This document shows, one piece after another, positions 1-64,000 of a stretch of 64,000 bases of DNA. The number at the start of each line of letters is the position of its first letter. The stretch's first letter is position 1. Source of the stretch: Leucocoprinus leucothites. Its lineage: Eukaryota; Basidiomycota; Agaricomycetes; Agaricales; Agaricaceae. The notes below the pieces were generated by a model. The model was not told the DNA's origin and ran no database searches. It worked only from the letters and a program-made list of their open reading frames with translations. A program made the translations under genes and the position numbers. The stretch lies in the NCBI GenBank assembly GCA_013368445.1, contig JAACJO010000008.1, forward strand, positions 124,001 through 188,000, in the 5' to 3' direction.

Positions 1-130
1 TGACACCAAATGTCCATCCTGGAGGAACAGGTTTGACCGAATCTGGCATTCTAACAAAGCTGCCGAATCACACACTGCATGTGCTGTTTGTGCCAATTCC
101 AATCACTCCAGTGGCAGAGTTGCTGTTTAA
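1..130 (+). pseudogene. 3' end of LINE ORF1 (Gag-like), partial
   Basis: This is the last part of the ORF1 of a Tad-like LINE, cut by the window edge. The bases match the end of the second LINE ORF1 at 22590-22712 closely, including the region around an FWRNRFDR-like motif. ORF1 ends with TAA at 128-130, and the ORF2 start codon follows two bases later. The second LINE has the same arrangement at 22710-22717. ORF1 of this class is an RNA-binding nucleocapsid-like protein. Too little is visible here to judge whether it is intact. Confidence 0.8.
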
Positions 131-1642
131 ATATGTCTGGTAAGAACAAACCTATCTCTTCTGTTCATATCTATTTGCAAAACGTGGGATGCTCTTATGC
201 CCTGGTTGATACTATACTTGAGTCCAAAAAGCTGGACTTTGATATCATTTTTCTACAGGAACCTCCATGGAATCATATTCGAAAAGCACCTTCTACGACT
301 AACCCTGAAGGGGATGACATCATAGGTGCTCCTATTCACCCTGAGTGGCTGTGTATGGTTTGCCCTACCAAGCCTAATGAACCCTGACCCCATACTCTGA
401 CTTATGTTCACAGACGCCTACTTCGCATGAGACCTATTCTTCAACAAGAGTGGGTCAACCATCGTGACATACAAATCTTGGGTTTATTCAACCAGGGTAA
501 CTATGTTCACTTGCTTAACATATACTCTGATTCATCTTCATTGGCAATTAATTTCCTCTCAACAAACTTCATTGACATCCCTAATATTATTTATATGGGA
601 GGTGATTTTAATTGTTGATCTCCAGAATGGGACCCTTCAGCTACTTACGTCTCTATGTCCACAATAACTCTAACGGAGTTGGCGGACGGCTTCAATCTCA
701 CAAGGTCTTCACTGACCATAATATCCCCTACTCATTTCTCTTCCATTGAAAGTCATGACAATTTGGTTATCGATCTCATTTTTTGCACTAACAATTCCAC
801 CTCCCACATTATCAATGTTAATTCAAGGCTTCCATCGGATCACACACCATTGATTATGGATCTTCCAATCCACCCAGATTATATTAATTATAAAAAATGC
901 GTACTACCGAAAGATAGCGATGAAGAGATGGCTTTCACTTCCCAAGTCTCTGAGCATCTAGCAGCCCTTAACTGTTCGAACATTCATTCCACCTCTTGTC
1001 TAAACAATATCTCTGACTCCATTTCTCGAATCTTTAATGAATCTTGGAATACAAACTCTAAAACTGTATGGATTACTAACCAGTCAAAGGAATGGTGGAA
1101 CCCCCACTGTTCTGAGACTCTTCTTACCTACAGAAGAACAAAGGATCGGAAAGACTGGCAAGCATTCAGAGTGGCTACCAGAGCCGCCAAATGCTCTTTC
1201 TTTGATGAATGTATTCATGAAATTGCTTCAACAAACAAATGACCCTGGGACCTTATGGAATGGGTAAAACAATGCAAACTCCCTGCCATTGAGGGTATCT
1301 GCTATCAAGGATGACCTTGCAATGATCTTCCAGACCTATGGAACACACTCCATTCATCATACAACTCAGCATCCGGTCAACCGGTAAGCTCTAACATTCT
1401 GAATGAAATGAAATCCCTTCCCCCCCATTCCTGGGCAAACTTCTCCACCCTTGAACTCACCGAATCCCTCTCTTCATATGCTAACTCTTCAGCACCTGGG
1501 CCTGATCATGTCTCCTGGAAACATTTAAAGTCTATTGTTGCCCACAAGGAATGCCTCAAAAACATAATACTCATTGCTAACACATGCATACGTCTCTCTC
1601 ACTGGCCAAGTCACTTCAAGGACTCGGTCTCTATCATCATTT

Positions 1643-3970
1643 TCTTTTTTTTTTTTTTTTTTTTTTTCCTCAAGTGCAACCCCGGAGGGGTCGCCAATTT
1701 ATAACGCGGTGTGCGATAGCAGTCCGCGCCTGACTATCTACTACAGGGAACCAATACTGCTACTGACTACACCAAAGTAAACAACTGGGAATACATAATA
1801 GTCCTGTCCCTGACAATACATGAATCAACAACAGAAGGGGGCTAGGCATGTAACAAAGTATGAAGAAATGAGACATACACCGATATCACTGCATCTGATG
1901 GCAGGCCTTGTGGTTGGTGAGAGCCCATCCGGCGACCGGCGATGGATGGGGGACGATGCGTTGACACTAGGGAGCTCCCCCTAGGCCCGGGGCCGACCAG
2001 CAGAACCAGAATGACTTTGCAGCCAATCCCTATCAAACCGGTGGCACCAGAATGTGCACTTGCGGTCAGTAGCAGCATGTTCCTTGCCGCAATTGACGCA
2101 CTTGATATGGGGACAGGGTTCCCCAGCGGGTGTAGGCTGAATGGGGGGGTTTGCCTTTGGCAACCCCTTACAGCAAGAGGAGGTGGTACGGTGATTCTCA
2201 GACCAATGTGGCCCACCGCATTGTGAGCACCTGAGCACGTGGTTGCAACAAGTGGTGGTAGTGTGGCCCCAATGCCAGCATCGTTGACACTGTGGGGTCC
2301 CGGGATGAGTGCACGTGGCCTTGATCATGGACTGCACGCCGTCAAAGTTGAGGTATTTGCCGACCAGGTGCTTAGCATTAGCGCCAGACTGAGAATCCCA
2401 AAGGTTGACCCAAATGGTGGCGGTGTCGGCTTTGGCAGAGTTGCGCATGATGCGCATGGAGGATACGTTAGTGAATGTCTCCTTGAAGGGAGACAGACGC
2501 ATACGGTCGGTGACGTGTTGCGGAGTGGTGTGGATGCCACTCGTGTAGTAAGGGACATCCAGGATCTTGAGGTAAGACCTGGACCTGGGGCACTTGGTCT
2601 TCAGTTCAAATGGGGCAGTGAAGGCTGAAGAGAGGGAGGATTCGATCACTAATGCATCGGCATCAGTGGCGATGGAATTGGTGTACAACGATATGGTGTC
2701 GTACACCCGAGCAATGTTCTCAATGCGAAGTGAACTCTTCACACGAGTGAGGGAATCATTGAGAAGGCGCATGGCCTTGTGGTGGAGGTAGGTGATATCA
2801 CTGGAATTGCCAGTGAAATCAAGGAAGAGTTGGCATTGGGTGGGGCCCGACGTGGTCATGCGGGGCTTCTTTGCAGAAGGTGCATCAGTGAGGGCAGCCT
2901 GATGCATCGCGGCGACACGATCAGGCTTGAGGGTGGGGTGGGACTGGGCTAGCTTGATAAGCACTGCCGCAGATGCCGGGGTGCGGGCGACCTCAGCGAA
3001 TGACTTCTTAGCCGCTGAGGGTGGGATGGGTGCTCGCCGGGCTTGGCCATCAGACCTAACCTTAGGAGCGGGGGGCGCTTGAGTGGGCGCTTTGCCGCTA
3101 GCACAGGCCTTTGCAGGCGCTGGCTTGGGCAGTAGGGAGGGACAGGCTGGGGTGGGCCGACAATCTGGGGGGGGTAAGGTGGGCGCCTTGGGGGAGCCCA
3201 TGTCGATGTCACGTGGACCCGCTGAGTCAGTGGATCCATGGGTCGCCTTGTGGACGATGTGCGTTGCTTTAGGGCCGGTCTCGGGCAGCCCACACTTGCG
3301 CCCAAGGTCATATAATGCATCCCCGAAATCAGTCAGCCCGTGAGAGCTGAGCGAGTGCAAGGAAAGGGGGGTGTTGTCGAGTTCCAGCTCATCGACGATG
3401 ACAAAGGCCACCTTAGCAAGGCAGGTGATGGCTGCAGAAGCATCCTCTTCTGCGATGGAAGAGTGGGATTCAGCACAATCCTCTAACCACTTGAGGAATG
3501 TCCGGAGGCTTGAGAGAGCGCGCTTCAGGGTGAGCTCCTTCTTCTTTCCCTTGGAGGAGGTCACTGATTTGGGCACGGCATGGGGAGCATCGACAGGGTA
3601 GAAGGTGGTTCCACCGGCTGTGAAGGGTTTGAGTGGCGACAGAATGTCAGCCACTGGAGGAGCAACCGACGGTGATGGAACGTCAGCAGTCAGTTGGGAG
3701 GGGCCAGGCGACAGAACGTCAGCCTGGGGGGGATCAAAGAACCCACGCATGTTGAGTGGGTTGTCGTAGGGGTTGAGGTGGTTGTCTTCGGCCATCTCGG
3801 CGATGTTGAGCTCGTTGTCAGAGACAGCGGACTCGGATTCGAATGCAGCAAACTGGTTGGCAGTAGCTTTAGACTTGTGCCTACCCATACTACTGTAGAT
3901 AGACGATGTAAGAATGCCTCAAAACAAACACCAACTTTCGATGGTGGTGGTAGGAGGACAAGGAGGGATG
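1643..3970 (-). mobile_element. Half-LINE H1: complete ORF1-only retroelement
   Basis: This is a compact non-LTR element on the minus strand. Its 5' end is at 3970, where it starts catccctcc on the minus strand. A short leader, one ORF, a 3' UTR of about 310 bp and a poly(A) (poly-T at 1645-1668) follow. It is flanked by the TSD tctctatcatcattt at 1628-1642 and 3971-3985, and the LINE ORF2 reads across the empty site, so both ends are real. There is no endonuclease or RT. It must therefore be mobilised in trans, most simply by the LINE it resembles. Confidence 0.88.
1981..3888 (-). CDS. Half-LINE ORF1: zinc-knuckle RNA-binding protein, intact
   Basis: The protein has 635 residues and an open frame. 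The N-terminal half is Ser/Pro/Ala-rich and probably disordered. A conserved central block at about residues 310-530 (GPT..QLFLDF, LLNDSL, RSRSYLKILDVPY, NLWDSQSGA) also occurs in the ORF1 of the full LINE. Three zinc knuckles end the protein, at about 534-547 (CxxCx4Hx4C), 554-566 (CxxCx3Hx4H) and 597-611 (CxxCx4Hx6C). By family it should bind element RNA and form RNPs. The start MGRHKSKA is shared with H4 and H5. The frame is open although this family mutates heavily at CpG, which suggests a recent insertion. Cellular function beyond this is unknown. Confidence 0.88.
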   Translation of the reverse strand: MGRHKSKATANQFAAFESESAVSDNELNIAEMAEDNHLNPYDNPLNMRGFFDPPQADVLSPGPSQLTADVPSPSVAPPVADILSPLKPFTAGGTTFYPVDAPHAVPKSVTSSKGKKKELTLKRALSSLRTFLKWLEDCAESHSSIAEEDASAAITCLAKVAFVIVDELELDNTPLSLHSLSSHGLTDFGDALYDLGRKCGLPETGPKATHIVHKATHGSTDSAGPRDIDMGSPKAPTLPPPDCRPTPACPSLLPKPAPAKACASGKAPTQAPPAPKVRSDGQARRAPIPPSAAKKSFAEVARTPASAAVLIKLAQSHPTLKPDRVAAMHQAALTDAPSAKKPRMTTSGPTQCQLFLDFTGNSSDITYLHHKAMRLLNDSLTRVKSSLRIENIARVYDTISLYTNSIATDADALVIESSLSSAFTAPFELKTKCPRSRSYLKILDVPYYTSGIHTTPQHVTDRMRLSPFKETFTNVSSMRIMRNSAKADTATIWVNLWDSQSGANAKHLVGKYLNFDGVQSMIKATCTHPGTPQCQRCWHWGHTTTTCCNHVLRCSQCGGPHWSENHRTTSSCCKGLPKANPPIQPTPAGEPCPHIKCVNCGKEHAATDRKCTFWCHRFDRDWLQSHSGSAGRPRA

Positions 3971-4807
3971 TCTCTATCATCATTTCCAAGCCGAATAAAC
4001 TGGCCTATGATACACTGAAAGCGTTTCATCCCATTGTTCTACTAAACACTTTAGGTAAATTAATCGAGAAGATGATTGCTCACCACATGCAGTATGAAGC
4101 GGTATCTCTAGATGTCCTCTACACTAACCAAATGGGCGGAGTTATCCAACAATCTACTGAAGATGCAGGAGTATTCCTCACTCATATTATTCGGGCTGGA
4201 TGGGCTAAAGGTATGATTACCAGTGTCTGTGCTTTTGATATCGCCCAATTCTTCCCCTCCCTGAACCACGAAATCCTTACTAACATTCTACAATGACAGG
4301 GGTTCGCCCCAGAACTTGTGAACTTCTTTTCACACTACCTCATAGGTCGTTCCACACAATTCATGTGGAACACTTTCCTATCCGATGCCCATGATGTGGA
4401 TGTTGGGGTAGGGCAAGGCTCCGCTTTATCACCCATTCTATCCGTGCTCTATCTAGTGCCCCTCATGTTCATGTTCGATCAACGTGCTCATTTACAATCC
4501 ATTCCCTCTTCCCTTCTATCCTTTGTTGATGATGGGCTTTGTATATCTCAAGTGAAGAACTACTCTGACACAATTTCTTCCCTCAAACTAGCCTATTCCA
4601 TCATTAAATCCATTTGCACTGATCTTGGACTTGTCATTGAACATGACAAATCTGAGGTCTTTCATTTCTCCCGACGTCACAACGACTCTAATCCCCCCCT
4701 CGATCTATCCGATGTTGGCAGCCCTCTACTGCATCCTAAATGCGTCTGGCAGTACCTGGGTTTCTACTTTGACTGTCGACTATCATTTTAAGAACACGTC
4801 CAGTATT

Positions 4808-6969
4808 CATCCCTCCTTGTCCTCTTACCACCACCATCGAAAGTTGGTGTTTGTTCTGAGGCATCCTTACATTGTCTATCTACACTACTATGGGTAGGCG
4901 CAAGTCTAAAGCTACCGCAAACCAGTTTGCCGCATTCAAATCTGAGTCTGCTGTCTCTGATGACGAGCTCAACATCGCCGAGATGTCCAAGGATGAACAT
5001 CTCGACCCATACGATGACCCGCACAATGTCCGCGGCTTCTCTGGACCTCGGTCCATTTCCCCCAAGGCTGACCTTGAGTCGCCTCCTCGCCTGGTGCCTG
5101 GTGACGTTTCGTCCCTCGCACCTACTACTCAACCTCTGGTGGCTTTGAGCCCCACAGGTCCTTCCACCGCCACCCCCAGCGGCTCTATCGCACCCCGGGC
5201 TGGCCCCTCTGCTCCCTCTTCCGTCGGACCTGACTTGGAGGAGGAGGCCCTCGCCGCCTATGAAGGTCTTCGTCGATTTGGGAGATGGTTCTCAAATCTT
5301 GATCCCGCTGCTGTCATGACTGACACGGCCCATTGCTCATTCGCTCTCTACCTCGTGGGGAGCCTATGGGAATTCAGGAAGAGAGGCTGGGATGATACCC
5401 CACTCTCCTCGGTTCTACAGAAGCAGGGGTGGCCCACAGTCGACTCCTTTCTTCACTCTGGGGGCTTTTCAACCAGCCCTAATCAACCACACGGCGACCA
5501 CGAGTCGTCCCACGGATCTGCTGACAAAGCAGGTCCATGTGACATCAGCATGGGTGAACCTGAAGCGCCCAAACAACCGCCCTCGGATCGTCGGCCCGCC
5601 CCAGCCCGCCCCACTCTACCGCCCAAGCATGCGCCTGTCAAAGCGTGCGCTAGCAGCCTGCCCCACTGGGGTTGTGTCACTGATCAAGCTGGCGCAGTCC
5701 CACCCCGATCTCGACCCTGATCGCATCACCACTATGCATCAGGCTGCCCAAGCCGCCGCTCCCGCCACTCGGAAGCCGCGTATGACAACCACGGGCCCTA
5801 CCCACCGCCAACTCTTCCTCAACTTCGTCGGCAGCACCGATGAGGTCACCTATCTCCATCACAAGGCCATGTGCCTTCTCAATGACTCCCTCTCCCACGC
5901 CAAGTCAATCTTGCGTGTGGAGAACATCACCAAGGCATACAGCATGATCGCACTGCACACCTCCTCCATTCCCTCTGATGCCGACTGCAACGTCATTGAG
6001 TCCTCCATTCCCTCTGTCTTCACCGCCCTCTTTGCGATCAAGATGCGCCGCCCCAGGTCGAGGTCCTACCTCAAGGTCCTCGACGTCCCTTACTTCGTGA
6101 ACAGCATCTGCATCACGCTGAATCACGTGACCGACCACATGTGATTGTCCGCCTTCAAGGACATTTTCGCAGATGTTTCCTCCGTGCGCATTATACACAA
6201 CTCCACCAGAGCTGACACCACCACCGTCTGGTTCGACCTCTGGGACTCTCAATCAGGAGCGAGCACCAAGAAGCTCCTAGGCAAGTACCTCCACTTTGAG
6301 GGTATTCAGTCCGTCATCCGGGCTGCACGCGCTTACCCAGGCAGTCCACAGTGTCAGTGTTGCTGGCACTGGGGGCATTCTACCTCATCGTGCCGTGCCT
6401 GTGCATTGCAATGTGCCGCCTGTGGCGGTCCTCATCGTACTCAGAACCACCGCTCCCACTCGAGCTGTTGTAAGGGGAGCCCGAAGGCTAATCCCCCTAT
6501 CCTGCCCACCGCCACTGAGGATCCCTGTCCTCATATCAAGTGCGTCAACTGCGCCAAGTCACATGCAGCTGACAATCGCAAATGCCCATTCTGGCGACAC
6601 TGGTTTGACTGGCTTTGGCTTGAAAACCATTGTTGCAATGCCGCTCGGTCGCGTCTGTAGGGTTCTCTTCCCTACAGGTCACATTGTCCGCCCCTGTGCT
6701 GTGCGTGGTGGGCCATGGAGATCCATGCTGTGCACTTCCATCCGCCGGTAAAACAGAACAGCCCGACTTGTATTGTAGTATGCTTTCATTTTGAACTATG
6801 TACCACTGCGTGAAGATGTCGTTTGTACTAGGCGGACTTCGGACTCGTATTTATACCTAGCTATGTAGATGTGTAGTTGGTAGTGGTACTTTCTGCATGT
6901 TGTAGTAGTTGGGCACGGACTGCTATTGCGCACCGTGTTATAAATTGGCGACCCCTCCAGGGTCGCACT

Positions 6970-7000
<31 letters not shown>
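4808..7000 (+). mobile_element. Half-LINE H2, plus strand, with poly(A)
   Basis: The element starts with the conserved catccctccttgtcctctt end at 4808, directly after LINE ORF2 sequence. It carries one ORF1-like gene, a 3' UTR, the tail core (gcggactgc... gcaccg... ttataaatt), a GACCCC/GGGG hairpin and a 25-base poly(A) at 6976-7000. No matching TSD follows the poly(A). Instead it abuts the truncated H3, so the right flank has been rearranged. Confidence 0.8.
4890..6660 (+). pseudogene. Half-LINE ORF1 of H2 (subfamily II), frameshifted
   Basis: It begins MGRRKSKATANQ and follows the same layout as H1 ORF1, but belongs to a distinct subfamily shared with H6 (both have PYDDP.NVRGFSGPRS). The frame is lost in the proline-rich region at about 5580-5660, and a TGA breaks it at 6142-6144. 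The three zinc knuckles are encoded at about 6350-6590. The last ones keep their Cys and His residues. This is a decayed copy of an ORF1-only element. Confidence 0.82.
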
Positions 7001-8960
7001 GAACCACCTTCTACCCTGTCGACACTCCCCCTGCCATGCCCGAATCAGTGACCTCCTCCAAGGGAAAGAAGAAGAAGGAGCTCACCCCAAAGTGCACCCT
7101 CAACAACCTCATATCCTTCCTCAAGTGGTTGGATACTATCAATGACTCTGCTGACATTGCGGAGCAAGACACATGGTCCATGGTTACCTGTCTAGCCAAG
7201 GCCTCATATGCTGTAGCCAGTGAGCTGAATATGAGCAGTACACTGATCACCTCTAACTCTCTCAACGCTGCTGGCTGGGAGACGTATAGAGATTTTCTGG
7301 GGGACTTCGGTCATAGGTTCTTGGCCGAGGCCTCCCCTAAAGCAACGCACGTCGTCCATGAGGTGACCCATGGATCCGCTGACTCAGCAGGTCCACGTGA
7401 CATTGACATGGGTTCCCCCAAGGCGCCCACCTTACCACCCCCGGATCATTGGCCCACCCCAGCCTGTCCCTCCCTACCGCCCAAGCCAGTACCTGCGAAG
7501 GCACGCGCTAGTGGCAAAGTGCCCATTCAAGCACCCCCCACTCCTAAGGTTAGGTCTGATGGCCAAGCCTGGCAAGCACCCATCCCACCCTCAGCAGCTA
7601 AGAAGTCGTTCGCTGAGGTAGCCTGTACCCCGGCATCTGCGGCAGCGCTTATCAAGCTTGCCCAGTCCCACCCCACCCTCGAGCCCAATTGCATCACCGC
7701 AATGCATCAGGCTGCCCTCGCTGATGCGCCTTCTGCGAAGAAGCCCCGCATGACCATGTCGGGCCCCACCTAATGCCAACTCTTCCTCAATTTCACTGGT
7801 AATTCCAGTGATATCACTTACCTCCACCACAAGGCCATGTGCCTTCTCAACGACTCCCTCACTTGCACGAAGAGTTCACTTTGTGTCGAGAACATTGCTC
7901 AGGCGTACGACACCATCTCATTGTACACCAATTCCGTTGCCACTGATGCTGATGCATCAGTGATTGAATCCTCCATCTCTTCAGCCTTCACCGCCCTGTT
8001 TGAGCTGAAGACCAAGCGCCCCAGGTCCAGGTCTTACCTTAGGATCCTGGACGTCCCTTATTACATGAGTGGCATCCGCACCACTCTGCAACATGTCACC
8101 GACCGTATGTGTCTGTCTCCCTTCAAGGAGACATTCGCTAACATATCCTCTGTGTGTATCATGCACAACTCTGCCAAAGCCAACACCACCACCATTCGGG
8201 TCGACCTTTGGGATTCTCAGTCCAGTGCTAATGCCAAGTGCCTGGTCAGCAAATACCTCAACTTCGACGGAGTCCAGTCTATGATCAAGGCTGCACGCGC
8301 TCACCCCAGGACCCCCCAGTGTCAATGATGCTGGCGCTGGGGCCACACTACCACTACCTGTCACAACCGTGCACTCAGGTGCTCACAATGCGGTGGGCCA
8401 CATCGGTCTGAGAATCACCGCACCACCTCCTCCTGCTGTAAGGGATTGCCAAAGGCAAACCCCCCCATCCAGCCCACACCCACTGGGGAACCCTGTCCCC
8501 ATATCAAGTGTGTCAATTGTGGCAAGGAACATGCTGCTACTGACCACAAGTGCGCATTTTGGCGCCACTGGTTTGATCAGGATTGGCTGCAAAGTCATTC
8601 TGGTTCTGCTGGTCGGCCCTGGGCCTAGGGGGAGCTCCCTAGTATCAATGCATCGTCCCCCATCCATCGCCAGTTGCTGAATGGGCTCCCACCAACCACA
8701 AGGCCTGCCATCAGATGCAGTGATATTGGTATATGTTTCATTCTTTGTATTTTGTCACATGCCTAGCCCCCTTCTGTTGTCATTTCGCATATTGTCTCGG
8801 ACAGGACTATTATGTATTCCTGGTTGTTTACTCTTGTATAGTCGGTAGCGGTATCAGTTCCCTGTAGTAGATAGTCGGGCGCGGACTGCTATTGCGCACC
8901 GCATTATACATTGGCGACCCCTCTGGGGTTGCACTTGATTTAAAAAATAAAAATAAAAAA
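7001..8960 (+). mobile_element. Half-LINE H3, 5'-truncated
   Basis: It begins inside ORF1, immediately after the poly(A) of H2, and runs to its own A-rich tail at 8942-8960 (runs of A split by T). The 5' leader and the first third of ORF1 are absent, as in an aborted reverse-transcription product. The tail holds the shared core and hairpin. The 3' end abuts the inverted 5' fragment H4 without a recognisable TSD. Confidence 0.78.
7003..8628 (+). pseudogene. Half-LINE ORF1 of H3, truncated with two nonsense codons
   Basis: A single frame encodes the C-terminal two thirds of a subfamily I ORF1, very close to H1 and H5. It is stopped by TAA at 7771-7773 (the H1 codon is CAA) and TGA at 8326-8328 (just before the first zinc knuckle's second Cys). 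The conserved central block and the three zinc knuckles remain readable. No start codon is present because of the 5' truncation. Confidence 0.82.
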
Positions 8961-9128
8961 ATGTTGAGCTCATCATCAGAGATGGCAGACTCAGATTCAA
9001 ATGTGGCAAACTGGTTGGCAGTAGCTTTAGACTTGTGCCTACCCATATTACTATAGATAGATGATGTAAGGATGCCTCAGAACAAACACCAACTTTCAAT
9101 GGTGGTGGTAAGAGGACAAGGAGGGATG
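8961..9128 (-). mobile_element. Half-LINE H4: 5' end fragment
   Basis: This minus-strand fragment contains the conserved 5' terminus (at 9128), the leader and the first 29 codons of ORF1 (start codon at 9044-9046), then ends at the A-rich tail of H3. Its 5' end abuts taatgacatattctt, which is also the TSD of H5. Two half-LINEs therefore used the same target position in succession. Confidence 0.75.
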
Positions 9129-9176
9129 TAATGACATATTCTTTTTTTTTTTTTTTTTTTTTTTTAATTCAAGTGC

Positions 9177-9191
9177 GACCCCGGAGGGGTC
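9177..9191 (-). other. 3'-terminal hairpin of half-LINE (perfect 6-bp stem)
   Basis: GACCCC-GGA-GGGGTC forms a perfect stem with a 3-nt loop, about 15 bases upstream of the poly(A) on the element strand. H1, H2, H3 and H6 have the same element with one or two changes. 3'-end structures serve as RT recognition signals in several LINEs; that role here is inferred. Confidence 0.6.
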
Positions 9192-9478
9192 ACCAATTTA
9201 TAACGCAGTGCGCGATAGCAGTCCACACCCGACTGTCTACTACAGGGAACTGATACCGCTACCGACTACACAAGAGTAAACAACCAGGAATACATAATAG
9301 TCCTGTCCAAGACAATACATGAAACGACAACAGAAGGGGGCTAGGCATGTGACAAAATACAAAGAATGAAACATATACTGATATCACTGCATCTGATGGC
9401 AGGCCTTGTGGTTGGTGGGAGCCCATCTGGCAACTGGCAATGGATGGGGGATGATGCATTGACACTAGGGAGCTCCCC

Positions 9479-11386
9479 CTAGGCCCAGGGCTGACCAGCA
9501 GAACCAGAATGACTTTGCAGCCAATCCCGATCAAACTGGTGGCACCAGAATGCGCACTTGCAGTCAGTAGCGGCATGTTCCTTGCCACAATTGATGCACT
9601 TGATATGGGGACAGGGTTCCCCAGCAGGTATGGGCTGGATGGGGGGGTTTGCCTTTGGCAATCCCTTACAGCAGGAGGAGGTGGTGCGGTGATTCTCAGA
9701 CTGATGTGGCCCACCACATTGTGAGCACCTGAGCGCACGGTTGCGACAGGTGGTGGTAGTGTGGCCCCAGTGCCAGCATTGTTGACACTGGGGGGTCCCG
9801 GGGTGAGCGCATGCAGCCTTGATCATGGACTGCATGCCATCGAAGTTGAGGTATTTGCCGACCAGGCGCTTGGCATTAGCGCCAGACTGAGAATCCCAAA
9901 GGTTGACCCAAATGGTGGTGGTGTTGGCTTTGGCAGAGTTGTGCATGATGCACACAGAGGATATGTTAGCGAATGTCTCCTTGAAGGGAGACAGATGCAT
10001 ATGGTCGGTAACGTGTTGCGGAGTGGTGCGGATGCCACTCATGTAGTAAGGGACATCCAGGATCTTGAGGTAAGACCTGGACCTGGGGCGCTTGGTCTTC
10101 AGCTCAAACAGGGCAGTGAAGGCTGAAGAGAGGGAGGATTCGATCACTAATGCATCGGCATCAGTGGCAACGGAATTGGTGTACAACAATATGGTGTCGT
10201 ATGCCCGAGCAATGTTCTCGACGTGAAGTGAACTCTTCGCGTGAGTGAGGGAATCGTTGAGAAGGTGCATGGCCTTGTGGTGGAGGTAAGTGATATCACT
10301 GGAATTGCCAGTGAAATTGAGGAAGAGTTGGCGTCGGGTGAGGCCTGACGTGGTCATGTGGGGCTTCTTCGCAGAAGGCACATCAGTGAGGGTGGCCTGA
10401 TGCATTGCAGCAACGCAATTGGGCTCGAGGGTGGGGTGGGACTGGGCTAGCTTGATAAGCGCTGCCGCAGACGCTGGGGTATGGGCTACCTCAGCGAACG
10501 ACTTCTTAGCTGCTGAGGGTGGGATGGGCGCTTGCCAGGCTTGGCCATCAGACCTAACCTTAGGAGGGGGGGGCACTTGAATGGGTGCTTTGCCACTAGC
10601 GTGGGCCTTTGCAGGTGCCAGCTTGGGCAGTAGGGAGGGATGGGCTGGGGTGGGCTGACAATCTGGGGGTGGTAAGGTGGGTGCCTTGGGGGAACCCATG
10701 TCGATGTCACGTGGACCCACTGAGTCAGCGGATCCATGGGTCGCCTCGTGGATGACACGCGTTGCTTTAGGGCTGGCCTCGGGCAGCCCACACTTGTGCC
10801 TAAGGTCGTACATAACATCCCTGAAATCAATCAGCCTGCAAGAGCTGAGCATGTGTGAGGAGAGGGGGGTGCTGTCAAGCTCCAGCTTGCTGATGATGAT
10901 GATGGCCGCCTTAGCAAGGCATGTGACGGCCGCGGATGCATCCTCCTCTGTGATGGAGGAGTGGGAGTCGGAGCATTCCTCAAGCCACTTGAGGAATGTC
11001 CGGAGGTTGGTGAGAGTGTGCTTCGGGGTGAGCTCCTTCTTCTTTCCCTTGGAGGAGGTCACTGATTTGGGCACAGCAGGGGGAGCGTCAACAGGGTAGA
11101 AGGTGGTTCCACCGGCTGTGAAGGGTTTGAGTGGCGACAGAACATCAGCCACTTGGGGAGCAACTGATGGCAACGAAACATCAGTGGTCAGTTGGGAGGG
11201 GCCAGATGACGGAATGTCAGCCTGGGGGGGGCTGAGGAACCCACGCACGTTGAGTGGGTTGTCGTAGGGGTCGAGGTGGTTGTCTTTGGCCATCTCGGTG
11301 ATGTTGAGCTCGTCGTCAGAGATGGTGGACTCAGATTCGAATGCAGCAAACTGGTTGGCAGTAGCTTTAGACTTGTGCCTACCCAT
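9479..11386 (-). CDS. Half-LINE ORF1 of H5, intact
   Basis: The open frame has 635 codons, the same length as in H1, starting at MGRHKSKA. An upstream in-frame ATG at 11402-11404 is not conserved in H1, so I prefer 11386. The order is a low-complexity N-terminus, the conserved central ORF1 block, then three zinc knuckles near the C-terminus. Differences from H1 are mostly Arg to His/Cys/Gln and Ala/Thr-type changes, as expected from C-to-T changes at CpG. By family it is an RNA-binding Gag-like protein. Confidence 0.87.
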   Translation of the reverse strand: MGRHKSKATANQFAAFESESTISDDELNITEMAKDNHLDPYDNPLNVRGFLSPPQADIPSSGPSQLTTDVSLPSVAPQVADVLSPLKPFTAGGTTFYPVDAPPAVPKSVTSSKGKKKELTPKHTLTNLRTFLKWLEECSDSHSSITEEDASAAVTCLAKAAIIIISKLELDSTPLSSHMLSSCRLIDFRDVMYDLRHKCGLPEASPKATRVIHEATHGSADSVGPRDIDMGSPKAPTLPPPDCQPTPAHPSLLPKLAPAKAHASGKAPIQVPPPPKVRSDGQAWQAPIPPSAAKKSFAEVAHTPASAAALIKLAQSHPTLEPNCVAAMHQATLTDVPSAKKPHMTTSGLTRRQLFLNFTGNSSDITYLHHKAMHLLNDSLTHAKSSLHVENIARAYDTILLYTNSVATDADALVIESSLSSAFTALFELKTKRPRSRSYLKILDVPYYMSGIRTTPQHVTDHMHLSPFKETFANISSVCIMHNSAKANTTTIWVNLWDSQSGANAKRLVGKYLNFDGMQSMIKAACAHPGTPQCQQCWHWGHTTTTCRNRALRCSQCGGPHQSENHRTTSSCCKGLPKANPPIQPIPAGEPCPHIKCINCGKEHAATDCKCAFWCHQFDRDWLQSHSGSAGQPWA

Positions 11387-11468
11387 ATTACTGTAGATAG
11401 ACAATGTAGGAATGCCTCAGAACAAACACCAACTTTCGATGGTGGTGGTAAGAGGACAAGGAGGGATG

Positions 11469-11668
11469 TAATGACATATTCTTCTTGTTAAAATGTTCCA
11501 TAAGGGGTTTGGTAGATGCCTTACAATCAGGAGGGGAAATAGGGGGTGGTATTTCAGAAGTGCCCTTAGGGTTAGGTTTTGATGGCTGAGCCTGGCCATT
11601 GGAAGAAGGGCACCCAACTGAGCACTTGAAGTTTCCATTCTCATTCCTTGGGGTCATGTGATAGGAGA
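11469..11668 (-). pseudogene. Fragment of LINE ORF1 (minus strand)
   Basis: The minus strand matches the LINE ORF1 at about 19070-19250 (PRNGNGNF-, GQAQPSKPNPKG- and LTEHFNKKN-like segments). H5 inserted into it. It ends at 11668 against a short LTR. This is a remnant of a third LINE copy, too short to assess its reading frame. Confidence 0.75.
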
Positions 11669-11885
11669 TGTTAGAATCCAGGCAGTGGTTGACTAAATAT
11701 CAGTCCTAGCAGTTCAGGAATGGGACCAGAGTGTCTGTGGACACTGGTAAATGACTGAGAGTCAACACTGTGTCCACAGGCAAGATCAACATACATCACA
11801 TGACCACTAACTAATGAAGTCTGTCTACATCATCAACTCTATATCTAATCACATCATCTAAGGACTGTCTGGAGCATCTCTAACA
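11669..11885 (-). repeat. Short copia-like solo LTR (217 bp)
   Basis: The sequence starts TGTTAG and ends CTAACA. Its right part resembles the end of the copia LTR at 12299-12600 (actgtc.ggagca.ctctaaca, gactgagagtcaa, tccacagg), so it is probably a related, shorter family on the minus strand. The flanks are two different LINE fragments in opposite orientation and there is no matching TSD, so it marks a recombination point and not a clean insertion. Confidence 0.6.
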
Positions 11886-12298
11886 CATTTATATTGTGGT
11901 GGACAACAAGTGTCCCATGCAAAACAGGCAAGTGGCCAGGCATCTTCCACAGATGCTGAACTCTACTCCATTCACATTGGCATTGCCAAAGCCATCTCCC
12001 TCCAGTACAATAAAATCATCCTCATCACCAATTGTCTTCCAGCAGCTAAACTGGCAGTTGAGCCTTCTATCCATTCATGTCAATCACACTCTATCCACAT
12101 CTGCTGACTCCTATCCAACTGGCTCACAGCAAAACCATCCTGATCCATTGAATTCTGGGATGTCCCATCTAAGTGGCATTGGAAACCTCACCTCAAAGTC
12201 CATAATGACGTCACTACCACATGCATCCACGCCCCTCCCCATATGGGTGCCACTCTCAACTTCTTGCAACACAAAGCCACCAACAATTGCCAGAAATC
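11886..12298 (+). pseudogene. Fragment of LINE ORF2, RNase H domain
   Basis: It matches 25760-26160 of the full LINE: the region with the SSTDAELYSI motif (RNase H acidic residues) and the following acidic TDCLPAAK-type block, here read as TNCLPAAK. It is cut on the right by insertion of copia-1, with aaatc at 12294-12298 as the left target copy. The D-to-N change at the TDC position would remove a predicted RNase H metal ligand. Confidence 0.75.
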
Positions 12299-12600
12299 TG
12301 TTAGAAGGTGATGCACAGGGGATGTGTAGGAGGTCCTAGAAACTAGAGAAATTGCCCAGACAGCTCACAACTCACACAGGAATCTGTGGACAACTGTAAA
12401 TGACTGTATTAACAAGATAGAGACTTGTACTCACCTGTGGACAACTGTAAATGACTGAGAGTCAAGAAAGCATCCACAGGAGAGTTGAACATCCAGTCAG
12501 GTGATCTACAACTGACTAAGCAACCTCTGCATCAACTCTAACTCCACACATCAACAAATCAATCACAAATACTTGTAGACTGTCCAGAGCACATCTGACA
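12299..12600 (-). repeat. Copia-1 3' LTR (302 bp)
   Basis: On the minus strand it reads TGTCAG...TAACA and has exactly the same length as the LTR at 13615-13916. A polypurine tract (aagggggtg on the minus strand, 12601-12609) lies just inside. It is the 3' LTR of the minus-strand copia pol that follows. Confidence 0.85.
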
Positions 12601-12662
12601 CACCCCCTTGATCTGACAAGTCCACAAGTTGTTGGAAACACCAAAATCGACACCTATACTCT

Positions 12663-13614
12663 CTAGCGAGTCAATCCTAGCATGAGAACTGCAAACTCCA
12701 CCATCTTGGGCTGAACAGCCTTGGTAAACAAGTCTGCCACATTCTGGCTGGTGGAGATGTACTCTGGAGCAATGAAAGCAGACTGTACAGCATCCTGGAG
12801 CCAGTAGAACTGCAGATCCAGGTGCTTCATGTGACCATGATGCTCAGGATTCTTGGAAACATCAACCCCAGACTTGTTGTCAATCAGGAGGGTGGAAGCA
12901 TAGGAAGGGGAATAGCCATACTCTGTCAGGATGTTCCTCATCCACATGATCTCCTTGCCAGCCTCAACTGCAGCCACATACTCAGCCTCTGTAGAAGAGA
13001 GAGTAACAAAGGGCTGACGCTTGGAGGACCATCCCACAGCTCCACCACACACCAGAGTCACATATCCACCTGTAGAGCGACCAGTTTGCTTACAACCACC
13101 ATGGGAAGCATCTGTGTAGGTCAGAAAGAGCTCCTCAGCTTCACAGCCCTTGTAAATGAGCTTGTAATCGCTTGTGCCCTTCAAATAGCACAGGAGATGC
13201 TTCACAGCAGCCCAGTGCTCAGGATGAGGGTTGTGGTTGAATCTCCCAAGGTAGGAGACTGCATAAGTGATATCTGGGTGAGTCATGGGGGCTAGATACT
13301 GCAGGGAGCCTACAGCAGAGAGGTAGGGAATGGATCACATTTCCTCTTGCTGGGAAGGAGTGGGAACAAGTGTGGAGAGTTCTGTGTCAGGAGAGAGCAG
13401 AGTTTTCACAGAATTGCAGTTAGACATGTTGAATCTGTTCAGGAGCTCCTGGACATAGTGGGATTGGGAAAGCGAAATAGTGTGGGCTTCAAGGTCCTGC
13501 TTGACCTGGACAGAGAGGAGGAAGGTAGTGGCTCCCAAATTGCGCAATTTGAAGTGTTTCTGCAGCTCCAGCACTGTGGCATCCATGGCAGCATCATTTT
13601 TCGAAACAAGGGTG
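12663..13614 (-). pseudogene. Copia-1 pol: C-terminal RT and RNase H
   Basis: This is the end of a Ty1/copia polyprotein. It includes RT thumb sequence (SLSQSHYVQELLNRF), then THPDITYAVSYLGRF, TDASHGGCKQTGRSTGGYV, SSTEAEYVAA and the DNKSGVDVSKNPEHHG region, all standard for copia RNase H. A stop near 13335 interrupts the frame between the two parts. The 5' half of the element is missing because copia-2 inserted in the RT at 13615. The gene ends about 60 bp before its LTR. Confidence 0.88.
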
Positions 13615-13916
13615 TGTCAGATGTGCTCTGGACAGTCTACAAGTATTTGTGATTGATTTGTTGATGTGTGAAGTTAGAGTTGATGCAGAGGTTGCTTAGT
13701 CAGTTGTAGATCACCTGACTGGATGTTCAACTCTCCTGTGGACGCTTTCTTGACTCTCAGTCATTTACAGTTGTCCACAGGTGAGTACAAGTCTCTATCT
13801 TGTTAATATAGTCATTTACAGTTGTCCACAGATTCCTGTGTGAGTTGTGAGCTCCCTGGGCTATTTCTCTGGTTTCTAGAACCTCCCACACGTCCCCTGT
13901 GCGTCACCTTCTAACA
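13615..13916 (+). repeat. Copia-2 5' LTR (302 bp)
   Basis: It starts TGTCAG and ends CTAACA. It contains a near-perfect direct repeat (tcatttacagttgtccaca at 13761-13779 and 13812-13830) that could be a duplicated promoter element. The left target copy is probably gggtg at 13610-13614. The matching 3' LTR is not in the window because copia-2 is truncated at 27816. Confidence 0.85.
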
Positions 13917-13928
13917 GGTTATGGGCCC
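13917..13928 (+). other. Copia-2 primer-binding site, initiator tRNA-Met anticodon arm
   Basis: GGTTATGGGCCC directly follows the LTR. It is complementary to the conserved anticodon stem-loop of eukaryotic initiator tRNA-Met (GGGCCCAUAACC). Drosophila copia is the known case of priming from this internal part of the tRNA. Between here and gag (13929-14320) lies an untranslated leader with no other feature I can name. Confidence 0.75.
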
Positions 13929-14320
13929 CGGCCTCTAGAAGCCTCAGACAACGACTTTTGCCCCATTTCTTCCTCAACTGTCTTCCTCTTCTCCTATCCG
14001 CCGTTTTCGCGTTTTCTCCTTTGTTTTCGCGTCGCTCCGGTCGCCTCCGCACACACCCGTCGATCGCGCGTGTCTCCACGACTTCACCAAGTTTCGCCGC
14101 GTTCTGGCCATTTCTCATTCCACTATCCCACTTCCATTCCTAATCACTCTATCCTAATCCTAATATTCCTCAGCTCCTCCCGTGCCAACTGTTGCTCCGT
14201 TCCGCTCCAAACTTTGCCAGTCCGTTGATCCCACAGTTTGCAACGTATACCCCTCGTTACACGACCACCAACCCTTTCCTCATCGCCCTACACCGCATTT
14301 CAGCTTCCTAGTCCGTCCAG

Positions 14321-15242
14321 ATGTCTTCCTCTGGCCCCAACTTTGACAAGCTCAATGCCACCAACTACTCTACCTGGGCAGGCGAGATGCAGGCATGGCT
14401 CCAGGCCTCTGTCCTGTGGAGACTGGTCAAGGGTGAACTCCTAAAGCCTGAGATCCCTTCCCCCACTACCCAAGCCAACTTTGACTCTAGGGAGGCCTGG
14501 AATGCGAAGGCTGACAAGGCTGCTGGCTGGCTATATCTCATGGTGGAACTGGACCAGAGGGTTCACTTTACTGATAGGGATGATCCTGTCAAGATGTGGA
14601 CAGATTTGCGAGCTGTGTACCTCCAGAGGCATCCTGGCACTCGTTTTAATGCCTATGACGACCTCTTCAACATCAGGAAGGCTGAGGACGAGTCCTTGCA
14701 GTCCCTCATCAACAGGGTTGAGGAGAGCATGAAGCAAATCCAAAATCTTCGCCCTGATGACTTTGACCTCAAAGGCCTGGATGAGGAGCTCGCTTCTATG
14801 GCTCTAATCCGAGCCCTACCCACTGAGGAGTACTCCTCTTTCATTTCCTCTCTCCTCCTCAAGGACAAACTTGACAAGGCTGCTGTGCATCATGCCTTTG
14901 TCACTGAGGACACCCAACATCACAGGAGGGCCATAGACCTTCCCTCTTCCTCCTCTGCACTTTCTGCCACCTCCAGAGGCCTCAAAACAGCGAAATCGAC
15001 TGATCCATGTGGCTGGTGTCACAAAACCGGCCATACAGAGGCCAAATGCTGGAGAAAGGACAAGGATCATCTCAAGGCCCAAGAGGACACTCAGAACACT
15101 CCCCCCTGGTCCAAACGACATGGAAACCATGCCAACAAGGCCCAGGAGGACTCTGATGGCTCCCCTGCCCTTCCAGCATCCAGAGAAGCGAGCAGAGTTA
15201 CAGAATTTGCTGGAAATGCAAGTACAAGCTCCCCCTCCACTC
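14321..15242 (+). pseudogene. Copia-2 gag, interrupted by a LINE
   Basis: This is a Ty1/copia Gag. It starts MSSSGPNFDKLNATNYSTWAGEM, which contains the typical N-terminal copia Gag motif with Trp, continues through a UBN2-like region (about residues 70-190), and has a CxxCx4Hx4C zinc knuckle at about 231-244 (CGWCHKTGHTEAKC). The frame is open up to the LINE insertion point and by chance stays open into LINE ORF1, giving a 780-codon fused frame. Gag forms the virus-like particle and binds element RNA. The second half of the polyprotein resumes at 26878. Confidence 0.87.
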
Positions 15243-16798
15243 AGCTCCTCCTTTCCCTCTTACCACCATCATCGATTTCTTTGATAGTGTCTACTATTAC
15301 ATTGACTACGAATACTACTGTTATGACTGCACCATTGCATTGGGCAGACCTTAAGGGTACCCCTCCGCTGTCCTCGGACCTTATGAACATCGCCGACACT
15401 GAAACACTTGTCTCAACTTACAAGCGTGACTGCTCTGCATCGCCTGCGCTGTCTATCAAATCGACTAGGTACTCTGTTTGTGATGATGCCAAGTCTGCCG
15501 CTCCATCCAGAGCTGGCTCTGATGAAAAGGAAAGTGGTGTGAGTGACTCGGATTCGTCTGATGGCTTGACCTCCTCCTCCCCTATCATTGCCCCTATTGC
15601 ACTTTCACGTGCAGTATCACACTCATCTCTTAGAACTCCCCCTCCACCATCATTGTGTGCTAAGCGAGCTCGTGCTCATGAAGTTTGTCAACTGGATACT
15701 ACACCCAAAGCCATCTCAAGAATGGCATCAATGAGCACATATGATGGCTTCAAATCACCTATTCCCTTCCATCTATTTGGTGAGGGATTCTTAGGTGAGT
15801 TAAATCTCCCAGACCCTCTTAAACTGAATTTTCGCAGGGATGTGTGGAGTGACCAGGAGGATGGGATTCTCAGAAATGGGGAACCTGCCACTTGGTTCTT
15901 TGGACCCCCACCCACCTCAAGGCTGCCTCATGTGATCCATGGATCCGCTGAGTCAGCAAACACTGTGCCAACTGGCACTCTAGCCACCTTCTTTGCTGGG
16001 TCATCTGATACCAATGACATCACACCTGACGTCACACATGATGTCACTGGTGACATCACTGCACAGCCGCAGAAGTCTAGGCCTGCACAGCCACATCTCC
16101 TGGATCTTAAGGATCCTTCAAACACAGCCACCAAAGAAACTGTTATTGTCGGTGAAGCTGCCTTCAAAGCGATCGAGGCACTTAAATATGTTACGAACTT
16201 CTTCAAACATTGTGCCGCTCTTGGATTGTGGCCCAATGAGAAAGACCCAAGGTTTCCCCAAATGGGGGAACCAATTTATTGCTTACTCACCACTATATTT
16301 GAGGCAGGCTGGGACCGCTTACCCATCAATGGCAAAAGTGGACTCACAATCATCGAAGCGCTGAGGCAATATTACGGCCCTCCTTCCGATATCCCCATGA
16401 CAGACTCTTCCCCCCCTCCTAAGAGTAAAGGGAAGGGAAAAAAGGTACGCAAACCTTCTTTTTTTTTATTTTCATTTTTATATTTATTCAACATGACCCC
16501 AGAGGGGTTGCAAATTTATAACGCGGTGCACGATAGCAGTCTGCGCCCAACTACTACAACATGCAGAAAGAACCACTACCAACTACACATCTACATAGCT
16601 AGGTACAAATACGAGTCCGAAGTCCACCTAGTACAAATGACATCTTCACACAGTGGTACATAGTTTGAAATGAAAGCATACTACAATACAAGTCAGGCTG
16701 TTCTGTTTTACCAGTGGATGGAAGTGCACGGCATGGATCTCCAGGGCCCACCACGCATGGCGCAGGGGCGGACAATGCGACCTGTAGGGAAGAGAACC

Positions 16799-18696
16799 CT
16801 ACAGATGCGACCGAGCAGCATCAGGATGATGGTTTTCAAGCCAAAGCCAGTCAAACTGGTGTCACCAGAATGGGCATTTGTGATTGTTAGCTGCATATGA
16901 CTTGGCACAGTTGACACACTTGATGTGAGGATAGGGATCCTTGGCAGCAGTGGGCAGAATGGGGGGATTTGCCTTCAGACTCCCCTTACAACAGCTCAAG
17001 TGGGAGCGGTGGTTCTCAGTATGATGAGGACTGCCACAGGCGGCATATTGCAATGCATGGGCACAGCACGATGAGGTAGAATGCCCCCAGCGCCAGTAAC
17101 GCTGACACTGTGGACTGCCTGGGTGAGTGTGTGCAGCCCGGATGATGGACTGAATACCCTCAAAGTGGAGGTACTTGCCCAGGAGCTTCTTGGCACTCGC
17201 TCCTGATTGAGAGTCCCAGAGGTTGAACCAAACAGTGGCAGTGTCGGCTCTGGTGGAGTTGTGCATGATATGCATGGAGGAAACATCTGCGAAAATGTCC
17301 TTGAAGGCGGACAATCACATGTGGTCGGTCACATGATTTGGCGTGATGCAGATGCCATTCACGAAGTAAGGGACATTGAGGACCTTCAGGTAGGACCTCG
17401 ACCTGGGGCGGTGCATCTTGATTGCAAAGGGGGCGGTGAAGACGGAGGGGATGGAGGACTCAATGACATCACAGTCGGCGTCAGAGGGAATGGAGGAGGT
17501 GTGCAGCGCAATTGTGCTGTATGCCTTGGTGATGTTCTCCACATGCAAGGTAGACTTGGCACAGGAGAGGGAATCGTTGAGAAGGTGCATGGCCTTGTGA
17601 TGGAGATAGGTGACTTTATTGGTACTGCCGACGAAGTCAAGGAAGAGTTAGTGGTGGGTAGGGCCCGTGGTTGTCATGCGCAGCTTCCTAGTGGCGGGAG
17701 CAGCAGTCTGGGTGGCCTGATGCATAGCGGTGATGTGATCAGGGTCGAGATCGGGGTGGGACTGCGCCAGCTTGATCAGTGACGCAACCCTGGTGGGGCG
17801 GGCTGCCTCGGCAAAGGACTTCTTGGCCGAGGTGGGAGGAGGGGGTGCTTTGGTGGGCACTCGCTGGGCTTGGCCATCAGACCTAACCCTAGCTTGGGGG
17901 GGCCACTAGCGCGCACTTTGGAGGGCGCTTGCTTGGGGGGGGCCACTAGCGCGCACTTTGGAGGGCGCTTGCTTGGGCGGTAGAGTGGGACGGGCCGACG
18001 ATCCAGGGGCGGTTGTTTGGGTGCTTCGGGGTCACCCATACTAATGTCACATGGACCTGCTTTGTCAGCAGATCTGCGGGACGACTCATGGTCGCCATGT
18101 GGTTGATTAGGGCCAGTCGAAAAGCCCCCAGAACGAAGGAAGGAGTCAACCGTAGGCCACCCCTGCTTCTGGAGTATTGGAGGGAGCTGGGTATCACCCC
18201 AGCCTCTTCTCCTGAATTCCCACATGCTCCCACAGATGTGGAGGGCATACACACAATGGGCCGTATCGGTCATGGCAGCGGCAGGATCAAGATTCAAGAA
18301 CCATTTCCCAAATCAACAAAGACCTTCATAGGCAGCGAGGGCCTCCTCTTCTAAGTCGGGTCCGACAGAAGAGGGAGCAGAGGGGCCAGCCCAGGGTGCA
18401 ATAGAGCCACTGGGGGCAGCAGTGGAAGGACCTGTGGGGCTCAAAGCCACTGGAGGTTGAGTAGTAGGCGCAAGGGATGGAACGTCACCAGGCACTGGGC
18501 GAGGAGGCGACTCAAAGTCAGCCTCAGGGGGAATAGACCGAGGTCCAGAGAAGCCACGGACATTGCGTGGGTCATCGTATGGGTCGAGATGTTTGTCCTC
18601 GGACATCTCGGCAATGTTGAGCTCGTCATTGGAGGCGTTGGCAGACTCAGTTGTTTGGCGTGTAGCCTGTTTGGCTTTGGACTTTCGTTTACCCAT
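16799..18696 (-). pseudogene. Half-LINE ORF1 of H6, broken
   Basis: The start MGKRKSKAKQATRQ differs from H2 at the N-terminus, but the next block is the same (NIAEMSEDKHLDPYDDPRNVRGFSGPRS). Damage includes a TGA near 18312, a frameshift at the 40-bp tandem duplication (17901-17980), a stop near 17650 and a TGA near 17315. Zinc-knuckle residues remain readable; in the first the CQRYW sequence has lost the second Cys. It is a decayed ORF1-only element. Confidence 0.82.
17901..17980 (-). repeat. 40-bp tandem duplication within H6 ORF1
   Basis: Two adjacent 40-base units begin ggccactagcgcgcactttg at 17901 and 17941 and differ at one position. As 40 is not a multiple of three, the duplication shifts the frame of ORF1. 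Confidence 0.9.
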
Positions 18697-19537
18697 GTAG
18701 AATAGGTAGAATACAATGTGTAACTAGATGTCTAATCAAACACCAACTTTTGATGGTGGTGGTAAGAGGTCAAGGAGGGATGTACGCAAACCTTCTCCAT
18801 CTCTTATCCCAACCCCCCTATTCCCGCCTGGCATTGTCATTGGGCAAACTAATCCCTCAGCTTATATCGATGATGATCACATGAATATTGACCAAGCCCC
18901 TCCTGTTGAGGGCACCATTCATCTCCTCCAGAATGATGTTTTGTCTTCTGGTAAGGCACGTGATGTTTTGTCCATGTCAGGCTCCCGAAAGGCAAGGAAT
19001 GATGTTGCGTCTTCTAAACCTGCCAGTCCTATTCGTGTCTCCTGGGCCCCTCCTCCACCTCCCAATCACGTGACTCCAAGGAATGGGAATGGAAATTTCG
19101 AGCACTCAGTTGGGCACCCTTCTTCTGATGGCCAGGCTCAGCCATCAAAACCTAACCCCAAGGGTGCCTCTGATATGCCACCCCCCATTCCCCCTCCTGA
19201 CCATAAGGCATCCACCAAACCCCTTACGGAACATTTCAATAAGAAGAATGTATCATTCACTGATGCTGCCTGATGGGGTGCCCAGCCAATGGCTTCCTCT
19301 TCTAATTCCCCCAATATTGATGGGGTCAAGATGTAAGAAATGATACTCGCCTTCCCCAAGCTATCATATGACAAAGTCCTTGCCATGTACAAGGCAGGTT
19401 TTGGGAGCGCCCAACCTCAAGCACCTGAACCTTTAACCACTGGCGCCCTACGTGCTAAACCCAAAATGACAACGCATGGGCCAACTTGTCGCCAAGTTCT
19501 TATCCCTTTCGAGGGAAACATCATCGCTGACCAAATC

Positions 19538-21824
19538 TTTTTTTTTTTTTTAAAAAAAAAATCAATGATTTATTATGCGGTGCCCGGTTGCAGTCTGCAC
19601 TCACCAACATAATACAGGGCCTAAGTACTGCTACCTAAACCAAATACTACAGAGATGAGAATAGATAAAGTCCTGTCCAAATATAGTACACTACTCGACA
19701 GCAAAGAGACATGGTATAGTAACAAAGAAATGAAACTAAAGTCCAACTCGCAGACCTCTAACAGTAAGCTTACATGCGTGTGTGGCCCTAGTGACATACC
19801 AACGGGGTTGGAAGATGCATTGAAGCAGGTACATGACCTACTACCAGGGCCTCCTATTGTCCTCCTTGTGACGGCTGAGCCAATCACAGTCAAACTGGTG
19901 GCACCAGAACAGGCACTTTCGATCATCAGCTGCATGGTCGCCCTTGCAGTTGATACATAAGATGTGGGGACAGGGCTCCCCAGCAGGTGTGGGCAGGATG
20001 GGGGGGTTTGCCTTTGGACTCCCCTTACAGCATGACGATGTGGAGCGATGGTTCTCACTATGGCGAGGGCCACCACACTGGGAACACCTGAGTGCATGGT
20101 TGCAGCAGGTGGGGGTAGAGTGACCAAAGCACCAGCAGCGCTGGCACTGAGGGACACTGGGGTGGGGGCGGGCAGGCTTGATGACAGCCTGCATACCATT
20201 AAAGTCGAGGTACTTGTTGAGGAGCTTCTTGGCACCAGCTCCTGACTGAGAGTCCCATAGGTCGAACCAAATGGTTGTGGTGTCGGCCTTGGGGGAGTTG
20301 TGCATAATGCACACAGATGAAATGTCAGCGAAAGTCTCCTTGAATGGAGACAGTCGCATGTGATCAGTGATCTGAACTGGCATAATACAGATGCCGTTCA
20401 CGTGGAAGGGGACATCGAGGATCTTAAGATAAGACCTTGACCTGGGGCGGTGCATCTTCAGCTTGAATGGGGCAGTGAAGACAGAGGGGATAGCAGACTC
20501 GACGACAGTGATGTCGGAGTCTGAGGGTATAGCAGAGGTGTACAGTGCAATAGTGCTGTATGCCTTGGTGATGTTCTCAATGTGCAAGGAAGACTTTGCA
20601 TGTGAGAGGGTGTCATTGAGGAGGTACATGGCCTTGTGGTGGAGATAGGTGATCTCACTGGCATCCCCAGTGAAATCAAGGAACAGTTGGCAGTGGGTGG
20701 GCCTGGCAGTAGTCATGCACGGCTTCTTGGCAGAGCCAGCGGTGGCAGTGGCAGCCTGATGCATCACGGCGACATGATCAGGGTTGAAGGAGGGGTTTGC
20801 CTGTGCCAGCTTGATGAGCGACATGGGCGGTGCCAAAGTGCCAGAATGAGCAGCTTCCACAAATGAGCACTGACAAGGCACCGGAGCAGAAGTGGGAATG
20901 GGTGCCTTTGTGGGCGCTCGAGGGGGGCCACTAGCACACGCCTTAGGGGGTGCTTGCTTGGGCGGTATAGGGGGATGGGCCTGGGTGGGCTGTGGTGCCT
21001 TGGGCATTTGCTTGGGTGCCTTGGGGGAGCCCATGTCGATGTCACGTGGTTCCGCTTTGTCAGCGGATCCATGGGTTGCCTCATAGACAATGCGTGTGTC
21101 TTTAGGGGAGGCTTCCAGCTCATTGAACTGGGTGAAGCCCTGCATGAAGGAGTGAAAGGTGGTCCAGCCACGGCTGGCCCACTGTTCACCCATGGAAATG
21201 CATGCACTCCCATGCCTGCTCATCTCGAATTCATAGATGGCACTGGCAAGATAGCTAGCACACACCTTGGTGTAGTCCTTGTCAAGGAGGGAATTGTCAG
21301 GAAGCTCCCGCATGAAGTGTGAGAACTTCTTGAGGCCATTGAAAGCCTGCTTGGCCACGGCATCGTCTCCAGGCATGGTCCCAGTGGAGGACGACAGGGT
21401 GGATGGCACAATTGGGGGAGGAGTGGGGACTGGGTAGTATGTGGTACCACCAGTGACAAGAGGGGCCTTGGGACCAAAGGTCACTGGAGGCTGAGTAGTA
21501 GGCACCAGCGATGGAACATCAGCGGGCACTGAGGGGAGGGGTGAGGGCGACTGAACATCAGCCCTCATGGAGGCAGCCAGAGCCTTGAAATCCGCCATCA
21601 TGTGGACCGGCTGGGTGGAGGTGGAGGGCTTGGGGGCCTCTTCGATTGTGTCAAGCTCATCATCGCTGGACGCAATGTCAGAGTTGAGATCCATGTTTGC
21701 GATTTCACGAGTGATAGCTTTAGATTTACCTCTGCCCATGTTAGATAGATAGAAATGGTGTACACTAGACATCTAACTTCACACCAACGAATAGATGGTG
21801 GTGGTAAGAGGTCAAGGAGGGATG
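19538..21824 (-). mobile_element. Half-LINE H7 (subfamily III), nested in LINE ORF1
   Basis: This minus-strand element carries the TSD atcgctgaccaaatc (19523-19537) and attgctgactaaatc (21825-21839). The two copies differ by two C-to-T changes, so the insertion is not recent. The 5' terminus is the conserved catccctccttgacctctt. The 3' end (ataaatcattgatttttttt then A) is nearly the same as that of the full LINE at 26840-26877, unlike the hairpin tails of H1-H6. Confidence 0.87.
19841..21739 (-). CDS. Half-LINE ORF1 of H7 (subfamily III), intact
   Basis: There are 632 codons from MGRGKSKA; an in-frame ATG 33 bases upstream at 21772 would add 11 residues from what is leader sequence in the other copies, so I prefer 21739. 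The N-terminal third differs strongly from subfamilies I and II. The central block (RPTHCQLFLDFTGDASEITYLHHK, split here as RPTHCQLFLDF and ITYLHHK, and RSRSYLKILDVPF) and three zinc knuckles (CQRCWCFGHSTPTC; CSQCGGPRHSENH; CINCKGDHAADDRKC) are kept. An open frame in a third diverged lineage argues that the ORF1 protein itself is selected. Confidence 0.87.
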   Translation of the reverse strand: MGRGKSKAITREIANMDLNSDIASSDDELDTIEEAPKPSTSTQPVHMMADFKALAASMRADVQSPSPLPSVPADVPSLVPTTQPPVTFGPKAPLVTGGTTYYPVPTPPPIVPSTLSSSTGTMPGDDAVAKQAFNGLKKFSHFMRELPDNSLLDKDYTKVCASYLASAIYEFEMSRHGSACISMGEQWASRGWTTFHSFMQGFTQFNELEASPKDTRIVYEATHGSADKAEPRDIDMGSPKAPKQMPKAPQPTQAHPPIPPKQAPPKACASGPPRAPTKAPIPTSAPVPCQCSFVEAAHSGTLAPPMSLIKLAQANPSFNPDHVAVMHQAATATAGSAKKPCMTTARPTHCQLFLDFTGDASEITYLHHKAMYLLNDTLSHAKSSLHIENITKAYSTIALYTSAIPSDSDITVVESAIPSVFTAPFKLKMHRPRSRSYLKILDVPFHVNGICIMPVQITDHMRLSPFKETFADISSVCIMHNSPKADTTTIWFDLWDSQSGAGAKKLLNKYLDFNGMQAVIKPARPHPSVPQCQRCWCFGHSTPTCCNHALRCSQCGGPRHSENHRSTSSCCKGSPKANPPILPTPAGEPCPHILCINCKGDHAADDRKCLFWCHQFDCDWLSRHKEDNRRPW

Positions 21825-22714
21825 ATTGCTGACTAAATCAAGGATTTTAATAAGGCAGCTGAATTCTGTAACTACGGTCTTACTGCCGCCCAATCCAAAC
21901 TTCGCATTGAATCGGTCTGCGAATCATACAACGGCATTTCCATTGCCACCTTGGGTGTCGCCACTCCCACTGACCTCGATACCATTAAGTCTTGGCTGAA
22001 GAAAGCCTGGCAATTAGGAGACGCCATCCTTATTGAGCCCCATCTCCCACAATCAAAATCCTTCCTCAAAATTGTTGGCATCCCATATTGGGTAGCCAAT
22101 TCTTCAAACCCCCTTTCCCCCACTTTCATTGAGCAGGCCCTCAGCCAATCATCACTCTTCAAAAATGTTATCCTTGCCGCTTGCCCTCGCGTCATGAAAG
22201 CTTCCCCTAAGTCAGACACGGCTGTTGTGTGGTTCGACATCTGGGACTTCCAAAATGGTACCAAAGCCAAGACGTTGGTCAACCGAACTATTAACTTTGG
22301 TCATCATATTGGTACTATTTGTGCAACCAGTATGCACCTGGGTGTAGCACAGTGTAGGAATTGCTGGCACTGGGGTCACCCCACTCATGCATGTCATGCC
22401 CTTGGCACATGCTGTCAAGTCTGTGGTGGCCCTCATCATGTTGAGAACCATTGATCCATGGCCTGGTGCTGCAAGGCCAATCCTAAATCAAACCCCCCTC
22501 GCGATGCCACTCCTGATGGCATCCCATGTCCCCATCTCAAAAACTTCAAATGCCTCAATTGCAGAGGTGATCATCATGCTAATGACAATAAATGTCCTTT
22601 CTGGAGAAACAGGTTTGACCGGACCTGGCACTCTAACAAAGCTGCCGAGTCACACACTGCACATGCTGTCCACACTAATTCCAATCGCTCCGGTGGCAGA
22701 GTTGCAGTTTAAAT

Positions 22715-25700
22715 ATGTCTGGTAAGAACAATCCTATTTCTTCTGTTCACATCTATTCACAAAACGTGGGATGATCTTATGCCCTGGTTGACACCATTCT
22801 TGAGTCCAAGAAGCTGGACTTCAACATCTTTTTTCTATAGGAACCTCCATGGAATCATATCCGAAAAGCACCCTCTATGACTAGCCCTGAAGGGGATGAT
22901 GTCATAGGTGCTCCTATTCACCCCAAGTGGCTGTGTATGGTCTGCCCTACTAAGCCTAATGACCCTCAACCCCGTACTCTGACTTATGTTCACAGATGAT
23001 TACTTTGCATGAGACCCATTCTTCAACAGGAGTGGGTTAACTATTGTGACATACAAATCTTGGGATTATTCAACCAGGGTAACTATATCCATCTGTTGAA
23101 CATATATTCTGACTCCTCTTCATCGGTGATCAACTTTCTTTCAACGAACTTCATTGACATCCCTAATATTGTATATATAGGAGGCAACTTTAATTGTCGC
23201 TCTCCTGAGTGGGACCCCTCAGTTTCCCATATCCCTCATTCTGCCATAACTCTAATGGAGCTAGTGGACTGCTTCAATCTCACAAGGTCTACACTGACCA
23301 ACTTCTCTCCAACCCATTTTTCTCCCATAAGAGATTATGACAACTCAGTTATTGACCTAATGTTCTGTGCCAATAACTCTACTCCCCATATCATTGATGT
23401 TAATTCGAGACTGCCTTCGGATCATGCACCTTTGATTATTGATCTTCCAATTCGCCCGGATTATATTAATTATAAAAAACATGTACTGCCAAAAGATAGC
23501 GATGAAGAGACTGCTTTCATTTCCCAGGTCTCAGAGCATCTAGCAGCTCTTGATTGTTCAAACATTCATTCTACTGCTTGTCTGAACAATATCTCTGACT
23601 CCATTTCTCAAATCTTCTCTGAATCATGGAATACGAACTCTAAAATTGTATGGATTACTAACTGGTCGAAAGAATGGTGGTCCCCCCACTGCTCTGAGAC
23701 TCTTCTCACTTACAGAAGGACAAAGGACTGAAAAGACTGGCAGGCATTCAGAGCAGCTACTTGAGCCACCAAACATTCTTTCTTTGACAAATGCATTCAT
23801 GAAATTGCGTCAACCAACAAACAACCCTGGGACCTCATGGAATGGGTCAAACAACAAAAACTCCCTGCTATTGAGGGCATTCAATTCCAAGGACGACCCT
23901 GCAATGATCTCCCAGACCTATGGAATGCTCTCCATTTGTCATACAACTCCGCTTCCAGGAGACCGGTAAGCCCACAGATTTTGAATGAAATGAAATCCCT
24001 CCCTCCCTGATCCTGGGTGGACTTCTCTGCCCTTGAACTCACTGAATCCCTCTCCTCCTGCACTAACTCCTCAGCACCTGGACCCAATCACATCTTCTGG
24101 AAGCATCTCAAATCCATTGTCGCCCATGACAAATGCCTCCAAAATATTATACTCATTGCTAATGTGTATGTATGTCTTTCTCATTGGCCAAGTCATTTCA
24201 AGGACTCGGTCTCTATCATCATCCCCAAGCCAAACAAACCAGCCTATGATACTCCTAAAGCATTTCTTCCCATTGTACTACTAAACACTTTAGGAAAACT
24301 TATTGAGAAGATGATCACTCGTTGTATGCAATTCGAGGCAGTATCCTCAGGTGCCCTCCACCCTAATCAGATGGGAGGAGTTATCCAACGCTCTACTGAG
24401 GATGCAGGTGTCTTCCTTACTCATATTATTTGGACCGGATGGGCCAAAGGTTTGATCACTAGTGTCTGTGCCTTTGATATCACCCAATTTTTCCCCTCCC
24501 TTAACCACAAAATTCTTACTAATATCTTACAACACCAGGGGTTTGCCCCAGAACTCATGAATTTCTTCTCTCACTATCTTATAGGTTGATCCACCCAATT
24601 CATGTAGAACGCTTTCATATCTGATGCCCATGACACAGATGTTGGCATAGGGCAAGGTTCAGCTTTATCCCCCATACTTTCTGTGCTCTATTTGGTGCCT
24701 CTCATGTTCATGTTTGATTAACGTGCTTGCTTACAATCTATTCCCTCTTCCCTTCTATCCTTTGTCGATGATGGGCTTTGTATATGTCAAGTGAAGAACT
24801 ACACTGACACTATTTCTTCCCTTAAATCAGCCTATTCCATCATTAACTCCATCTGCACTGATCTTGGACTTGTTGTTGAACATGACAAATATGAGGTCTT
24901 TCACTTCTCCTGACATCATAATGATTCTAACCCTTCCCTTGACCTTTCCGATGTCGGTGGCCCTCTCCTACACCTAAAACGCTTCTGGCAGTACCTTGGT
25001 TTTTACTTCAATTGCCGGCTCTCATTTCAAGAACATGTCTGATACTACTCTACCAAAGCATTATCCACGGTGAAAGCTATGGGCATGCTAGGTAATTCCA
25101 CCTGAGGCCTTCTCCCTCTCCAGAAACACCTTCTCTATAGGTCATGCATTGTCCCAGTAGCAACGTATGGCTTCTGATTGTGGTACTTTGAAGGCACTTG
25201 TAACAAGGCGCTCCTCAAGTCCTTATCATCTATGCAAAGAGGCGCGGCTCTTTGGATCACAGGCGCCTTCTGTACCTCCCCTTCTGGTGGCGCCAAAAGT
25301 ATTTCTGGACTTATCCCAATCCACCTCCATCTTTGTAAATTAGCTATTTGTTCATCGTACCAAGTTTCTACTTTACCCTCTAATCATGTGTTACGTTCCC
25401 TTCTATCTGATCGTTTCTCTCTTAATTCTTCCCCTCATCCCCAATTGCTTCGCCTTCTCACTCCAGTCAATAAAGCTAAAATTAAAGGCCATCTTATTGA
25501 TGTAGATAGTTCTCTTCCTCATCTGTCCGATTCTTTCTTCCCTTTTGCTCCTGAATCCAAGCCTGGTTCTCATCTCATGGACATCTTCTCTGATTCCATT
25601 CACTTCTACCCTTGTAATCGCTCAGATAAACACAAGATGTATAAACATGTATTGTCTCTTGATTCAGTCTTCTCCTCTTCCTCTTCCAATCGAGATTGTA

Positions 25701-26668
25701 TATTAGTTGTTACTGATATCTCTGTTCCCCTTGTAGGTTCTCTTTAGGTGGTTTTGGCAGCACATTTATATCACAGTGGACAACAAGTGTCCCATGCAAA
25801 GCAGGCAAGCAGTTGGGCATCTTCCACAGATGCTGAACTATACTCCATTCGCATTGGCATCGCCAAGGCCATTTCCCTCCAGTGCAATCACATCATCCTC
25901 ATCACCGATTGTCTTCCAGCAGCCAAGCTGGTGGTCAATCCCTCCATCCACTCAAGCCAATCACACTCTATCCAAGTATGCTGACTTTTATCTGACTGGC
26001 TTGCAGCCAAACCTTCTTGCTCCATCAACTTCTGGGACATCCCTTCCAAGTGGCACTGGAAGCCCCACCTCAAAGTCCACAATGACATTACTACCACACA
26101 CATACATGCCCCTCCTCATATGGGTGCCACTCTTGACTTCTTGTGATGCAAAGCCACCAATGACTGCCAGAAATCCTGGGAGTCCACTTTCTAGAAGAAG
26201 AAGTACCGTGGCAACAGTTTCCTTCTCTCAAAAAAGAACCGCAAGTTCCTTATCCTTACTTATGTCAAAGGAGGTACCTGGATTCCCCTAGCCAATGAGT
26301 CCACATCATTATGTGCATGCGTAACTCATGCTATTCTCAATCATGCTCCTATTGGAGCTTATTGTGAGAGGTTCTTCCCCCTCAAGCCCAAGTCCTGTCG
26401 TTGTGGCCATCGCCTGGAAACAAGACATCATATCCTGTGTTACTGTCCCCTCTATCCCATTTGCACTCAATGGGTACAATGCACCTTCCCTCAGTACAAG
26501 TTCCTCATCAAGTTCTTGAAAAAGAACCTGGCTACTTTTGCCTTTACCAATCATGACATGCATCCACTGCTGCCTCAAGCTCCTGTGCCCACCAAACCAA
26601 ATGAAGGTGAACTATATTCTTTCATTTCATCTCTTCTCTTTTCCTTTGAGTCTGATCTCTGTGTATGA
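22715..26668 (+). pseudogene. LINE ORF2: endonuclease, RT, RNase H, Cys/His end
   Basis: A single frame of about 1317 codons is broken by roughly 17 stops, mostly TGA. The order is: AP-like endonuclease (SSVHIYSQN, GGNFNC, SDHAPL), RT (SSAPGPNH near 24070; FVDDG at 24761-24772), RNase H (acidic VVTD near 25700, STDAELYSI near 25830, ITDCLPAAK near 25905), then a Cys/His motif (CRCGHRLETRHHILCYC, near 26395-26445). Presence of RNase H and the ORF1 zinc knuckles suits the Tad1 clade of fungal LINEs. When intact, such a protein would nick the target and prime reverse transcription there. Confidence 0.88.
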
Positions 26669-26877
26669 CACCTTGTTCAATAGTCTCTCTCGAGTCTTTT
26701 TCTATGTTGCTGGACTAATCATGTATAGTCTTTGTCTTAAGCAGTCTTCAACCACTTTGTGTACCCCAGCTTGCTGTAGCGTACCATCTGTTTGTAATAT
26801 TTAGTTGAAAGCGGACTGCGATCAAGCACCGCTATATAAATTCATTGATTTTTTTTAAAAAAAAAAAAAAAAAAAAA
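26669..26877 (+). other. LINE 3' UTR, tail core and poly(A)
   Basis: The region carries the tail core gcggactgcgatcaagcacc near 26813 and atataaattcattgatttt just before poly(A) (26857-26877). The same core, with small changes, ends every half-LINE in the window, which is the expected basis for RT recruitment in trans. Confidence 0.75.
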
Positions 26878-27816
26878 AGCTCCCCCTCCACTCCTATCGC
26901 TTCCCCCACTTCCCCAGCCTCTTCCCCACCCCTCCAGCTTGATGCTGACTTCAATTGGATTGCAGACACAGGTGCTACGTCACATATGACCCCACACTGT
27001 CATTGGTTCAAGAAATATACCCCCTGTCGCATACCAATCAGATTAGCAGACAACTCTGTCATATATTCAGCTGGGATGGGTTCAGTGGTCTTTCAGCCTG
27101 CTATGGGCGGAAAAATGGCTGGAGCGGTCGAGTTTTTGCGTGTACTGCATGTTCCGGACCTCCGGAGTAATCTCCTGTCTTGTCTATACCTCACACGAAA
27201 TAAGGGGTTCAATATATCGATTTCTTCGCACTCTATGGCCTTTAGACTCAAGGGAGAGACTCTCTTCACTGCCTCCATTGATTCCACCAACTCTGCTGTC
27301 CTCAATGGCACTACCATCGCTTCTGAGACCGCTTTTAGCATCTCCACACTTCCTGCTGACCTCTCACTCTGGCACTGTTGCTTTGCACACCATAATTATG
27401 CTGATGTGAAGAAGATGATACAGCAGGAACTGGTTACTGGGCTTAAAATCGACTCCTCAGCTCAGCCTGACGCAGTTTGCAAGCCCTGCCTTGCTGGAAA
27501 GATGCACACCCTTCCTTTCCTGCCCTCAGCCAACCACAATCACTCCCCACTCGAGTTGGTGCACTCAGACCTCCATGGACCGCTCCCAGTGCCTACCCAC
27601 CGTGGCTACAAGTACTGGATGATGTTTATTGATGATTCTACGTGTTTTCGAGCTGTCTACCTGCTTAGGGCCAAGTCAGAAGCCTTTGAAGCATTCAAGG
27701 AGTACAAGGCTTGGGCAGAGAACCAGCTAGGAGCGAAAATTCGTGCTCTACAGGATGATAAAGGTGGTGAATACATGTCCAACGCATTTTTGCAGTTTAC
27801 CAAGGACTGTGGCATT
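26878..27816 (+). pseudogene. Copia-2 protease and integrase N-terminal half
   Basis: This resumes copia-2 after the LINE. It has the aspartic protease DTGATSHM motif, a GAG-pre-integrase zinc region (H..H...CKPCLAGK) and the start of the DDE core (LVHSDLHGPL; LQDDKGGEYMS). The third catalytic residue, the RT and the RNase H are missing because the sequence switches to Ty3-M at about 27816. The frame stays open across the switch to 28086, so a chimeric protein could in principle be made. Confidence 0.86.
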
Positions 27817-29427
27817 ATTTATGAGACCATTTGCGAAGCTGCCAAACACAACTTAGCGAAAAGGACAGAATGGAGTAAGGACAATAAGTGTCTGGATCCA
27901 GTTAAGGTCTTTCTTGAAGTCACAACTAACTTGGAAAGAAAGGGCAATGAGGAAGAGACATTCACAAATGAAGATGAAGACAACAAACTAGAAGATGATG
28001 TAGTCACTTATGAGAATAGGTGCTCAGAGCATGCACTCAGGCTTGATAATTGTCTCAACAAGATAAGGGACTACTTAGCGAATTAGCCAGAAAAAGGTGA
28101 CCTGACTTCAATGACTAGTGAAGAAGCTAAGTTCATGAGGGCAGTATCACATTTCTGGTTAGATGAATCTGATGGTAAACTCTATAGAAAAACTGGTAGC
28201 CATCAGTATCCACAATTAGTGATACCAATAGAACACAGAATGAAATTGTTGAAGGCGTGTCACGATGACATGGGACACAGGGGAGCTTTCGCTACTGCTC
28301 GATTACGGCAACAAAGGTTTTGGTGGCTGGAGGTAGAAGAGGACACTACTTGGTATGTCAAGTCATGCCACCTTTGCCAAGTATACCAAAAGATGGCTCT
28401 CGAAATGCCACCTGTAGTAATACACACACCTTCAATATTTCAAGTACTACATGCAGACACAGTACACATGACTCTGCTGTCGAACAGATGTAGCTATATC
28501 GTACATGGCAGATGTGCACTCTCAAGTTGGATGGAGGCACAGGCACTCAGACAAGAAAATGCTAAGACTATTGGTCAATGGCTTTTCGAGGATATAATAT
28601 GCAGGTGGGGAAGTCTAGTCAAAATTGTAACAGACAATGGTTCCCCTTTCAAGAAAGCAGTCGGATGGCTCACGGAAAAATATGGAATTAAAGGAGTCAC
28701 AATTTCTCCTTACAATTCACAAGCCAATGGCACTATAGAAAGACCACATTGGGACCTTAGGCAAATGTTATCTAAAGCAACTGGTGGTGAAGTAAAGAAA
28801 TGGTATTGGTCACTACACCATATAATGTGGGCTGATAGGATCACTATTAGAAAAGGGACCAGATGTTCACCTTTACTTTATGGTAACAGGTGCCCATCTG
28901 ACTTTGCCATTAGATGTTATTGAAGCAACATGGTTAGTCAAATATCCTGATAGGAGGTCTCTACTACAGACCTAATAGGACTTAGAGTCCAAGTGCTTGT
29001 GAAGCATATTTCACATGTAGAAGAAATGTGTTCATGAATGAACAAGGAAAAGATAAGGAGGGCTTTACAGCTCAAAAGTGAATTTAAGCATAAAATTAAA
29101 GAATTCAACCTAGTACCTGGTAGTTTGGTACTAGTGAAGAACTCTGCAATAGAAAGCTCTGCCTATAGAAAAATGAAGCCTTGCTATCTAGGACCCATGG
29201 TGGTTATTAAGAAACTAAAAGGGGGTGCATTCATATTAGCAGAACTGGATGGGTCAGTATGGCAAAATAAGGTCATGGCATTTAGAGTCATACCTTACCT
29301 CATGAGGAGGCACATCAAGTTTAGCAAAAAATTCAAAGACTTGCTTGACACCTCTCACAAAGTTCTGAAACTATTAGAAGACACAGAAGTAGAAGCCATC
29401 AAATTGGATAATGAAAGTGATACTTGA
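27817..29427 (+). pseudogene. Ty3-M pol (copy a): integrase and C-terminus
   Basis: An acidic linker (NEEETFTNEDEDNK) is followed by the integrase zinc domain (CHDDMGHRG... CHLCQVYQK) and DDE core (HADTVHM; VTDNGSPF; NGTIERPHWDLRQ), then a beta-rich C-terminal domain (SLVLVKNSA; YLGPMVVIKKLKGGAFILAEL). A TAG at 28084-28086, a frameshift at about 28880 and a TGA near 29035 break it. Copy b has a stop at the position of the first one as well. The tail ends with TGA at 29425-29427, 143 bp from the end of gene B. Confidence 0.85.
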
Positions 29428-29570
29428 TCAACTTCGCATTTGCGAAAGGTTGGGAGTCAGAGGTATTAGATTTCAAAAGAACTACACAGAGCTAAGTGTA
29501 ATGAAAACTGTATCTAAAGGACCATTCATAACAATAGCTGACAACTAAGGAAATGAAAGACTACAATAGG

Positions 29571-30882
29571 TTAAGCACAGTTTGCAACATTGTAAATATT
29601 AGTGAGATGATCATGCTCAGCCATAGCAACTTGATACTGCCAAGTAGCACTCTTGAGAGAAGCAATGGAATGCAACACTTGAGAGGTTGAGTTAGCTAAA
29701 CCCATCTGAATGATGTCATGAGAGCAAGTCTGCAGAATAGAAGTTTGTAACTTGATGGCCTGAGTTGCAAAACCACTCATAGTGTTGAAAAGAGAGTTAG
29801 CTAATGCAAGAGTATTAGCTCACAAAAAGAAAAACAAGATTAGCAGAGAACGTACCTTGGCCAACAAGGACTTGGATAGGATGGATCTCATTGACAGGGC
29901 CAGGAGTAGTGAGCTGCATGACACAAGCATAAGCCTTGCTGTGAATATTTAGGCTAGGGACAAAGGTATAGGGAATATGCACAGTCTGGGCACAATTGAC
30001 TACTTGAGCTTCCTACAAAGGAGAGATCAGATACAGAACAAGCTTTCATGAAAGGGATAACTCACGGGTACTGAAGGTACATAATGGACAATTTCCTTGT
30101 CAACCTGCATAGGGCTCTTGAGAGTAGTAAGAAGCCATTCACAAAATGAAATAAGAAGAAGAGGCTCACCAGCTGAGTAGTGGGTTGGGGGGTGATACTA
30201 CAAAGAATGTTACCAGCAGCACTGCAGTGGTTGGTAATTTCCACTTCATCATCCTCTTCATCTATGGAAAAGTGCACATATTCCAGGGAGATTGGCTTGG
30301 TATGTCGATGCTGCCAGTGAACCTATAATTCAGTTCAGTTTTCAAGAAAGCACATTAGCAAAAGACAAGACCCACCTTCTTGGGAGGCACCTCAGTGGCA
30401 GCAGCACCAGACTCAGCAACTGCACTGGCTCCACCAGGGGGAGGGTCTTGACTAGAGTTGCTAGTAGAGCTTGCAGTATCACTAGCTTTGGTATTGACCT
30501 TATCAAGTTGATTAAGGAACTGCCTCAGCTGACCATAAATGGGAGGAAAGCCATAAGTGGGATTGACATCTTGTTTGAACTTGTCATAAGTGCACTTAGC
30601 CTTTTTGACAACACAAGCAGAATCATCATTCACAAAGGCAGAAGCATTGGTTTTGAGACAGTTCAAGAAAGATTCCTTTAAATAATAGACATCAGTGATA
30701 ATGAATAAGTAAGGTTTGTGGAAACAAACTATGGGTTCAGCAAGGCTGTCAATGGCTGTTTTTACTGATCCCTTAGTAGTCTGGTTGGACACAAAGCATT
30801 GACAACAATGAAAGACATTCAAAATTGCATCTGTCAACTCAATGTAAGTGTTTTTGGTTTTGCCAGTAAACTCGGAAGACAT
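29571..30882 (-). CDS. Ty3-M antisense gene B (copy a), five exons, intact
   Basis: The exons on the minus strand are 30882-30376, 30295-30170, 30104-30066, 30012-29856 and 29800-29571, 1059 nt in total, encoding 352 residues. All introns are GT-AG, 53-80 nt long, and join frames exactly. The same splice sites occur in copy b. The protein starts MSSEFTGKTKNTYIEL; it has a mixed helical N-terminal part with several Cys, a Pro/Gly/Ala-rich linker (about residues 145-168) and a C-terminal region (FATQAIKLQTSILQTCSH) likely to form helices. I recognise no domain. The frame is open although the neighbouring pol is broken. Function unknown. Confidence 0.72.
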
Positions 30883-30961
30883 GTTGGAGCAAGAGAGTTG
30901 AGCAGACTGTGTCTCAAAGCTGAGGTGTTGAGAATGAGAGAAAGTGCAATGAAAAAGAAGA

Positions 30962-30969
30962 CTTTTATA
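30962..30969 (-). promoter_or_regulatory. TATA box of gene B (copy a)
   Basis: TATAAAAG lies on the minus strand about 80 bp upstream of the gene B ATG. The same box at the same distance is found in copy b (53649-53656). The stretch from here to gene A (30970-31716) holds no other gene that I can support. Confidence 0.65.
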
Positions 30970-31716
30970 TCCAAGCCCACCTCTGCCGATAGGGAATAAA
31001 AATGTTCATGAAGGCATCCACTTGGACTCCAAGCAGATTTTAGCAATAATGCTAATGAGTGCAGTTGGGTGGAAAATCCAGCAGTCATAAAAATTGTGGC
31101 TAGGAAGGGCACAGTCAGAGTGGATGGTACCCACATTGCTGAAAGCAGTGAAATTTAGGACTGTTTGTGAATACAATGGAGCATATGCCAACTCTAGATG
31201 AATTTCAAATAAAATTTTAAGGGTTGCACAGATATTGATTAAGGCAAGGTTTGCCAGATTTAGTATCCCCAAGGGGTTCTTTCACTACAATAGTTTCATG
31301 AGGACACAATCTATTATAGTAAGGGGGAGAGGGCAGAGAGCTAGAAATAACCCATAGTACTATATCACGAATTCTTTGATTTATGGCTAAGTCACTAAGT
31401 CACACAACAGATCAGAATCGCACTAATAGATCAGAGGTGATGTCATTATGATAAGTCCAGACCAAGGAAGAGAAATCTCTCAAATAAGGCTTCACTAGAT
31501 TTCTTAGTTTAGAAGTTACACAGGGAAACCAGCCAAAAATGCACAAGTGGATTAGAATGCAAAGAGACTATCTAGCAACATAACAAGAGATTGGATATAT
31601 AACATGAGGAGCAATGTTGACTAGATAAAAGAGTAAAACAATAAGAAAAGCAAATACAGAGTTCAAGAAAGCAATAGCAAGCAACTTATCAAGTCTAGAA
31701 ACAGGAAGACAGCCGC

Positions 31717-34244
31717 CTATTCTTTGCAACACTTGCCTTTAGCCCTAGTCTTACCCCCAGACTTGGTAGTGGGGATAGGAGATGAATTATGAGATGGGCC
31801 AGCAACAATCAGAGTGTGATGGTCAGCCCAAGTTAGGGGGCGCAGAAGTGGAAGAGAACAGCCTTCTTTGCCAATTTGATTGTAAAGGGAACAAATGAAG
31901 GTATTGTGAGCACTGAGCAGATTGCTTGCAGTATCATGAGGAGAAAGACCCTCAGGAGCAGAAACAGCCTGGCAAGCAGCAGCAAAGATGGCAGCATGGG
32001 TAGCCTTATCAGGAACTAACTTGCTACCAATCCAGTAATTTGGGTTGGGAGAAAAGTATTCCTTGGTGGTGAGAAGCTCATCTGTGAACTCAGAAACCTG
32101 AGCTTGATAACTTGTGAGTGCCAACTTGTAGCTATGGTGACCAGCCTCAACCAAGTCCCAACCCACAGCCAGGACACAAAGACAAGAAATAATATCTGGA
32201 AAAGTAATCAGATACAATGCAATAAGGAAAGATAGATAAAGAACAAAGAACTTACAAGAATTGCTAGTAAGAGTTGCTGGGTGAAGTTGCTTAGCCCAAA
32301 AATTCCATAGTTCTGCAGGCTTTTGATGAGTGCAGTGGGCTGACTTCTTGTCCTTGCACTGCATGCAAGGTAATATGCCATTGAGGAGTTGGAAGGACTT
32401 GGCATGCATGGCAGTTTTAGAGGTATGGGGCTGGGGGTCAGAAGCAATGCATTTGTCCAAGCACTTGGTAATGCAATGCAAGCATTTAAGCTCGCCTGCA
32501 GGACCCTAGAATAAAAATAAAAATAATTAGGAAAGCATAAAATGAGTATTCAAGAACAAAACCATACCAAGTTGGATAATGAAGAAGGGGCAAAAAATTG
32601 AGGGCAGACTCCCAAGAAAGGGTGTCCTGCCTCCATTCCAAACTCCCTAATCAAGTTACAACCTGTAGTAGAGAATAACGAATAATCAGTGAAAGGCCAG
32701 ATAAAATAAGTAAAGGAACTTACATAAAGAGGAAGCAGAAGGATCTGCTTGAGCACCAGAACCACTAGCCTGTACTGAAACAGGAGCGATTCCTGGGCAA
32801 CAGGGGGTTGATGGTGGTAGAGCAAGAGGGCAAGTAGGGAGCTCAATGGAGTCCATCACCAACTGCTGATGAGAGCTCGATACATTGGACTCAATGTTCT
32901 CTCATGAAGACTTGGTAGCAGGAGTACCAATAGATGGAGAACCAGCCAACCATTTCGAGGGGCCAGGTTGAGGGCCCAAAGCTCTAGGATGCTGGAGACC
33001 ATCCTCGATCTCATTGTCATCTGTGAACTCCATATGTGGAGGGTTACTTAGTCCTGGAGGGAAGACACAGACAGCAACAAATTAGAAAGTCACCAAAGAA
33101 TAATAAAATACATACCAGAACTAGTCCTGGGCTTGGGACAAGCCTTGGATCTTGTGTTTACTAATGGAATTGTTGGAGAAGATGTAGACAACAAAGACAG
33201 ATCAGGGAGATACTTGGCTATTAAATTGTCAGTGCCAATTGCAGGTGCAGGAGAAGGGAGACCTGATATTAAGAAATAAAATGAATAATTTGGAAAGGAA
33301 ATAGTCATATACTCACTAGAGGAAATATCAGCAATAGGGTGAGTTGGTTTCCATGCAGCTATGAGAGGAGAGGAAGCCTGCAGAGGGGCTGGAGATGGCA
33401 GGTTCAATACTCTGGCAGAACCACCACAAGGAGGAGGCCATGGACACTCATCAGTGGTAATAGCTGCAGGGGCAGACAGCTTCTCTAGAGGATGAGTACA
33501 CTGACCTTGGATGGGTTCCTCATTGATATAAGCATCCCAACACTTACGAGGCTAGATCTGTGAAAGCATGATCAAAATGCAGGACTCTAGCAGGCCTAAG
33601 TAGCTAAACTCACCTGTTGCAGCCAAGGAGGGCAGTGAAAAATAGAGTTTTTTCTGGGTTTGGGAATGAATAAATAAGGACGGGGTGGGATACAAATGGT
33701 CAATTGAGGGTGCACCAGACTAGGAGATGAAGGATGGTCAGGCTGCAAAAGTGGTTCATTGTTGGATGGACTGACTAAGTCGATTAGGGACTCAGGAGCT
33801 TGAGAAGGAGCAGGAGAGAACAGCGGAGGAATTGGAGAGGCCAGCAAAGTCTCATCATTGTGGTTGACTGTCTGCACTGGGACAGGAGGAGGAACTTGGG
33901 GAGTGAGGGCCATAACTGGGGTGATTTGATGCACTTGAGCATTGGCATCCCGAAATTGTTGTAACAGAGTGGCACAGTTGTCTTCGAGCAACTGAAGTTG
34001 TGCCACACAAATGGGATGGTGGGCTTGGCTGGAAAGTGTAGCATGTTGTCATTTGATGTCCTAAAGGGCAAGCACCAGATGGTTGAGCTCCAAGAAATGG
34101 AAGGCATACTCAGCAGCTGACAGGTTGGCAAGCAAACTGTCAGGAGCTGAGGATGTGGCTGGCAAAAGGAATAAGTCCAGCAAAATGTGAAAAACAGGAT
34201 AGGAACTCACATTGAGCAGGGGTAGGAGGCTGTGCAGGCACCAT
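31717..34244 (-). pseudogene. Ty3-M antisense gene A (copy a), eight exons, three nonsense codons
   Basis: The exons are 34244-34211, 34158-33614, 33542-33317, 33262-33116, 33053-32724, 32662-32568, 32505-32256 and 32195-31717: 2106 nt, 701 residues, with GT-AG introns of 52-71 nt apart from one reading of the intron after exon 6. Residues 1-455 are rich in Pro and Ser. A Cys module follows at about 467-519 (C-x2-C-x3-C-x3-C, then C-x2-C-x7-C), which suggests zinc binding, then a conserved globular region and a Lys-rich end. In-frame TAG and TGA in exon 2 and TGA in exon 5 break it. Exons 6-8 recur with the same borders in copy b. I do not recognise the family. Confidence 0.65.
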
Positions 34245-34907
34245 TAAGTCAGGAAGGGCAGAGACAAGAAGAAAAGAGCCAAGTCCCAAACACTGAGACT
34301 TTAAATAGGCTGTCTGAAAATAAACTTAGAAAGAAGTCAGTTGATTGCATGATGACACACAATCAGACCAAATAAACAACAACAGGAACTGGATTTATCC
34401 AGTTTACAAGCACTTAGGCAGACCATACAAAGTAACAGAGACTGCCTTGAGCATTTGGCAGATTCTGCCATGAGTTCGAAAATCCATGGTAGGGGAGAAA
34501 GGCATCCATAGGTGTCAACAGGTCTAATGATTGATCAGATCTGATCACAGATTGACAGCAGACCTTTGCAATCATTCTAAAAATAAAAGCCACATGCCCA
34601 ATTGTGAGCTGACCTTTAGTCTCAATCAATCACAGAGCTTGAATTAAGCATGGGATGTTCCAGAACATTCTAGAATGAGTTTGAAGGAAGGATGGACCAG
34701 TTCCCAGATAACTTGGAGCTGATTTCAACTATAATCAGGATGGCTTCTGCAGATGCAGACATAGGCCTGCAGTCTTTGTGAACGAAGGATAAAAATGCCA
34801 TAGTAATGAAAATGAAGATGACTTAATCACACAGAAGCCATTTGTTAGCAAAAGGACATAAGATTTGACCTCCTAAGTCCCCAACAAGTAGAGACTGAGG
34901 GCAGTCA

Positions 34908-34925
34908 TTTATAGTGAGGGGGAGA
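34908..34925. promoter_or_regulatory. Polypurine tract of Ty3-M and overlapping antisense TATA-like box
   Basis: On the plus strand, agggggaga (34917-34925) immediately precedes the LTR, as a plus-strand primer should. On the minus strand, TATAAA lies at 34913-34908, facing gene A. The interval 34245-34907 would be the gene A leader; I see no ORF of note there. Use of the box as a promoter is an inference. Confidence 0.55.
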
Positions 34926-36302
34926 TGTTACAGCCCAAATGGCATTAGCTATGAAATCGTTAAATTTGATGATATAGTCAATATATTGGGCGACTGTATA
35001 GACATTAAGGAACCCTACTGTAAGACCCTAGTGTAACACACACACTCACAAAAGCACAGCACATTTGTGAAATGACCATTAATGATTAAGAGTAACAAGA
35101 GGCTACAGGATGATATCAAGACTTAGCAAATGCAGTTGGGATGTGTACCCTATGACCCTTTGTGATCTTAGCCTATAACCTGGGTATTGATCCAGTCAAA
35201 GTCTTTCTCAAAGGAACAATGACAGACTAACTAATTGGAGATCAAAGGCTTAGCCTTCTGATCCAGACAGGCACTTGTACACATTCATGGAAGTCCTATC
35301 TTTTTAACATTGCTACAGCAGAAGTATACCCTTTTGCGAAAGACAGAGAAATTCTGCATGGGCACTGAATGACCCACTTGATTATAGAACCAGATTAGTG
35401 GAAACTAACAGGATGTGTCAGCACTTGACTACTGACTAGTAGACATTGTTATAGTCAGGAATGGGCTTTCATGGAATAAGACAACCATCAGCAGTGATAG
35501 AGATCTCATGATATCAGAGGAGCAGGAGTAAGCATGCCTTCACAAAAGGATGTGTCAGCACTTAAACCCAAAAGAAAACCCAGAGATACTCCTATTGGAC
35601 AACCTTTCAATAAATCTCCTTTTAGTATCAAGTATGTGTATGCGTCATCCATGTAATTACTCCTTTAGTACTTTCATGAAACCAATATAAACCTTTTTCA
35701 AGTGTATAGTCTAGCAAGGAATCTCACCTGCTAAGGCTATGCTTAGAGACTGTCCCACACAACATATCTGAGTGAGTAGTAAAAAGTGTATTGAGCACCC
35801 TTCAGTCATAGACCATTAAAGAATTGGAAAACACCTTTTGAGAAAGAACATTATTGTGAGATTCATATAAGTTTAGAGTGTGAAGAAGTCTGGAAAAGAC
35901 TTATAAGCTGTATATTGCATCTAGTATCCAGGAGTGGTGCTAGTCAGTATCAGTTGTATTGTGATAGTGCCAAGTGTTAGTGAAAGTGACAATTCACAAA
36001 TACCAGTCTATTACACTTCTGCATTCTAAGGGACTTGTAGCTGTGCAGCATTGCATAACAGGGATCATCAAGTATCTTTCATGAACTGGTCATTCCATTA
36101 CAAACTGGTCTACAGACAACTCCCATTATCTATCATTATCAATCTTTGTACTTTTGCAAAACATCTTTCTTTATTGATTAACCTCCCACAAACTTGGATT
36201 GAGTTTAGGAGTGTTGGTTGTTATTGTTATTAAAGTTACTTATCATTCACTATCTGACTACATTCCCTTTATTACCTTAACAATCTCATTTCTGCCTCTT
36301 CA
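34926..36302 (+). repeat. Ty3-M 3' LTR (copy a), 1377 bp
   Basis: It starts TGTTACAGCCC and ends CTCTTCA. The full sequence recurs as a solo LTR at 42379-43757, the last part (reversed) at 49508-50169 and the first part (reversed) at 62890-63303. Sequence differences between the copies are mostly C/T or G/A. The 300 bases to the right (36303-36601) hold nothing I can identify. Confidence 0.88.
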
Positions 36303-36601
36303 TTGGCTATGTATTTTCATTACCTGTTTTATGATACCAGCTCACTCATTTTCTTTTGGACTTAGACAATTTTTCGTACTTTCTTACTTACTGTTTTGTT
36401 TTCACTTATACCCAATAGCCTCATCTCCTTCTCATCCTTTTTCTTACTTCAGATTTCTCCTTACTCACACCTTGTTCCAAGAAAATACCATTCAAATTTC
36501 AATGAAGTCCCAAAAAGTACGAGATATACATTAGGCAATAAATAGACAGAAATGACAACAAACACATGAGCTGATTGGAAGGATAGGAGGAAATGACCTA
36601 C

Positions 36602-37080
36602 TGTCATGACTCGACCCACTCGCATAGCCTGGCTGGCATGTACTCCATCTTATCTTCATATTTCTAACTTATGACTTCTATCATACTCTCCTTCCACTTC
36701 TGTCAACTTGCCTCGGTTCGCTTCCACTCGACTCACTCCACTCTTCTTTCTTACCCTGTATCTTCTTGTGTGTTGTATTTGGACTTTCACATGTCATGTC
36801 ATTCATAGTCTCCTCTGATGTTTCAGACATTCTTATCTTCTAGCCTTTCTGATATGTCAGATGCCATTCTTATTCCTTTATCCTTTTTCTGCAGTGTCTT
36901 TGTTATTTGTTATCCAACTCTATCCACCATATCGTATATAAATAGCTGAACTTGTACCATATTCCTCAGTCTGAATCAACTAAGTCACATGTTACTACTC
37001 TGTCTGACCTCTGCTCTCTCTTCGCCCTCCTATCTCCATCTGTTTCCTAAATCCAGGTCAGCATCAGTAGTGGCACAACA
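36602..37080 (+). repeat. Possible solo LTR of another family
   Basis: The segment starts TGTCATGACTCG, ends GGCACAACA, contains TATATAAATA at 36935-36944, and is preceded by a purine-rich stretch (ggaaggataggaggaaatga). These are LTR-like traits. No second copy is in the window and the flanking 5 bases do not match, so it may instead be the 3' neighbourhood of the minus-strand gene at 37210. Confidence 0.35.
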
Positions 37081-37209
37081 CATAAGTTGAGGCCAAGACC
37101 CACTCCCATGTGCAATGACTGGATCAGTCATCTCTGCTCCTCTGTCTTAGACATCCAGTCCTGGACATCAGCTCTGTCCCCCATCCTTTAGTAACCTAGT
37201 TCTTGACAC

Positions 37210-37473
37210 CTACTTACTACCATTCTCATCCTCATCCTCTCCCTCACCTTCCTCCTCTCTGGCCTCCCCCTCATCCCCAGACCCAGCATCTAATGTCTCT
37301 GGTATGGCCTTCTTCTTAGTGGCCAACTTGGCATCCAACTCCACCCATGCCTTCTCATGTGCCTCATTATCCATCACCTTGTCATCAAGGACAAGCCAGT
37401 CATAGAACTCCTTGAAGTCCTTGGCCAGCCTGTCCACAACTTTGGTCTGGGCCTGGATACTTGACACCAATAC
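37210..37473 (-). pseudogene. 3' half of a gene disrupted by Ty3-C
   Basis: The minus strand encodes VSSIQAQTKVVDRLAKDF... ending in a strongly acidic tail (GDEGEAREEEGEGEDEDE) and a stop at 37210-37212. With Ty3-C and one target copy removed, this frame joins in phase to the segment at 63395-63571. The protein would have an N-terminal Cys-containing part, a heptad-like helical middle and an acidic C-terminus. The family is not recognised. It could be a cellular gene, or another retroelement-borne gene like gene A. Confidence 0.6.
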
Positions 37474-37716
37474 TGTTATGTATATTGATTATATCTAGCA
37501 TTTGTTCCATCTACAATACGAAGTCAATATTAGCTTTACTTAAGTAATATCACAATTATGTTTTTATCCTATTGTTCTTGTATTTTCTAGTTTGTTTTGA
37601 CTCATTTACTTTGCCTCATTATGACCTATTATGACTTGTTTGGTTTTATTTATCTTTTGATGACATGTGATTATTAAATATAGCTGTGCTATATTTGGAC
37701 TTACCTTGTGATTGAT
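37474..37716 (+). repeat. Extra partial copy of the Ty3-C LTR (243 bp)
   Basis: The first 243 bases of the LTR (TGTTATGTATATTG to gtgattgat) are repeated directly in front of the complete 5' LTR at 37717. The element therefore begins with a tandem partial duplication of U3. Confidence 0.85.
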
Positions 37717-38355
37717 TGTTATATATATTGATTATATCTAGCATTTGTTCCATCTACAATACGAAGTCGATATTAGCTTTACTTAAGTAATATCGCAATT
37801 ATGTTTTCCTCTTATTTGTTCTTGTATTTTCTAGTTTGTTATGACTTGTTATGACTTGTTTGGTTCTGTTACACTTTGATGACATGTGATTATTAAATAT
37901 AGCACAGCTATATTTGGACTTACCTTGTGATTGATCAAATAATCAAAGAAGAACTTCTTTAGAAGAACTTCTAAAGCTTCTTTGACAGATTGCATCTTAT
38001 ATAGTTTAATTAGTGTTAAGGAAGCTGTACGCTTCTCTTCTTTCATTAGAAACCCTTAGCCCTAGTTAATAATAGATACAGACTTGTATTGTATATAAGT
38101 TGTTGACATCTACCAAGGAGAAACATCATTTCTACTTGGTTAGGTGGAGACTCAATACAAGCCTTTATCTATACAAAGTCAAATTGAAACTTAAGTCATT
38201 AAGATCTCAATTACCAAAGTCTTACTATTATAATTGCCATATTATAACTCTGACTTAGTAAACAACTTTGTTGCTTACTGAGAAGGAGTCCCCTTTGATA
38301 AGATCAAGCTGATACTTATCGCGCCAGCTTAGGACCAGGCCAGCATCACTATAAC
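37717..38355 (+). repeat. Ty3-C 5' LTR (639 bp)
   Basis: It starts TGTTATATATATTG and ends CACTATAACA. The 3' LTR at 48940-49503 plus 63308-63389 matches it along its length. The leader 38356-38911 has no ORF; it holds a direct repeat (ataccagac..gggta.atactc at about 38630 and 38697). I found no convincing tRNA primer site after the LTR. Confidence 0.88.
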
Positions 38356-40709
38356 ATTAAGTAGAAATGATCCTTCTCTGTTAGCACAGAGCCATTACTT
38401 TGCCCAGTAACCCAACAACGTTGCAAACACTGTCAATTTGGGTTATCATGGTTATCGCACAAGCTGTCCCAAAACTATTGTGCATAACAATGAAGAGAGG
38501 GTCAACACACATTGCCAACTAGTGGAATAGTTGAGGATCACTCTTATTGATCTGAGCAATTTCCCATGCTCTTAAAACATTTGGAGGCTTGTGAGAGCTA
38601 AGGTCATTGTACCTGAATCTCAAATAAGATACCAGACCCAAGGGTAGATACTCAGAAGGGAGAAAATTGCCAGAAGATTAGGTATATCTCTGAAGAATAC
38701 CAGACCTGAGGGTAAATACTCGGAAGACAGTTTATCTGTTGAAAGTCTTAAAAGACTATAAATACACAGTCCTAGTGACTATAAAGGTGAGTCCAAAGCA
38801 ACTATAAACTAATTTTCCAATCACGGCAGAATCAAACTGCAAGTGTGATAATTGTCTCAAGGACAATTTACCATTTAAGACCATACCAGGTGTCTCTATA
38901 GGCACCCATAAACACAGTCCACAACGGACCCAGCAGAATTTGAAAGACAGGTCGAAATCTTCGCAAGAAAGGAATTCCCAGAAGAATCCTATAGTACCTA
39001 CTACAGTGAAACTCAAAGGACAAGATTCTACAAAAGTAAAGGATCAGGAAGATTCTATTACATCAAAGAACATGAAGGGAAAGTTGCCTATGTACCAATC
39101 AAGAAAGAACAAGAAGGGATCCTTGAAGCTGAATTCACTGCATTTGGTCACAAGCAACTTCACAGAACTGTCAAACAACAAATTGAAAGAGGAGCTGGCC
39201 TTGAAGAACTTCAAGACGTTACCCCAGAACAGTACACTGAAGAAGCAAGAAGACAGCAAACTCCATTCCCAGAAACCCCTGCAGAATCCAGCAGGACCAT
39301 CGAACCAATTATTGACACAACCCCAAGAACTGGAGAAACCTCTCAAGAAAATAATTCAGAGCCCAGAATTGACACTCCAAGCTCAGAAGAATCTGAAGCT
39401 GATGAAGATGATGAAGAAGAAGAAGACAAAGAAGGAACAGATAGTGGAAATAGAAGCCAACAGGAATCTGAAGGAAATCAAACAGAAGAGAAAGCAGAAG
39501 CACTCGTATGGGCAATTGATAATCTCAAACTCAAATCCCCAGAAAAGCCCAGAGTCAATAGACCCCCTTCTTACTCCTCGAGCCCAGCCTTTGGACATAG
39601 CCCAAGGTTCCTTAGTCCCATTACGAACCCTATCCCCTTTACCTTTACCAATTCCCCCACTGGTATTGCCAGTACCAGTACCCTACCAACAACCAATCCC
39701 AACATTACTACAGCCAGGACCACCATCACCGTACCTGCTAACACCCAAATAAAAGGGAAAGCAAAAGCAGCTATCACCAACACAGGAGGTTCTTCAAATC
39801 GAAGAAGCCCCACACCACCACCACAAACACCACAAGGAGGACCACCAAGTCCCAGAGGTAATCTGCCTGGAGGACCAGGAGGACCAGGAGGACCAGGAGG
39901 AGGACCACCAAATCCTAATCCAAACCCCCCACCAAACCCAAACATGGCACAACCTCAACCAGGATTCTAACTTAAATTCCCAAAGCCCAACAGGTTTGAT
40001 GGCAACCCAAGCTACTACAGACCATGGATGGCCAAAGTCAAACTCTACTTCGACTCATATGGTGTCACAGATGACCAATCAAGAATCAACTACACCCTTG
40101 GACTACTTGATGGAGCTGCCAAGTTATGGCAACAGGATTACAGACTTAGTCAAGCAGCTGCAGCTACCCAAGCAGGACATGTCCCACACACCTTTGACCA
40201 GTTCAAGAATGTGCTTGAACAGTCATTTGCTCCAACACAACAGAGCTTTGAGGCTGAAAGAGAGCTCCGTTATTACAGACAATGAAACAAATACATCAAA
40301 GAATATATCGCCAATTTTGCCATCCTTGCCTCATGTGCAGGACTTACTGACAGCACTTCTCTCTGATCCTACTTCACTGAAGCACTTGACAATGATGTCA
40401 GATTTGAAGCAATTCGATCTGACCCCCAAACCCTCGATGAGTGGAAAACTGCTGCAAGACAAGCATACAAAGTTGTCCAAGAGCAAAGGAGATACTGCAT
40501 TGGAAATTCTAATCCAGGATCTTCAAACAGATCAAGAAAGACCAAAAAGAATAGTAGATCACATGGACCTCAACCACGATATAATGACATCTATAGTCAA
40601 CCCCTACCTAGACCCAGACAATCCGAGTGGGACATGGATATCAACAGAATATCAAGAGGCATATACCGATTATCAGTTGAAGATGATTGGGAAGCAGATG
40701 ACGGAGGTA

Positions 40710-42301
40710 CAGTGGCTCAAAAAACTGTCCCAATGTTTTCGCATTTTGGACATATTTGCCAATACCAGGGCAGATATATGGCCTAGCATCCTGAAAATAT
40801 TCACACAGGTACCTTGACATATTGGGCACATATATTCCCATGATCACATGACCTTGTCCATCAATGAATTATTAATGAATTATCGAAAATATCTAATCAT
40901 TGGGACAGTTTTTTGACCCCCTGTCAGCCTCCCAGTATCTACCTTGTAACATGCCAGGAGAGCATCAGGGCAGGCATGGCAGTAATAAACAAGATCATGT
41001 GACCTTGGTTGACATGTTGAGATGGTTACAACTGTCTTTCTTCCTGCCACTACATCATGAAAGCTATCTCCTCTATCCAATACTCGCAAGTCACTTCTCT
41101 TCTCAAAGATGGCTATTCCTTGTGCCAGATTGAACATAAAACTGGTCGAGGCAAGTCTACTGTTGGGAGGATCAAGAAAGAAGTTGATGGGGACAAGGAA
41201 AACAACAAGGGAGGACATCCTTCCAAGCTTTCTCCTCATGATAAAAAAGCAATAATTTACCAAATAACCTCTGGAAAGCTAGACAATGCTGTCCAGGCTA
41301 CAACTTTCATTAAATCTACTCTGTCTGACCCTGTCACACCCCAAACTGTCAGAAATACCCTTCAGGATAATGGATTTTGCTCTGTAACCAAGATCAAATG
41401 ACCTCTACTCAAAGGCAACATTGTGAGGAACACCTTGACTTTGCATATGAACATAGGAATTGGACAGTGGAGGACTGGAAGAGGGTGTTATGGACAGATG
41501 AAACAAAGATCAACAGGATTGGGTCAGATGGAAAGGTGTATACCTGGAAGGGGAGGGGGGAACTACTGTCAGATAGGACCACTCTCCCTACTGTCAAACA
41601 TGGAGGAGGTGGTAACATGATGGTGTAGGGGTGTATGGGGTGGAATGGGGTGGGAAAGCTGATAGAGGTTCAAGGGAATATGGATGCAGTGCAATACTGC
41701 GAGATTTTGGACAATGGGGTGGTCAAAAGCTTTGAAAAGTTGGAGATAGAGGAGGAGGAGAGGATATTCCAGCAGGATAATGACCCAAAACACACCTCAA
41801 AACTGGGACAACAATGGTTTGTGGACAACAACATTCAAGTTCTATCATGGCCTGCACAATCCCCTGACCTAAATCCCATTGAACACCTCTGGACCTACCT
41901 GAAGGACCAGCTGAAGGCATATGAAAGACCACCCAAGGGAGTATTTGAATTGTGGGAGAGGCTAGTAGAGGAGTGGAATAAGATTCCAGCAGAAAGGTGC
42001 CAAAGGCTGATAGAAAGCATGCCCAGAAGGATTGAGGCAGTTATCAGGGCAAGAGGAGGTCATACAAAGTATTGAGTAGGTAGATAACAGAGGGTCAAAA
42101 AACTGTCCCAATGAGTAGATATTTTCGATAATTCATTAATAATTCATTGATGGACAAGGTCATGTGATCATGGGAATATATGTGCCCAATATGTCAAGGT
42201 ACCTGTGTGAATATTTTCAGGATGCTAGGCCATATATCTGCCCTGGCATTAGCAAATATGTCCAAAATGCGAAAACATTGGGACAGTTTTTTGAGCCACT
42301 G
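40710..42301 (+). mobile_element. Tc1-A: Tc1/mariner transposon in Ty3-C gag
   Basis: This 1592-bp element is flanked by TA (40708-40709 and 42302-42303). The terminal inverted repeats are about 210 bp (40710-40920 and 42092-42301) and begin CAGTGGCTCAAAAAACTGTC. Each repeat also ends, on its inner side, with the same motif inverted (cattgggacagttttttga). It carries a degenerate transposase. Confidence 0.92.
41057..42075 (+). pseudogene. Tc1-A transposase, broken
   Basis: It is homologous over its whole length to the intact transposase of Tc1-B. It is inactivated by a TGA at 41399-41401 (Gln in Tc1-B), a one-base frameshift near 41415 and a TAG near 41625 (Trp in Tc1-B). The DDE residues are still encoded (WTDET, QQDNDPKH, DLNPIEH). 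Confidence 0.9.
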
Positions 42302-42378
42302 TATATATGAACTTGGTGCAGAGGATGATGATAATCCTGAAGAAGAGGAGAGTGAAGGAGAAGATATCAACCAAATGT

Positions 42379-43757
42379 TGTTACGGCCCAAATGGCATTA
42401 GCTGTGAAATCATTAAATTTGATGATATAGTCAATATATTGGGCGACTGTATAGACATTAAGGAACCCTGCTGTAAGACCCTAGTGTAACACACACACAC
42501 TTGCGAAAGCACAGCACACTCACGAAATGACCATTAATGATCAAGAGTAACAAGAGGCTACAGGATGATGTCGAGACTTAGTGAACACAGTTGGGATGTG
42601 TACCCTATGACCCTTTGTGATCTTAGCCTGTAACCTGGGTATTGATCTGGTCGAAGTCTTTCTCAAAAGAGCAATAATGGACTAACTAATTGGAGATCAA
42701 AGGCTTAGCCTTCTGATCCGGACAGGCACTTGTGCACATTCACAGAAGTCCTATCTTTTTAACATCACTACAGCAGAAGTATACCCTTTTGTGAAAGATG
42801 GAGAAATTCCACATGGGCACTGAATGACCCACTTGATTATAGAACCAGATTAGTGGAAACTAACAGGACACATCAGCACTTGACTACTGACTAGTAGACA
42901 TTGTTACGGTCAGGAACGAGCTTTCACAGAATAAGACAACCATCAGCAGTGATAGAGATCTCATAATATCAGAGGAGCAGGAGTAATCATGCCTTCACGA
43001 AAGGATGTGTCAGCACTTAAACCCCAAAGAAAACCCAGAGATATTCCTATTGGATAACCTTTCAATAAATCTCCTTTTGTTATCAACAATGTGTATGCGT
43101 CATCCATGTAATTACTCCTTTAGTACTTTCGTGAAACCAATATAAACCTTTCTTGAGCGTATAGTCTAGCAAGGAATCTCACCTGCTAAGGCTACACTTA
43201 GAGACTGTCCCACACAACATATCTGAGTGAGTAGTAAAAAGTGTATTGAGCACCCTTTGGTCATAGACCATTAAAGAATTGGAAAATACCTTTCAAGAAA
43301 GAACATTACTGTGAGATTCATATAAGTTCAGAGTGTGAAGAAGTCTGGAAAAGACTTATAAGCTGTATATTGCACCTAGTATCCAGGAGTGGTGCTAGTC
43401 AGTGTCAGTTGTATTGTGATAGTGCCAAGTGTTGGCAAAGGTGATGATTCGCAAATACCGGTCTATTACACTTATGCATTCTAAGGGACTTGTAGTTGTG
43501 CAGCATTGCATAACAGGGATCATCAAGTGTCTTTCATGAGCTGGTCATTCCATTACAAACTGGTCTACAGACAACTCCCATTATCTTTCATTATCAATCT
43601 TAGCACTTTCACGAAACATCTTTCTTTATTGATTAACCTCCCACGAACTTGTATTGAGTTTAGGAGTGTTGGTTGTTATTGTTATTAACATTACCTATCA
43701 TTCACTATCTGACTACATTCCCTTTATTATGTTAACAATCACATTTCTGCCTCTTCA
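42379..43757 (+). repeat. Solo LTR of Ty3-M in Ty3-C gag (1379 bp)
   Basis: The full LTR (TGTTACGGCCC to CTCTTCA) is flanked by atgt at 42375-42378 and 43758-43761. The gag frame reads across the empty site, confirming a 4-bp TSD. Such solo LTRs arise by LTR-LTR recombination that deletes the internal region. Confidence 0.9.
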
Positions 43758-44107
43758 ATGTACAATGAAGGACCAAGCAACACAGACAGAGATGTCTATG
43801 GTTCACTATACTCCCACATCATCAATAATGTTCTCACCAATGAGCAGAGAATTGCACTCAAGAGAGGAGAATGCTTCTTCTGCCACAAGAAAGGACATTT
43901 CGCTAAATCTTGTCTGGTAAGGAAGGTTTGGTTTAAGTCAAAAGGAAAGACAAACATGGGATTGAAGCAGATGCAGAAGTCCCAGTCCAAACCAAAACAA
44001 GGGAATCATAGACCTTTCAAGCCTAAAAGGAAAGATCTCAATGCCATGGTCTATGAAATAGATCAAGCTAGTGATGAAGATGATCCATTTCAAGAATACT
44101 CAAATGA

Positions 44108-44114
44108 AAATTTT
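44108..44114 (+). promoter_or_regulatory. Canonical -1 ribosomal frameshift site, gag to pol
   Basis: A AAT TTT (X XXY YYZ) sits directly before the gag stop TGA (44115-44117). A -1 slip at TTT continues as TTG AGT ACT, which is precisely the start of the pol frame at 44114. I have not established a downstream pseudoknot. Confidence 0.75.
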
Positions 44115-47100
44115 TGAGTACTCATGAAGATCAGATAGACGTCATTGATCTTCAATCAAACAAAGAATTAACAGTACATGTACCTATATTGCTCCATACA
44201 ACTAGAGCAAAACACAACCTACGAGCACTACTCAATTCAGGAGCTAGTGGAGAATTTATCGACCCACAACTAGTTGATACCTACAACTTGCCAAAATTCA
44301 AAATGAAAAAGGCAATCAAAATCCATAATGCTGATGGAACACAAAACCTATCAGGAAGTTGTACTTACTATACAAAATTAAAAATAGAAGTGAACAACAA
44401 GATTATGACAATTTCCCCAAGAATAGTCAAACTTGGATCAAACCAACTATTCTTAGGAATCACATGGTTAAAGAGATTCAATCCCAATGTTGATTGGCAG
44501 AAACTGTCATTACATTGGCAAGATGAAAACTCTCACACAATCAAATTAACTAAAGTGAAAGCTGATTCCATCAATCAGTTATATTATGAAATCAATGTGA
44601 AGTCTAACACATCACAACAACTTCACAACTCAGCTACTAAACCTAAACAGGAATCAAACCCTGTGAAAGCTGTACCAAAGAAATTTCATCAGTTTCTCAA
44701 AGTCTTCAACAAAGATGAATCTGAGAAATTACCACCCAGACATCCTTGGGATCATAAAATCGAGACTATACCCGAATTTGAACCCAAATGCATGCCAGTT
44801 TATCACCTGACACCCCAGGAGAGAACCGAACTTGACAAGTTTATTTCTGAAAACCTACAAAAGGGATATATTCGGAAATCCAAGTCACCTATGGCCTCTT
44901 CTTTCTTCTTTGTAGGAAAGAAAGGAGGAGACTTACACCCATGTCAAGACTATCAATTCCTTAACAAGAATACGATAAAGAATGCTCACCCAATACCAAG
45001 CATATCACGAATCATGGATAAACTCAAAGGATCTAATTGGTTTACCAAGTTAGATGTCCAACTCAGATACAACAATGTCCAAATCCATGAGGGACATGAA
45101 TGGAAAGCAGCATTCCGCACCCCTAATGGGTTATACGAACCTACAGTTATGTTCTTTGGAATGACAAATTCACCTGCTACTTTCCAATCCATGATGGATC
45201 ACATATTCAAAGACCTTACTGAAAAAGGCGGAGTTATTATCTACATGGATGACATCCTTATCCATGCAAAAACAAAAGAACAACTTGAAAGACTTACTAA
45301 ACAAGTCTTGAAGATTCTACAACAGAACGAGTTGTATTTAAAGACTGAGAAATGCGAATTCGAGAAGCAACGTCTAGAGTATCTCAGAGTTATCATAACT
45401 CCTGACTCTATTGAGATGGACCTAGTCAAATTAAAGGGTATACAGGATTGGCCTGTACCCAAGTCTGTCCGAAATATCAGACAGTTTATTGGTTTCTGCA
45501 ATTTCTATCGCAAATTCATCCACAACTTCTCAGCTATCGCGCAACCACTTAATGCATTACTTTGCAAAACAACGAAATTTGAATGGAACCCAGAAGCACA
45601 GAAAAGCTTTGAGAAGCTCAAGGAACAATTCCTTAAGCAACCTATACTACAAATAGTTGATGAATCAAAGCCATTTGAAATCAAATGTGATGCTTCTGCA
45701 TTTGCTACTGGTGCAGTACTACTCCAAAGAGATTCAAATGGAGATAAGCACCCTGTGGCTTACTATTCACAAACCCTTAACCCTGCAGAATGAAACTATC
45801 ATGTGTCCAACCAAGAATTCCTCGCTATTATTAGAGCATTAAAGGAATGGTGACACTACCTAGAAGGATCAGCGCACCCTATCATTATATGGTCTGATCA
45901 CGAGAATCTCACCAGATAGTGAGAACCACAACAATTAAATCAAAGACAAGCCAGATGGATGCTATACATGACATGCTTCCATTACTCCATAAAGCATCTG
46001 GCTGGTAATAAAAATACTCTTGCTGATGCATTGAGTAGAAGACCAGACCTAGTTCCAGATGGAAAGGATAATGAAGATCTTGTCGCAATACCATCAGAAA
46101 AGTTCATTAACTTCCTTTCTAAGGAAATTAAAGAAGAAATTAAAAATAAACAAGAGAAGATCGCCCCATCTGAAAGATTTACAGAAGATGATGGCATTTA
46201 TAAATATCAGGGAAGACCTGTGATACCTAAAGATGCTGAACTAAAAAGAAGACTTCTACAATGTGTACATGATCATGAGACATCAGGACACCCAGGAATA
46301 GCCGAGACATTCCATAAACTATCTAAATTAGTTTACTGGCCAGGAATGAACACATATGTTCAGAACTACATAAAAGGATGCCCTATTTGTCAACAGTACA
46401 AAATCAACCATCATCCGGTTAAACCACCAATGCAACCAATTAAAGGCCCTTCTTCCACAAGGCCCTTTTCCCAAATATCCATGGATCTTATCACAGATCT
46501 ACCACCTGATGACAGATATGATTGTATATTGTCCATAGTGGACCATGGACTTATGAAAGGGATAATCCTAACTCTGACAAAGAAGACAGTAAATGCTGAT
46601 GGCATTGCTGAAATTCTTATTGACAAAGTATTTTCAAAATACGGAACACCCAACAAAATAATCTCAGATTGAGATCCACGATTTGCTGCTAAATCGATGC
46701 AAAAATTATACGAAAAACTCAATATTACACCAGCCCTGTCTACAGCATATCATCCACAGACAGATGGTACTACTGAAAGGTACAACCAAGAAATCAAGTT
46801 TTACTTAGCAGTTTACACATCACAAAATCTGACCATATGGAAATGAGCACTTCCAATGATTGAATTTGTGTACAATACAAAACCCCATTCTGGAAGAAAA
46901 CACTCACCATACGAATTAATACTGGGATATAACCCACAAGCATTCATCTCAGATAAAGAGACAGACACACCTTCTATCAATGAGAAGTCCTTATTTTTAG
47001 AACAAGTTCGAGAAGTAGCTCTAGAGGCACATGAACGAACATGTCTCATGATGGCTCAATGAAAGAACCAACCATGGATGCCATTCAAAGTAGGAGACCG

Positions 47101-47524
47101 AGTTTGGTTAGATAACCAAAATCTCCCTTTGCCCTATGCTTCTAAGAAGCTCAACCAAAGAAGAGAAGGTCCATTTACTATTATTAGAATGACCTCTCCA
47201 GTCAACTACAAACTCAGACTACCACCAAAGTGGAAAATTCACAACAAGTTCTATGCTTCACTTCTCATGCCAGTAACTGAAAATGACATTTATGGGAAAC
47301 ATAACCCTAAACCACCACCTGTTCTTGTCTCAGGAGAAGAACAATACGAAGTCAAAGCAGTCCTAAATCATAGAACTCGCAAACTATGCTCAGGAACAAA
47401 AATAGAATATCTAATTCATTGGAAAGGATATGGACCTACTGAAGACTCATGGGAACCAGAGAAAAATCTTGAAAATTCAAAAGAAATTATTCAAGAGTAT
47501 AAAACCCAGCACAATCTCTCTTAA
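44114..47524 (+). pseudogene. Ty3-C pol: protease, RT, RNase H, integrase, chromodomain
   Basis: One frame holds all domains. The protease at about 44190-44470 has LNSGAS where LDSGAS is expected (AAT at 44234-44236), so the catalytic Asp is lost. RT has YMDD at 45242-45253; RNase H follows (KCDASAFATGAVL). Integrase has HHCC residues (H..H, CPICQQ) and DDE residues (SMDLITDLP; GTPNKIISD; TTERYNQ). A chromodomain lies at 47345-47500 (YLIHWKGYGPTEDSWEPEKNL). About seven stops interrupt the frame (45791, 45852, two near 45918, 46670, 46844, 47060), most of them TGA. Chromodomains guide integration to histone-marked chromatin. Confidence 0.9.
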
Positions 47525-47539
47525 CATTCCCCAGCTTCA

Positions 47540-48580
47540 ATGACTACTTCAGAAGTCAGTGAACAACCAACAGTACCAGTCTTTGGAACTATTATTTGCG
47601 AATCACCCTCACCTCTTACCCCTCCTACTACACCGACCAACACTATTGATGATGCAAACAAGGTCGAAGAAAGTCCTGGTCTTGCCCCATTGCAAGAACA
47701 AGGCACCACTTCCCCTGCCGGAGATAGTGCAGGCAGAGACACTAGTGGTGAAAACTCTTCATCCTATAAGGAGAATGCCACCCTATAATGTGTATTTCTT
47801 CGAGAACAGACAGCTGTTGACTTTCTGTCTGCCTACGGCAGCAATCCTAGACTCACTTCATATGTCTACAACATCGGGAATCACCTTGATGCTCTCACTT
47901 CTGCAAGAAGTGAATATAAGTGTCTCCAGGAAGAAATGGACTTCCATCTTAGTAACCTGGCACACCATATCCCTAGGGGTCCCTATACTCAGAACATCGT
48001 CTGATGCATCCAACGCACTGACCTGGATGGAGATTACTTCACTATGCTCAAGCATCAACAAGCTCCAGAGCAACGTGCACAGAATTCTGAGCATGCCTCA
48101 GCTGATGACAAGGGAGAAAATTCCCCACCTAGCATCAAACCTCAGCAATGTCATGATGTGGCTACACACAATGCCATATTACCGAGTATACTCCCTCCAA
48201 TGCCTACTAATGAGCCTCCTCGAAATACCAATCAAGACACGACTTGGTCTGGATGTACTAGTCGAACCTGCGACATATGTCATGGAGTGGGTCATATCAA
48301 GATGCTTTGCCCAGGATATCATTGCACCTGGTGCAACACTTTCACCCCCAGCCATTTCACCAAGTATTGTTCCCAAAATCCTTATAAAGGAATTGCTCGA
48401 CGGGATCTACCCCCAGTTGCCCTGACAGCACTTTCTATTACCAAGGGAGTTGATGCCACCAAGGCTCTTGCTCTGCAGTCCATCACCGAGTCTACCAGAG
48501 TACAGCCCCGCCAGTCCAGTGTACCAACCAGCAATCATGGCACCCCCATCACCGATGTCAATGGACTTCGATCCAAATGA
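47540..48580 (+). pseudogene. Ty3-C ORF3: downstream zinc-knuckle protein, two stops
   Basis: It begins 16 bases after pol. One frame of about 346 codons encodes a Thr/Pro-rich N-terminus, a conserved segment (VDFLSAYGSNPRLTSYVYN, then LDALTSARSEYKCLQEEMDF) and a double Cys/His module (CDICHGVGHIKMLC then CTWCNTFTPSHFTKYC, 48270-48370). TAA at 47786-47788 and TGA at 48001-48003 break it. The frame choice rests on the conserved Cys/His spacing and on the fit across both stops. It is not gag, since gag has its own knuckle upstream; its role is unknown. Confidence 0.6.
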
Positions 48581-48939
48581 CATAGTCCAACACTCACGGC
48601 CGTTAACACCACCACTCTCAGCCCCACCTACAACCCTCCTTTTATGCTGTGATGAGGCCATAAACCTGCACCACAAGGAAGACAGTATGGTCGTCTCCAG
48701 ACCTCAGTCCATTCCTCCCATCCAAACCATCGAGGATGTAGTCCAAGCAAATGTCCCCATCATGGTTGAACTTCTTGCATCTATGAAGGAGACCACCCCC
48801 TTACACCCCCATATGAAGATGGCAATTACAAATCTCATTATGATAATGAAGCCAACTTCAACATAGATGGTAAAGGTAATTTACCTTAGTGACTTAGATA
48901 GTTACTAAGATGTGGACATCTTAGCTAGGAAAGGGATAA

Positions 48940-49503
48940 TGTTATGTATATTGATTATATCTAGCATTTGTTCCATCTACAATACGAAGTCGATATTAGC
49001 TTTACTTAAGTAATATCACAATTATGTTTTCATCTTATTGTTCTTGTATTTTCTAGTTTGTTTTGACTTATTTACTTTGCCTCATTATGACCTATTATGA
49101 CTTGTTTGGTTTTGTTTATCTTTTGATGACATGTGATTATTAAATATAGCTGTACTATATTTGGACTTACCTTGTGATCGATCAGATGGACAAAGAAGAA
49201 CTTCTAAAGCTTCTTTGACAGATTGCGTCTTATATAGTTTAATTAGTGTTAAGGAAGCTGTACACTTCTCTTCTTTCATTAGAAACCCTTAGCCCTAGTT
49301 AATAATAGATACAGACTTGTATCGTATATAAGTTGTTGACATCTACCAAGGAGAAACATCATTTCTACTTGGTTAGGTGGAGACTCAATACAAGCCTTTA
49401 TCTATACAAAGTCAAATTGAAACTTAAGTCATTAAGATCTCAATTACCAAAGTCTTACTATTATAATTGCTGTATTATAACTCTGACTTAGTAAACGACT
49501 TTG
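48940..49503 (+). repeat. Ty3-C 3' LTR, left part
   Basis: It starts TGTTATGTATATTG after a purine tract (aggaaaggga, 48927-48936). It is interrupted by Ty3-M copy b at 49508 with the target ttgc and continues at 63308-63389. The uninterrupted 5' LTR around 38270 (tttgttgcttactg) shows the empty site. Confidence 0.9.
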
Positions 49504-49507
49504 TTGC

Positions 49508-50169
49508 TGAAGAGGCAGAAATGAGATTGTTAATGTAATAAAGGAAATGTAGTCAGATAGTGAATGATAAGTAACATTAATAACAATAACAACCAACACT
49601 CCTAAACTCAATACAAGTTTATGGGAGGTTAATCAATAAAGAACGATATTTTGTGAAAGCACTAAGATTGATAATGAAAGATAATGGGAGTTGTCTGTAG
49701 ACCAGTTTGTAATGGAATGACCAGTTCACGAAAGACACTCGACGATCCCTGTTATGCAACACTGCACAACTACAAGTCCCTTAGAATGCAGAAGTGTAAT
49801 AGACCGGTATTCGCGAATTGTCACCTTCGCCAACACTTGGCACTATCACAATACAACTGACACTGACTAGCACCACTTCTGGATACTAGGTGCAATATAC
49901 AGCTTATAAGTCTTTTCCAGACTTCTTCACACTCTGAACTTATATGAATCTCACAGTAATGTTCTTTCTCAAAAGGTGCTTTCCAATTCTTTAATGGTCT
50001 ATGACCAAAGGGTGCTTAATACACTTTTTACTACTCACTCAGATATGTTGTGTGGGACAGTCTCTAAGTGTAGCCTTAGCAGGTGAGATTCCTTGCTAGA
50101 CTATATGCTCGAGAAAGGTTTATATTGGTTTCATGAAAGTACTAAAGGAGTAATTACATGGATGACACA
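49508..50169 (-). repeat. Ty3-M 3' LTR fragment (copy b)
   Basis: It matches the last 660 bp of the LTR at about 35640-36302 in reverse orientation, ending at the TA beside Tc1-B. The first 700 bp of the LTR are missing. Confidence 0.88.
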
Positions 50170-50171
50170 TA

Positions 50172-51764
50172 CAGTGGCTCAAAAAACTGTCCCAATGTTT
50201 TCGCATTTTGGACATATTTGCTAATACCAGGGCAGATATATGGCCTAGCATCCTGAAAATATTCACACAGGTACTTTGACATATTGGGCGCATATATTCC
50301 CATGATCACATGACCTTGTCCATCAATGAATTAATAATTAATTATCGAAAATATCTACTCATTGGGACAGTTTTTTGACCCTCTGTTATCTACCTACTCA
50401 ATACTTTGTATGACCTCCTCTTGCCCTGATAACTGCCTCAATCCTTCTGGGCATGCTTTCTATCAGCCTTTGGCACCTTTCTGCCGGAATCTTATTCCAC
50501 TCCTCTACTAGCCTCTCCCACAATTCAAATACTCCCTTGGGTGGTCTTTCATATGCCTTCAGCTGGTCCTTCAGGTAGGTCCAGAGGTGTTCAATGGGAT
50601 TTAGGTCAGGGGATTGTGCAGGCCATGGTAGAACTTGAATGTTGTTGTCCACAAACCATTGTTGTCCCAGTTTTGAGGTGTGTTTTGGGTCATTATCCTG
50701 CTGGAATATCCTCTCCTCCTCCTCCATCTCCAACTTTTCAAAGCTTTCCACCACCCCATTGTCCAAAATCTCGCAGTATTGCACTGCATCCATATTCCCT
50801 TGAACCTCTATCAGCTTTCCTACCCCATTCCACCCCATACACCCCCACACCATCATGTTACCACCTCCTCCATGTTTGACAGTAGGGAGAGTGGTCCTAT
50901 CTGACAGTGGTTCCCCCCTCTCCTTCCAGGTATACACCTTTCCATCTGACCCAATCCTGTTGATCTTTGTTTCATCTGTCCACAACACCCTCTTCCAGTC
51001 CTCCACTGTCCAATTCCTATGTTCATGTGCAAAGTCAAGGCGTTCCTCACGATGTCGCTTTTTGAGTAGAGGTTGTTTGATCTTGGTTACAGAGCGAAAT
51101 CCATTATCCTGAAGGGTATTTCTGACAGTTTGGGGTGTGACAGGGTCAGACAGAGTAGAGTTAATGAAAGTTGTAGCCTGGACAGCATTGTCTAGCTTTC
51201 CAGAGGTTATTTGGTGAATTATTGCTTTTTTATCACAAGGAGAAAGCTTGGAAGGACGTCCTCCCTTGTTGTTTTCCTTGTCCCCATCAACTTCTTTCTT
51301 GATCCTCCCAACAGTAGACTTTCCTAGACCAGTTTTATGTTCAATCTGGCACAAGGAATAGCCATCTTTGAGAAGAGAAGTGACTTGGGAGTATTGGGTA
51401 GAGGAGATAGCTTTCATGATGTAGTGGCAGGAAGAAAGACAGTTGTAGCCATCTCAACATGTCAACCAAGGTCACATGATCTTGTTTATTACTCCCACGC
51501 CTGCCCTGATGCTCCCCTGGCATGTTACAAGGTAGATACTGGGAGGCTGACAGGGGGTCAAAAAACTGTCCCAATGAGTAGATATTTTCGATAATTAATT
51601 ATTAATTCATTGATGGACAAGGTCATGTGATCATGGGAATATATGCGCCCAATATGTCAAGGTACCTGTGTGAATATTTTCAGGATGCTAGGCCATATAT
51701 CTGCCCTGGTATTAGCAAATATGTCCAAAATGCGAAAACATTGGGACAGTTTTTTGAGCCACTG
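50172..51764 (-). mobile_element. Tc1-B: Tc1/mariner transposon with intact transposase
   Basis: This 1593-bp element has about 210-bp inverted repeats and TA on both sides (50170-50171, 51765-51766). Its left flank belongs to the Ty3-M LTR and its right flank to an intron of gene A, sites 3 kb apart in copy a. It therefore sits at a deletion junction. Confidence 0.92.
50398..51417 (-). CDS. Tc1-family transposase, intact (339 aa)
   Basis: This is a cut-and-paste transposase. Residues 1-110 form the paired helix-turn-helix DNA-binding region with a GGRPSK basic motif at 52-57. The catalytic core has D148 (WTDET), D241 (QQDND) and E276 (NPIEH), with 34 residues between the last two, i.e. DD34E as in Tc1. 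The length is normal for the family. The ends are well kept, and the two sibling copies A and C are both broken, so this is the only candidate source of transposase here. It would act on the terminal repeats of all three copies. Confidence 0.93.
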   Translation of the reverse strand: MKAISSTQYSQVTSLLKDGYSLCQIEHKTGLGKSTVGRIKKEVDGDKENNKGGRPSKLSPCDKKAIIHQITSGKLDNAVQATTFINSTLSDPVTPQTVRNTLQDNGFRSVTKIKQPLLKKRHREERLDFAHEHRNWTVEDWKRVLWTDETKINRIGSDGKVYTWKERGEPLSDRTTLPTVKHGGGGNMMVWGCMGWNGVGKLIEVQGNMDAVQYCEILDNGVVESFEKLEMEEEERIFQQDNDPKHTSKLGQQWFVDNNIQVLPWPAQSPDLNPIEHLWTYLKDQLKAYERPPKGVFELWERLVEEWNKIPAERCQRLIESMPRRIEAVIRARGGHTKY

Positions 51765-51814
51765 TACTCCTTTCATCTGGCCTTTCACTGATTATTGGTT
51801 ATTCTCTACTACAG

Positions 51815-52757
51815 GTCATAACTTGATTAGGGAGTTTGGAATGGAGGCAGGACACCCTTTCTTGGGAGTCTGCCCTCACTTTTTTGCTCCTTCTTCATTG
51901 ACCAACTTAGTAGTTTTCTCTCCTCTTTCTTTTAGGGCTGTCACTGACCCTTCTTCTGCTTTTTAGGGTCCTGCTGGCAAACTTAAATGTCTATACTACA
52001 TTACCAAGTGCCTAGACAAGTGTGTCGCTTCTGACCCTCAACTCCGTACTTCTAAGACTGCCACGCATGCTAAATCCTTCCAACTCCTTGATGGCATGTT
52101 ACCCTGTGTGCAGTACAAGGACAAGAAATCAGCGCATTGTACTCATCAGAAGCCTGCTGAGCTATGGAACTTCTGGGCTGAACAACTTCGCCTGGCCACT
52201 CTTACCAGCAACTCCTGTAAGTCCTTACATTCCTTATCTATTTTTACTTTTTCATGTCGTATCTGATTACTTTCCTAGATCTTATATCTCATCTTTGTGC
52301 CCTGGCTGTTGGTTGGGACTTAGTGGAAGCTGGCCAGCACAGTTACAAGTTGGCACTCGCAAGCTATCAAGCACAGGTATCGGAATTTGCAGATGAACTC
52401 CTCGTCATGGAGGAGTACTTTTCTCCCAACCCCAATTACTGGGTTGATAGCAAGTTAGTTTCCGATGAGGCTACCCATGCCGCCATCTTCACTGCTACTC
52501 GTCAGGCCATTTCTGCTCCAGGGGGCCTTTCTCCTCATGATACTGCGAGCAATCTGCTCAGTGCTCACAATACCTTCATCCATTCCCTTCATGATCAGAT
52601 CGGTGAAGAAGGCTGTTCTCTTCCCCTTCCATGCCCCTTAACTTGGGCTGATCATCATACCCCAGTTGCTGCTGGTTTGTCTCGCAATTTGTCTCCTGTC
52701 CCCACTACCAAGTCTAGGGGTAAGACCCATGCTAAAGGTAAGACTTGTGGCAACTAG
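51815..52757 (+). pseudogene. Ty3-M antisense gene A (copy b), exons 6-8 only
   Basis: The exons are 51815-51909, 51967-52216 and 52279-52757, with the same borders and lengths (95, 250, 479) as in copy a. Exons 1-5 were deleted together with part of the LTR. Two Cys of the putative zinc module are now Tyr (TAC for TGC), consistent with G-to-A decay. The end is intact to the stop. The interval 52758-53648 has no gene I can support. Confidence 0.72.
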
Positions 52758-53648
52758 ATTAACTATTTTTCTATCATTTCTTGGGGATCTTCTCTCTAGT
52801 GGAGGTACTCTAGCTAGCCATCCCTTTGTGCAAATTCATCCTCCTCCCTAGACTATTTCTTCCTTCTTTTTAGTCACTGGCCCTTCCTTTCTAGCTAGCT
52901 TCTTCAGTTCCTGTTATATGTCCATTCTTCTTGTTGTACTTGCTAGCTAGGATTCCTTGTACTTTTGTGTGATTGTGATCATTCTAGTGTCTTGCTCCCT
53001 TGTTTTTGGTGTGAACCCTCCTTAAGTCAAGATTCCAACCACTTCTCTTCTCCGAGTTTGCTGTTTTCTATTCTGGGTGACCCTTCTGAGTAACTTTGGT
53101 TAAGTAATCAACTTTGGTTAATATTTGACACATTATATCTACCTCTTTTGATGTGCTGTTATCTCCAAACATTGATCTTCTAGTGTGATTCTGATCCGTT
53201 GTGTGATTTAGTGGCTTTTTCCACAGAACCAGCTTAGGACAATTGTGCAGAAACCTGCATTTACTCTGTTTACCAGCCCTCTCCCCCCCACTATAATAGA
53301 TCATGTCCTCACAAGACCATCATAGTGGCAGAAGTCCTTAGTGATACCAAATTAGGCAGTTTTTGCCTTAATCAATATCTGCTCATCCCTTAAAAATCCG
53401 TTTGAAATTTGCCTGGAGCCAGTCTATGCTCCATCACATTCACGAATGGTCCTACTTTTCACTGCTCTTCTGCAATGTGGGTACCATCCACTCTGACACT
53501 GTCCTTCTGACTGCAATTTTTATAAGTGCTGGATTTTCCACCCCACTGCACCTCTGCATGCCTTAGCATTATTGCTGGAATCTGCTCAGAGTCCAAGTAG
53601 ATGCCTTCATGAACATTTTCATTCCCTATTGGCAGAGGTGGGCTTGGA

Positions 53649-53656
53649 TATAAAAG
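53649..53656 (+). promoter_or_regulatory. TATA box of gene B (copy b)
   Basis: TATAAAAG lies about 80 bp upstream of the ATG at 53736 and is identical to copy a. The short pyrimidine-rich leader between box and ATG is also conserved. Confidence 0.65.
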
Positions 53657-53735
53657 CCTTCTTTTTCATCGCACTTTCTCTCATTCTCGAAACCTTGGCT
53701 TTGAGACACAGTCTGCTCCACTCTCTTGCTCCAAC

Positions 53736-55046
53736 ATGTCTTCCGGGTTTACTGGCAAAACCAAAAATGCTTACATTGAGTTGACAGATGCAATTTCAAA
53801 TGTCTTTCATCATTGTCAACACTTTGCGTCCAACCAGACTACTAAGGGATCAGTCAAAACAGCCATTGACAGCCTTGCCAAACCCACGGTTTGTTTCTGC
53901 AAATGTTACTTATTCATTATCACTGATGTCTATTATTTAAAGGAATCTTTCTTGAACTGCCTCAAAACTGACACCACTGCCTTCATGAACGATGATTCTG
54001 TTCATGTTGTCAAAAAGGCTAAGTGCGCTTATGACAAGTTCAAACAAGATGTTGATCCCACTTATGGTTTTCCTCCCATTTATGGTCAGCTGCAGCAGTT
54101 CCTTAATCAACTTGATAAGATCAATGCCAAAGCTAGCAATACTGCCAGCTCTACCAGCAACTCTAGCCAAGACCCTCCCCCTGGTGGAGCCGGTGCAGTT
54201 GCTGAGTCTGGTACTGCCACCACTAAGGCACCTCCCAAAAAGGTGGGTTTTGTCCTTTGCTAATGTGCCTTCTCGAAAACTGAACTGAATCATGGGTTCA
54301 CTGGCAGCATCAATGCACTAAGCCAATCTCCCTGGAATATGTAAACTCTTCCACAGACAAAGAGGACAACGAAGTGGAAATTACCAACCACTGCCATGCT
54401 GCTGGTAATGTTCTTCATAGTGTCACTCCTCAACCTACTACTCAGCTGGTGAGTCTCTTCTTTTCATTTTGTTTCACAAATGGCTTCTTACTATCCTAAA
54501 GGGCCCTATGCAGGTTGATGAGGAAATTGTTCATTATGCACCTGCTGTACCTGTGAGTTATCCTTTCTGCGAAAGCTTGTTCTCTATCTGATCTCTTCTT
54601 TGTAGGAAGCTCAAGTAGTCAATCATGCTCAGACTGTGCGTATTCTCTATGCTTTTGTCCCTGGCCTAAATATTCACAGCAGGGCTTATGCTTGTGTCAT
54701 GCAGCTCACTACTCCTGGCCCTGCCAATGAGATCCATCCTACCCAAGCCCTTGTTGGCCAAGGTATGTTCTCTGCTAATCTTGTTTTTCTTTCATGAACT
54801 AATATTCCTGCATTAGCTAACTCTCTTTTTGACACTATGAATGGTTTTGCGACTCAAGCCATCAAGTTACAAACTTCTATTCTGCAGACTTGCTCTCATG
54901 AAGTCATTCAGATGGGTTTAGCTAACTCAACCTCTCAAGTGTTGCATTCTATTGCCTCTCTCAAGAGTGCTACTTGGCAATATCAAGTTGCTATGGCTGA
55001 GCACGATCGTCTCACTAACATTTACAATGTTGCGAACCATGCTTAA
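53736..55046 (+). CDS. Ty3-M antisense gene B (copy b), five exons, intact
   Basis: The exons are 53736-54242, 54323-54448, 54514-54552, 54606-54762 and 54817-55046 (507, 126, 39, 157 and 230 nt), giving 352 residues, the same as in copy a. All four introns are GT-AG (80, 65, 53 and 54 nt); three are in phase 0 and the last in phase 1. The protein starts MSSGFTGKTKNAYIEL. Differences from copy a are spread along the protein without any stop or indel. It lies tail-to-tail with pol, 143 bp away. No known domain is recognised. Confidence 0.75.
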
Positions 55047-56249
55047 CCTATTGTAGTCTTCCATTTACTTGGTAGTCAGCTCTTGTTATGAATGGTCTTT
55101 TAGACACAGTTTTCGTTACACTTAGCTCTGTGTAGTCATTTTGCAATCTAATACCTCTGACTCCCAACCTTTTGCGGATGCGAAATTGGTCAAGTATCAC
55201 TTTCATTATCCAATTCGACGGCTTCTACTTCTGTGTCTTCCAACAGTTTCAGACCTTTGCAAGAGGTGTCAAGCAAGTCTTTGACTTTTTCACTAAACTT
55301 GATGTGCCTCCTCGCTAGGTAAGGTATGACTCTAAATGCCGCAACCTTGTTTTGCCATACTGACCCATCCAGTTCTGCTAATATGAATGCGCCCCCTTTC
55401 AGTTTCTTAATAACCACCATGGGTCCTAGATAGTGAGGCTTCATTTTTCTATCGGCAGAGCTTTCTATTGCAGAGTTCTTCACTAGTACCAAGCTGCCAG
55501 GTACTAGGTTGAATTCTTTAATTTTATGCGAGCTGTAAAGCCCTCCTTATCTTTTCCTTGTTTGTTCACAAACACATTTCTTCTACATGTGAAACATGCT
55601 TCATGAGTGCTTGGGCTCTAAGTCCTATCAGGTCCATAGTAGAGACCATCCTATCAGGATATTTGACTAACCATGTTGCTTCAATAACATCTAATGGCAA
55701 AGTCGGATGGGCACCCATTACCATAAAGTAAGGTGAACATCCTGTCCCTTTTCTAATAGTGATCCTATCAGCCCACATTACATGGTGTAGTGACCAATAC
55801 CATTTCTTTACTTCGCCACCAGTTGCTTTAAATAACATTTGCCTAAGGTCCCAATGTGGTCTTTCTATAGTGCCATTGGCTTGTGAATTGTAAGGAGAAA
55901 TTGTGACTCCTTTAATTCCATATTTTTCTGTGAGCCATCCGACTGCTTTCTTGAAAGGGGAACCATTGTCTGTTACAGTTTTGACTAGACTTCCCCACCT
56001 GCATATTATATCCTTGAAAAGCCATTGACCAATAGTCTTAGCATCTTCTTGTCTGAGTGCCCGTGCCTCCATCCAACTTGAGAGTGCACATCTGCCATGT
56101 ACGATATAGCTACATCTGTTCGACAGCAGAGTCATGTGTACTGTGTCTGCATGTAGTACTTGAAATATTGAAGGTGTGTGTGTTACTACAGGTGGCATTT
56201 CGAGAGCCATCTTTTGGTGTACTTGGCAAAGGTGGCACGACTTGACATA

Positions 56250-57841
56250 CAGTGGCTCAAAAAACTGTCCCAATGTTTTCGCATTTTGGACATATTTGCT
56301 AATACCAGGGCAGATATATGGCCTAGCATCCTGAAAATATTCACACAGGTACCTTGACATATTGGGAGCATATATTCCCATGATCACATGACCTTGTCCA
56401 TCAATGAATTATTAATGAATTATCGAAAATATCTACTCATTGGGACAGTTTTTTGACCCTCTGTTATCTACCTACTCAATACTTTGTATGACCTCCTCTT
56501 GCCCTGATAACTGCCTCAATCCTTCTGGGCATGGTTTCTATCAGCCTTTGGCACCTTTCTGCTGGAATCTTATTCCACTCCTCTACTAGCCTCTCCCACA
56601 ATTCAAATACTCCTTAGGTGGTCTTTCATATGCCTTCAGCTGGTCCTTCAGGTAGGTCCAGAGGTGTTCAATGGGATTTAGGTCAGGGGATTGTGCAGGG
56701 CATGATAGAACTTGAATGTTGTTGTCCACAAACCATTGTTGTCCCAGTTTTGAGGTGTGTTTTGGGTCATTATCCTGCTGGAATATCCTCTCCTCCTCCT
56801 CCATCTCCAACTTTTCAAAGCTTTCCACCACCCCATTGTCCAAAATCTCGCAGTATTGCACTGCATCCATATTCCCTTGAACCTCTATCAGCTTTCCTAC
56901 CCCATTCCACCCCATACACCCCCACACCATCATGTTACCACCTCCTCCATGTTTGACAGTAGGGAGAGTGGTCCTATCTGACAGTGGTTCCCCCCTCTCC
57001 TTCCAGGTATACACCTTTCCATCTGACCCAATCCTGTTGATCTTTGTTTCATCTGTCCACAACACCCTCTTCCAGTCCTCCACTGTCCAATTCCTATGTT
57101 CATGTGCAAAGTCAAGGCGTTCCTCACGATGTCGCTTTTTGAGTAGAGGTTGTTTGATCTTGGTTACAGAGCGAAATCCATTATCCTGAAGGGTATTTCT
57201 GACAGTTTGGGGTGTGACAGGGTCAGACAGAGTAGAGTTAATGAAAGTTGTAGCCTGGACAGCATTGTCTAGCTTTCCAGAGGTTATTTGGTGAATTATT
57301 GCTTTTTTATCACAAGGAGAAAGCTTGGAAGGACGTCCTCCCTTGTTGTTTTCCTTGTCCCCATCAACTTCTTTATTGATCCTCCCAACAGTAGACTTGC
57401 CTAGACTAGTTTTATGTTCAATATGGCACAAGGAATAGCCATCTTTGAGAAGAGAAGTGACTTGGGAGTATTAGGTAGAGGAGATAGCTTTCATGATGTA
57501 GTGGCAGGAAGAAAGACAGTTGTAGCCATCTCAACATGTCAACCAAGGTCACATGATCTTGTTTACTACTCCCACACCTGCCCTGATGCTCCCCTGGCAT
57601 GTTACAAGATAGATACTGGGAGGCTGACAGGGGGTCAAAAAACTGTCCCAATGAGTAGATATTTTTAATAATTCATTACTAATTCATTGATGGACAAGGT
57701 CATGTGATCATGGGAATATATGCTCCCAATATGTCAAGGTACCTGTGTGAATATTTTCAGGATGCTAGGCCATATATCTGCCCTGGTATTAGCAAATATG
57801 TCCAAAATGCGAAAACATTGGGACAGTTTTTTGAGCCACTG
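56250..57841 (-). mobile_element. Tc1-C: Tc1/mariner transposon in Ty3-M integrase
   Basis: This 1592-bp element is flanked by TA at 56248-56249 and 57842-57843. The empty site is preserved in copy a at about 28352 (acttgacataccaag on the reverse strand), so this insertion happened after the two Ty3-M copies separated. Confidence 0.93.
56476..57494 (-). pseudogene. Tc1-C transposase, broken
   Basis: It is nearly the same as Tc1-B, but an in-frame TAA sits at about codon 8 (Gln in Tc1-B) and a deletion near 56612 shifts the frame before the C-terminus. The DDE residues are still encoded. Confidence 0.9.
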
Positions 57842-60800
57842 TACCAAGTAGTGTCCTCTTCTACCTCTGGCCACCAAAACCTTTGTTGCAGTAATCGAGC
57901 AGTAGCGAAAGCTCCCCTGTGTCCCATGTCATCATGACATGCCTTCAACAATTTCATTCTGTGTTCTATTGGTATCACTAATTGTGGATACTGATGGCTA
58001 CCAGTTTTTCTATCTATATAGAGTTTACCATCAGATTCATCTAACCAGAAATGTGATACTGCCCTCATGAACTTAGCTTCTTCACTAGTCATTGAAGTCA
58101 GGTCACCTTTTTCTGGTTAATTCGCTAAGTAGTCCCTTATCTTGTTGAGACAATTATCAAGCCTGAGTGCATGCTCTGAGCACCTATTCTTATAAGTGAC
58201 TACATCATCTTCTAGTTCGTTGTCTTCATCTTCATTTGCGAACATCTCTTCCTCATTGCCCTCTCTTTCCAAGTTAGTTGTGGCTTTGAGAAAGACCTTA
58301 ACTGGATCCAGACACTTATTGTCCTTACTCCATTCTGTCCTTTTTGCTAAGCCGTGTTTGGCAGCTTCTCAAATGGTCTCATAAATAGGCTCATTGCTCA
58401 TTACTGATAAGTAATATCCTTCACAAGTATCAATTTTGTCATAGAAGCTTTCGAGAGAGAGCAGATCTTCATCGTTAGGGTCATCTTTGATTACTGTGAT
58501 GTCCCCCCTATCATCATCTGATTCCTCATCAAAAGCATCCTCTACTGGGTCGCTGGGGTACCACTTCCTTCACAAAAGTCCATCCGGTCCAAAGGTCTTT
58601 TCTTTCTTGTGTACTAACTTGAAAAAGAAGTTTGTTCTAATATAACCTACCCATCTGTTAATAGTGGCATTAGGCATCTTTCCTGGGTTATTTAACATGC
58701 CTGTTAGATACTTAGTGTCTGTTTCCACTATCAGGTTTCTACACCCTGTCAATAAATATGTTTCTGCCTGCAATGCTCTTAACAGGCCACACAATTCGTG
58801 TTTTGGCTGAGAGTAATGTTGTTGTCACAGATCCATCAGTAGGGAATTGAACTTAACATAATGAATTTTCTTTGGGTCTTCTTCATCGTGCTGATAGATA
58901 TAGTAGCCTACCGCATGCCATGACATATCTACTGCTAACACAATAGGCTGTGTACTAGGGAACTTAGGGTTCCTAGTGTGTACACATGCTTGAATCAGGT
59001 TCTTGAGACAATCCTGCACTTCCTGTTGAATCGGTCCCCATTCAAATACAGTATCTTTCTTGACAACTTCATATAATAGAGCCACTACAGTCACAAAGTT
59101 CGGTATATGATTGCGGCATTGGACTGCAGTTCCGAGAAAGGCCCTTACATAAGTGGTGTCCTCACAGGGACCCCATCTCATGATCTTTCCAATAGTATCT
59201 GCAGTAGGTTTCCTTCCTTTATATGAGCAGTCAAACCCCACTATTGTGATGTGATCTGCACACATAGTGGTTTTTGGTCCCGAGAAGGTACCACCTGCAT
59301 ACTTCATTCTCTGTAGTATTCTATTTACATTCTCAAAATGTTCCATTACAAATCTTCTAATGCCAGCATTTTTGCTAATGACTTCACAAGTTCCATCAGG
59401 TTTTTCATACCTAGTGGCCAGTCCTCTCATCGGTACATCATCAATATAAGGTGTGGTATACTCTGGGATTTCTTTGTGAAGTATGTAAGTCACATCATCA
59501 TGAAAGATTGGCACTGAGTTAGTCCAGCCCATTGGTAATGTTACCAGTCTGAGCACCCCGAACGGAGTCTGGAAGGTAGTGAGGTCTCACAAAGACTCAG
59601 ATAAGACTCGTTCGTCATAACCCACATACAAATCCAAAATCCCATTACATGCTTGCCTGATGAAATGCATAGCTAGTTCCTCCGTAGCTGGGGGTAAACC
59701 TGAGTGAGCGATGGTCACCTTATTTAAAGGTTCCAAGCTGTGCACAAGTCTTAGACTTTTGCCATCCTTTTTAATGACACAGAACCATTGTGAACAATAT
59801 GACAAGTTCAAGGGTTCATACACACCAGCATCTATCTTTCTTTTAATCATCTTGCAGACTTCATCATAAATTCCTGGGGGTATTCTAAATGATCTCTCAA
59901 CCCAAGGTGTATGGGCAACTGTCGGAATATCTATAGGAGGGAAATATTCCTCCTTAAATTTACTGCATTCAGTATCATCCCAAGCAAAGGCTTCATTGTG
60001 TTCTGCTATCATCCAATGCATTAGCTTTCGCTCCTCAGGCCATAAGAAGTCCTCATTATGCTTTAAATCCATCTTATCTTTTCTTTCAAGAGTGTATTGA
60101 CCTTTGGGTTGAAAGTCTGGCAGGTGCATACATAGTTTAGGCAATTCCGCTAAAGGGTCACCTGTTATTTTGCGAATAATCCTAAAGCATTCTAGGAGCT
60201 CCCCTAATACGGGTTTCACTTTCAATGCTACTGGCTTATACTTTTTTGCAAAACAAAGTGCCGGATCCTCTGAAGCAGGCTCTTCATTTACTGCAACTAC
60301 CATCCTCGAGGTCCCTCTACTAGGCATTAGCTCTTGTATGAACTGAGTAAACAGTGCCTTTTTGGATGCTTTTGAGTGCTCTAGTCCTTTTGCTAAAAAT
60401 AGTAGTTGGATCTCATCTTCTGCTAAGTCATTTATTTCTAATGGTAATACTTCAGCAATGTATGGGTTTCCATCTTCATCTAAGTCTATTATACAGGGAA
60501 CCTCTCTTCCGGGGATGGACTCGAAGTCATTGAGGCTCACTGAAAATTTACCCTAACTGCCTGAAGCAACTGACCTTTCTGATAGGTTGGTAGTGTTGCT
60601 TTGAGTTTCAAGTTGGGGCAAGTTATATGTAGATATTGATTTCCATCCTTCTGGTTTACTATTTTGCTTTCTGTAATGACATTGAAAGGTCATCCTAGCA
60701 GCACTCTATACAGTGCTTGTTCCATAATGTGAACTTGCAATAATATTGTCACCTCCCCGAAGGAGAAAGGTACATTTTTCACGAGTCTACATGTTCGTGT

Positions 60801-62889
60801 AATCCCTCCATTGGCACTCTGCATATTAATGCTTAGTGCAGGATCCCAAGTAATCTTAGCTGCAGCAGCAGTCTTTTTATCCATAGAGATAATTTGTGAC
60901 CCACTGTCAAGAAGTGCCTCTTCCTTGCAAACTCCGTTTATTAAGGTTGGTACTACTCTTAGTGAGGCCAGACTGCCTGCTACTTCCTCGAAACCCTCTG
61001 ACAAGTTCGAGAAAACCTGACAATCTCTCTCTTCTGGCACTAAGGTTTCGAGATACTACAAGATAGGATCTGCAATAGTCCATGCCTCTATTTGCTTTCC
61101 ATCTTCGTCTAGTACCTCGCCTTGTACCTTAGTAGGTATTTCTAATGAATTAACTTCTACTATTGTGGGGACTATTTCATTTGAGGTTTCTACTTTATCA
61201 AACGCCCCTTTATCCTTGTCACTTGATTCCTCCACTAATACTCATTTCGCAGAAATGTTCTCCTTAGCAGCTGCCCTTATCTTAGGTGACACTGCCATGA
61301 GTTCTCGTGAAGTGAGTTTAATTTTGCTTTCCATAATTCTTTCCGCTATTTTTTGCAGATCTACACTGTCCTCTACCAGAGCCTTGTACTTGTAGCCTGG
61401 CGCTTTTGTAGGATATTGTCACATATAACATGCTGGCATAGGGGGAACTTCAACCACTGGCACCATAGAGGGTACCTTTCTATAAGGGAGCTCAGGCAAT
61501 TTGGTGGTCGAAGTTTGATTATCACCCTGAGTCCCTTTTTCTTTTTCTAATTCATTTTCTGATTCTTCTGAGTTCTTCACTTTATTGTCCTCAGAAACCT
61601 TTTGCCTTCGGAATCAAACCTTTTTCTCAATGGCAGGCTTCTTCCTCGGACCTTCTAGAAACCTGACTTCTTAGTCGAGCTTTCTCCTTTTCTTGTCTGG
61701 GTAAATGACTTAGCTAGCTTTGCTAGCAAGACTTCTATTTCTTCTTCTGACTCAGATGATGAGTCCTCAATACCCACTTTCTGTAACAGTGCCTCTAGTT
61801 TAGATAATTTATTCTTTAATTGATCTACTTTGTGAGAGGACTTGTTTGCAAAGGTTTGTGGTCTCGACTGAATTATCATCTGAGAGTTTACAGCTGCTAC
61901 ATAACCAGTGTCTGGTACTCTATCGAAGAAGTCATGAAAGTCTTCGTCGTATTCTTGCAGAGCCACCATGGCTATGGTAGCTGGTAAATATTTCTTGATG
62001 CAATCTCTAATTGAAACATTGGCTTCACTCGGTATAGCTTCTCCATTCACGAAATGAACTGAGAATCCTTCAACCAAAATTAAGCCTTTCTTCTCATCTT
62101 CTGCTTTCACAGGACACATCATGAACAAATGGCCAATATCAAAACAGTAATAACACTTTCGAGTCATTTGCAGAGGTGCTACATTTTCGCAACTCTGCTG
62201 ATACCTGACTGATGAGTTAGATGACTGTGATGTATTGTTCTGCATCATAGTCTTCAAACTATCTAGTGCACTCTGCACCGACCGTTCATGCTTTTCACGT
62301 CCTTTCTCTTGTTTCTCGTACATAGTTTTTAATACATTGATTTCTTGTTGTAATGAATCTATGTCTGGGGGCAAAGGCAAAGTCACTTTTCATGTAGCTT
62401 CTTCTTTCATGAACACTATAGGTGCTCACAACTCAACATCTGCCTTTTCCCTTTTTATTATGCTAGTTGGGGTATACTTCATTGCTCGCACAATAGTCTT
62501 TCCACTAACTAGTTCTACTGCTTTATTGATCACTTCCTCTAAAGTGTAAGGATCCTCCTGTCTGCTTTTTCCTGTCACATCGACCTTGACCGTTCCTTGT
62601 ATACTTAGTCATGCATTTAAGGAATCCTGGAAGGTTGTGTCTAATGTTCAGACAAACATTTCAACAAGTTCACGATTCCCAGTTACAGCTGGTGGTTCTA
62701 AACACTTTTGTGCAATATAGAGAAAGCATCTCTTAAAACTAAGTAGTTGGTCTTCATCTACTAAACTAATGCCTTGATTGCTTTGGCATAGCTTATGAAG
62801 CTGGTTCATAGAACCTTGCTCCTCTTTGACCATTTCAGGATACTCTTTCTTGAGTCTTTTCACGAAGGCAGCCCAATCATTATCTTTGT

Positions 62890-63303
62890 TCACAAAAGGG
62901 TATACTTCTGCTGTAGTGATGTTAAAAAGATAGGACTTCTGCGAATGTGCACAAGTGCCTGTCCGGATCAGAAGGCTAAGCCTTTGATCTCCAATTAGTT
63001 AGTCCATTATTGCTCTTTTGAGAAAGACTTCGACCAGATCAATACCCAGGTTACAGGCTAAGATCACAAAGGGTCATAGGGTACACATCCCAACCATGTT
63101 CGCTAAGTCTCAACATCATCCCGTAGCCTCTTGTTACTCTTGATCATTAATGGTCATTTCACAAGTGTGCTGTGCTTTCGCGAGTGTGTGTGTTACACTA
63201 GGGTCTTACAGCAGGGTTCCTTAATGTCTATACAGTCACCCAATATATTGACTATATCATCAAATTTAACAATTTCACAGCTAATGCCGTTTGGGCCATA
63301 ACA
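62890..63303 (-). repeat. Ty3-M 5' LTR fragment (copy b)
   Basis: It starts TGTTATGGCCC (minus strand, 63303) and follows the first ~410 bp of the LTR as far as atacccttttgtgaa, then passes straight into gag coding sequence. The remaining ~965 bp of LTR, the primer site and the gag start are deleted. Confidence 0.85.
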
Positions 63304-63307
63304 TTGC

Positions 63308-63389
63308 TTACTGAGAAGGAGTCCCCTTTGATAAGATCAAGCTGATACTTATTGCGCCAGCTTAGGACCGGGCTGGTGTCACTATAACA
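63308..63389 (+). repeat. Ty3-C 3' LTR, right part
   Basis: These are the last 82 bases of the Ty3-C 3' LTR after the Ty3-M insertion, ending CACTATAACA and followed by the target copy aatgc. Confidence 0.9.
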
Positions 63390-63394
63390 AATGC

Positions 63395-63961
63395 CAAGTG
63401 CCGAGTCCCCAGCTCAGCTTGAATGCCCTTCAATTCCTTCAAGATTGTCAACTGCATGGCACAGGTCTTCCTTTGCTCAACAATGAGCTCATGAGTCTGC
63501 TCATGAGGCTGCTTGTCAGCCTCCGTCAGCATCGCACACTTCTGTTTGGAGGTATAACATGGGTCATACATGTACTTGCCACTAGGGAAATGTCTTAGTT
63601 ACAAACTGCAAACAGATATCAGATAAACTTATGTGTCACTCTGTTCAGTGCAATTATTCTCTAATCACAAACACTGCCTGCACTTGTTGTTTCCACCCAT
63701 CTTGATCTTACCACCTTTTGCATTGTAATTGTCCTGCTTCCATAGAGTGGTGGCCTTGTACCCATCAACACCAGCAAGCCCTGAGCTGGGCATCCATTCT
63801 GGGTTGTCTGTGTGCTTATCCACCTCTGTCAGATGGTACTTGGATGGAGCTGTGGCTGCACTCTGCTGATAGAGCATAGCTGTCTTGGTCAGTCCACTTG
63901 TTGGTTTCATACAGGGTTTCCTGGATCTGGTTCCCACCTTAGCATTTTTGTTTGTCTTCAT
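63395..63961 (-). pseudogene. 5' half of the gene disrupted by Ty3-C
   Basis: The minus strand has one coding segment at about 63961-63665 (ending NNKCRQC) and a second at about 63571-63395 (YDPCYTSKQKCAMLTEADKQ... ELGTRHLA), probably joined by an intron of roughly 90 bp whose exact borders I could not fix. Together they give a C-x2-C...C-x6-C arrangement followed by a helical segment that continues at 37473-37210. The upstream end may extend beyond 63961. The family is not recognised. Confidence 0.5.
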
Positions 63962-64000
63962 CCTCTGTCAAAGCAGCAATGGGGAGCATAGTGGTGAAGG

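Follow-up and report, generated by a model that had tools for sequence, protein, structure and literature searches.

The window, a 64,000-nucleotide stretch of contig JAACJO010000008.1 (positions 124,001 to 188,000) of Leucocoprinus leucothites, holds two copies of a Ty3/gypsy family whose elements are about 15.1 kb long. In copy 1 two genes, termed A and B, were modelled between pol and the 3' LTR, both antisense to pol (Table 1). All 11 introns of A and B in this copy are GT-AG with joins in phase, and introns of the two genes measure 48-86 nt in the modelled copies. TATA-like sequences lie upstream of the ATG of gene A (GATATAAAAG) and of gene B (CTATTTAAAG). Exon 7 of gene B encodes a cysteine/histidine cluster (C-x2-C-x7-C-x-H) which may bind zinc, and the predicted protein has a lysine-rich tail. 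The exon 2 border of gene A at 30310 uses the acceptor TGGCAG, which lies in frame 12 nt beyond the ATAG of the first model; ATAG is present in only two of eight copies (cp1 and cp3), TGGCAG is kept in 8/8 and is more likely to be the acceptor of intron 1. The initial annotation had placed both genes in both copies with matching borders, and this was partly confirmed: it held for both genes of copy 1 and for gene A of copy 2, but gene B of copy 2 consists of exons 6-8 only, the remainder being missing where a 1.6-kb insertion begins.

Table 1. Features of the two element copies (positions are those of the window)
Feature	Position	Strand	Details
Copy 1, remaining integrase end of pol	27816..29427	+	DNA identity to full-length copy 86-95% (500-base steps), 88% overall
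Copy 1, gene A	29571..30882	-	5 exons: 30882-30376, 30310-30170, 30104-30066, 30012-29856, 29800-29571; no internal stops; stop codon ends at 29571
Copy 1, internal polypurine tract	31315..31330	+	TATAGTAAGGGGGAGA; between A and B; resembles 3' polypurine tract
Copy 1, gene B	31717..34244	-	8 exons: 34244-34211, 34158-33614, 33557-33317, 33262-33116, 33053-32724, 32662-32568, 32505-32256, 32195-31717; ATG at 34244; four in-frame stops
Copy 1, 3' polypurine tract	34910..34925	+	TATAGTGAGGGGGAGA; adjoins 3' LTR; C8:158910-158925
Copy 1, 3' LTR	34926..36303	+	92% to 5' LTR of L042; genome-wide LTR search
Copy 2, gene B remnant	51762..52757	+	exons 6-8; stop codons in matches, some perhaps intronic
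Copy 2, internal polypurine tract	53280..53295	-	one mismatch; C8:177280-177295
Copy 2, gene A	53736..55046	+	antisense to copy 2 pol; complete; no internal stop
Copy 2, 5' LTR piece	62889..63304	-	

Copy 1 is truncated at its 5' end at about 27816, downstream of RNase H, and lacks gag, protease, RT and RNase H, so the full anatomy was read from other copies (C5, loci L042 and L043; C33, locus L034). Copy cp8 has two LTRs of about 1.38 kb each that are 96.0% identical, and a PBS-like stretch starting with TGG directly follows the 5' LTR in all four copies inspected; the LTR pair, the PBS (as this PBS-like stretch) and the polypurine tract (PPT) of a Ty3/gypsy element are present. Pfam searches placed RT_RNaseH and Integrase_H2C2 of cp8 and Asp_protease_2 of cp4 above cut-off, with Ty3_capsid of cp8 below its own cut-off. 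The RT of the cp4 frame had no match in the Pfam search; compared with solved structures, the frame matched RT chains of retroviruses and of Ty3, with a best E of 1.7e-09 and an E of 1e-04 for Ty3 RT. The order Gag, protease, RT, RNase H, integrase was found by pooling parts from two copies, in both of which the frames are broken. An integrase zinc domain is present in the full-length copy used as reference for copy 1, and the pol pieces searched against Pfam gave no chromodomain match. The examined copies are in decay.

Nine copies were compared, representing seven independent insertions, because the pairs cp1/cp3 and cp2/cp4 are segmental duplicates and not separate insertions; cp1 and cp2 are copies 1 and 2 of the window, and cp1-cp8 were modelled for gene A. 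The five exons and four introns of gene A are kept in all eight modelled copies, five of which are free of stops; donor sites were lost in cp3 (intron 3) and cp5 (introns 3 and 4). Gene B was found in eight of the nine compared copies, none of the seven that hold most of it (cp1, cp3, cp4, cp5, cp6, cp7 and cp8) is stop-free, and several of its splice sites are missing in one copy or another. Given these stop counts, both genes may by now be non-functional in this genome. Between cp1 and cp8 the lengths of the eight B exons differ by 0, 81, 6, 0, 51, 0, 0 and 0 nt, all multiples of 3.

Genome-wide searches returned 29 matches for A and 17 for B, all by pol or LTR relatives of two pol families. 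Gene A is present in nine of ten family-1 loci (match to the pol 3' end of at least 93%); at the tenth, C9:416950, judged from the match alone, the pol match ends at base 490 of 801, short of the A/B site. At C24, C35, C7 and C3:318-325k the second pol family carries A and B antisense, their order unchanged. The A and B proteins of the two families share about 23-42% amino-acid identity, and their DNA is unalignable save for 43-80-base stretches of A at three loci. A clean empty site, as expected if a chance insertion were shared by the two window copies, was not found among the loci examined; the nine A-bearing loci, the second pol family and the selection described below all speak against such an insertion. 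The sole A/B locus without its own pol, C3:776-778k, adjoins the 3' LTR of cp6 and has the internal tract; no A or B copies apart from such elements were found in this genome at the search sensitivity used. No A or B match was found at five more distant pol loci (family 3: C19:401297, C47:114678, C3:716566, C45:84212 and C34:46691). Viral contigs were also searched: of the pattern matches to the exon alignments A4 (49) and A3 (239), none was confirmed as a relative. A separate search of genome contigs, with the integrase end as query, yielded a single short hit covering query residues 31-62; it lay in a bacterial bin and was set aside.

Within a backbone that is 82-96% alike between copies, gene B and its surroundings are 65-80% alike or unaligned, and because this divergent region sits in a conserved backbone, the B cassette has probably been exchanged between element lineages. 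The 16-base internal polypurine tract lies between A and B in all eight copies cp1-cp8 and at two family-2 loci (C24 and C7), with 15-16 of 16 bases conserved in the former and 15 of 16 at both of the latter, whereas in the flanking 60-column steps cp8 shares 42-85% with the other B type. Allowing at most one mismatch, the tract has 20 matches genome-wide vs 1 for the reversed control. This second copy of the PPT, conserved in place, is a probable central PPT.

Selection was assessed against a neutral null of 400 simulations per pair with the LTR substitution pattern, which gave omega of 0.56-0.63; an expectation of omega = 1 was rejected, and since the null is lower than this, raw omegas overstate selection. 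For the whole of gene B the raw values for cp1-cp8 were dN 0.36, dS 2.5 and omega 0.14, while saturation prevented an estimate for three of the six between-type pairs, the other three giving 0.14-0.15. For B exons 7-8, omega was 0.11 for cp1-cp8, which are of different B types (null mean 0.58), and 0.15 for cp1-cp4, from two lineages (null mean 0.61), with 0/400 simulations as low in either case. Gene A gave 0.25-0.38 in four pairs, every pair including cp5 (null 0.56-0.57; 8, 0, 0 and 0 of 400 as low), and was weakly below neutral for cp1-cp4 and cp4-cp6 (34/400 and 25/400). The duplicate pair cp4-cp2 fits pure decay for gene A (omega 0.86; 358/400 simulations as low or lower), as do pairs within one B type (cp8-cp6: full B 0.64 vs null 0.63, exons 7-8 0.52 vs 0.60). 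In the 10 pairs for which indels were counted, exons have either none or indels of 3 nt, apart from a single-nucleotide indel in gene A of cp8, another in gene B of cp3, and cp7, which is truncated at its 5' end; most intron indels are not multiples of 3. As judged from these comparisons, the antisense frames of A and B are under selection as codons, the signal for A being weaker than that for B.

In searches for function, no Pfam family scored above cut-off with A or with exons 6-8 of B, where COG4_N (E 0.45) and EII-GUT (E 0.074) were rejected as weak; the same held for pieces of exons 2, 3, 4 and 5 and exon 8 of B, where DUF6902 (E 0.26) and PirA-like (E 0.35) were rejected as below cut-off. 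B exons 7-8 matched no sequence of a solved structure. AlphaFold single-exon models were of low confidence (mean pLDDT 45.3 for A exon 1 and 55.0 for B exon 8), and Foldseek with the B exon 8 model returned 0 matches at E <= 0.001.

We favour, with a probability of roughly 0.78, the reading that this Ty3/gypsy family normally bears A and B antisense between pol and the 3' LTR, because the exon structure is conserved, the frames are under selection, two pol families share the same gene order, an internal polypurine tract lies between A and B, and the B region is far more divergent than its flanks. In genomic RNA transcribed from the 5' LTR, the introns of A and B would be present as reverse complements, unseen by the spliceosome, and would survive reverse transcription. 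This was the explanation for intron survival offered in the initial annotation; it fits the retention of all four A introns across the modelled copies, and that interpretation is supported at the level of sequence comparison. After integration, A and B would each be transcribed from their own internal TATA-type promoter and then spliced. The internal tract may act as a central polypurine tract, priming a second plus strand and so aiding the copying of an unusually long genome, and the B region could be exchanged between element lineages by, for example, template switching. The proteins might regulate the element or counter host silencing, which is the least supported step of this scheme.

The internal tract could instead mark where an older element, carrying A only, once ended; it would then be a relic of that 3' end, left when the element was later joined to a B-carrying one. 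The tract closely resembles the 3' PPT and the divergent B region sits between the two tracts, as this would predict; a relic should however have decayed, and the near-complete conservation of the tract between much less conserved flanks makes such an origin unlikely. The many introns, the TATA-like promoters and the absence of Pfam matches to known retroelement proteins would also suit cellular genes recently captured by one element through transduction and spread as passengers. This is very improbable, as the search of this genome, at the sensitivity used, revealed no A/B copy outside such elements and the pair is common to two pol families; sharing at about 23-42% identity means that any capture was ancient.

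Least probable of the explanations considered is that the antisense transcripts act as RNA by pairing with the sense genome, the open frames being incidental. In favour of it, the sequences of A and B are the complement of the genomic RNA, and PMC7264820 raises antisense RNA as one possible means of regulation for the antisense ORFs of plants. Against this stand the selection on codons (B exons 7-8 omega 0.11-0.15 vs 0.58-0.61 expected), the frame-preserving exon indels and the amino-acid similarity to family 2 where the A/B DNA is largely unalignable. Returning to the favoured reading of a normal two-gene antisense cargo, a tentative extension, to which we give somewhat less than even odds, is that A and B form an ancient selected module with eleven spliceosomal introns, split by a central polypurine tract, in which B is swapped as a cassette, perhaps because it gives each lineage a function of its own, for example against host silencing.

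Parts of this arrangement have parallels elsewhere. Lentiviruses and Ty1 also have a second PPT copy inside the element, but there the central polypurine tract lies in pol, whereas the putative primer site described here lies between two antisense genes. The HBZ transcript of HTLV-1 is spliced, and like A and B, whose splicing is predicted here, HBZ is an antisense retroelement gene near the 3' end. In the sections of the sources available, HBZ is described as antisense and nuclear (PMC11963269) with its promoter in the 3' LTR (PMC7264820), unlike the internal TATA-like boxes of A and B; homology is not claimed. Plant elements carry antisense ORFs (Grande gene23, RIRE2 and the Retand TRP28 ORFs; PMC7264820, PMC11963269, as available in part) which are likewise ancient, and antisense transcription from an own promoter is reported for Grande within the aORF-3R class (Vicient and Casacuberta 2020; PMC7264820, PMC11963269). 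The available parts of these two articles name no introns, exchangeable cassette or internal polypurine tract for the plant ORFs, and the word 'intron' is absent from the main text of PMC11963269. The A and B pieces searched had no Pfam match above cut-off, TRP28 included.

According to the initial annotation, no fungal case with two multi-exon genes is known to have been described. The brtn gene, reported from Boty-like retrotransposons of Botrytis cinerea by Zhao et al. (2011; see PMC7264820, PMC8365987 and PMC4227169), is an additional antisense gene in a fungal gypsy-type element, as A and B are, and PMC7264820 includes its element in a list of those whose antisense ORFs lie between pol and the 3' LTR. 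Compared by description only, from partly available sources, one gene is named there and two are found here, and Boty is described with a chromodomain (PMC4227169), for which the pol pieces searched here gave no match. Plants and Botrytis thus already provide examples of antisense accessory genes, and in the literature searched it is the form with two genes and many introns that looks undescribed.

Due to their copying through RNA, retrotransposons normally cannot keep introns. Placement on the opposite strand solves this problem, and would be used here for two selected genes with four and seven introns. If the tentative module reading is true, this retroelement avoids, through its choice of strand, the intron loss that is usual for its kind, and evolves by module exchange. 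The role of antisense accessory genes, the central polypurine tracts of fungal elements and the recombination of whole accessory modules could all be tested on this family, and the function of the antisense ORFs of plant elements could be approached via a fungus.

A search of the genome (47.0 Mb, 110 contigs) with the cargo region of window copy 1 (cp1) of the family-1 Ty3/gypsy element gave 23 matching places, and the surroundings were retrieved for nine copies (cp1 to cp9). The most complete, cp8 (contig C5, L042 and L043), is an element of 15,120 bases with two LTRs, each of ~1.38 kb and 96.0% identical to one another. Among the Pfam profiles matched by open stretches of cp8, those for RNase H and the integrase zinc domain exceed the cut-off and Ty3_capsid falls short of it; a protease profile was above cut-off in cp4. 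A further cp4 frame resembles solved retroviral and Ty3 reverse transcriptase chains (best E 1.7e-09), and the Pfam RT profile had no match in this frame. Only the 3' part of cp1 is present, and window copy 2 (cp2, minus strand) is interrupted by nested insertions, with gene B reduced to exons 6-8. In cp9 (C3:920k) pol is retained, gene A is split and gene B has no match at the locus; C9:416950 holds part of the 3' end of pol. The family-1 LTR has 127 candidate places genome-wide, 40 of them scored, against ~10 loci with the family integrase, a surplus that probably represents many solo LTRs.

The nine copies amount to seven independent insertions, since cp1/cp3 and cp2/cp4 are each one insertion, found both on C8 (where the window spans 124001-188000) and on C33 within a pair of segmental duplicates. 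These duplicates (window 27816-37712 and 51762-62888 against C33:10273-35806) are mostly 91-98% alike, and later insertions differ between them. A 1.6-kb unit bounded by inverted terminal repeats of 241 nt is present three times in the window, twice in or adjoining copy 2, and from the DDE_3 and HTH_Tnp_Tc3_2 matches of its 351-codon frame is a Tc1/mariner-type transposon.

Coordinates of features in the window and of related loci
Feature	Position	Remark
Gene A, cp1	29571-30882	minus strand
Gene B, cp1	31717-34244	minus strand
Internal tract, cp1	31315-31330	
cp1, 3' part	from ~27816	3' LTR 34926-36303
Duplicate	27816-37712	C33:35806-25902, 97.5% identity
Duplicate	51762-56250	C33:21976-17474, 95.2% identity
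1.6-kb unit	40708-42303; 50170-51766; 56248-57843	frame 50398-51453
Fourth 1.6-kb unit	C33:14905-16501	inside cp4
Non-LTR retrotransposon	~21840-26900	poly-A end ~26860-26880; named by eye
Ty1/copia-like integrase stretch	26900-27815	adjoins truncated cp1; named by eye
Inverted repeat	7322-10785	arms 1640 nt, 91% complementary, spacing 184 nt
Extra gene B fragment	C3:776977-777913	

Gene A has five exons and ~360 codons in the eight copies modelled, and is without a premature stop in five (cp1 to cp5); cp6 has one premature stop, and in cp7 and cp8 the frame is shifted as well as interrupted by stops. The ATAG acceptor given to intron 1 in the first model is present in 2/8 copies, and a TGGCAG acceptor 12 nt beyond it is kept in all eight. 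Gene B has eight exons and 664-706 codons, with exon lengths of 34, 545, 241, 147, 330, 95, 250 and 479 in cp1 and 34, 464, 247, 147, 279, 95, 250 and 479 in cp8. The seven copies holding most of B all carry stops: four in cp1, five in cp3 (after a 1-nt shift in part), three in cp4, 38 in cp5 (insertion within exon 7), four in cp6, three in cp7 (lacking the 5' part) and one in cp8. Of the differences in the aligned B region, CpG-type transitions account for 197 of 294 between cp8 and cp6 and for 151 of 187 between cp8 and cp7. The CpG observed/expected ratio is 0.35 for the window as a whole and 0.10 across 29571-34244. The short introns agree with a fungal origin.

A second pol family (family 2) also carries both genes antisense. 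The DNA identity of its integrase end to family 1 is 73-74% at C24, C35, C102 and C7, and that at C3:318404 is 71%; protein pieces are 70%, 50%, 74% and 77% identical at C24, and the middle piece 46% at C102. Antisense matches to A were found at C24, C35, C102, C7 and C3:323k, and to B at C24, C35, C7 and C3:324k, the order, judged from coordinates, being that of family 1 at all four family-2 loci showing both; ~9 kb separate A from B at C35. Sequence was read for C24 and parts of C35 and C102. Between families, A is 24-42% identical in pieces (exon 5 32%, part of exon 1 23-25%) and B exon 8 23-27%. Read by eye, TATA-like boxes lie upstream of both ATGs in both families, which also share a C-x2-C-x7-C-x-H cluster in B exon 7; one might guess from this cluster that B binds zinc. 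Family-2 copies, too, are disrupted at some points. Neither gene had a match at the C20 fragments or at five more distant pol loci, among them C19:401297 and C47:114678, where a related pol family has an open frame of 1279 codons.

As CpG decay shifts omega, a neutral null was needed, and LTR substitutions by trinucleotide context were used for 400 simulations per comparison in 11 comparisons chosen from 25 pairs and sub-stretches.

Omega of antisense frames against the simulated null
Comparison	Omega	Null mean	Simulations as low (of 400)
B exons 7-8, cp1-cp8	0.11	0.58	0
B exons 7-8, cp1-cp4	0.15	0.61	0
B exons 7-8, cp8-cp6	0.52	0.60	150
Full B, cp8-cp6	0.64	0.63	241
A, cp1-cp5	0.38		8
A, cp5-cp4	0.28		0
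A, cp5-cp2	0.25		0
A, cp5-cp6	0.30		0
A, cp1-cp4	0.43		34
A, cp4-cp6	0.43		25
A, cp4-cp2 (one insertion, duplicated)	0.86		358

Set against this null, the B omegas indicate that B was under strong purifying selection prior to insertion. Among the 243 codons of B exons 7-8, cp1 and cp8 differ at 57 first, 42 second and 120 third positions. Pairs of the same B type appear neutral. Support for selection on A is real but narrower, since cp5 takes part in all four clear pairs, and cp2 and cp4 represent a single insertion; two pairs are weak.

The difference between the two B types is concentrated in one region. Where aligned, cp1 to cp5 are 82-96% alike to cp8 across LTR, pol and A, but 65-80% alike, or too little aligned, at element positions 10001-13500, and 85-95% alike again on to the element end; cp6 and cp7 are 85-97% alike to cp8 wherever alignable. 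On its right the region ends abruptly, ~290 bases upstream of where B starts in cp8; on its left the divergence sets in gradually, beginning on the promoter side of A and continuing past the internal tract. Between types, B has a synonymous divergence of ~2.5 in three pairs and is saturated in three; the values for A, comparing independent copies, are 0.17-0.33. That elements probably exchanged their B regions, by an inferred mechanism, explains this diverged region within similar flanks.

The internal tract, TATAGTGAGGGGGAGA, had 20 genome matches with at most one mismatch, against one for the reversed control. Ten lie between A and B (cp1 to cp8 and family-2 C24:47979 and C7:1780522) and six at 3' ends (C8:158910, which is window 34910, C28:45135, C33:28699, C33:24166 and, assigned by likeness, C24:51170 and C7:1777548); one is in the C3:776k fragment, and the others are C9:1512726, C10:1379252 and C14:65214. 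The cp8 3' tract has one extra G and falls outside the 20. Sequence flanking the internal tract, compared in steps of 60 columns, is 42-85% alike between the two B types. Central polypurine tracts occur in lentiviruses and Ty1, and the internal tract is read as a putative one.

The literature searched, which included passages of PMC7264820, PMC8365987, PMC11963269, PMC5408684 and PMC4227169 and few subscription journals, gave no account of a retrotransposon that carries two antisense genes of several exons each. Gene A keeps four introns in all eight modelled copies. The introns of A and B would be recognised as introns only in antisense RNA and, since the genomic RNA is the opposite strand, would survive copying.
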